Of a stretch of 35,127 bases of DNA, positions 1-35,127 are shown piece by piece. The stretch covers positions 22,782 through 57,908 of the forward strand of contig JAAFGT010000042.1 of the NCBI GenBank assembly GCA_010365215.1, in the 5' to 3' direction. The DNA is from Acidipila sp. Its GTDB lineage: Bacteria > Acidobacteriota > Terriglobia > Acidiferrales > UBA7541. The stretch's first letter is position 1; each line of letters begins with the position of its first letter. The position numbers and the translations under genes were made by a program. The notes below the pieces were generated by a model. It did no database searches and had not been told where the DNA came from. It saw only the letters and a list, made by a program, of their open reading frames with translations.

Positions 1-269
1 GCCGGCATCAGAATCGTATCGCCCGGCAGCAAAGCGTATTCGCCGCTATCCGCGAACGTAGTTCCCACGCCGGACAAAACAAAAATACACTCTTCAAAAT
101 TGCTGTGGTAATGAGGACCGCGCATCAAATCGCCGGGCGCCGGCACGGGAACCTCCACCAGCCGCAGCGTTACTCCGCCCGCGCCTTGCTCGCCGGAGAC
201 GATCTTCAAAACGTTGCGCCCGGGAAGCCCAATGCGCTTCGCTTCTGCTTGTTTGAAGACGCGTGCCAC
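1..269 (-). CDS. Cupin-domain protein, 3' end cut by the window edge
   Basis: The first 89 codons are present and the frame runs off the left edge with no stop. The translation begins V-A-R-V-F-K-Q-A-E-A and contains the cupin motif 1 pattern H-Y-H-x4-E-x6-G (GPHYHSNFEECIFVLSG), followed by the rise into cupin motif 2 (LLPGDTILMPA). The two His and the Glu are the usual metal ligands of a small RmlC-like barrel. The GTG start at 269 directly follows the TAA of the upstream creatininase-family gene, so translation is probably coupled. I infer a small single-domain cupin acting on the same metabolite as its two operon partners; whether it is an isomerase, a dioxygenase or a binding protein cannot be told. 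The family call is firm; the GTG start is likely because the reading frame is closed just upstream. Confidence 0.8.
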   Translation of the reverse strand, partial: MARVFKQAEAKRIGLPGRNVLKIVSGEQGAGGVTLRLVEVPVPAPGDLMRGPHYHSNFEECIFVLSGVGTTFADSGEYALLPGDTILMP

Positions 270-1100
270 TTATCCCACCTTGCGCGCGTGCTTGATCTCG
301 GCCACTCCGCCCTGCGCCACTCCGCCCTGCACCGTGCCGCCCTGTGTCAAATCGAGCTGCCGGAAGATTTCCGTCGCCTCCGCAGCGATCCCGTCGGCGA
401 TTACGTTTACCATGCGCGCGCCCTTCTCCGCCGTGGCGTGCTGCGGGTTGCCGTACCAACCGGTCGGAGCGATCGACCGTATATCGGTCAGCACCGGCTG
501 GTAAGCGCGCGTGCGCCGCAGCTTGTCCATCTCGCCCGCGCGTTGATGGTCCGACGAACTATCGACGCGATCAAGATGCACCAGGTCAGAACGGTAGGCG
601 AGCACGGCCAGCGCTTCGATTTCGCCGCCGTGCGTGAGCCCGCCGCACTCCTGCCCGAACATTTCCGCCGCCACATAACAGGCTTGCACCGTGAGCACGG
701 TCATGCCGTGCTGGCGATGCAGAGTCTCCGCGGCGATGGCCAGCGAAGGGATGTTGCCTTCGTGCCAGTTGAGAATCAGCAGATATTTCGCGCCATGCCG
801 AGCGGTGCAGGCGCAGGTTTCCGTCACCACGCGAATGTAAGTGTCGGGCGTGAGAGTGATCGTGCCTTCGAAGGGCATATGCATCGGCGTTACGCCCAGC
901 GGGCCGCCCGGCAAAACCAGGCCATCCATGCGTTCCGCCACCGCGTGAGCAATCACCTTTGCCGCGAAAATATCCGTGCCCGCCGGCAGGTGCGGGCCGT
1001 GCTGCTCGACGCTGCCGGCCGGCAGAATTACCAGCGGCTTTCGTTTAAGCTGCGCGGCAATTTCCGGCTGCGTCAATTCGATCATGTAGCGGCTAGGCAT
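270..1100 (-). CDS. Creatininase-family amidohydrolase
   Basis: This 276-residue protein has the family length. The N-terminal block LPAGSVEQHGPHLPAGTD (about residues 26-43) is the creatininase/MftE signature and supplies metal ligands E32, H34 and D43. A second metal site is at N-W-H-E-G-N (H113), where most relatives read NGHGGN, and a third at T-H-G-G-E-I-E near residue 160. Known members hydrolyse creatinine or other cyclic or small amides, or process mycofactocin peptide; neither substrate is supported here because no mycofactocin genes or downstream creatinine enzymes are seen. The start overlaps the end of the Gfo/Idh/MocA gene by 8 bp, and the TAA stop abuts the cupin GTG, so the three genes form one tight operon. 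The C-terminus carries a short glycine-rich repeat (QGGV/AQGGVA) that comes from a 15-bp DNA repeat. Likely a soluble cytoplasmic enzyme of unknown substrate. Confidence 0.88.
   Translation of the reverse strand: MPSRYMIELTQPEIAAQLKRKPLVILPAGSVEQHGPHLPAGTDIFAAKVIAHAVAERMDGLVLPGGPLGVTPMHMPFEGTITLTPDTYIRVVTETCACTARHGAKYLLILNWHEGNIPSLAIAAETLHRQHGMTVLTVQACYVAAEMFGQECGGLTHGGEIEALAVLAYRSDLVHLDRVDSSSDHQRAGEMDKLRRTRAYQPVLTDIRSIAPTGWYGNPQHATAEKGARMVNVIADGIAAEATEIFRQLDLTQGGTVQGGVAQGGVAEIKHARKVG
301..345 (+). repeat. 15-bp tandem repeat inside the creatininase-family gene
   Basis: Two exact copies of GCCACTCCGCCCTGC (301-315 and 316-330) are followed by a diverged third copy (331-345). On the coding strand they give the repeated peptide QGGVAQGGVA close to the C-terminus. 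The frame is kept, so copy number could change without breaking the gene. Confidence 0.85.
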
Positions 1101-2184
1101 GCCGGCCGTCCCTCGCGGAAATTCGCGCGCTTGCTTCCGCTAACACTTCGGAGAGTCTCACGTGCAGGCCGTTTTTTTTCACGGAACGCAGGGCGGCATA
1201 AACGACAGCCACGGCGATGTTGCCATTTTCAGCGGAGAGTTCATTTGCTTTGCCGGTGCGGCAGCTTTCCGCGAACATTTCCAGTTCCGCGCGGAACATA
1301 TCGCTCTCCGGAACTTTCAGCACTTCGCGATTGGCGTACCCGTTTTTTCCCCTCTGGATATAGAGCACGGACTTCTCATGCAACTGGCCTGGCGTGTCCC
1401 AGGAACCAAAGTCGATCTCGTAGTGCATCAGTCCCTTCGATCCAAACACGCGCACGGCAAAGATGCCCGGTGACGTCCAGCAGGATCCGACGTAGCCGAT
1501 TTTGCCGTCGGCGAATTTAAGCAGCGTCATCGACTGGTCATCAACCTCAGCGCCCACCGGCGAAAGCTTGGAGGCCATCGATCCCGCCTCCAGAATGTCG
1601 CCGCCCAGATAATGCAGCACGTCGAATTGATGGATGGCCAGTTGCGAGAGCGGCCCGCCCGGCGCCTTGTCCTTGTACCAGCGCCAAGTCTGCGGCGTCA
1701 GCTCCAGCGCTCGCTCATTGGAAAAGTTTGCTTCCAGGAAAGCCACGCGCCCAAGTTCCCCGATGTCGATGGCCGCTCGGATGCTTCGAATGCCGGCCAT
1801 CAGTCGCGCGCTGTGGCCCACCGTAACGGTGATCCCGTATTTCTGCTGCAGCGCCGCAATCTCCAGTCCCTCTTCCAGCGTGCTGGCGATGGGCTTCTCG
1901 GTATAAACGTGCTTTCCAGTTTTGGCCACCTCGGCGGCCACCGGCAGGTGCTGTTCGTTGGGAACGGTAAGAATCACGCCCTTGATGGCGGGGTCCGCAA
2001 GCATAGTGCTCAAATCGCTGACCGCCGGTACGCCCATTTCCTGCTCGAAAGCCCGTCGCTTCTCCTCCGAACGGCTGAAGGCAGCAACGATCTTCAATTT
2101 TTCTGATTTGGCGGCGGCACGCGTCAGGACTTTAGCCCAGCGGCCAAGCCCCACAATGCCCACCGGCACAGCGTTAGCGCTCAT
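1093..2184 (-). CDS. Gfo/Idh/MocA family NAD(P)-dependent oxidoreductase
   Basis: This 363-residue protein has an N-terminal Rossmann fold (VGIVGLGRWAKV, glycine motif near residues 8-19), the family E-K-P signature at 96-98 (K97 probably catalytic), and a C-terminal alpha/beta domain with the substrate-side His (AIHQFDVLHYLGG). Members oxidise or reduce sugars, inositols and related hydroxy compounds with NAD(P). I chose the ATG at 2184 rather than the in-frame ATG at 2202 because a good Shine-Dalgarno (AGGAGA) lies 8 nt before 2184 and the upstream ATG would sit 5' of that site. It is the first gene of the operon with the creatininase-family protein (8-bp overlap) and the cupin, so it probably acts on the same metabolite. 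It is cytoplasmic, with no signal peptide. The substrate is unknown. Confidence 0.88.
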   Translation of the reverse strand: MSANAVPVGIVGLGRWAKVLTRAAAKSEKLKIVAAFSRSEEKRRAFEQEMGVPAVSDLSTMLADPAIKGVILTVPNEQHLPVAAEVAKTGKHVYTEKPIASTLEEGLEIAALQQKYGITVTVGHSARLMAGIRSIRAAIDIGELGRVAFLEANFSNERALELTPQTWRWYKDKAPGGPLSQLAIHQFDVLHYLGGDILEAGSMASKLSPVGAEVDDQSMTLLKFADGKIGYVGSCWTSPGIFAVRVFGSKGLMHYEIDFGSWDTPGQLHEKSVLYIQRGKNGYANREVLKVPESDMFRAELEMFAESCRTGKANELSAENGNIAVAVVYAALRSVKKNGLHVRLSEVLAEASARISARDGRHA

Positions 2185-2265
2185 GCGCGAATCTCCTGGC
2201 ATCTAAAAAAGATAGCGGTTGCCTGCCACGACCTGATTGGAAGAATCCAACACGCCTAGCACCGT

Positions 2266-2295
2266 ATTATGAGAAGGATAGCCCAGTCAAATCAA
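2266..2295 (-). promoter_or_regulatory. Possible sigma-70 promoter of the Gfo/Idh/MocA operon
   Basis: On the minus strand TTGATT and CATAAT are separated by 18 nt, about 80 nt before the chosen start codon. The palindrome TTGGAAGAATCCAA at 2237-2250 lies just downstream and could be an operator. This is motif matching only. Confidence 0.35.
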
Positions 2296-2339
2296 GTGCA
2301 GGCATATTGAACACCGGTAAGTCCCACCAAGCGATAGGT

Positions 2340-2362
2340 AATTCCTAAACTCGCCAGGAATT
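2340..2362. repeat. Inverted repeat in the divergent intergenic region
   Basis: AATTCCT (2340-2346) and AGGAATT (2356-2362) are perfect 7-bp arms around a 9-nt spacer. There is no T-run, so it is more likely a protein-binding site than a terminator. It matches neither the FadR-type sites nor any gene. Confidence 0.5.
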
Positions 2363-2440
2363 GAACTTACTCGACTGAGCTGCGAATAATTTGTCGGCGG
2401 AAACGACATTTTTTTCTATCGCAGGACGTGTGCAATTCGC

Positions 2441-2485
2441 TTGACCGTCTCAACAAAGGGATGGTAGAACCACCATACCTATGGT
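2441..2485 (+). promoter_or_regulatory. Promoter with overlapping FadR/GntR-type operator, hydrolase/Mo-hydroxylase operon
   Basis: A -35 TTGACC (2441-2446) is followed after 18 nt by an extended -10 TGG-TAGAAC (2465-2470). The -10 lies in TGGTAGAACCA (2462-2472), a perfect TGGT-N3-ACCA dyad of the FadR-subfamily GntR type. A second perfect dyad, ACCATA-CC-TATGGT, overlaps at 2472-2485. The spacing of -35 to TGGTA is the same as in the promoters before the TonB receptor and the LVIVD gene, so one repressor probably covers all three. Confidence 0.6.
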
Positions 2486-2534
2486 TTCACCGACTTTTAG
2501 TGGCTGGAAGGCGTCGTAGGAACTGGGGGACCCC

Positions 2535-3572
2535 ATGCGGGTTGTCGATCTATTCAAGGCACATCGATATGTCGGTGTGGCATGCATGCTCGCTCTAGCT
2601 GCAATTCTCCCCGCCATCGCTGCGGCCCAGCTATCGACTGGCAAAGCGCCCGTCGCCGAGACGCCCCCGCACGGCTACGTTATCACCCAGCCGATTACGG
2701 GTACGAACGTTCCGGGAGACTACACCTTCGTTCTCACTCGCGACGAAATCTACGTGCCCATTATCGTGCGCAAACCGAAGGGCGATGGGCCGTTCCCGGC
2801 CATCACCATGGGCTGGGGCGAAGGCCGCGAGGGTATGCACAAGGTGGAAGGGCTGGCGAAAAACTGGACGCAGATGCAGGACCACATGCTCGCGCGCGGT
2901 TACGTGGTCGCCACGGTAAATTATCGCAACGAAGTTCCCTATTTTTACGAACAGTCCAAACCCGCGCAAAATCTTCCCGACAGCATCAGCGGCGACAGGC
3001 GCACGCTGAAGTCGGGTCCCACTCTCGATCATGAGGATTTGATTGCCATCCTGCGATATCTGCAAAGCCTTCCCTACGTCGATAAAGACGCCGTGGGCGC
3101 GATGGGCGTAAGTCACAGTGGAGAGATGATTCTTAAAGCGGCCAGCGAATTTACGTTTGGTGCGGGAGTTTGCATAGAACCCGCGGCGCACGAATTTCTG
3201 ACCGTGGATACGGGACCGAGCGTGCCGCGCAAGGATAATGAGATCCAGTATAATGATGTGGAGTTGGTGCGGAAGAACTCCAATAAGTCCGAGGGCATGG
3301 AGCGCATCGCGCGGATCCATACGCCCATCCTGATCTTCGGCCGGGATACCGATCACCTGCAGGGCATCTTCAAGCTGACCTACGAATGGATGAAAGAATC
3401 CGGCAAGGACGTAACCTGGGCCAGCTTCGATCATCCCGTTCACGGCTACGTATTTATCTCCAACCAGGAAGACGGATCCTACAAGCCCGATGCGATCCAG
3501 CAGAAGACGTTCGAGATTTTTATGGCGTACTTCGACAAGCACCTCAAACACACGCACGCCGCGGCGCACTAA
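2535..3572 (+). CDS. Secreted alpha/beta hydrolase, dienelactone-hydrolase-like
   Basis: This 345-residue protein has a signal peptide: a basic N-region, the hydrophobic stretch VGVACMLALAAILPAIAA and a probable cleavage near AAAQ. The mature part is an alpha/beta hydrolase. The nucleophile elbow is G-V-S-H-S-G with Ser193 (a G-x-S-x-S variant of GxSxG), a candidate acid is in FGRDTD, and the catalytic His303 is in HPVHGYVF. The fold is closest to dienelactone-hydrolase or S9-like esterases. It is the first gene after the operator-bearing promoter, and the Mo-hydroxylase small subunit starts 26 bp after it. I infer cleavage of an ester or amide linkage of the island's substrate or oxidation product in the periplasm. 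The substrate is not identifiable. The ATG at 2535 follows a GGGGGA ribosome site. Confidence 0.82.
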   Translation: MRVVDLFKAHRYVGVACMLALAAILPAIAAAQLSTGKAPVAETPPHGYVITQPITGTNVPGDYTFVLTRDEIYVPIIVRKPKGDGPFPAITMGWGEGREGMHKVEGLAKNWTQMQDHMLARGYVVATVNYRNEVPYFYEQSKPAQNLPDSISGDRRTLKSGPTLDHEDLIAILRYLQSLPYVDKDAVGAMGVSHSGEMILKAASEFTFGAGVCIEPAAHEFLTVDTGPSVPRKDNEIQYNDVELVRKNSNKSEGMERIARIHTPILIFGRDTDHLQGIFKLTYEWMKESGKDVTWASFDHPVHGYVFISNQEDGSYKPDAIQQKTFEIFMAYFDKHLKHTHAAAH

Positions 3573-3598
3573 TTTTTTTTCGCCAACGGGATTTTCGA

Positions 3599-4078
3599 AT
3601 GGCTGGCATCAAGCAGATCAACGTCAACGGAAAGAATTACGAGATCGACGCGGACGGGCAGGCCAGCCTGCTTTCCGTGCTACGCGAGCAGCTCGACCTG
3701 ACCGGAAGCAAATACGGCTGCGGCGAAGGCCAGTGCGGCGCGTGCACCGTGCTCATCAGCGGAAATCCTCGCAAGTCGTGCATCACCCCGGTGAGCGCGG
3801 TCGGCCAGAAACAGGTCACCACTATTGAAGGCCTGGCGAAAGGCGACCAGCTGCACCCGCTGCAGCAGGCTTTCCTCGACGAAGGCGCTATGCAATGCGC
3901 CTACTGCACGTCGGGAATGATCATGACTGGTGTCGCGCTCTTGAACGCCAACCAGAATCCTTCCGCGTCTGAGATTTCACAGTTCATGGAAGGCAACCTC
4001 TGCCGCTGCGGAACGCAGCCCAGAATTGTTGCCGCGATACAAAAAGCGGCGAAAGCCGGAAAGGCAGCCGGGCAATGA
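3599..4078 (+). CDS. Mo-hydroxylase small subunit, two [2Fe-2S] clusters (isoquinoline 1-oxidoreductase alpha type)
   Basis: This 159-residue protein has the family length. The plant-type ferredoxin domain carries C41, C46, C49 and C61 (GCGEGQCGAC...C). The C-terminal helical domain carries C100, C103, C135 and C137 (CAYC...CRC). All eight ligands of the two clusters are therefore present. In this family the subunit relays electrons from the molybdenum centre to the next carrier. Its TGA overlaps the ATG of the large subunit (ATGA), as expected for a stoichiometric pair. It has no export signal, so if the complex is periplasmic it must be carried out with the Tat signal of its partner. No FAD subunit is encoded nearby, which fits the two-subunit IorAB type that delivers electrons to a cytochrome or quinone rather than to NAD. 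Confidence 0.92.
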   Translation: MAGIKQINVNGKNYEIDADGQASLLSVLREQLDLTGSKYGCGEGQCGACTVLISGNPRKSCITPVSAVGQKQVTTIEGLAKGDQLHPLQQAFLDEGAMQCAYCTSGMIMTGVALLNANQNPSASEISQFMEGNLCRCGTQPRIVAAIQKAAKAGKAAGQ

Positions 4079-6249
4079 CGGCCACGCAGAATTTCCATGA
4101 AGAACTCGAGCCGGAGCGTTACGAGCTCGCCGCGCCGCCGCCCTACCGCTTCGAAGCAGACCGCCGCGAGTTCTTCAAAATCCTCGGTGCCGGAATTCTG
4201 GTGGTCTCTGCTCTCAGCACCGTCCACGCAGCGCAGGAATCCGGCGCAGCCAAACGAAAACCCGGTGGAGAACTGCCGCAAGAAATCAGTGCGTGGTTGC
4301 ACATCGGAGAAAACGGTAAAATCACCGTTTATACCGGCAAAGCCGAGCTGGGCCAGAATATCCGGACATCGCTCAGCCAGGCCGTGGCCGAGGAACTGCG
4401 CGTGTCCATTAGCTCCATTGCCATGGTCATGGGCGATACCGGACTGACTCCGTTTGACATGGGCACCTTTGGCAGCCGGACGACGCCGATCATGAATCTG
4501 CAACTCCGCAAGGCATCCGCGGCGGCGCGCGAGCTACTGATCGGATTGGCCGCCACGCAGTGGAGTATTGATCGTAAACGGCTCTTGGCTGCGCAAGGAA
4601 AGATTTCCGATCCGGACACCTCGCGTTCCGTGGACTATGCGACTCTGGTGAAGGGCCAGCAGCTCACGCAAACACTGCCTGCCGAAGACCCGCTGATCGC
4701 GGCGGCGGCGTGGACGGTGCAGGGCCAATCGTTGCCCAAGGTAGATGGCCGCGATTTCGTCACCGGAAAACATCGTTATCCGTCCGATCTGAAATTGCCG
4801 GAAATGCTACATGGGAAAGTGGTGCGCCCGGCGTCGTTCGGCGCGACGCTGACATCATTTGACGCGCACGAAGCAGAGCAGATGCCGGGCGTCACCGTCG
4901 TCCACGATGGAAATTTTATCGGCGTAGCGGCGGCGAGCACGGAACTTGCCTCCCGCGCCGCAGCGGCCATTCATGCCGAGTGGAAGTCAAAGCCCCAATC
5001 GTCCAATAAGGAGTTGTTCGAATACCTGAAGAAGAATTCCATCGAGAAGAAGGAGCGAGCGGTAGGCGGGGAGTCATCGCGCATCGAATCAGGCTCCATG
5101 GAAAACGGTTTAAAGTCTGCCACCCACCGCTTGCAGCAAAGCTACACCGTCGAGTACATCGCGCACTGCCCGCTGGAGCCTCGCTCTGCCACGGCGCAGT
5201 GGTCCGGCGAGAATGTAACTGTCTGGACCGGCACGCAGAGGCCATTCGGCGTGCGCGGCGAGCTCGCGGAAGCGTTCCGCATTCCCGAAGAGCGCGTACG
5301 CGTGCTGATGCCCGACACCGGTTCGGCCTACGGCGGCAAGCACACGGGCGAAGCTGCGATTGAGGCCGCGCGCCTTGCCCGGGCGGCCAAGCGGCCTGTA
5401 AAGCTGAATTGGACTCGCGAAGAAGAACTGACCTGGGCGTATTTCCGTCCCGCTGGAGTCATCGAGGTCACCAGCGGCATGCGCGCCGACGGCACCATTA
5501 CCGCCTGGGAATTTCATAACTACAATTCCGGCTCGGCGGGCATTCGCACGTTCTATGACATTCCCAACCAGCTCATCGAATTCCATGCCACGCGCTCGCC
5601 ACTGCGGCAGGGCTCCTACCGCGGGCTTGCGGCCACGGCCAATCACTTCGCGCGCGAATCGCACATGGACGAGCTGGCCCTGCTGGTGAAGATGGACCCG
5701 CTGGAGTTTCGTCTCAAGAACCTGAAAGACGAGCGGCTCCGTGCTGTGTTTGAAGCAGCGGCAAAGAAGTTCGGCTGGGGACGAGCAAAAACTTATGCGG
5801 GTCAGGGATTTGGAATCGGCGGTGGATTTGAAAAGGGCGGCAACGTGGCCACGGCTGTCGAGGTCGCCGTGGACCCCGCGACGGGCGCCGTTAAAGTGGT
5901 TCGTGTGGTCACCGCCTTTGAGTGCGGCGCTATCGTCAATCCCGACCACCTGCTGAATCAGATCCAAGGCTCGAACATCATGGGCTTAGGCGGCGCGCTT
6001 TTCGAGGCCATTGAATTTGAAAACGGCCGCATCCTCAACGGGCGCTTTTCGAAATATCGTTTGCCGCGGTTCAGCGATGTTCCTCAGCTGGAGACGGTCA
6101 TGCTCGATCGCAAAGATATTCCTTCCGCCGGAGCCGGCGAAACGCCGATGCTGGGCCTGGCGCCGGCTATAGGGAACGCGATTTTCGATGCCACGGGCGT
6201 GCGCCTTCGCTCCTTGCCGCTGGCTCCAAACGGCGTCAAAAAAGTTTGA
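4075..6249 (+). CDS. Mo-hydroxylase large subunit, molybdopterin-binding, Tat-exported (isoquinoline 1-oxidoreductase beta type)
   Basis: This 724-residue protein has the usual length for IorB-like subunits of the xanthine dehydrogenase/aldehyde oxidase superfamily. A twin-arginine motif R-R-E-F-F-K at about 30-35, followed by a hydrophobic helix (GAGILVVSALSTVHA), indicates export of the folded enzyme. The cofactor motif GGKHTGEAA is near residue 420, and the catalytic Glu of the Mo-hydroxylases is probably E689 in GAGETPMLGLAP. Relatives hydroxylate N-heterocycles such as isoquinoline or oxidise aldehydes, with water as the oxygen source. The 28 residues before the Tat motif form an unusually long N-region. 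The gene overlaps the small subunit by 4 bp. With two exported hydrolases in the same operon, I infer periplasmic oxidation followed by hydrolysis. Which compound is used is unknown. Confidence 0.9.
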   Translation: MTATQNFHEELEPERYELAAPPPYRFEADRREFFKILGAGILVVSALSTVHAAQESGAAKRKPGGELPQEISAWLHIGENGKITVYTGKAELGQNIRTSLSQAVAEELRVSISSIAMVMGDTGLTPFDMGTFGSRTTPIMNLQLRKASAAARELLIGLAATQWSIDRKRLLAAQGKISDPDTSRSVDYATLVKGQQLTQTLPAEDPLIAAAAWTVQGQSLPKVDGRDFVTGKHRYPSDLKLPEMLHGKVVRPASFGATLTSFDAHEAEQMPGVTVVHDGNFIGVAAASTELASRAAAAIHAEWKSKPQSSNKELFEYLKKNSIEKKERAVGGESSRIESGSMENGLKSATHRLQQSYTVEYIAHCPLEPRSATAQWSGENVTVWTGTQRPFGVRGELAEAFRIPEERVRVLMPDTGSAYGGKHTGEAAIEAARLARAAKRPVKLNWTREEELTWAYFRPAGVIEVTSGMRADGTITAWEFHNYNSGSAGIRTFYDIPNQLIEFHATRSPLRQGSYRGLAATANHFARESHMDELALLVKMDPLEFRLKNLKDERLRAVFEAAAKKFGWGRAKTYAGQGFGIGGGFEKGGNVATAVEVAVDPATGAVKVVRVVTAFECGAIVNPDHLLNQIQGSNIMGLGGALFEAIEFENGRILNGRFSKYRLPRFSDVPQLETVMLDRKDIPSAGAGETPMLGLAPAIGNAIFDATGVRLRSLPLAPNGVKKV

Positions 6250-6341
6250 TGGCTTTCGCGAATCGCATTTGTCCGCCAGGCTCACGCATTTATAAAGTTG
6301 TTCCACCGGAAGTGAAACCAATCATCGGCAGGGAGAAAATA

Positions 6342-7589
6342 ATGTCCAATCTCATTGCGCTCGCTCCGCGTCTTGGCTGGGGTTCGCTCACAATTGCAAT
6401 GACCGTTGTGTTCTTTTCCACGGCGCTTGCTCAAGCGCCTCGGGAGCGGACGCTCGAAGAGATAAAGACCGAGGCGCAGACTCGCGCGGAAAATGGAATG
6501 TACCCGCTGATCGGGCTCGACCCGGGAGATGTGCGGGAAGCGTTCGCATCCATCCATTCGCTCGATTACGACGAATGGGCTGCGGGCTGGATGAAAGTTG
6601 CCGACCGTTATATGGCCGAGGGAAAAAAGCTCGAAGCGAAGGAGCCGGCCAAGGCGAATGCGGCGTACATCCGCGCCTGGCGGCTTTACTCTTTCGGGCG
6701 CTGGCCGGTGCCCTCTTCTCCGGGAAAACAACGCGCCTACGCAAAAGCGCTCGAGGCATTTCTGGCTCACGCACATCTGCTCGATCCTCCCCTCGATCTC
6801 GTGCGCATCCCTTTTGAAGGGTCTGAGATTGTCGGCTACCTGCGCGTCCCTAAAACAGCGAACGGCAAGGTACCTCTGGTGATTGCGATCAGCGGTCTGG
6901 ATAGCCGCAAAGAAGATCTCTCGGAAAACTTCGGCGCGGTATTGCCTTTCGGGATTGGCTTTATTGCCATCGATTCGCCGGGGACTGGCCAGGCGCCCAT
7001 CAAAGCCAGCGAAACGGCGGAGCGAATGTTTTCGCGAGTGATCGACTATGTCCTGACTCGCCCCGAGGTGGACAAATCCAGGATCGCCGTAGATGGTCAA
7101 AGTTTCGGCGCTTATTGGGCCACCAAGCTTTCAATCATCGAACACGCCCGTCTGAAGGCCGTAGTCGCGCAGTCTCCCCCCATTCACGCCTCGTTTCAAA
7201 AGGAGTTCATGAGCACTCGCCTCTTTGGAAACCGTGAGTATCTGTTTGGGCTCGCGCCCGCCTTCATGACCATCTATGAGGGCGTCAAGACGGTCGACGA
7301 CCTGATGGCCATTTTTCCCAAGATGTCTCTGGTGAGCCAGAATCTTATCGGGAAGCCCACCACCCCAATGCTCGTCATTGCCGGTGCGCTGGATACCCAG
7401 GTACCCATCGCGGACGCCAACTTGCTTCTGGCTTCAGGCGACGTACCGAAAGAAGCGTGGATCAATCCGAAGGGCGGTCATCTTGGCCGGCAGGTGAAAG
7501 TTTGGCCTGACCCGGTCATTTTCAAGCAGGTGATTATTCCCTGGCTGGTGCGTAATCTGGAAGTAGAGGTCCCGAAAGACCATCTCTAG
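6342..7589 (+). CDS. Exported alpha/beta hydrolase, FrsA/2,6-dihydroxypseudooxynicotine-hydrolase-like
   Basis: From the ATG at 6342 this is 415 residues. I chose that start because AGGGAG lies six nt upstream and it opens a clear signal peptide (GWGSLTIAMTVVFFSTALAQA). An upstream in-frame ATG at 6246 would bury the signal. A helical N-terminal cap (about residues 30-150) precedes the hydrolase core with G-Q-S-F-G (Ser254), an acidic residue in AGALDTQVP, and His380 in GGHLGRQ. The cap-plus-core arrangement and the block IDSPGTGQAP recall the FrsA/DUF1100 esterases and C-C-bond hydrolases such as that of nicotine breakdown. It closes the Mo-hydroxylase operon, 92 bp after the large subunit. 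The function is inferred as a hydrolase only; the nicotine analogy is a resemblance. Confidence 0.8.
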   Translation: MSNLIALAPRLGWGSLTIAMTVVFFSTALAQAPRERTLEEIKTEAQTRAENGMYPLIGLDPGDVREAFASIHSLDYDEWAAGWMKVADRYMAEGKKLEAKEPAKANAAYIRAWRLYSFGRWPVPSSPGKQRAYAKALEAFLAHAHLLDPPLDLVRIPFEGSEIVGYLRVPKTANGKVPLVIAISGLDSRKEDLSENFGAVLPFGIGFIAIDSPGTGQAPIKASETAERMFSRVIDYVLTRPEVDKSRIAVDGQSFGAYWATKLSIIEHARLKAVVAQSPPIHASFQKEFMSTRLFGNREYLFGLAPAFMTIYEGVKTVDDLMAIFPKMSLVSQNLIGKPTTPMLVIAGALDTQVPIADANLLLASGDVPKEAWINPKGGHLGRQVKVWPDPVIFKQVIIPWLVRNLEVEVPKDHL

Positions 7590-7641
7590 GATTTAAGAGC
7601 TATAGAAACTTCCGCTCTGATTCTCGGACGTATTCTTGCGC

Positions 7642-9315
7642 CTACGTTTTTTTCTGTACTACCGCTTCAATGCTCGTCCCAAAATCCTTTAGCATCACCA
7701 CGGCGGCATTTCGTCCGGGCGCTCCGGTCACCGAACCTCCGGGATGCGTGGTAGCGCCGGTCTGATATAACCCTGGAATTGGCATGCGATGCTGCGCCCA
7801 CCCGGGCACAGGCCGCATGGCGCCGGACTGCGCCGGACCCTGCGCACCGCCGTGACTGCTGCCGTGCCAGTTGTGCGGGTTCATGCGCTCCAGATCGAGC
7901 GGGCTGACAATAACTCGGGCGAGAATTTTGTCGGCAGTGAGATTGGGCGCGAACCGGCGCAAATAGTTCAGATTCGCCTCGGAAACCCGCTCTTTGATTT
8001 CGTCCCAATGCTGCGGCCCTTCTTTCAGGTCGTAGGGATGAAATCCGATAATCTTGAACGTATGCATGCCCGCGGGCGCGCGCGTTGGATCCCCAACGCT
8101 GGGAGCGATAATGGAAAGCACCGGCTCTTCCACATTCACCGCACGGCAGGCGTGATCGAAACTCATGCGTAGACCGCGTTCCGGAGTGGCCATGGTTCCC
8201 GAACGCACCGGGGTAATGGTGCCACCGGAAATGGCATAGGTGGGCGCTTCGCTCGAAGCGTAGTGAGTTTCAAACATGGAACCTTCCACCTGCCACATGT
8301 TCACGCCATCGAGAAAATCCTGGCCCCACAGTTCGCGCGGCGCCATATCCACCAGGTGCTTGATATGGATGGTGGACAGCACGGCTTTTTCGGCTCGGTA
8401 GGCGCTGCCATCGGTGCATTCCACGCCAACACACTTGCCATTTTCCACGACCAGCCGCTGCACCGATTTTTGCGTGAGGATCACCCCGCCGTGCGCTTCG
8501 ATCAGCCGCGCCAGCGCCTGGGTCAAGGCTCCCGACCCGCCCTTGGCCAAACCGGTGCTCCAGCTCTGCCGGCCGTGCACCACCGAGTAAGCCAGGCGGC
8601 CGGTCATGGGATCTTCGGGATGCTGCAAAGTCTCGTGGGCCATCCATACCATGTAGGCGCGGCAATGTTCGTCCTCAAAATTGTCGCGAATAATTTCCCA
8701 CGCGGACATCGCACTGCGCCGCTGCCATCGTTTGCCCTGGGGATGCTCCGCCAGGCGCTCGTTGAGCGGTTTGCCGAAGCCGGCCGGCGCGAATGCAATC
8801 GCGTCGAAGACCGGCTTGATCGCGTCATACTCCGTCATCATTCGCCGGTAGGCCGCCGCATCTTTTTTAGAAAACTTGCCCAGTTCCGCGCAGGTGCGAT
8901 CCATATCCCGCCACTGAGTGATGTAGCTGCCGTCGGCAAACGGCATATGCATCACCAGGTCTGGGAAAATATATTCCAACCCATATTCACCGAGCTTGAG
9001 CTCGTCGTTCCGCATCAGCGGATTATCTTGAATGATGATATGTCCCGAGGCGCAGGTGTCGTGTTTGAAGCCGGGCAGGGTTAATTCTCCGGTTTTTACG
9101 TCGCCTCCCACCGCAAAGCGGCCTTCCAGAACCAGGCAGCGGTATCCTGCTTTGGACAGGTACGCCGCGGTGATCAAGCTGTTGTGTCCGGCGCCTGCCA
9201 CGACAACATCAAAGCGGCCGGTGCCCGAAGTTTTCTGTTTCAGGCTAATACTTCCCAGCGCCAGCGGCGCCAAAGCTGCTCCTTTTACGAACCCGCGCCG
9301 CGTGATGCCGCTCAT
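7642..9315 (-). CDS. Tat-exported FAD-dependent oxidoreductase, COG1233 phytoene-desaturase-like, paralogue A
   Basis: This 557-residue protein starts with a twin-arginine signal T-R-R-G-F-V-K-G-A-A-L. An FAD-binding dinucleotide fold follows (DVVVAGAGHNSLITAAYL, about residues 35-52, ending in VLE). The C-terminal flavin motif LYQTGATTHPGGSVTGAPGR is typical of the COG1233/PYROXD2-like branch of the amine-oxidase/phytoene-desaturase superfamily. A strong GGGAGG ribosome site lies 8 nt before the ATG. It is the last of three close paralogues in one minus-strand run, and follows a pentahaem cytochrome by 48 bp. A plausible reading is a periplasmic dehydrogenase that passes electrons to that cytochrome. 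The substrate is unknown; carotenoid synthesis is unlikely because no partner genes are present. Confidence 0.85.
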   Translation of the reverse strand: MSGITRRGFVKGAALAPLALGSISLKQKTSGTGRFDVVVAGAGHNSLITAAYLSKAGYRCLVLEGRFAVGGDVKTGELTLPGFKHDTCASGHIIIQDNPLMRNDELKLGEYGLEYIFPDLVMHMPFADGSYITQWRDMDRTCAELGKFSKKDAAAYRRMMTEYDAIKPVFDAIAFAPAGFGKPLNERLAEHPQGKRWQRRSAMSAWEIIRDNFEDEHCRAYMVWMAHETLQHPEDPMTGRLAYSVVHGRQSWSTGLAKGGSGALTQALARLIEAHGGVILTQKSVQRLVVENGKCVGVECTDGSAYRAEKAVLSTIHIKHLVDMAPRELWGQDFLDGVNMWQVEGSMFETHYASSEAPTYAISGGTITPVRSGTMATPERGLRMSFDHACRAVNVEEPVLSIIAPSVGDPTRAPAGMHTFKIIGFHPYDLKEGPQHWDEIKERVSEANLNYLRRFAPNLTADKILARVIVSPLDLERMNPHNWHGSSHGGAQGPAQSGAMRPVPGWAQHRMPIPGLYQTGATTHPGGSVTGAPGRNAAVVMLKDFGTSIEAVVQKKT

Positions 9316-9363
9316 CTCACTTCCTCCCGCCTGTTTCTCCTGCTCCTTGGTTTCTACTGCTCA

Positions 9364-9966
9364 TTAATTGTTTAGTGGTTTGTTGCCCACGCCCGGCGTC
9401 ATGGACGGATGACATGTTTCGCAAGTGCTTTTGGCTTTGCTCATTTCATGGCAGTGCAGGCAACTGAACATTGAGGTGACGCTGGTCGCCTCGGTCATCA
9501 CGTCCATCTGCGCCACCGCGCCGTGGCACGTTTCGCATTTCACTCCCGCTTGCAGATGTTTTCGGTGAGTCCAGGTCACACCGGGAAGGACGGCATACAC
9601 GCGCACCCAGGGTATCGCGGCACCGGATTTCGCAAACCCAGCGAGCTTCTGAATCGAAGGACTGTTCTGGGCGATTGCGGAATGACACTGCATGCACTTG
9701 CTGGCAGCGGGGAACTCCATTTTCTTACCTGGGTCGGCGTTGGTATGGCAGTCCTTGCATTCCAGGCCAAGCGCCAGGTGTTTCTTGTGGCTGTAGGGTA
9801 TCGGCTGCACGGGTGCCGCCGGCTTGCCGGGATTATCCGGCACGGCCGCCCTCAGGGCTGTTGATGGCTTCGTCTCCTGCGCAGTGACTGCCATGCCAGC
9901 AAAAAGAAACACTGCCAGCGCCTCGATAGCCAGCACAAATACAATTTTTCTGTTTCGTGGAATCAT
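9364..9966 (-). CDS. Pentahaem c-type cytochrome, periplasmic, paralogue 1
   Basis: This 200-residue protein has a signal peptide (IVFVLAIEALAVFLFAGMAVTAQ) and five C-x-x-C-H haem sites: CKDCH, CMQCH, CETCH, CLHCH and CETCH. Extra His residues in YSHKKH and THRKH before haems 1 and 3 are likely distal ligands, as in class III cytochromes. The order of motifs and the block IPWVRVY resemble pentahaem subunits such as ActA of alternative complex III, but no other subunit of such a complex is here. I start it at ATG 9966 because GAGG lies 7 nt upstream; a TTG just before it is less likely. It lies between FAD oxidoreductases A and B, so it probably accepts their electrons. Confidence 0.88.
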   Translation of the reverse strand: MIPRNRKIVFVLAIEALAVFLFAGMAVTAQETKPSTALRAAVPDNPGKPAAPVQPIPYSHKKHLALGLECKDCHTNADPGKKMEFPAASKCMQCHSAIAQNSPSIQKLAGFAKSGAAIPWVRVYAVLPGVTWTHRKHLQAGVKCETCHGAVAQMDVMTEATSVTSMFSCLHCHEMSKAKSTCETCHPSMTPGVGNKPLNN

Positions 9967-10003
9967 CAACCTGCCTCGGCAACACTCACGATTCGCAGCT
10001 CTG

Positions 10004-11674
10004 TTATGTCTTCTTCACCAGCACTTCCTCAAGGCTCGTCCCGAAATCCTTCAGCATCACGATGGCCGCATTTCTTCCCGGCGCGCCAGTCACCGATCCT
10101 CCAGGATAAGTGGTGGCGCCGGTTTGATACAGGCCGGGAATGGGCATGCGATATTGCGCCCAACCCGGCACCGGCCGCATACCCCCTGTCTGCGCAGGGC
10201 TTTGCGCGCCGCCGTGAGCGCTGCCGCGCCAGAAACCAGGGTTCATGCGCTCCAGATCGAGCGGACTTTCGATGAACCGCGCCAGGATCTTGTCGTCGGT
10301 CAGATTTGGCGCAAAGCGCCGCAAATACTTCAGATTTGCATCAGAGACCTGCTCTTTGATCGCGTCCCAATGTTGCGGACCTTCCTTCAAACCATAGGGT
10401 TGAAAGCCGATAATTTTTAGAGTGTGCAAGCCGGCAGGAGCGCGCGTGGCATCCGCGACGCTGCAGCAGACAATTTGCAACGGAGGGTCTTCGAGATTGA
10501 CCGCGCCGCGAATATCGTCGTAAGCAAAACGCAAAGCTCGCTCCGGCGTTGCCATGATGACCGCTTCCACGGGCGCGAGTGTGCCGCCAGCGGTTGCGTA
10601 TCTCGGCGGTTCGGAGGTGGCGTAATGCGTCACGAACATCGTGCACTCACCTTGAAACGTCTCCACTCCCTCGACAAAATCCTGGCCCCACAGCTCGCGC
10701 GGTGCCATATCGACAAGGTGCTTGATATGCACGGTGGAGAGCACCGCTTTCCCGGCTCGGTATGTGCTGCCGTCGGAGCATTCCACACCGGCACATTTTC
10801 CGTTCTCCACGATCAATTGCTTTATCCATTTGTTTGTGAGTATCACGCCGTGATGCGCCTCGATGTAGCGCGCCAGCGCTTGCGTTAACATCCCGGAGCC
10901 GCCTTTCGGAAGCGGCCGGTCGGAATACTGTTGCGAGACGGCGGAGTAAGCCAGGCGGCCGGTCATGGGCTGCTCCGGTGGAATGGAAGATAGATGCCCC
11001 ATGGCCAGCATGTACGCGCGGCAATGATCATCTTCGAAATTATCGCGAATAATTTCCCACGCGGACATGGCCATGCGGCGCTGCCACAGTTTTCCCTGAG
11101 GATGCTCGGCGAGGCGCTCGTTGACCGGTTTTCCAAAACCAACGGGAGTATAAGTAGCCGCGCTGAGGATGGGCTTGATGGTTTGAAACTCCTCCATCAT
11201 TCGCTTATAGGTAGCGCCGTCCTTCTTCGAAAACTTTGCGAACTCGGCGATGGTGCGCTGCGCATCGTGCCACTGGGTGATGAAGCTGCCATCGGGAAAA
11301 GGCATGTGCATGATGGGATCAGGGAAAATATATTCGAGTCCGTAGTCCCCCAGTTTGAGCTCGTCATTGCGCAGCAGCGGATTATCCTGAATAAAGGAAT
11401 GCGCCGTGGAGCACACATCGTCGCGAAATCCCCGCAGGGTTAATTGCGCAGTCTTCACGCCGCCGCCAACGATCGGCCTGCCCTCCAAAACCAGGCAGCG
11501 GTACCCGGCTTTGGCCAGGTAGGCGGTGGTGATCAGACTGTTGTGTCCGGCGCCGGCAACGACGATGTCGAAGCGGTCGGCGTCAGGAGCAGCCTGCTGC
11601 ATGCGAAGGCTTCCCAATGCCAGCGGCGCCAGCGCTGCTCCCTTTACGAATCCGCGCCGTGTGATCGTGCTCAT
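10004..11674 (-). CDS. Tat-exported FAD-dependent oxidoreductase, COG1233-type, paralogue B
   Basis: This 556-residue protein is collinear with paralogue A along its whole length. The first residues again read T-R-R-G-F-V-K-G-A-A-L-A-P-L-A-L-G, the FAD motif is DIVVAGAGHNSLITTAYL, and the C-terminus ends in the same GAPGRNAA block. Near the C-terminus A and C read N-P-H-N-W-H-G, while B reads N-P-G-F-W-R-G, so two His are missing; if they are in the active site, B has a different specificity. The ribosome site GGAGG is 4 nt before the ATG. A pentahaem cytochrome gene lies on each side, 37 bp downstream and 74 bp upstream. The function is inferred as for A: periplasmic oxidation coupled to cytochrome c. 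Confidence 0.85.
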   Translation of the reverse strand: MSTITRRGFVKGAALAPLALGSLRMQQAAPDADRFDIVVAGAGHNSLITTAYLAKAGYRCLVLEGRPIVGGGVKTAQLTLRGFRDDVCSTAHSFIQDNPLLRNDELKLGDYGLEYIFPDPIMHMPFPDGSFITQWHDAQRTIAEFAKFSKKDGATYKRMMEEFQTIKPILSAATYTPVGFGKPVNERLAEHPQGKLWQRRMAMSAWEIIRDNFEDDHCRAYMLAMGHLSSIPPEQPMTGRLAYSAVSQQYSDRPLPKGGSGMLTQALARYIEAHHGVILTNKWIKQLIVENGKCAGVECSDGSTYRAGKAVLSTVHIKHLVDMAPRELWGQDFVEGVETFQGECTMFVTHYATSEPPRYATAGGTLAPVEAVIMATPERALRFAYDDIRGAVNLEDPPLQIVCCSVADATRAPAGLHTLKIIGFQPYGLKEGPQHWDAIKEQVSDANLKYLRRFAPNLTDDKILARFIESPLDLERMNPGFWRGSAHGGAQSPAQTGGMRPVPGWAQYRMPIPGLYQTGATTYPGGSVTGAPGRNAAIVMLKDFGTSLEEVLVKKT

Positions 11675-11748
11675 CGTACCTCCGCCCCACAGTTCCTAAG
11701 CTGCTCGGTCCTTGAGCTGCTTAGCACTTACGCCATTTGTCGCGCAAA

Positions 11749-12318
11749 CTAGTTATGGCAGGTATCGCAACCGGTTTTGGTTTTGAACATTTCGTGGCAG
11801 TGCACGCAACCGTACATGGAGGTCACCACCGTGGCTTGCCCCATAACTTCCATCTGCGCAACCTGTCCGTGGCACATTTCGCACTTCAATCCCGCGTCCA
11901 GGTGGGTGCTGTGGCGCCAATGCACAAACGCCGGAAGTTTATAGACGCGCACCCAGGGAATTGGATCCTGCGCTTTCGCGAATTGCGCCAGTTTTTGAAT
12001 GGCCGGCCTGTCCTTGGCAATCGTGGCGTGGCACCCCATGCATTTGCTGGTGGCAGGGAAGGTCATCACGGTCCGCGGTTCAGGATTTACGTGGCAGAAT
12101 TTGCATTCCAAACCCAGCGCCAAATGCTTCTTATGGCTATACGGGATGGGCTGCGTCGGAGTAGGCGCTTGAAAATTCTTGAAAACCAATTCTTCTTGCT
12201 TGAAAGATTGTGGCACTGGCGCCGTCTGGCGAGCCGGCAGTGCCACCGCGATGAATAAAAACGCAGCCGCAGCTTGCACCGTCACAACCAGCGCGATATT
12301 TCGCTTTCTCTGTTTCAC
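11749..12318 (-). CDS. Pentahaem c-type cytochrome, periplasmic, paralogue 2
   Basis: This 189-residue protein has a signal peptide (NIALVVTVQAAAAFLFIAVALPA) and five C-x-x-C-H sites: CKFCH, CMGCH, CEMCH, CVHCH and CDTCH. The last is five residues from the C-terminus. It shares the sequence PIPYSHKKHLALGLEC exactly with paralogue 1, and also the IPWVRVY block, so the two arose by duplication of a cytochrome/oxidoreductase pair. The start is GTG at 12318, with GGAGG 8 nt upstream. It is between oxidoreductases C and B. It is most likely a soluble or peripherally attached periplasmic electron carrier; where its electrons go is not shown by anything in the window. Confidence 0.88.
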   Translation of the reverse strand: MKQRKRNIALVVTVQAAAAFLFIAVALPARQTAPVPQSFKQEELVFKNFQAPTPTQPIPYSHKKHLALGLECKFCHVNPEPRTVMTFPATSKCMGCHATIAKDRPAIQKLAQFAKAQDPIPWVRVYKLPAFVHWRHSTHLDAGLKCEMCHGQVAQMEVMGQATVVTSMYGCVHCHEMFKTKTGCDTCHN

Positions 12319-12361
12319 CGAGCTGACCTCCGAAACCTGATCAAGCGCATTGCTCTTACCA

Positions 12362-13963
12362 TCAGTTCTTTTTCTGAATCACGTCCTCGATGGTCGTTCC
12401 GAAATCCTTGAGCATCACCGTCGCGGCATTTCGTCCGGGCGCTCCCGATACCGATCCGCCGGGATAAGTGGTGGCACCCGTTTGATACAAGCCGGTAATG
12501 GGCATGCGGTGCTGCGCCCAACCTGGAACCGGCCGCATCGCGCCGGACTGCGCCGGATTTTGCGCGCCGCCGTGGCAACTGCCATGCCAGTTGTGCGGAT
12601 TCATGCGCTCCAGATCGAACGGGCTTTCCACCACGTGCGCGAGAATTTTGTCGTCGGTAAGATTGGGCGAGAATCGCCGCAGATAATTCAGATTTGCCGT
12701 GGAGACCTGCTGCTTGATCTCGTCCCAGTGCCGCGGCCCTTCCTTCAAATCGTAGGGCTGAAAGCCGATGATTTTCACAACGTGCTTGCCCGCAGGCGCG
12801 CGCGTGGGATCCGCCACACTACTGCACACGATCAGCAGCGACGGATCCTCCACGTTGACCGCCCTGCGGGCATAGTCGTAGCCCATGCGCAGGGCGCGTT
12901 CCGGAGTGGCCATCGTGCCTGCGGCTATCGGGGAAATGCTGCCTCCCGCGACCGCAAAAGTGGGCGGCTCACTAGTGGCGTAGTGCGTGACGAACAAAGT
13001 GCCGCCGGCCTGCCACGTGTCCACTCCATCGATGAAATCTTGCCCCCACAGCTCGCGCGGCGCCATCTCCACCAGATGCTTGATGTGCATCGTGGAAAGC
13101 ACAGCTTTCTCGGCGCGATATGAGCTGCCGTCAAGGCATTCCACGCCAAGGCATTTACCGCCTTCCACAATCAGCCGGTGCACCGTCTTCTCTGTGAGGA
13201 TCACGCCGCCGTGCGCTTCGATCAACTTTCCCAGCGCCTGCGTCAACGCTCCCGAGCCCCCCTTCGGCGCCGTCCAGCTCCAGCGCTGGCGGCCATAAAC
13301 CAGCGAGTACGCCAGCCGCCCGCTCATAGGCTCTTCCGGCGGCACCACGGTCTGCAGCGCCATCCACAGCATGAATGCGCGGCAGTGGTCGTCTTCGAAA
13401 TTGCCGCGAATGATCTCCCAAGCGGACATGGCAATGCGGCGCTGCCAGATCTTTCCCTGGGGATGCGCGGCCAGCCGCTCGTTTAGCGGTTTGCCGAAAC
13501 CTATCGGCGTGTAGGCGGTCGAGTCGAAAAGCGGTTTGATGGCCTCATAATCGGTGATCATCCGCCGGTAGGCCACAGCATCTTTTTTTGAAAACTTCGC
13601 GAACTCCGCGCAGGTGCGCTCCACGTCGCGCCACTGCGTGATGTAACTCCCGTCGGGAAATGGGATGTGCACCACCGGATCCGGAAAAATGTACTCCAGC
13701 CCGTAATCCCCCAGCTTCAGCTCGTCATTGCGCAGGATGGGACTGTCCTGGATGAGGACGTGCGCCGAGGAACAGGTGTCGTGCAGAAATCCCGGCAGGG
13801 TCATCGCGCCGGTAGCGGCGCCGCCGCCGATTAACGGCCGGTGCTCGAGCACCAGACAGCGATAGCCGGCCTTAGCCAGATAAGCTGCGGCCACCAGACT
13901 ATTGTGTCCGGCGCCTGCCACAACAATATCAAAGCGGTCGGACTTAGCGGGTTCCTGCGCCAT
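12362..13963 (-). CDS. FAD-dependent oxidoreductase, COG1233-type, paralogue C, without the Tat signal
   Basis: This 533-residue protein matches paralogues A and B from the FAD motif (DIVVAGAGHNSLVAAAYL, about residues 11-28) to the last residues (QKKN). It begins only ten residues before that motif (M-A-Q-E-P-A-K-S-D-R-F). The twin-arginine segment of about 25 residues is absent. An in-frame TAG lies 39 nt upstream with no ATG, GTG or TTG between, so the signal is not hidden by a wrong start. The ribosome site is poor (ACTTACT), unlike the strong sites of A and B. Either C works in the cytoplasm, or its 5' end was lost during duplication and it is carried out with a partner or poorly expressed. 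The core motifs look intact. Confidence 0.83.
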   Translation of the reverse strand: MAQEPAKSDRFDIVVAGAGHNSLVAAAYLAKAGYRCLVLEHRPLIGGGAATGAMTLPGFLHDTCSSAHVLIQDSPILRNDELKLGDYGLEYIFPDPVVHIPFPDGSYITQWRDVERTCAEFAKFSKKDAVAYRRMITDYEAIKPLFDSTAYTPIGFGKPLNERLAAHPQGKIWQRRIAMSAWEIIRGNFEDDHCRAFMLWMALQTVVPPEEPMSGRLAYSLVYGRQRWSWTAPKGGSGALTQALGKLIEAHGGVILTEKTVHRLIVEGGKCLGVECLDGSSYRAEKAVLSTMHIKHLVEMAPRELWGQDFIDGVDTWQAGGTLFVTHYATSEPPTFAVAGGSISPIAAGTMATPERALRMGYDYARRAVNVEDPSLLIVCSSVADPTRAPAGKHVVKIIGFQPYDLKEGPRHWDEIKQQVSTANLNYLRRFSPNLTDDKILAHVVESPFDLERMNPHNWHGSCHGGAQNPAQSGAMRPVPGWAQHRMPITGLYQTGATTYPGGSVSGAPGRNAATVMLKDFGTTIEDVIQKKN

Positions 13964-14018
13964 AGTAAGTTTTATGTTTCGATAGTGCCCGCGCTTCTTC
14001 TATAGCAGCTCAAGCGCT

Positions 14019-14855
14019 CTATTCAATTCTGGTGTTAAAGCTGAAAAGCATTTGCCAGCGGCCGTCGCGCTGCACCCACATCCGCGTATTGAAATATGGC
14101 TTGGCCTCAGCGCGCTGTTCGCGCGCGATCATCATCACCGTTTCTCCGAAGTCAAACATGCGCGCGGAAAGGAGCGGGGGCGGCGCCGCATTTGTTCGCG
14201 TTTGCTTTTGCTTATTGATTTGAGCGATGCGCTCCGATTTAGTGAGCGCCGCGGTGTGGTGTGTGTCGGTAGCCGTGAATTCGTCAGCGATAAGCGGCGC
14301 GTAGGCCCCGGCGTCATTGTTTGCCATGGCCTTCATCACGCCCTGCCAGGAAGCGATGGCTGCTCTCTCCGATTCCGTCTGTGGCTCGAACGGTATCGTG
14401 CGGCAAGGATTTTCGCATTCGCTTGAACCGGTTGCAACGCGCTCCGCCTGGGCAGCCAATGTGACTTCTTGATACAGCACGAGGCGCCAGGCTCCTGGAC
14501 GTTTCACCCACACGCGCAAAACCTGGACTCTTCCTCGGTTGGCTCTTACGACGGCGGCGCGTCCATAGTCACGCGCCTGTATTTCGACTTCGCCGTTCTG
14601 TAACGCCGGCAAATTTTCGAGTACCTGAGCCTTGCTGTGGCTCACTCCGTTGGAGTCGATCCAGGTGAAATCCGCATCAAGCAGCCTATCGAGTGCGGCC
14701 GCGTCTGCTTTCCCGACAGCTTCGACAAAAGCGTGATCGGCCTGAACCGCCGCCGGCTCATCGGCGATTCCGGCGGCATACCCGCCGGCTGCTGCGGCAA
14801 ATATACCGCTGCAAACCAGGCCCGCAAGAATGACGCGCGTGATCCAGGTATTCAT
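14019..14855 (-). CDS. Secreted protein with two NTF2-like (DUF4440/SnoaL-type) domains, paralogue b
   Basis: This 278-residue protein has a signal peptide (VILAGLVCSGIFAAAAGGYAAG). Two NTF2-like domains follow, about residues 35-130 (QADHAFVEAVGKADAAALDRLLDADF) and 160-278 (ASWQGVMKAMANNDAGAYAPLIADEF). They are joined by a linker with the motif C-E-N-P-C. Each domain ends in the strand pattern expected of DUF4440 (RVWVKRPGAWRLVLYQ and RMWVQRDGRWQMLFSF). NTF2-like folds serve as small-molecule isomerases, hydratases or binding pockets. The gene is 54 bp after its paralogue and 55 bp before oxidoreductase C, so it probably belongs to the same exported pathway. It has no strong ribosome site; the ATG is only a few nt from a pair of 20-bp direct repeats. 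Exact function unknown. Confidence 0.75.
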   Translation of the reverse strand: MNTWITRVILAGLVCSGIFAAAAGGYAAGIADEPAAVQADHAFVEAVGKADAAALDRLLDADFTWIDSNGVSHSKAQVLENLPALQNGEVEIQARDYGRAAVVRANRGRVQVLRVWVKRPGAWRLVLYQEVTLAAQAERVATGSSECENPCRTIPFEPQTESERAAIASWQGVMKAMANNDAGAYAPLIADEFTATDTHHTAALTKSERIAQINKQKQTRTNAAPPPLLSARMFDFGETVMMIAREQRAEAKPYFNTRMWVQRDGRWQMLFSFNTRIE

Positions 14856-14856
14856 T

Positions 14857-14898
14857 TGCCAGCAGAATGTCTAACCGCTGCCCCCAGAATGTCTGACC
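14857..14898. repeat. Pair of 20-bp direct repeats before NTF2-like gene b
   Basis: TGCCAGCAGAATGTCTAACC (14857-14876) and TGCCCCCAGAATGTCTGACC (14879-14898) match at 17 of 20 positions and start 22 bp apart. They fill most of the 54-bp gap between the two NTF2-like genes. A phase of two helical turns would suit a protein binding twice on one face, but the repeats could also be the scar of the gene duplication. Confidence 0.7.
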
Positions 14899-14909
14899 GC
14901 GTAGCCGGA

Positions 14910-15791
14910 TCAGGTTTTCGCCGCAGCGGCTTGTATGGCGGTCTGAAAACTGATGGCCATCACCCACTGTCCATCGTGTTTGATCCACACGCGAGTGACG
15001 TGCACCGGCTTGCCGTGATGAGGCTGATGCTCACCGGTCATAACTACCGTGCCCGGAAAGTCGAACATCTTCGCTGAGACCAGCGGCGCCGGCGCCGAGC
15101 CAACCCCTGCCAGTTTCTGTTTATTCAAGGTGGCCATGCGATCGGCCTTGGAGAGCGGTCGATCGTTGTTGGAACTCAGCATTATGAATTCGTCGGCAAT
15201 GTGCGGGGCCCAGGCATCGGCGTCGTGGGCGGTAACGCCAGTCTCGAGCGCTTGCCACGAAGCGACCACCCCACGCTCCGCTTCGTTCCTGGGCTTGTAC
15301 GGCAGCGTCTTGCAGGGATTCTCGCAGTCCACCACGCCCGTTCCCGCCGCCGTCGGAGGCTGGTCGCTAAGCTTGACCTCGTGATAAACCAACGCGCGCC
15401 AGCCTGCGGGCCGCTTCACCCACACGCGTAAAACGAATAATTTTGCGCTTCCCACGGTGACCGCGCCCACCTGCCCGTAGGTGTGTTCCTTTACATCCAG
15501 GCCGCTTTCGTCACCAAGCGTGGAAATGGGTAGCGCCTGCAAAACCTGCGCCTTGCTTTGAGTTTTCCCCTGCGCGTCCGTCCAAGTGAAGTTTGTATCA
15601 AGCAGTTTGCCGGCGGCCGCTTTGTCGGCTTTCCCAATAGCCTGCACCAGCGCACGGTCTGCTTGCAGCAGCGCCTGATCTTGCGGCGCCTGACGAGCAC
15701 CGGCGGCAAAAACCGGTAAGGTCGTTGGAGGAACAGCACAAACAAAAAGAAGTGCGGTGGCGGCGAGGGAATTCCTAACCAGGGGTCTCAT
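14910..15791 (-). CDS. Secreted protein with two NTF2-like (DUF4440/SnoaL-type) domains, paralogue a
   Basis: From the ATG at 15791 this is 293 residues. I prefer it over the ATG at 15821 because it opens directly on a signal peptide (SLAATALLFVCAVPPTTLPVFA) and has GGGGAGG upstream, although the spacing (about 11 nt) is long. Domain 1 starts at LQADRALVQAIGKADKAAAG and domain 2 at ASWQALETGVTAHDADAWAP. The linker C-E-N-P-C is kept between the two paralogues. The protein is clearly homologous to the next gene along its whole length. It is the first gene after the TonB receptor terminator, and no clear promoter lies in the 96 bp between, so the downstream run may depend on read-through. Function unknown. 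Confidence 0.75.
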   Translation of the reverse strand: MRPLVRNSLAATALLFVCAVPPTTLPVFAAGARQAPQDQALLQADRALVQAIGKADKAAAGKLLDTNFTWTDAQGKTQSKAQVLQALPISTLGDESGLDVKEHTYGQVGAVTVGSAKLFVLRVWVKRPAGWRALVYHEVKLSDQPPTAAGTGVVDCENPCKTLPYKPRNEAERGVVASWQALETGVTAHDADAWAPHIADEFIMLSSNNDRPLSKADRMATLNKQKLAGVGSAPAPLVSAKMFDFPGTVVMTGEHQPHHGKPVHVTRVWIKHDGQWVMAISFQTAIQAAAAKT

Positions 15792-15834
15792 CGAAATTAA
15801 GTCCTCCCCAAAACGAAGCACTTGCAGCGGATTG

Positions 15835-15861
15835 AAAAAGGGCCGGACTTGCGTCCGGCCC
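15835..15861 (-). terminator. Rho-independent terminator of the TonB receptor gene
   Basis: On the minus strand a perfect 9-bp stem (GGGCCGGAC / GTCCGGCCC, 15840-15848 with 15853-15861) with a 4-nt loop is followed by TTTTT (15839-15835). It lies 27 bp after the receptor stop codon and before the NTF2-like gene. Confidence 0.85.
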
Positions 15862-15887
15862 CGTCATCAAAGCCTTGCCTGAAGCAA

Positions 15888-18800
15888 CTACCAGATCAAC
15901 TTAAGTCCCAACTGGATTGCGCGATTGCTCCCCGAGCCCAGCACAGGATTCGCGGAAGCGACGTCAGGCGTGGCGCAGCCGCAGCCGAACAGGCCGGGAG
16001 CAGACGGATCAGCCGTGGCGCCACCGCCATAGCCGCTCGTGCCTCCCCAGGGGTTAGCGAAGTTAGTATGGTTGAGAATATTGAAAGCTTCCGCACGGAA
16101 CTGTGCCGAGAACCGTTCCCCGAATTTAAAGGTCTTGGCCACGGATAGATCCAAGTTTTTGAATCCGGTGTCGCGGAATACGTTGCGGCCCAGATTTCCG
16201 AACGTTTTAGGAGCGGGCGGGATCATCACGGAATTGCCCGCGGCATAGCAGCCGAGAGCCCCGAGCTGATCTTTTGCCGCCTGTGAGGTTGCGTGAGAGA
16301 AACACGTCGTAGCGGCGGAGGGCGCTCCCACGATCACACCGATCACGTGCATGAACGTGGGGGAAGCTGGATTGATGTCGACATTAAAATTCGGGCCCCC
16401 GATGAAAGGAATCGGGTTGGGCCCTCTGGACTTGAAGTCTTCCGCCTTGCCGAAGAAATTCCAGCGATCAGCATTCTCGCCCGTGCCGCTGATATCATCG
16501 CCAGAATCGAAGGAATTCCAGGGCTGGGGAGTCTGCAGAGTAACGATGGAATTGATCTTCCAGCCTTCCAACATCTGCGCGAATCCCTTTCTTCCCGGAA
16601 TGTTGTACGTCAGCGAAAGTGTAAAGCGATGGCGGATGTCGAAATCACTGGCCCCGTATTCCAGCTCCGGATGCCTGCTGTCCTGCGGAAGGTACTGATT
16701 CCAGTTGTAGGACATTTGATCGAGCGCATGGGAGTAGGTATAGCCGGCGACCACATCCAGACCGTGGAAATTCCTCGCCGTCAGAGTGGACTGCAGCCCG
16801 TTGTAGTTAGACCTGTAGAGGTTCGACAGGAAGTTAACGAACGCCAGGTAGGGAAACGAGTTGTCCAACGGCCGGACCCCGGTCGCCGGGTCAGCTTGGT
16901 TGATATCGCGAATGCCCGTTAGCCTGCTGCCGTGGTTGCCAACATACCCGACTTCCAGCGACAGATAGTTCGTGAAGGCATGCTGCACACCTAACGTCCA
17001 GTTCTGAACGAAGGGCGTGCGGTAGTTACGGTCCATCGCCATAATACTGCACGGCCCGGCTTGCAACAGGCCCGGCGGAGGTGCGGAACCGTCGCCGCAG
17101 GTGACTAACGAAGTTGCACTCGCCGGATAGAGGGGCACAGAGCCGCTGTTATTCTGCCAGTTCGGTGTAACCAATGAACCGGGGAGGCTTATGCCCGTCG
17201 CCACGATGTTGCCGGGATTCGCAATCTGCGAACTGTTTGCGTAAATTGCGGCCCCCGTGGGGATAACTCCAACTCCAAGCGTAACCGTGTTGTTCGTGTT
17301 TTGCTGGGACATCAGCACGTTCATGGTGAGCAGCTCGTAGATCAGGCTGTAACCCGCACGCACCACGGTTGTCCCCTTGCCGGTGACGTCCCACGCCACT
17401 CCCAGGCGCGGAGAGAAATTAGTGTGATCGCCTTTATAAAGGGAATCGATATTCTTGCCCACCTGCTCCAGACCTTTGCCTGGTTCGAAATTGCCGAGCT
17501 TATTGTGCGATTCCGTCGGGGGAGTGCTGTACTCGTACCGCAATCCCAGATTGACCGTCACCTTCGGAGTTAGTCGCCAGTCATCTTGAGCAAAACCAGC
17601 GTAATTCCACTGGCTCAAGTCTCGCGTCGGATCCCCCGCAAGAAAATCGACCCGGCCGACAACACCAGCGATGAAGTCTTCCAGGGCCGTCGCGCACGGT
17701 GACTGGCTTGGAGGACAAGTAGCAGCAAACGCATCCCGTTGTCCGAAGCGGATCCGCCCCCTTCCGTTGCGGAATGTGCCTTGATGTACCCTGATGTTGC
17801 GTACTTCGCCTCCGAACTTATAGGCGTGATTGCCCCGCAGGTAAGACAGGTTTTCTATAAAGCTGTAGGTATTGTCGGGGCCTACAATTTTAGGAAAATT
17901 GTGGAAGCCTCCGGCCTCGCTGAATCCGCCCACCTTGATATTGGGCAGTCCAGCCAGCACAGGGTTGGTCACTCCGGTATTTATGCCGTAGGTTGTGAAG
18001 GCATTATTCTTGGAATCGACGGGGATGATCGTCAGAGTGTAGCGGGTGTAACCAACCCTGAATTCATTCACCCAACGTGAATTTGGCGTCCAAGTCCAAT
18101 GTCCGGCCACCGCCTGGGCTCGCGAATGAATCGAGGTCTCGAATTGCGGCAGCGTCTCGGGGGCATCCTCGGCGAGGAGCTTATCGTTCCCCAGGAAATA
18201 GGAACCGCTTACGGTGTTCCTGTCGCTGAGGTGGTAGTCAATTTTTCCCAGCCCGTTGTCGGACTTATTCGTATTTGGAAATCCACCCTGATTCCCGGGG
18301 ACGGAAGCGAAAGGCCCGTATATGCCGGCGGTGCAAGTGATCGGCGGCCCTAGCGTGCATCCGACTAACTTCAAGCTGAGCGGGCTCGGCGTCAAACCGG
18401 CCGCCTGAACGCCCATGATTGCATCGGGCAGGCTTACGTCGGCTCCGCCTCCCGCGGTCGGGCTCGGGAGATTATATGTAAATGAGTTTCCCACGGTGTA
18501 GCGCTGGCCTTCATAGCCGCCGAAGTAGAAAAGCTTGTCACGAATAATGTGTCCGCCGGCGGTGCTGCCGTACTGCTCGAGTTCCACCGGCTGCTTGGCT
18601 TGCCCCACCGGATTGAAGAAGTTCCGCGCGTCCCAGGCATCGGTGCGGCCGAACGCGTAAGCGGTACCGTGAAAATCATTGGTGCCGGACTTCAGCCCCA
18701 CGCTGGTGACCGCACCCGGTTTCCATCCGAACTCCGCCTTCGGATTTACTTGGGTATTGAATTCCTGGATGGCGTCGATGGGCATCAGCGTGGCCGCATC

Positions 18801-19466
18801 GCCCGCGACTGCGGCAGCATTGGTGACGCTCAACCCCATGAACGCTTCATCGTTCGCGACGCCGTCCACCACGTAGCCCATGCCTTCGGGGCGAATTCCG
18901 TTAGTGCTCTGCGTCCACGGTCCGCCGCCCGGATAGACCATCGTGCCGGGGCGCAGCGCGAGCAGGTTCTGGTAATTGCGGCCGTTCAAGGGGAGGTCAT
19001 TGATGGTTTCGTTGCTAAGCGTACCGCCCAGCGTTGCGCTGGTGGTGTCCAGCATTGGAGTCTGCTCGGTGATGGTGATCGTTTCGGTGGCTGCGCCGGG
19101 CTGCATCTCGAAGTCGATGCGCGCGTCCTTGCCAACTTCCAGCAGGATGTTCGGCCGCTCGACCGCCTTGAAACCTTTGAAGTCGACGTGGATCTTGTAG
19201 GTGCTGGGAAGCAGGTTGGGAGCGACATACTCTCCCGCTTCGTCAGTGGTCACGGTGCGCGGGATGCCGCGCGACACGTCGGTGATGGTGACCGTGGCGC
19301 CGACAATCACGCCTCCGGACGGATCGTGCACGCTGCCCAAAATTCGGCCGAAGTTCGCCTGCGAGAACATCGGAGCGCAGAAAACCACTACGCCCAGAAT
19401 GATAGCTAGAGCCCTCGCCAAGGCCTTGCAACCAGACAAATCCGACCCCAATCGTACTGAGCGCAT
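15888..19466 (-). CDS. TonB-dependent receptor with N-terminal carboxypeptidase-regulatory-like domain (Oar-like)
   Basis: From the ATG at 19466 this is 1192 residues. The start is fixed by GGGGAGG five nt upstream and by the signal peptide that follows (ALAIILGVVVFCAPMFSQA); an upstream in-frame ATG at 19556 would start before the promoter. Domains in order: a carboxypeptidase-regulatory-like fold (GRILGSVHDPSGGVIVGATV to EMQPGA, about 38-125), a plug with DLPLNGRNYQNLLALRPG and YVVDGVANDE, then a long outer-membrane beta-barrel ending in LKLIW, with the terminal aromatic residue needed for assembly. Such receptors import large or scarce substrates using ExbBD-TonB energy; the ligand cannot be told. 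It has its own operator-bearing promoter and its own terminator. The phylum signal of the window rests mainly on this gene. Confidence 0.92.
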   Translation of the reverse strand: MRSVRLGSDLSGCKALARALAIILGVVVFCAPMFSQANFGRILGSVHDPSGGVIVGATVTITDVSRGIPRTVTTDEAGEYVAPNLLPSTYKIHVDFKGFKAVERPNILLEVGKDARIDFEMQPGAATETITITEQTPMLDTTSATLGGTLSNETINDLPLNGRNYQNLLALRPGTMVYPGGGPWTQSTNGIRPEGMGYVVDGVANDEAFMGLSVTNAAAVAGDAATLMPIDAIQEFNTQVNPKAEFGWKPGAVTSVGLKSGTNDFHGTAYAFGRTDAWDARNFFNPVGQAKQPVELEQYGSTAGGHIIRDKLFYFGGYEGQRYTVGNSFTYNLPSPTAGGGADVSLPDAIMGVQAAGLTPSPLSLKLVGCTLGPPITCTAGIYGPFASVPGNQGGFPNTNKSDNGLGKIDYHLSDRNTVSGSYFLGNDKLLAEDAPETLPQFETSIHSRAQAVAGHWTWTPNSRWVNEFRVGYTRYTLTIIPVDSKNNAFTTYGINTGVTNPVLAGLPNIKVGGFSEAGGFHNFPKIVGPDNTYSFIENLSYLRGNHAYKFGGEVRNIRVHQGTFRNGRGRIRFGQRDAFAATCPPSQSPCATALEDFIAGVVGRVDFLAGDPTRDLSQWNYAGFAQDDWRLTPKVTVNLGLRYEYSTPPTESHNKLGNFEPGKGLEQVGKNIDSLYKGDHTNFSPRLGVAWDVTGKGTTVVRAGYSLIYELLTMNVLMSQQNTNNTVTLGVGVIPTGAAIYANSSQIANPGNIVATGISLPGSLVTPNWQNNSGSVPLYPASATSLVTCGDGSAPPPGLLQAGPCSIMAMDRNYRTPFVQNWTLGVQHAFTNYLSLEVGYVGNHGSRLTGIRDINQADPATGVRPLDNSFPYLAFVNFLSNLYRSNYNGLQSTLTARNFHGLDVVAGYTYSHALDQMSYNWNQYLPQDSRHPELEYGASDFDIRHRFTLSLTYNIPGRKGFAQMLEGWKINSIVTLQTPQPWNSFDSGDDISGTGENADRWNFFGKAEDFKSRGPNPIPFIGGPNFNVDINPASPTFMHVIGVIVGAPSAATTCFSHATSQAAKDQLGALGCYAAGNSVMIPPAPKTFGNLGRNVFRDTGFKNLDLSVAKTFKFGERFSAQFRAEAFNILNHTNFANPWGGTSGYGGGATADPSAPGLFGCGCATPDVASANPVLGSGSNRAIQLGLKLIW

Positions 19467-19482
19467 CACCACCTCCCCTTTC

Positions 19483-19522
19483 CGGTACGACCCCTGTACC
19501 ACCATATAACGAAGGCTGTCAA
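19483..19522 (-). promoter_or_regulatory. Promoter with overlapping FadR/GntR-type operator, TonB receptor
   Basis: Reading the minus strand, -35 TTGACA (19522-19517) is 18 nt from an extended -10 TGG-TACAGG (19498-19493). The operator TGGTACAGGGGTCGTACCG (19501-19483) covers the -10. On the plus strand its core reads CGGTACGACCC, close to TGGTNNGACCA, followed by CCTGTACCACC. The -35 to operator distance and 15 consecutive operator bases are identical to those before the LVIVD gene. Confidence 0.65.
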
Positions 19523-19596
19523 GATGTTTCGCGCCGTGCCAGTACCAGGATTCCAAAAGCGTTATCGGTTATCCGCGAAATGATCGCTAATGGTGT

Positions 19597-19611
19597 AGTG
19601 GCCGGACCACT
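19597..19611. promoter_or_regulatory. FadR-like palindrome upstream of the TonB receptor promoter
   Basis: AGTGGCCGGACCACT has perfect 5-bp arms around CCGGA, and its core TGGCCGGACCA is one base from TGGTCNGACCA. It sits about 75 bp upstream of the receptor's -35 element, where it could serve as an auxiliary or looping site for the same regulator. Confidence 0.5.
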
Positions 19612-19676
19612 CGGTTCATGCGAGAATTCCAGCGGATTTATTTCCACCATTTGAAATGATCGCAACCAAAGCAAGC

Positions 19677-20693
19677 CTACTTTGGCGGTTTCTGTGTTAA
19701 CGCTTGCTGGTAATACTCGGCGTCGTAATATTTGTCTGGTGTGGGCGGCTGGCCGCCCCATTGGCCTTCTATCTCGGCGCGCAATTTGAGCACATTCTTG
19801 AACCCATCGAGGTCCATGCGAGCATCCTCAGCATAGCCTCCGGCTCCCTGGGTGGTGAGCGAGTAAGTCTCCTCTGCCGCAGCAGGCGGAAGCTTCGCTT
19901 CCTTGATCAGCAGCTCGATCACTTTCCGTTTATTCGCTGGCGCCAATATCCACCGTTGCGCTTCGAGATACGCGGCGAGATATCTCACCAGCACATCCGC
20001 ATGCGCACGGGCCCAGCCGCGCAATACGAATGATCCCGAACCCTGATACGGGCCGATAAACTTTAGGGTCGAGCCAAGACTCACGAAGCCGTCCCGCTTC
20101 GCCAGCACGGACGCGGGAGGGCCTAGCATCGTCCCGGCATACTCCTTGTGCTCGCGCATGGCCGCCAGCCGCAGTGGGCTCGCGCCGATCGGCTTGATCT
20201 GGTAGTCGCGGCCGGCTTGCAGCGAGTTCAACAGCAGAATTTTCTTAAGCTGCAGGGCGAAGGCGGTGTTGGTGGCGTCGACAATCACCGTCTTGCCGCG
20301 CAACTCGGAAATGGAGTGGATCTCGGACTGCACGATGAGCTCATTCACCGTGCGTTCGCCGCCCATCACGATGATGGCGTCAACTCCCGCTGTCTCCACC
20401 ATGGCGACGGCGTTGTCGACCGCGGCCACGGCAACATCGGCTTTGCCGTTTGCCAGATCGACGCGCAGCACATCCGAGCTGTCGGCGGATTGAAACTGCA
20501 CGGCGACGCCATACTTGGCGAAAATCCCCTGGGACTCCGCAGCGACGATGGGCAGGGGACGGCCGGGCAGGCTGATCACTCGAACGGTCTGCAGCGATGG
20601 CCCGTCCGCGCGAGTTCCAGCACACCCCACCAGAGCCAGCGCGCTAATGCCCGCGCAAATAAACTTCGAGCACATCCATTTCGCAACTTTCAT
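19677..20693 (-). CDS. NMT1/SsuA-like solute-binding lipoprotein
   Basis: From the ATG at 20693 this is 338 residues. That start has GGGGGAGG four nt upstream, and the in-frame ATG at 20711 lies before the ribosome site. The N-terminus is a lipoprotein signal (ICAGISALALVGC) with the lipobox L-V-G-C. The mature protein is a periplasmic-binding-protein fold of the NMT1/THI5/SsuA type: a first lobe beginning VRVISLPGRPLPIVAAESQGIFAKYGV, and the cleft motif DLANGKADVAVAAVDNAVAM. Relatives bind aliphatic sulfonates, nitrate or pyrimidine precursors for ABC importers. No ABC permease or ATPase is in the window, so it is an orphan here. It is 39 bp after the LVIVD gene and probably in the same transcript. 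Confidence 0.8.
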   Translation of the reverse strand: MKVAKWMCSKFICAGISALALVGCAGTRADGPSLQTVRVISLPGRPLPIVAAESQGIFAKYGVAVQFQSADSSDVLRVDLANGKADVAVAAVDNAVAMVETAGVDAIIVMGGERTVNELIVQSEIHSISELRGKTVIVDATNTAFALQLKKILLLNSLQAGRDYQIKPIGASPLRLAAMREHKEYAGTMLGPPASVLAKRDGFVSLGSTLKFIGPYQGSGSFVLRGWARAHADVLVRYLAAYLEAQRWILAPANKRKVIELLIKEAKLPPAAAEETYSLTTQGAGGYAEDARMDLDGFKNVLKLRAEIEGQWGGQPPTPDKYYDAEYYQQALTQKPPK

Positions 20694-20732
20694 TCCGCCT
20701 CCCCCAACCATTCGCGCGCTATGAAATGCGCA

Positions 20733-22325
20733 CTAAACTGCGCCCTCGTTCAGTTTTGGCAGCGACCACTCCGTCACCGGCAACGGATCAAGCATGGGCT
20801 TACCCAGGCTGGGACAGCTCAAAACATAGATCCCGGTGTCCGCAGCGCAATAAATCACGTTGCGGTCCCATTCCACGAACACGTTGTCCACCGTGCGGTT
20901 CCAGCTCCCAAAATCTTTCAAGTCACCGCCCTGCGGAGGAATGAAGTAGGCCACCTCTTCCGGACGGTACGGATCGCCGATGTCGTAACAGCGCAACCCG
21001 CCTATGAAATAGGAATAGGCGATGAAGTCAGCAGAGATCTTTCCCGGCGCCTTGAGATGCGGCGGGTTATGCGCCCCGAATCGTCCGCGCTTGAAACAAA
21101 AGTCGCGGTAAGGCGCCTGCTTGGGAGGCACCGGACGGGGGAACTGCGCCACCGGCGTGGGACGCGTCTCGTCGCGCACATCGATCACCCAGATGGGCAG
21201 ATAAATCTGATTGCAGTCCGGATTCGTGGTCTCGCCATTCGCGATCACGAAGCCGCGATCGAGCATGCCGCACCAGATCGTGTGGAAAGCGACGCCGCCG
21301 GCTCCGTACTGTGGCGGCGGCTCGAAGCGGCCGATTTCCTGCGGGCGTTTCACGTCCGAGAGATCATGGATAATCAACCCAAAGCATCCCCAACCGCCGT
21401 AGCCGCGATTCCCGCCGTCGTCAATTTTCTTGGGCACGTACACCGGCCCGTGCAAGCCGACGAAAGGAGTCTGATCCATGTGCTCGTATTTCAGCCGGGA
21501 CCACTGCCACTTTTGATATTCGCTCTCTTCGCTTTTTCGCGAGCCGGGCACCCACCACATCGAAACCTCTTTCGGATTGGCCGGGTCGGATACATCCACG
21601 ATCATGTTGCCGTTCACCAACGGCCGCGCGTACCACAGTTGGTGGCTGAAGCTTTCATCCGGAGCCGTGTCGAGATAGGCGTACTGGCCGCCATCATAAT
21701 AGTTGCGGTGCGTGCCCGACCCGGTGGCACCCGTGCTGAATTCCGATAGGTTGACGATCTTGGAAGGATCGGTGGCGTCATAGAAACGCACACCGCGCAG
21801 CCCCTTGAAATTCTTCCACGGCTCCAGCAACTTCGGGTCATCATATTTCCCGTAAGGCGCGGCGGCGGTCGAACCTGATATGGGCGCCGCGGCGCCGGTC
21901 ATCAGAATCCACTTCTTTAATTTATCGTTGTAAGCCACCTGCAGTTGGTCACCCTTGAAGCCGTGCTCGTTGTACATCGTTGGATGATGGAGATCGCTCA
22001 CGTCGATCACATCACCCTGCTGCAGAAGATATCGCCGGCTCCCCACGGACATCATCTGCATCTTCCCGCCGCGCTCCTTGCCCGGAAGGATGTGGGCGAT
22101 CACTTCCATATTGTGAATATAAGTCCTGCGGTCCAGATACTTCAGGCTCTGCGGTGATGGATGGGGATGGTTGTTTGCCCACGCGGCAAGGGAGGAACCG
22201 GCCATGGCAAGGCTCGCACCGGCCGCGCATTTTACAAACTCCCTGCGCGTCGGTTTGCGATTTGTCCCCACGTTCTTCATTGCCGCCTTGTTTTTTGAAA
22301 TCGTCGGGTTCTCATTCTCTCCCAT
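20733..22325 (-). CDS. Tat-exported LVIVD-repeat beta-propeller protein
   Basis: From the ATG at 22325 this is 530 residues; GGAGG lies 7 nt upstream, and the alternative ATG at 22424 lies upstream of the predicted promoter -10. A twin-arginine motif T-R-R-E-F-V-K at about residues 26-32 precedes a hydrophobic segment (CAAGASLAMAGSSLAAWA). The mature part has repeated units of the LVIVD type: VIDVSDLHHP, VRFYDATDPSKI, MIVDVSDPANPKEV, IIHDLSDVKRPQEI, WVIDVRDETRPTPV and LRCYDIGDPYRPEEV. These indicate a six- or seven-bladed propeller. The biochemical role of LVIVD proteins is poorly known; many are found beside redox enzymes and cytochromes. It is the first gene of a minus-strand unit with the solute-binding protein, under a FadR-type operator. 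Confidence 0.82.
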   Translation of the reverse strand: MGENENPTISKNKAAMKNVGTNRKPTRREFVKCAAGASLAMAGSSLAAWANNHPHPSPQSLKYLDRRTYIHNMEVIAHILPGKERGGKMQMMSVGSRRYLLQQGDVIDVSDLHHPTMYNEHGFKGDQLQVAYNDKLKKWILMTGAAAPISGSTAAAPYGKYDDPKLLEPWKNFKGLRGVRFYDATDPSKIVNLSEFSTGATGSGTHRNYYDGGQYAYLDTAPDESFSHQLWYARPLVNGNMIVDVSDPANPKEVSMWWVPGSRKSEESEYQKWQWSRLKYEHMDQTPFVGLHGPVYVPKKIDDGGNRGYGGWGCFGLIIHDLSDVKRPQEIGRFEPPPQYGAGGVAFHTIWCGMLDRGFVIANGETTNPDCNQIYLPIWVIDVRDETRPTPVAQFPRPVPPKQAPYRDFCFKRGRFGAHNPPHLKAPGKISADFIAYSYFIGGLRCYDIGDPYRPEEVAYFIPPQGGDLKDFGSWNRTVDNVFVEWDRNVIYCAADTGIYVLSCPSLGKPMLDPLPVTEWSLPKLNEGAV

Positions 22326-22384
22326 CGGGATCCCTCCATATCTCTTCCACAACTTAAGATTGAACGTTTGCGAAGCCGAAGAAA

Positions 22385-22424
22385 TGGTCGGACCCCTGTA
22401 CCACCCAGCAAAACAGAAAGTCAA
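22385..22424 (-). promoter_or_regulatory. Promoter with overlapping FadR/GntR-type operator, LVIVD/solute-binding unit
   Basis: On the minus strand -35 TTGACT (22424-22419) is 18 nt from extended -10 TGG-TACAGG (22400-22395). The operator on the plus strand is TGGTCGGACCCCTGTACCA (22385-22403), with core TGGTCGGACCC. GACCCCTGTACCACC is identical to the site before the TonB receptor. The leader to the ATG at 22325 is about 65 nt. Confidence 0.65.
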
Positions 22425-22502
22425 GAAGTTCCCTGACCGGCTGGATTAAGCATCGCAGCCGCTGGTGGGGATTTTCGCGGAGGACTTTGATAAGGTAGTG
22501 CG

Positions 22503-22515
22503 ATGGTCTGACCAT
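22503..22515. promoter_or_regulatory. Perfect FadR/GntR-type operator before the aldehyde dehydrogenase gene
   Basis: ATGGTCTGACCAT is a perfect odd dyad and the best match in the window to the FadR-type core TGGTCNGACCA. A possible -35 TTGATA (22487-22492) lies 10 bp upstream, so the site would overlap the spacer and -10. It is 95 bp before the ATG at 22610. Confidence 0.65.
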
Positions 22516-22609
22516 ACTCTCGGGTCGCCAACACTGGACTCCCCGTCAACACCCAGAGCAGCCAGCAGCGGTGAAATCTTTCCGAGGTAACACGCGGAGG
22601 TAACAAGCA

Positions 22610-23974
22610 ATGGCAATCGCGACAACCAATCCTGCCACCGGCGAGGTCCTCAAAACCTTCACGGAACTTACCGACTCCCAGATTGACGCGAAAATTCAGC
22701 TCGCCTCCGAGGTATTCACGAAGTATCGAAAAGTTCCTTTTGCTGAGCGCGCGCGAAGAATGATGAAGGCCGCAGAGATTCTCGAGGCCGAGAAAGATGT
22801 TTTCGGCCGCATGATGACCATCGAGATGGGAAAGCCGCTGGCCGCCGCCGTGGCCGAGGCGGTCAAGTGCGCGACGGGGTGCCGGTATTACGCCGAAAAT
22901 GCCGAACGCTTCCTGGCCGATGAAGTGGTGGAGATCGGCGTCACTCGCAGCTATATCAAGTACCAGCCCATAGGCCCGGTCCTGGCGATCATGCCGTGGA
23001 ACTTTCCCTTCTGGCAGGTTTTTCGATTCGCAGCGCCCTGCTTGATGGCCGGAAACACCGGACTGCTCAAGCATGCGTCCAATGTTCCGCAATGCGCCCT
23101 GATGATCGAGGATATTTTCCGGCGCGTGGGATTCCCGGAAGGATCGTTCCAGACCCTGCTCATTGGATCGAAAAAAGTGGACGCGATCCTGGCGGACCCG
23201 CGCGTGAAGGCCGCAACTCTCACCGGTAGCGAAGGCGCGGGAATTGAAGTGGGCATGTCCGCGGCAAAAAGAATCAAGAAAATGGTGCTGGAACTGGGCG
23301 GCAGCGACCCTTTCATCGTGATGCCCAGCGCAAACATTGAAGAAGCCGTGTCCACAGCAGTGAAGGCCCGCGTTCAAAACAACGGCCAGTCGTGCATCGC
23401 CGCCAAACGGTTCATTGTTGCCGAAGGAATTGCCGACCAGTTCGAGCGCAGCTTTGTAAAAAAGATGGAGGCGCTACGGCTGGGAGACCCGCTGGAGGCC
23501 ACCACGGAGGTGGGCCCTCTGGCTACAGCGGATGCCGTGCTCACTCTCCACCAGGACGTCCAAAAAACCATCCAGGCCGGAGCACAGCTTTTGACCGGCG
23601 GCAAACCGCTCGATCGACCCGGAAATTTCTACGCGCCCACCGTATTAACCAATATTCCCAAAGGCTCACCCGGCTATTCCGAGGAGTTTTTTGGCCCGGT
23701 AGCCTGCATGTTCCGCATAAAAAATATCGAGCAGGCCATTCAAATTGCCAACGACACGCGCTTTGGGTTAGGCGCCAGTGTGTGGACCAACGACAAAAAA
23801 GAAATTGATCAGCTCGTCGACGAAATCGAATCCGGCATGGTATTCATCAACGGCATGGTGGCTTCCGACCCACGAATTCCATTTGGCGGCGTCAAGCAAT
23901 CCGGGCACGGACGGGAACTCTCGGTATACGGCATCCGCGAATTCACAAACATTAAGTCAGTGGTTATTCGGTAG
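22610..23974 (+). CDS. NAD(P)-dependent aldehyde dehydrogenase, succinate-semialdehyde-dehydrogenase-like (Sad type)
   Basis: This 454-residue protein has the short length of the Sad (YneI) branch of the aldehyde dehydrogenases. The cofactor fold includes PWNFPFWQVFRFAAP and the turn TGSEGAG. The general base is E228 in LELGGSDPF and the catalytic cysteine is C262 in NNGQSCIAAKRF. The C-terminal PFGGVKQSGHGRELS is diagnostic of the family. It probably oxidises a C4-like semialdehyde to the acid in the cytoplasm. It starts at an ATG with GGAGG 9 nt upstream and has its own operator-bearing leader. The GntR gene follows after 171 bp with a separate control site. The semialdehyde preference is inferred from similarity to Sad; other aldehydes are possible. 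Confidence 0.88.
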   Translation: MAIATTNPATGEVLKTFTELTDSQIDAKIQLASEVFTKYRKVPFAERARRMMKAAEILEAEKDVFGRMMTIEMGKPLAAAVAEAVKCATGCRYYAENAERFLADEVVEIGVTRSYIKYQPIGPVLAIMPWNFPFWQVFRFAAPCLMAGNTGLLKHASNVPQCALMIEDIFRRVGFPEGSFQTLLIGSKKVDAILADPRVKAATLTGSEGAGIEVGMSAAKRIKKMVLELGGSDPFIVMPSANIEEAVSTAVKARVQNNGQSCIAAKRFIVAEGIADQFERSFVKKMEALRLGDPLEATTEVGPLATADAVLTLHQDVQKTIQAGAQLLTGGKPLDRPGNFYAPTVLTNIPKGSPGYSEEFFGPVACMFRIKNIEQAIQIANDTRFGLGASVWTNDKKEIDQLVDEIESGMVFINGMVASDPRIPFGGVKQSGHGRELSVYGIREFTNIKSVVIR

Positions 23975-24038
23975 CGAAGTTTGAAGTTTCTGCCGCATTC
24001 GAAGAACCATTTGCGCGGAATTTGACGCCTATGGTATT

Positions 24039-24067
24039 TTGGTCGGGCAATTATACCACCATATAAA
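24039..24067 (+). promoter_or_regulatory. Promoter with FadR/GntR-type operator, gntR (autoregulation)
   Basis: TTGGTC (24039-24044) and TATAAA (24062-24067) are 17 nt apart. The operator TGGTCGGGCAATTATACCA (24040-24058) fills the -35 and spacer. It shares with the sites at 19483 and 22385 the TGGT-N11-ACCA layout and the trailing TACCACCATATA seen at 19483. It lies 79 bp before the regulator's own ATG, so autoregulation is likely. Confidence 0.6.
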
Positions 24068-24145
24068 GACCCATCCGATGGTGCCCGTACGCGTAACTGT
24101 AAATGTGCGGTCCATTGTAGTGTAGCGACCCCTCCCGGAGGGAAT

Positions 24146-24877
24146 ATGGCTTACAAAACGCTCCAGTCGTTGCGACTCTACGAGCAGATCGTTCAACAAA
24201 TTGAAGATTCCATCCTGCAGGGTGCGCTCAAGCCCGGCGACCAGCTGCCGGCCGAGCGGGAGTTAGCGCAGCAGTTCGGTGTCAGCCGCACGGCGGTCCG
24301 CGAAGCAGTGAAGGTTTTAAGAGAAAAAGGACTGGTTGAAGCATATTCCGGCCGTGGAACATTCATCACCGACGGCACCTCGCAGGCCATCCGTCAATCG
24401 CTCGATCTGATGATCAAGATCGGGCAGCCCGAAGGCTCCACGCACCTGGTGGAAGTGCGCGAAATTCTGGAACCGGAGATTGCCGCGCTGGCGGCAACGC
24501 GAGGAGAAGAGCAGCACCTCACGGCGATGCGCGAAGCCGTTGCGGTGATGGAGGGCGCCGGCACCAACGCCGAGGCGTTCATCGAGGCGGATCTCGATTT
24601 CCATCTTTCGCTTGCCGAAGCCGCCGCGAATCCGGTTATCTTGTCGCTCATCGATTCCATCGTTGGACTGCTGCGCGAACAGCGGCTGACCATCTTTACC
24701 GTGCCAGGCGGCCCCGAGCGGGGTCAGTTCCACCACAAAAAAATCCTCGAGGCCATCGAGCATCGTGCTCCGGAACGGGCGCGCGAAGCGATGCGCGCGC
24801 ATCTGCAGCAGGTGCGCACCGATACGCGCGCTTTCGCGGCCAAGCGCGAGCCGGCGCTTTCCAAATCGGTTTCGTAA
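24146..24877 (+). CDS. GntR-family transcriptional regulator, FadR subfamily (FCD domain)
   Basis: This 243-residue protein has an N-terminal winged helix-turn-helix with the GntR signature KPGDQLPAERELAQQFGVSR, then TAVREAVKVLREKGLVEAYSGRGTFI (about residues 30-75). The C-terminal all-helical FCD domain has putative metal-binding residues D and H in EADLDFHLSLAEAA, H in QFHHKKILEAI and H in REAMRAHLQ. The FCD domain senses a small organic acid or its CoA ester in relatives such as FadR, LldR and PdhR. The ribosome site GGAGGG is four nt before the ATG. It heads the operon of the dehydrogenase genes. The sites of FadR-type sequence at 2462, 19483, 19597, 22385, 22503 and 24040 are its likely targets; it would act as a repressor at those covering a -10. 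The effector is unknown. Confidence 0.9.
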   Translation: MAYKTLQSLRLYEQIVQQIEDSILQGALKPGDQLPAERELAQQFGVSRTAVREAVKVLREKGLVEAYSGRGTFITDGTSQAIRQSLDLMIKIGQPEGSTHLVEVREILEPEIAALAATRGEEQHLTAMREAVAVMEGAGTNAEAFIEADLDFHLSLAEAAANPVILSLIDSIVGLLREQRLTIFTVPGGPERGQFHHKKILEAIEHRAPERAREAMRAHLQQVRTDTRAFAAKREPALSKSVS

Positions 24878-24895
24878 GACGGGAGTTTTGTCAGG

Positions 24896-25777
24896 ATGGC
24901 TAATCTCGGATTTGTAGGCCTCGGCGTGATGGGCGGAAACATGGTGAACCGCCTGCTGAGCAAAGGTCACAGCGTAACCGGCTACAACCGCACCCGCGCC
25001 AAGGCGGAATGGCTGATTGGGCGCGGGATGCGCTGGGCCGATTCCCCGCGAGCCGTATGCGCCGCAGCGGATATTGTTTTCTCAATGGTCACCAATTCCG
25101 CGGCGCTGAATATCATTGCCGAGGGGCCCGACGGCTTGCTGGCCGGACTCGCCGCGGGCAAGACGCTGATCGACATGAGCACGGTGAGTCCCACGGTGAG
25201 CCGGGCTCTGGCGCAAAAAGTTCGCGAGAAAGGTGCTGACCTTGTTGACGCGCCGGTATCCGGCAGCGTGATCACTCTTCAGGAAGGCAAGCTCTCCGTG
25301 ATGGTGGGCGGCCGCCGCGAAACCTTCGATCGCGTGAAGCCAGTGCTCGACGACATCGGCCCGAAAGTTACCCACGTGGGCGGGAACGGGCAAGCGCTGG
25401 TGATGAAAATCGCCACCAACCTCAGCCTCGCCGTGCAGATGCTCGCTTTCTCCGAAGCCGTCTTGCTGGCGGAAAAAGGCGGCATCGCGCGCGAGACCGC
25501 TGTCGACGTTTTAACGCACAGCGTCATCGCTTCACCCATGGTTCAGTACCGCGGGCCCTTCGTCCTGAAAATGCCGGAAGAGGCCTGGTTCGACGTAAAC
25601 ATGATGCAAAAAGACATGCTGCTGGCCCTCGAACTGGGGCGCCAGTTCGACGTCCCCCTGCCCACCACCGCGGCGACGAACGAATTCCTCTCCGCCGCTC
25701 GCGGCATGGGATGGGCCAAGAAGGATTTTGCCGTGGTCTTCGATGTACTAGCGCGCATGTCCGGAGTGGAAAGATGA
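24896..25777 (+). CDS. Beta-hydroxyacid dehydrogenase, 3-hydroxyisobutyrate/tartronate-semialdehyde-reductase-like
   Basis: This 293-residue protein has the family length. The N-terminal Rossmann motif is GFVGLGVMGGNM (residues 5-16). The substrate-binding block DAPVSGSVITLQEGKLSVMVGG matches the family signature DAPVSGG, with the third-position Gly changed to Ser-Val. The catalytic lysine is K171 in LVMKIATNLSL. It probably interconverts a beta-hydroxyacid and a semialdehyde with NAD(P)H in the cytoplasm, which would link it to the semialdehyde-type aldehyde dehydrogenase just upstream. Its TGA overlaps the ATG of the E1alpha gene (ATGA), so translation is coupled. The exact substrate is not known. 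Confidence 0.88.
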   Translation: MANLGFVGLGVMGGNMVNRLLSKGHSVTGYNRTRAKAEWLIGRGMRWADSPRAVCAAADIVFSMVTNSAALNIIAEGPDGLLAGLAAGKTLIDMSTVSPTVSRALAQKVREKGADLVDAPVSGSVITLQEGKLSVMVGGRRETFDRVKPVLDDIGPKVTHVGGNGQALVMKIATNLSLAVQMLAFSEAVLLAEKGGIARETAVDVLTHSVIASPMVQYRGPFVLKMPEEAWFDVNMMQKDMLLALELGRQFDVPLPTTAATNEFLSAARGMGWAKKDFAVVFDVLARMSGVER

Positions 25778-26772
25778 AGACGGTGGCTGACCGCCGAACG
25801 AAAATCGAGACAGGCACGGGCGCGGAACTTTGGCTGCACATGTACCGGCAGATGACCGCCATTCGCTTGTTCGAGGAGCAGGTCAACGAGCTCTATACTC
25901 GCGCGCTCATGCCCGGCCTCGCGCATCTTTACGTGGGCGAAGAAGCCGTGGCGGTGGGAGTCTGCGAAGCCCTCACCCCCGAGGATTACATCACCAGCAC
26001 GCATCGCGGTCACGGCCACTGCCTAGCCAAAGGCGCCGCGCCAGACCGCATGTTTGCCGAGCTGCTGGGCAAGGAAGCGGGGTACTGCAAAGGCAAAGGC
26101 GGGTCGATGCATATTGCCGACCCTACCACCGGAAATCTTGGCGCGAACGCTATCGTCGCCGGAAGCACGGGGATTGCCACCGGCGCGGCCTTTTCCGCCA
26201 AGCAATTGGGAACTAAACAGGTGGCCGTCTGCTTTTTTGGCGAAGGGGCGCTGGGACAAGGCGTGCTTTATGAAGTGATGAATCTGGCGCAACTCTGGAA
26301 GTTGCCGGTGATCTACGTCTGCGAAAATAATTTTTATAATGAATACACGCATTACCTGGAAACGACGGCCGGCGACATTCAGGCGCGCGCCGCGGCTTTT
26401 GGAATGCCCGCGGAAAGCGTGGATGGCCAAGACGTGCGCGCCGTGCATGCCATCGCTACCCGGCTGGTGGAGCGTGCGCGCCGCGGAGAAGGTCCCGCAT
26501 TTCTGGTGTGCAATACCTACAGGATGCGCGGCCATCATGTGGGCGACATCAATCGCGAGTATTACCGCTCAAAAAAGGAAGAGCAGGAATGGGGAGATCG
26601 AGATCCCATCAAGCGCCTGGGCGACTGGCTGATAAAAGAAAAGCATGCCGGCGCGGAAACTCTCCATGACATGGAATCAGAAATTCGCCGCGAGATGGAA
26701 GCAGCGGTGAAGTTTGCTGTAGCCGCCGCCTATCCCGGCCCGGAAGAAGTCGACCAGGACGTCTATGCCTGA
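25774..26772 (+). CDS. 2-oxoacid dehydrogenase E1 component, alpha subunit (pyruvate/acetoin dehydrogenase type)
   Basis: From the ATG at 25774 this is 332 residues. This start overlaps the previous stop by 4 bp and has GGAG 7 nt upstream; an earlier in-frame ATG inside the previous gene is not needed. Family features are TSTHRGHGHCLAKG (substrate loop), KGKGGSMHIAD and the thiamine-diphosphate motif from GEGALGQG to CENN, where Glu replaces the usual Asp of GDG. RMRGHHVGD near the C-terminus is the phosphorylation-loop region of E1alpha. With E1beta and E2 from the same operon it forms a complex that decarboxylates a 2-oxoacid or cleaves acetoin and yields an acyl-CoA. Pyruvate, branched-chain 2-oxoacids and acetoin are all possible. 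Confidence 0.9.
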   Translation: MKTVADRRTKIETGTGAELWLHMYRQMTAIRLFEEQVNELYTRALMPGLAHLYVGEEAVAVGVCEALTPEDYITSTHRGHGHCLAKGAAPDRMFAELLGKEAGYCKGKGGSMHIADPTTGNLGANAIVAGSTGIATGAAFSAKQLGTKQVAVCFFGEGALGQGVLYEVMNLAQLWKLPVIYVCENNFYNEYTHYLETTAGDIQARAAAFGMPAESVDGQDVRAVHAIATRLVERARRGEGPAFLVCNTYRMRGHHVGDINREYYRSKKEEQEWGDRDPIKRLGDWLIKEKHAGAETLHDMESEIRREMEAAVKFAVAAAYPGPEEVDQDVYA

Positions 26773-27772
26773 AATCGCTACAAAAGAAACTACGCGCGAA
26801 ATTACCTTCGCCGAAGCCGTGCGCGAGGCGCTGGCAGAAGAGATGCGCCGCGACTCGCGCGTAGTGATTCTCGGCGAAGACGTGGCCGAGGCAGGCACGC
26901 CCTTCAAAGTTTTGTCCGGCTTGGTGGAAGAATTTGGCACCCAGCGCGTCATCGATACGCCCATCTCCGAAGCCGGCTTCACCGGACTGGCCGTGGGCGC
27001 GGCCATGACCGGCCTGCGCCCCGTAGTCGATATCATGTTTGGAGACTTCATCACCCTGACCATGGACCAGATGGTGAACCAGGCGGCGAAAGTGCACTAC
27101 ATGTCGGGAGGAAAGTGGAAGGTCCCCATGGTGATGCGCACCACGCTGGGAGCCGCGCGACGCTCGGCCGCGCAACATTCGCAATCCCTTCATGCCTGGT
27201 TCAGCCACGTGCCGGGACTGAAAGTGGTTTTGCCGTCCACGCCTTACGACGCCAAGGGACTGCTCAAGACGGCCATCCGCGACGAAAATCCCGTAATCTT
27301 TTTCGAAGACAAAATGATGTTCAAGATGAAGGGTCCCGTCCCGCTCGAGGAATACACCATTCCTCTGGGAGTGGCCGACGTGAAGCGCGTGGGAACCGAC
27401 ATCACATTCGTGGCCACCAGCAGCATGGTGCAGGTAGCGCTCGCTGCGGCGGTCATGCTTGAAGAGATTGGAATCAGCGCCGAAGTGATCGACCCGCGCA
27501 CCACCTGGCCGCTCGATGAAAAGACTCTGGTGGAATCGGCCAAAAAAACTTCTCGCGCCATCGTGATCGATGAAGGGTATGGACGGTACGGTGTGACTGC
27601 CGAGCTTGCCGCGGTAATTGCGGAAGGCGCATTTTTCAATCTGGATGCCCCGGTGAAACGGCTGGGAGCAATGCATGTTCCCATCCCCTTTTCTCCGCCG
27701 CTCGAAGATGCCACGGTTCCCAACGAGCAGATGGTCTTCGATGCCGCGCGCAAACTTTGCGGCCGATCCTGA
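26765..27772 (+). CDS. 2-oxoacid dehydrogenase E1 component, beta subunit
   Basis: This 335-residue protein has the family length. It starts ITFAEAVREALAEEMRRD, carries VVILGEDV, and has RVIDTPISEAGFTGLAVGAAMTG, with the Glu that activates thiamine diphosphate. QAAKVHYMSGGKWKVPMV and RRSAAQHSQSLHAWFSHVPG are also E1beta blocks. The C-terminal transketolase-like domain (VIDPRTTWPLD) is complete. The gene overlaps the E1alpha end by 8 bp (ATGCCTGA), as is usual for the alpha/beta heterotetramer. The M24-type gene follows after 23 bp, where E2 would normally be expected. Confidence 0.92.
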   Translation: MPEIATKETTREITFAEAVREALAEEMRRDSRVVILGEDVAEAGTPFKVLSGLVEEFGTQRVIDTPISEAGFTGLAVGAAMTGLRPVVDIMFGDFITLTMDQMVNQAAKVHYMSGGKWKVPMVMRTTLGAARRSAAQHSQSLHAWFSHVPGLKVVLPSTPYDAKGLLKTAIRDENPVIFFEDKMMFKMKGPVPLEEYTIPLGVADVKRVGTDITFVATSSMVQVALAAAVMLEEIGISAEVIDPRTTWPLDEKTLVESAKKTSRAIVIDEGYGRYGVTAELAAVIAEGAFFNLDAPVKRLGAMHVPIPFSPPLEDATVPNEQMVFDAARKLCGRS

Positions 27773-27795
27773 CATTTTAGAACTGGAGGCGGGCG

Positions 27796-29154
27796 ATGGC
27801 ACTACCGACATATGGCACCATGGCCGTCGATTGGGAGCAGCGCATCGACTTCGACCGGCTGCGCAAGGAACGTCTGGCGCGCGCCAAGGCTCTGCTGGAC
27901 AAATCCGAGATGGGCGCGCTGCTGTGCTTCGACATGAACAATGTGCGTTATCTGACTTCCACGCACATCGGCAGCTGGGCGCAGGACAAGATCAGTCGCT
28001 TCGCTTTGCTGGCGCGGAATGACGAGCCGATTCTCTGGGACTTCGGCTCCGCCGCGCGCCATCACCAGCTCCACTGCCCGTGGCTGGGCGAGCGCTCGCG
28101 CGCCGGAATTTCGCTGCTGCGCGGCGCCATGTCGCCGGAAATGGGGCGCGCCGAAGACGTTGCCAAAAAAATCCGCATCGAGCTGGAGAAGCGTGGCCTG
28201 CACAAGCAGCCGCTGGGCGTCGACATCATCGAGCCGCCAGTGCTCTTTGCGTTGCAGCGCGAGGGAATCACCGTGGTCGATGGGCAGCAGCTGATGTCGG
28301 ATACACGCGTCATTAAAACGCGCGATGAAATCGCGCTGCTCAACACCTCCGCCATGATGGTCGACGCCGCTTACGACGAGCTGTACCGCGCCATGAAACC
28401 GGGAATGCGCGAAAATGAGGCCGTCGGCCTGGTGAGCAAAGTGCTCTATGACCTGGGCTCGGAATACGTCGAAGCCGTGAATGCTATTTCCGGCGAGCGC
28501 TGTAACCCTCACCCGCACGTTTTCTCGGACCGTGTGCTGCGCCCCGGCGATCCGGTTTATTACGACATTCTCCATTCCTACATGGGCTATCGCACCTGCT
28601 ACTACCGCTGCTTCACCATCGGCTACGCCTCGCACAGCATGATTGACGCGTATAAACGCTGCCGTGAATATCTCGACGCCGCCATCTCGCTGGTTCGCCC
28701 CGGCCGCACCACCGGCGAAATCGCTTCGCTGTGGCCCAAGGCGCAAGAGTTCGGATTTCCCGACGAGGAAGCAGCCTTCGCGCTGCAATACGGCCACGGA
28801 ATCGGCCTGGCCATCTGGGAAAAGCCGGTGATCAGCCGCCTGGTTTCGCTCGACCATCCCTATGAGATCAAGCCTGGCATGGTCTTCGCTCTCGAAACGT
28901 TCTGGCCTTCCACCGACGGCTGGAGCGCCGCGCGCATCGAAGAAGAAATTGTGGTCACCGAGACCGGACACGAAGTCATCACGCGATTCCCCGCCGAAGA
29001 ATTGCTGGTGGCCGGCGCGCACTATTTTACGGTCAACGGTCCGCTGCCCAGGGCGCGCGAGCACGAGGCCGCTCCCAGCCAGCGCGTGGTCGACATGGTG
29101 GAAGCCAGCGCCCGGACCGAACGCGTGCCGGTTACCAGTAACGTTAGGGACTAA
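27796..29154 (+). CDS. M24-family (creatinase/Xaa-Pro peptidase fold) protein with an altered metal site
   Basis: This 452-residue protein has an N-terminal creatinase domain (about 20-180) and a C-terminal pita-bread domain (about 190-420). Of the five usual metal ligands, D257 (VYYDILHSY), H334 (QYGHGIGL), E367 (FALETFW) and one Glu of R-I-E-E-E (382-384) are present. The second Asp, normally in the pattern D-x10-D, is replaced by C268 (GYRTCYYR). Creatinase, which needs no metal, also lacks canonical ligands, and other members include DMSP lyase and ectoine hydrolase, so a non-peptidase role is likely. It lies inside a 2-oxoacid dehydrogenase operon with a good GGAGG ribosome site. The substrate is not known. 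Confidence 0.82.
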   Translation: MALPTYGTMAVDWEQRIDFDRLRKERLARAKALLDKSEMGALLCFDMNNVRYLTSTHIGSWAQDKISRFALLARNDEPILWDFGSAARHHQLHCPWLGERSRAGISLLRGAMSPEMGRAEDVAKKIRIELEKRGLHKQPLGVDIIEPPVLFALQREGITVVDGQQLMSDTRVIKTRDEIALLNTSAMMVDAAYDELYRAMKPGMRENEAVGLVSKVLYDLGSEYVEAVNAISGERCNPHPHVFSDRVLRPGDPVYYDILHSYMGYRTCYYRCFTIGYASHSMIDAYKRCREYLDAAISLVRPGRTTGEIASLWPKAQEFGFPDEEAAFALQYGHGIGLAIWEKPVISRLVSLDHPYEIKPGMVFALETFWPSTDGWSAARIEEEIVVTETGHEVITRFPAEELLVAGAHYFTVNGPLPRAREHEAAPSQRVVDMVEASARTERVPVTSNVRD

Positions 29155-29202
29155 CGTCGCGCATCAACGCTACCGGTCCGTCCATTCGGCGTCCCAAAAC
29201 TT

Positions 29203-30414
29203 ATGGCCATCAGCATCGTTATGCCCGCACTGGAAATGGCACAGGAAACCGGCAAGCTAATTTCCTGGCACAAAAAAGAAGGCGACCGCATCGCCAAGGG
29301 CGAGCCCTTACTCGAAGTCGAAACGGACAAAGCGGTGGTCGAGATCGAGGCTCCGGGTGAAGGCATCCTTGCCGGCATAAAAGCTCAGCCCGGCGATGTT
29401 GTGCCGGTCGGTCAAACGATAGCTTGGCTTGTTCAACCGGGTGAAGTCCCTCCCACCGATGTGGCTCCCACGAAATCGGCGCGCCAAGTGGTCAACGCGC
29501 CCGCGCAAGCGGCGGCGGCCCAAGCTGCCGGCAGTTCAACTTCCTCTGCCGGTGCGGAAATTAAAATCTCTCCCAAAGCTCGCCGCCTCGCGCGTGAACA
29601 AGGAGTCGACCTCGCCAAACTGCAAGGCTCGGGGCCCGGTGGAGAAATTCTCGCCTCGGATATTCTGGCTGCGGCGGGATCGCCAAGCGCGCTAAGCACC
29701 AGCACGCCAGTCACGGCTGCGCCTGCCGGCACGCTTGAAAAATCCAGCACGATCGCCCGCCTCATGGCCGAGCGCACCACCCACGGCTGGACCACCGTGC
29801 CGCATTTTTTTGTCGTGCGTGAAGTTGATGCCGGCGCGCTGGCCGACATTCGCGCGCGGCGCGGGCCAGAAATCGAAACGACGCACGGAGCGCGCCTCAC
29901 CTACACTGATCTGTTGATTGCGCTCGTAGCCCGCACGCTGGTACAGCATCCGCGCATCAACGCAAGCTGGGCTGGCGAAGGCGTGCGCCTCAACCCCGAC
30001 GTAAATATCGGCATCGCCGTGGCGGTCAACGATGGCGTAGTGGCAGCGGTAATTCCCCAATCCGACCGCGCCGCTTTGGGAGAAATTGCCATGCAACGGC
30101 GCGACCTGGCCAAGCGCGCCGAAGCCGGCCAGCTGCGCCCTGCTGACCTGGCCGGCGGAACATTCACCATCAGCAATTTGGGAATGTACAAAGTAGATGC
30201 CTTCAGCGCCATCATCATTCCCCCGCAAGCCGCAATTCTAGCCGTGGGCAACATCGTCGACCGCGTTGTGCCCGTGCAGGGCCAGGCCGGCATTCGTCCG
30301 ATGATGATCTTGACGCTGTCCTGTGACCACCGCGTCGCCGACGGCGCGCGCGCCGCCAAATTCATGAACGACCTGGCCGATGCAATTCACCAGCCTGAAA
30401 AGTGGCTGCGCTAA
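29203..30414 (+). CDS. 2-oxoacid dehydrogenase E2 component (dihydrolipoamide acyltransferase)
   Basis: This 403-residue protein has one N-terminal lipoyl domain with the lipoylated Lys at K43 (EVETDKAVVEIEAPGEG). An Ala/Pro/Ser-rich linker leads to an E3/E1-binding domain (KISPKARRLAREQGVDLAKL, about 122-141, then GSGPGGEI). The catalytic domain ends with the active-site motif D-H-R-V-A-D-G (H376, D380). It transfers the acyl group from lipoyl to CoA. No ribosome site is obvious in the 48 bp after the M24 gene. No dihydrolipoamide dehydrogenase (E3) is present, so the complex must borrow one encoded elsewhere. The acyl specificity is not determined. Confidence 0.92.
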   Translation: MAISIVMPALEMAQETGKLISWHKKEGDRIAKGEPLLEVETDKAVVEIEAPGEGILAGIKAQPGDVVPVGQTIAWLVQPGEVPPTDVAPTKSARQVVNAPAQAAAAQAAGSSTSSAGAEIKISPKARRLAREQGVDLAKLQGSGPGGEILASDILAAAGSPSALSTSTPVTAAPAGTLEKSSTIARLMAERTTHGWTTVPHFFVVREVDAGALADIRARRGPEIETTHGARLTYTDLLIALVARTLVQHPRINASWAGEGVRLNPDVNIGIAVAVNDGVVAAVIPQSDRAALGEIAMQRRDLAKRAEAGQLRPADLAGGTFTISNLGMYKVDAFSAIIIPPQAAILAVGNIVDRVVPVQGQAGIRPMMILTLSCDHRVADGARAAKFMNDLADAIHQPEKWLR

Positions 30415-30560
30415 TTTGCGCTTGCTGCGGCGCGCGCCTGCCGGAACAAAAACTTTTCTGCCGCACAAGCCTCATCGCTCGACCCTCGGTGAATTGAAAG
30501 CGCGTCACTTCTGTAAAGGTCGGGTAGAATACTCAAATTCATGACGCGGCTGGTCTCGTT

Positions 30561-30598
30561 TACAATTAGCTCCGCCATGTACAATCAGCTCCGCCAGC
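30561..30598 (+). repeat. 19-bp tandem repeat in the dctA leader
   Basis: TACAATTAGCTCCGCCATG (30561-30579) is directly followed by TACAATCAGCTCCGCCAGC (30580-30598); 16 of 19 positions match. It ends 19 bp before the dctA start codon and 10 bp before its ribosome site (CGAGG). A -10-like TAGAAT lies further upstream at 30524-30529. The repeat is probably in the transcribed leader and may bind a regulator or be a simple slippage product. Confidence 0.65.
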
Positions 30599-30617
30599 AA
30601 AGGGCGCCCGAGGTTCA

Positions 30618-31925
30618 ATGACGGAAAGCATTAGCGACACACGGCCTTCTGCAACCCTCGAGTCCCTCCCGTCTTCGCGTAATAAGCCCTTCTATTCCAC
30701 TTTGTGGGTGCAGGTGCTGATGGCCATGGCCCTGGCCGTCGTGTTTGGATACCTCTATCCGCAGAAAGCCGCGGCCATGAAGCCGCTCGGCGACGGATTT
30801 ATCCGCCTCATCACCATGGTCATAACCCTGATGATCTTTTGCACCGTGGTCACCGGCATCGCCGGCATGCAGGACATGAAGAAAATCGGCCGTGTAGGAG
30901 TTAAGGCGCTGCTGTATTTCGAGCTGGTCTCCACTCTGGCCCTTTTCATCGGCCTGGTGGTTGGCAACCTGGTGCATCCCGGCGCGGGATTCGACGTCAA
31001 CGTCGCTGCGCTCGATACCAAGGCCGTGGCGGATTATGCCGGGCAGGCGAAAGCGCAAAACGCTACGGATTTTATGCTGCACATTATTCCCACTACCGTC
31101 GTCGATGCCTTCGCCAAGGGTGACATCCTCCAGGTTCTGCTGGTTTCGCTGCTCTTCGGTTTTGCTTTATCTGCCATGGGCAAGCGCGCCAAGCCGCTGG
31201 TGGATCTGCTCGACGGGCTGATGCATGCGGTGTTTGGTGTTGTGGGAATCGTGATGCGGCTGGCCCCCATCGGGGCCTTCGGCGCGATGGCTTATACCAT
31301 TGGCAAGTATGGAGTGACATCGCTCGGGCCTCTGCTCAAACTGATTGCGCTGTTCTATTTTACTTGTGCGGTGTTCGTGCTCGTGGTCTTGGGAGCGATC
31401 GCCAGGGTGGCCGGATTCTCCATCCTCAAATTTCTTCTCTACATCAAAGAAGAGATCATCATCGTGCTGGGAGTCGCCTCCTCCGAACCTGCGCTGCCCA
31501 CGTTGATGGAAAAGATGGAAAACCTCGGGTGCTCAAAAGCGCTGGTAGGGCTGGTCCTTCCAACGGGCTACACATTCAACACCGACGGCACCAGCCTCTA
31601 TATGACCCTGGCGGCGCTCTTCGTGGCCCAGGCGACCAACACGCACCTAACGCTTTATCAGCAACTGACCATCTTTGCCGTCGCCGTGCTCACTTCCAAG
31701 GGCGCCAGCGGGATTCAAGGCGCTGCATTTATCGCCCTGGTTGCAACCTTGACGGCCTTTCCGATTATCCCGGTAGCGGGAATGGCTCTGCTTCTCGGCA
31801 TCGACCGGTTCATGGCCACCGCTCGCGCGGTGGTCAATATGCTCGGCAACGGAGTCGCCACAGTCGTGATAGCGCGCTGGGAAGGCGAGCTTGACGTCAA
31901 AACCTTGCGGCGCACTCTCGGTTGA
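30618..31925 (+). CDS. dctA: C4-dicarboxylate:cation symporter, DctA type (DAACS family)
   Basis: This 435-residue protein has the family length. It has multiple hydrophobic helices, beginning with [20 protein letters not shown]. The signatures [20 protein letters not shown], the serine-rich hairpin region around [13 protein letters not shown] and the substrate-binding motif [20 protein letters not shown] match DctA more closely than the glutamate carriers. It would import succinate, fumarate or malate with H+ or Na+ across the inner membrane. The ATG has CGAGG four nt upstream. It is separated from E2 by 203 bp and probably has its own promoter. It fits an island that feeds C4 and other organic acids into central metabolism. 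Confidence 0.88.
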
Positions 31926-31990
31926 GACTCCGCAACTTTCAGCGGCGTGGTGCGTCTCGCCGATCGTGCAAAACCGCGCGCGATGGTAAA

Positions 31991-32017
31991 CCGTAGCGGT
32001 GCAGAACCGCAATACGG
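31991..32017 (+). other. Hairpin between dctA and the MFS gene
   Basis: CCGTA-GCGGT-GCAGA-ACCGC-AA-TACGG can fold into two 5-bp stems with a 5-nt loop and a 2-nt bulge. No T-run follows on the plus strand, so it is not a classic terminator. It ends 27 bp before the MFS start and could be a leader structure or an RNA processing site. Confidence 0.45.
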
Positions 32018-32044
32018 AACAAAACATTTTGCCTCGAGGTTGAA

Positions 32045-33667
32045 TTGGCTTCCGCCGTTCCACTCACCGAAACGCAATCCGCATGGACGCCGCTGCGCCA
32101 GCCGTTGTTTCGCGCGCTATGGGTGGCCTCCGTGGTGTCGAACGTGGGCACTTGGATGCAAAACGTTGGCGTGGCGTGGCTGATGACTTCCATGAGCCCG
32201 ACGCCGATCATGGTGTCGCTGGTTCAGGTGGCAGCGACCCTGCCGGTGTTTCTGGCCTCGCTGCCGGCGGGCGCGCTTGCCGACGCCGTGGACCGGCGTC
32301 GCCTTCTGCTGCTGACGCAAAGCTGGATGCTGGCCGTGGCCACCGTACTCGGGGCATTGACGCTTGCCGGAAAAATCACGCCGTATTCGCTTCTGTTCTG
32401 CACCTTCCTCATGGGCATTGGCGACGCGATGAACGGCCCGGCCTGGGCGGCGATTACGCCAGAGGTGGTTTCCAAGGGCGAACTGCCCGCGGCGCTGGGG
32501 CTGAACTCCGCCGGATACAATGTCGCTCGCGCCATCGGCCCTGCTTTGGGTGGCTTGATTGTGGCGATATTTGGTTCCGGGCAAGCGTTCCTGCTCAATG
32601 CAGCTTCGTTCGTTGCCGTAATTTCCGTGCTCTACCGCTGGCGGCGAGTGCCGCGCCAGTCCATGCTCCCGGCCGAGCGTGTGGTAAGCGCTATCGGAAC
32701 CGGACTGCGCTACGTGCGTCATGCTCCGCCCGTGCGCGCCGTGCTGATTCGCACCGGCACATTTGTGCTTGGCGCGAGCGCGCTATGGGCCCTGATGCCG
32801 CTGGTGGCGTTACGCTTGCATCACGGATCGCTGGGTTACGGTTTCCTGCTCGGCAGCATGGGACTCGGCGCCGTTTGCGGCGTAGGATTTTTGCCCCGGC
32901 TGCGCCTGCGAATGAGCGTGGATGCTTTGTCCGCCACCGGCACCGCGGTATTCGCTCTGGTAATGTTGCTGGCGTCCTCCCAACCGCATCCCGTGCTGCT
33001 ATACGCCTCCATGCTTTTCGCCGGTTTTGGATGGCTTACCATGATGGTGCACCTCAATGTGGCCGTGCAGATTGCCACGCCATTCTGGGTGCGCGCGCGG
33101 GCGCTGGCCGTTTACATTCTGGTTTTCCAGGGCGCGATGGCGCTTGGCAGCTTACTCTGGGGCACGGTGGCGAAATACCGCGGTGTGCCGTTTGCGCTGG
33201 ACGCCGCGGGTGTGTTGATGCTGCTGGGATTAACTGTGGTGCGCAGATACCCACTTGAATCCGCGCAAGGATTGAAGCTCGACCCCTCCTCGCACTGGCC
33301 GGAACTCTCCGTGTTGAGCCCGCCTGAACCCGACCACGGCCCGGTGCTGGTCACCGTGGAATATCGCGTGGATCCCAAAGACCGGCACCAGTTCGCGGAG
33401 GCCATGCGCGCGGTGGGTCGCTCGCGAAAGCGCGATGGCGCGCTGCAGTGGGGACTCTTCCGCGACACCGCCGATCCCTGGCGCCAACTGGAAATGTTTA
33501 TGGTGGAATCCTGGGTCGAGCACTTACGCCAGCACGAGCGCACCACCGTGGCCGATCTGGAGATCGAAATGCGCGCCAGGTCGTTCCATGTGGACCAGGA
33601 AGCTCCGCGAATCTCGCACCTGATCTTCAGTTACGAGGATAAGAACGACACCGAAGAAAAATCATAA
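32045..33667 (+). CDS. MFS transporter (MFS_3/EntS-like) with C-terminal alpha/beta domain
   Basis: This 540-residue protein starts at TTG (32045), with GAGGT four nt upstream; no earlier ATG fits. Residues about 20-405 form a 12-helix major-facilitator domain (FRALWVASVVSNVGTWMQNVGVAWLM, ALADAVDRRRLLLLTQ). This matches the MFS_3 group typified by the enterobactin exporter EntS. Residues about 430-515 are soluble (VLVTVEYRVDPKDRHQFAEAMRAV to VDQEAPRISHLIF) and look like the dimeric alpha/beta barrel of the antibiotic-biosynthesis-monooxygenase fold, which occurs at the end of many MFS_3 proteins. It is probably an inner-membrane exporter of a small metabolite or siderophore-like compound. The substrate is not known. 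Confidence 0.85.
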   Translation: MASAVPLTETQSAWTPLRQPLFRALWVASVVSNVGTWMQNVGVAWLMTSMSPTPIMVSLVQVAATLPVFLASLPAGALADAVDRRRLLLLTQSWMLAVATVLGALTLAGKITPYSLLFCTFLMGIGDAMNGPAWAAITPEVVSKGELPAALGLNSAGYNVARAIGPALGGLIVAIFGSGQAFLLNAASFVAVISVLYRWRRVPRQSMLPAERVVSAIGTGLRYVRHAPPVRAVLIRTGTFVLGASALWALMPLVALRLHHGSLGYGFLLGSMGLGAVCGVGFLPRLRLRMSVDALSATGTAVFALVMLLASSQPHPVLLYASMLFAGFGWLTMMVHLNVAVQIATPFWVRARALAVYILVFQGAMALGSLLWGTVAKYRGVPFALDAAGVLMLLGLTVVRRYPLESAQGLKLDPSSHWPELSVLSPPEPDHGPVLVTVEYRVDPKDRHQFAEAMRAVGRSRKRDGALQWGLFRDTADPWRQLEMFMVESWVEHLRQHERTTVADLEIEMRARSFHVDQEAPRISHLIFSYEDKNDTEEKS

Positions 33668-33691
33668 ATACTTTTCGCCGCTGCGCTGAGC

Positions 33692-33720
33692 TTGACAGCA
33701 TCGCGCGACGCGGGTAAGAA
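33692..33720 (+). promoter_or_regulatory. Possible sigma-70 promoter of the lactate permease gene
   Basis: A consensus -35 TTGACA (33692-33697) is 17 nt from a weak -10 TAAGAA (33715-33720), 71 bp before the start codon. No operator of the FadR type lies here. Confidence 0.4.
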
Positions 33721-33790
33721 GGGGCGGCAATTGTCGCGGCGCGAAGCACGCACAATTATCTTCCGCCAGTCAGCGGTCACCGTTTCCACC

Positions 33791-35127
33791 ATGTGGCAAC
33801 AAAATTACACTCCGCTCGCGCACAATCTCTGGCTCTCCTCGCTTCTGGCCGCGCTGCCCGTCTTCACCATGTTTTATCTGCTGGGAATCAAGCGGCGGCC
33901 CGCGTGGCAGGCGGCGCTCGCCGCTCTGGCCAGCGCCGCCCTCGCCGCTCTCTTCGGTTATCACATGCCCTTCGGCACTCTGTGCAGCGCCATCGCTTAC
34001 GGCGCCGCGTTCGGGCTGTTCCCCATCGGCTGGGTGGTCTTCACCGCAATTCTTTTATTTCGCATCACCCAGGTAACCGGTAAATTCGAAATTGTAAAGC
34101 ATTCCATCGGCAGCTTTTCCAGCGATCGCCGCATGCAGGCGCTGCTGGTGGCTTTCGCCTTCGGCGCGTTCATCGAAGGAGCGGCCGGGTTCGGCACGCC
34201 CGTGGCCGTGGCCGCGGCAATGCTCGCCGGAATGGGCTTTTCGCCGTTCTGGGCAGCGTGTCTGTGTCTGCTGGCCAACACCGCTCCTGTCGCCTTCGGC
34301 TCTATCGGCACGCCCATTTTGACGCTAGCCGCCACCACCGGCCTTCCGCTCGACCAGTTGAGCTCCGCCGTGGGGCGCATCTGCGCGCCGGTTTCATTGA
34401 TCGTTCCGGCTTACCTGATCGGCGTCATGGGCGGGCGAAGAGCGCTTCGCGGCATCCTGCCGGCCGCGGCCGTCTGCGGAATTACGTTTGCCGGTATGCA
34501 GTTCCTGGTGTCCAACTACGTCGGCGCGCAGCTCACCGACATTCTCAGCTCGCTCGCTGCCATTGGCGCACTCGTGGCGCTTTCACGCGTGTGGAAGCCG
34601 CGGGACTCGTTCCAAATGGATGGCGAAACGACCGCATCGCCCACGCGAAGCAATTATTCTCCCCGTGAAATTTTTATGGCCTGGGTACCCTACGGATTAT
34701 TAGTGGTGCTCGTTCTGGCGTGGGGCTTGGACGTATTCAAGAGACAACTAAACACGGTAACGCTCTCCTTCCCCTGGCCGGCGCTGCACAATCAGATCGC
34801 GCGCATACCTCCGGTGGTCACGGCGATCTCGCCCTACCCGGCGATTTATAATTGGAACTGGCTCGCTGCGCCCGGCACAGCGTGCCTGCTGGCCGCCATC
34901 GGCTCGGCGCTGGTCCTGCGCGTGTCACCTGCGGAATTCGGCAAAGTTTTGCGCGCCACGGCGCGACAACTTGCGCTTCCCGAGCTCACCATCGCCGCCG
35001 TTCTGGCGCTGGCGTTTCTGATGAACTATTCCGGCGCCACCGCCACCCTGGGTCTCGCGTTCGCTTCCACGGGTGTGCTCTTTCCTTTCTTTAGTGCCTT
35101 CCTGGGATGGCTGGGCGTTTTTCTTAC
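33791..35127 (+). CDS. lctP: L-lactate permease (LctP family), 3' end cut by the window edge
   Basis: The frame is open from the ATG at 33791 to the window end: 445 complete codons with no stop. It begins M-W-Q-Q-N-Y-T-P-L-A-H-N-L-W-L-S, the usual opening of lactate permeases. The family blocks LLVAFAFGAFIEGAAGFGTPVA (about 118-139) and CLLANTAPVAFGSIGTPI are clear, as are many membrane helices and the later NYSGATATLGLAF. It would import L-lactate or glycolate with protons. Full-length members have somewhat over 500 residues, so the C-terminal portion lies beyond the edge. No good Shine-Dalgarno is seen, but the start matches the family. With DctA it suggests monocarboxylate and dicarboxylate uptake next to a 2-oxoacid dehydrogenase operon. 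Confidence 0.9.
   Translation, partial: MWQQNYTPLAHNLWLSSLLAALPVFTMFYLLGIKRRPAWQAALAALASAALAALFGYHMPFGTLCSAIAYGAAFGLFPIGWVVFTAILLFRITQVTGKFEIVKHSIGSFSSDRRMQALLVAFAFGAFIEGAAGFGTPVAVAAAMLAGMGFSPFWAACLCLLANTAPVAFGSIGTPILTLAATTGLPLDQLSSAVGRICAPVSLIVPAYLIGVMGGRRALRGILPAAAVCGITFAGMQFLVSNYVGAQLTDILSSLAAIGALVALSRVWKPRDSFQMDGETTASPTRSNYSPREIFMAWVPYGLLVVLVLAWGLDVFKRQLNTVTLSFPWPALHNQIARIPPVVTAISPYPAIYNWNWLAAPGTACLLAAIGSALVLRVSPAEFGKVLRATARQLALPELTIAAVLALAFLMNYSGATATLGLAFASTGVLFPFFSAFLGWLGVFL

Follow-up and report, generated by a model that had tools for sequence, protein, structure and literature searches.

In the window, the 35,127-nucleotide stretch of DNA analysed here from a 4.1-Mb Acidipila sp. genome in 91 contigs, FAD oxidoreductases of the COG1233 type are encoded together with pentahaem cytochromes c, and this pairing of enzyme and cytochrome is real and conserved. 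The module probably consists of FAD dehydrogenases that work in the periplasm, each passing its electrons to a pentahaem cytochrome of its own. Five open reading frames run on the minus strand from position 13963 to 7642, in the order oxidoreductase A, cytochrome 1, oxidoreductase B, cytochrome 2 and oxidoreductase C (Table 1), separated by 43, 74, 34 and 48 bases respectively. The three flavoenzymes are 72-75% identical to each other across their whole length, whilst the cytochromes are 58% identical, contain five CxxCH motifs apiece and have PIPYSHKKHLALGLEC in common. The original prediction had claimed just such a minus-strand run with short gaps, flavoenzymes paralogous over their whole length and pentahaem cytochromes with exact shared blocks, all of which is found at the place it gave. 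Its further claim, that the flavoenzymes are exported, stands for B and C, which carry a Tat signal and match TIGR01409, but for A it does not hold by a signal of its own.

Table 1. Features of the window, with positions counted from its first nucleotide.
Feature	Position	Strand	Description
2Fe-2S subunit, xanthine-dehydrogenase-family molybdenum hydroxylase	3386-4078	+	recurrent neighbour
Molybdenum-binding large subunit, xanthine-dehydrogenase-family hydroxylase	4075-6249	+	
FrsA/Ayg1/2,6-dihydroxypseudooxynicotine-hydrolase-like alpha/beta hydrolase	6246-7589	+	convergent neighbour
Oxidoreductase C	9315-7642	-	557 aa, COG1233/CrtO-like FAD protein, Tat signal, closes the run
Cytochrome 2	9969-9364	-	201 aa from first start codon, stand-alone ActA-like pentahaem cytochrome c, export signal
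Oxidoreductase B	11674-10004	-	556 aa, COG1233/CrtO-like FAD protein, Tat signal
Cytochrome 1	12318-11749	-	189 aa, stand-alone ActA-like pentahaem cytochrome c, export signal, GTG start
Oxidoreductase A	13963-12362	-	533 aa, COG1233/CrtO-like FAD protein, no Tat signal
DUF4440 (NTF2-like) protein	14019-14855	-	two repeats; probable first part of the A-C transcription unit
Second DUF4440 protein	14910-15821	-	
Terminator-like hairpin	15839-15862	-	strong, 10-pair stem then T run; TonB-type receptor/DUF4440 boundary
GntR/FCD regulator, HIBADH-like reductase, PDH-like E1alpha and E1beta, M24 (DddP/DoeA-like) hydrolase, E2 acyltransferase, DctA-type symporter	24146-31925	+	

The GTG start of cytochrome 1 is preceded by GGAGG, and cytochrome 2 begins at a TTG at 9969 or, with equal likelihood, at an ATG at 9966. 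Across the whole genome only three sequences match the window cytochromes, the two themselves and a third at 40% identity, which is the ActA of an alternative complex III (ACIII) operon; the arrangement is therefore not due to chance. The terminator-like hairpin upstream of the DUF4440 genes likely marks the upstream border of the transcription unit, in a region whose total hairpin count is not above that of shuffled sequences.

Both genes were sought in 95 genomes of the window's order, where matches to the cytochrome split cleanly into 38 with at least 50% identity, after which identity falls to about 40%. For 36 of these cytochrome genes, the gene immediately upstream, on the same strand and 38-379 bases away, encodes a close relative of the flavoenzyme; a 37th comes after a flavoenzyme gene cut by the end of a contig, and the remaining one has a different Tat flavoprotein in front of it. 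The module is patchy within the order (24 of the 95 genomes), with both genes found in 23 genomes, one only in two and neither in 70 (Fisher p 9e-20, kinship ignored). An even draw of 396 genomes from the phylum contained close flavoenzymes in three, namely the window's own genome, one in which the cytochrome starts 95 bases after the enzyme (G373) and one in which the flavoenzyme gene stands at a contig end (G229). Adjacency of this kind points to probable co-expression, not to contact.

Named genomes were scanned with five aligned enzymes as the query, and 80 loci resulted. The nearest named relatives of the window's genome are soil acidobacterial MAGs, and in dozens of soil acidobacteria, as well as in four proteobacteria, the cytochrome gene comes after that of the enzyme. 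Among the 36 informative loci whose enzyme bears a Tat signal, 32 include the cytochrome, in contrast to none of the 41 loci with Tat-less enzymes only (p 1e-17, with kinship ignored and loci that are not independent events). These 41 loci belong to Alphaproteobacteria, Actinobacteria, Chloroflexi and other groups, though a few of the contigs concerned are cut near the gene. In the flanks of the named-genome loci, no further open reading frame has three or more CxxCH motifs. The same contrast is seen within the Proteobacteria alone, where L085, L106, L112 and L116 have both Tat signal and cytochrome whereas L069-L078 have neither. An independent-pairs test of Tat signal against cytochrome comprised three pairs only and had no power.

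The four Tat-bearing loci that lack any cytochrome (L058, L061, L062 and L080) would suit a periplasmic oxidase that uses oxygen, with the cytochrome serving another enzyme of the cluster such as the molybdenum hydroxylase, whose gene comes after the cytochrome in several loci. This arrangement is nonetheless distinctly improbable, as the cytochrome comes after the flavoenzyme in 37 of the 38 cases within the order and the locus often lacks the molybdenum hydroxylase or encodes it on the other strand, which is the case in the window.

The two families also share a history. Distances between enzymes and between cytochromes are correlated over 33 pairs (Mantel r 0.777, against a maximum of 0.467 in 5000 permutations) and over the 28 acidobacterial pairs among themselves (r 0.646, permutation maximum 0.519). 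All 34 paired cytochromes form a single clade with 95.8% SH-aLRT, separate from the cytochromes adjacent to GMC and PQQ enzymes and from those of ACIII. Whilst some inner branches of the trees have weak support, A and cytochrome 1 each lie near the base of their tree, B and cytochrome 2 fall among Gp2 copies in both, and the proteobacterial pairs cluster together in the enzyme tree and in the cytochrome tree. The duplication of the module is accordingly judged from these trees to be old, since A and cytochrome 1 are near the bases while B and cytochrome 2 group with other acidobacterial orthologues. Two outcomes had been set in advance as refutations, that the pairing is unique to this genome and that the trees of the two families are unrelated. 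The first is excluded by the pairs found across the order, the phylum draw and the named genomes, and the second by the Mantel correlation and the shared clades, those of the proteobacterial pairs included.

Research on the COG1233 type has dealt with carotenoid enzymes or with desaturases of the cytosol and the membrane. A, B and C match the Pfam families Amino_oxidase, DAO and NAD_binding_8, and their best curated model is CrtO (NCBIfam NF045689), with scores of 267-285 bits against a cut-off of 1000. The predicted structure of B (pLDDT 87) has CrtD and CrtI as its nearest folds, with NicA2 (5ttj) at rank 7; CrtI also leads with a sequence profile of the enzyme, and a phmmer search of B against PDB sequences matched CrtI and two uncharacterised proteins only, NicA2 being absent. 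That the enzymes are carotenoid desaturases or ketolases of the CrtI/CrtO kind producing a pigment is very improbable even with CrtO as the best curated model (267 bits for B) and CrtD and CrtI as the closest folds. Although CrtO and CrtI represent the closest curated family and fold, the window enzymes score far below the cut-off, are exported and have a catabolic context, and no carotenoid genes were recognised among the recurrent neighbours; carotenoid synthesis was rejected on the scores and the gene context. An amine substrate is not supported, the nearest relatives being carotenoid-type desaturases and ketolases.

Also comparable are the limonene dehydrogenase CtmAB and the delta-24 sterol desaturase (PMC4109377, PMC11061730), which are COG1233-type or similar flavoproteins with two different subunits per enzyme and which carry out oxygen-independent allylic oxidation in catabolism. 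Unlike the module, the Ctm gene cluster includes a ferredoxin and its reductase. These enzymes contain a covalent-flavin motif, GF(L/R)x(N/S)(T/L)HA (PMC4109377, PMC11061730), at whose position the present family reads GFxxDxC(S/A/G) and the window proteins GFxxDxCS, with Cys88 in place of the His. A flavin bound covalently to histidine, on the model of CtmAB, was therefore rejected, the motif being absent; a covalent link through Cys88 or His92 is possible.

The genes around the module are catabolic in character. The hydrolase of the FrsA/Ayg1 type recurs next to Tat-bearing and non-Tat homologues alike, the DUF4440 family next to the enzyme in nine loci, and the genes of the block that begins with the GntR/FCD regulator adjoin the enzyme in related acidobacteria too; in the window, the recurrent neighbours lie partly on the opposite strand. 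Tat-less homologues, too, are accompanied by the hydrolase, the molybdenum subunit and the M24 protein, and so the Tat and Tat-less branches probably share a class of substrate. No single known pathway matched the set of neighbours (M24 DddP-like protein, FrsA/Ayg1-like hydrolase, molybdenum hydroxylase and E1/E2).

With a profile built from three cytochrome sequences, the nearest solved relatives are the ActA subunits of ACIII (8k9e, 6f0k, 6lod). ActA holds four bis-His haems and a haem I with His/Met ligation in a line of 45 A (PMC5928083). Five CxxCH motifs, four further (distal) histidines and one methionine are invariant in 33 of the cytochromes, which predicts a ligand set of four bis-His haems and one His/Met haem when ligands are assigned to haems after ActA. 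The likeness to ActA (PMC5928083; PDB 6f0k, 8k9e, 6lod) thus covers the five haems, the alignment of the haem domain and the predicted ligands. In contrast to ActA, the window cytochromes form their own clade and have no ActB to ActF genes in their flanks. Judged by eye, the N-termini look like Sec signals, often with AQQ after the hydrophobic stretch, and may be cleaved instead of being kept as an anchor. The genome's own ActA and ActB-F are encoded elsewhere, on contig C35, together with SCO, oxidase subunit II and COX1. Scores against the QrcA model (NCBIfam NF041781) are 59.6 and 58.5 bits with a cut-off of 180, and membership of ACIII or Qrc was ruled out by the absent partner genes and the cut-offs. 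The predicted cytochrome structure, made without haems, is of low confidence (pLDDT 63).

The proposed working of the module takes as its observed basis the gene order, the Tat signals, the five haem sites, the conserved pairing, the shared descent and the fact that the genome encodes ACIII, an oxidase and TatC. B and C would be folded with FAD in the cytosol and then exported by Tat, whilst A would be carried out bound to a Tat-bearing paralogue. In the periplasm, the enzymes would oxidise a catabolic substrate that is probably hydrophobic; to judge from the family, the reaction would be a desaturation or an oxidation at an allylic C-H bond. The reduced flavin would then pass single electrons directly to the pentahaem cytochrome paired with the enzyme, whose haem chain would lead them into the respiratory chain, with an ACIII-linked haem-copper oxidase as the likely sink. 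The existence of Tat-bearing members without a cytochrome, and the lack of a Tat signal in A although it adjoins cytochrome 1, speak against this scheme.

Electrons could also flow in reverse, with the cytochrome taking them from quinol or ACIII and feeding a periplasmic flavin reductase, or saturase. Multihaem donors that feed exported flavin reductases are a known arrangement elsewhere; models would be the flavocytochrome c fumarate or methacrylate reductases, or retinol saturase, a member of the same flavoprotein superfamily. The resemblance of the cytochrome to QrcA and ActA, which are members of quinol-linked complexes, is in keeping with such a direction. It is nevertheless improbable, given that the context is catabolic (molybdenum hydroxylase, PDH-like E1/E2, hydrolases and symporter), that ActA-like cytochromes of the same phylum accompany GMC and PQQ enzymes, which are dehydrogenases, and that the closest curated families comprise desaturases and ketolases, not proteins of the fumarate-reductase type.

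The position of A within the dehydrogenase scheme deserves separate treatment. Tat assignments were made from the motif and one profile. The N-terminus of A reads MAQEPAKSDRFDIVVA, and no Tat motif occurs in the 55 bases between its start and the preceding gene, so a Tat signal hidden by a wrong start was ruled out for lack of space. The likeliest route of A to the periplasm is as a passenger on a Tat-bearing paralogue, a mode of export that would explain why a Tat-less copy in acidobacteria is mostly found immediately upstream of one with a Tat signal. The tandem of Tat-less and Tat-bearing paralogues is suggestive, and only that, of a heteromer like CtmAB. A variant of the scheme, in which only the Tat-bearing pairs act as dehydrogenase and cytochrome and A is an oxygen-using enzyme of the cytosol whose gene simply shares their transcript, is rather unlikely, though it would fit the missing signal and the cytosolic homologues without cytochrome that are common in other phyla. 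A cytochrome gene directly follows A itself, however, and eight of the acidobacterial Tat-less copies sit directly upstream of a Tat-bearing copy plus cytochrome. Moreover, GMC subunits without a Tat label adjoin Tat-bearing small subunits in the same phylum and resemble passengers, and passenger export is known for PaoABC (PMC4273604).

The closest precedent lies with NicA2, Pnao and their relatives, flavoprotein amine oxidoreductases that use cytochrome c and have a Tat signal and an adjacent cytochrome gene (PMC12224317). Cytochrome-using dehydrogenases were predicted in that group from these two signs and then verified kinetically, Tat proteins without an adjacent cytochrome proved mostly to be oxidases, and the AlphaFold models used one haem in the cytochrome (PMC12224317). 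The module shares with the systems of NicA2 and Pnao with CycN (PMC12224317, PMC9396064) the two-domain FAD fold, the Tat signal (in B and C, not in A), the adjacent gene for a Sec-exported cytochrome and the existence of relatives without both. Unlike these systems, the window enzymes belong to another sequence branch (COG1233/CrtO-like), their cytochrome is pentahaem and ActA-like instead of monohaem, and they occur in an acidobacterium as tandem paralogues. The likeness is best taken as analogy and not membership, because both the flavoenzyme branch and the class of cytochrome differ. The comparison with cytochrome-c-using amine dehydrogenases drawn in the original prediction was thus apt, the same two genetic signs having been published for NicA2-like enzymes (PMC12224317). 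Its view that this is not a described system needs qualifying, as the kind of system is known from the NicA2 group, while no description of a COG1233-type enzyme paired with a pentahaem, ActA-type cytochrome was found in the open-access literature.

Other members of the wider cytochrome family adjoin PQQ dehydrogenases, ActB-like genes and GMC oxidoreductases, the last accompanied by a gluconate-2-dehydrogenase subunit 3 that bears a Tat signal. The acidobacterial GMC system resembles the module in being encoded next to the same cytochrome family and in having an unlabelled large subunit, but its catalytic family is unrelated and its cytochromes fall in other clades. It may tentatively be suggested, at somewhat less than even likelihood, that a soluble ActA relative serves as an exchangeable pentahaem acceptor for unrelated exported dehydrogenases (COG1233, GMC, PQQ and another Tat flavoprotein), and that together with COG1233 enzymes it makes up a desaturase or allylic oxidase that works in the periplasm independently of oxygen, the Tat-less subunit being exported by way of a Tat-bearing paralogue.

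If the dehydrogenase reading is true, the principle that flavin oxidases are often cytochrome-using dehydrogenases would extend to another branch of the superfamily, and a large exported branch of COG1233 would be hard-wired to a multihaem cytochrome. Stand-alone ActA-like cytochromes could then be possible markers for new periplasmic dehydrogenases. It would also show how uncultured soil acidobacteria pass electrons from unusual substrates to respiration without hydrogen peroxide.

Next to the module of COG1233 flavoenzymes and cytochromes lies a cluster encoding a GntR regulator, a HIBADH-like protein, E1alpha, E1beta, an M24 protein (DddP/DoeA-like), E2 and a DctA-type symporter, which is conserved between the window and seven loci of other genomes (L043, L045, L052–L054, L059 and L068) and may encode an undescribed catabolic route that involves a 2-oxoacid dehydrogenase. 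In nine loci, including the window, L047, L048 and L055, the flavoenzyme has tandem DUF4440 proteins beside it, whose N-termini resemble export signals. The molybdenum large subunit has an N-terminal MoCoBD_2 match preceding the hammerhead domain, an IorB-like order.

Cys88 and His92 of oxidoreductase B are near-invariant, and their region is the site of covalent flavin binding in CtmAB and delta-24 desaturase; a cysteinyl flavin is possible. Tat-bearing flavoenzyme relatives at L058, L061, L062 and L080, the last followed by a hydrolase that by eye is CocE/NonD-like, have no cytochrome nearby; they may act as oxidases in the periplasm or rely on a cytochrome encoded elsewhere.

Stand-alone ActA-like pentahaem cytochromes also adjoin acidobacterial PQQ dehydrogenases and GMC oxidoreductases with a Tat-bearing gluconate-2-dehydrogenase subunit 3, and are apparently a portable electron acceptor. 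In L183, the sole locus where a cytochrome of the COG1233-linked type does not adjoin a COG1233 enzyme, the gene before it encodes another Tat-bearing flavoprotein of the NAD_binding_8 type, which on visual inspection resembles spermidine dehydrogenase; this is possibly a partner swap.

Positions of the features discussed
Feature	Locus	Positions
Molybdenum large subunit	window	4075-6249
Oxidoreductase B	window	10004-11674
Tandem DUF4440 proteins	window	14019-15821
GntR-to-symporter cluster	window	24146-31925
NAD_binding_8 flavoprotein, cytochrome	L183	2420-4924
Cytochrome next to GMC or PQQ enzymes	L127-L146 (examples L130, L134, L136, L139)
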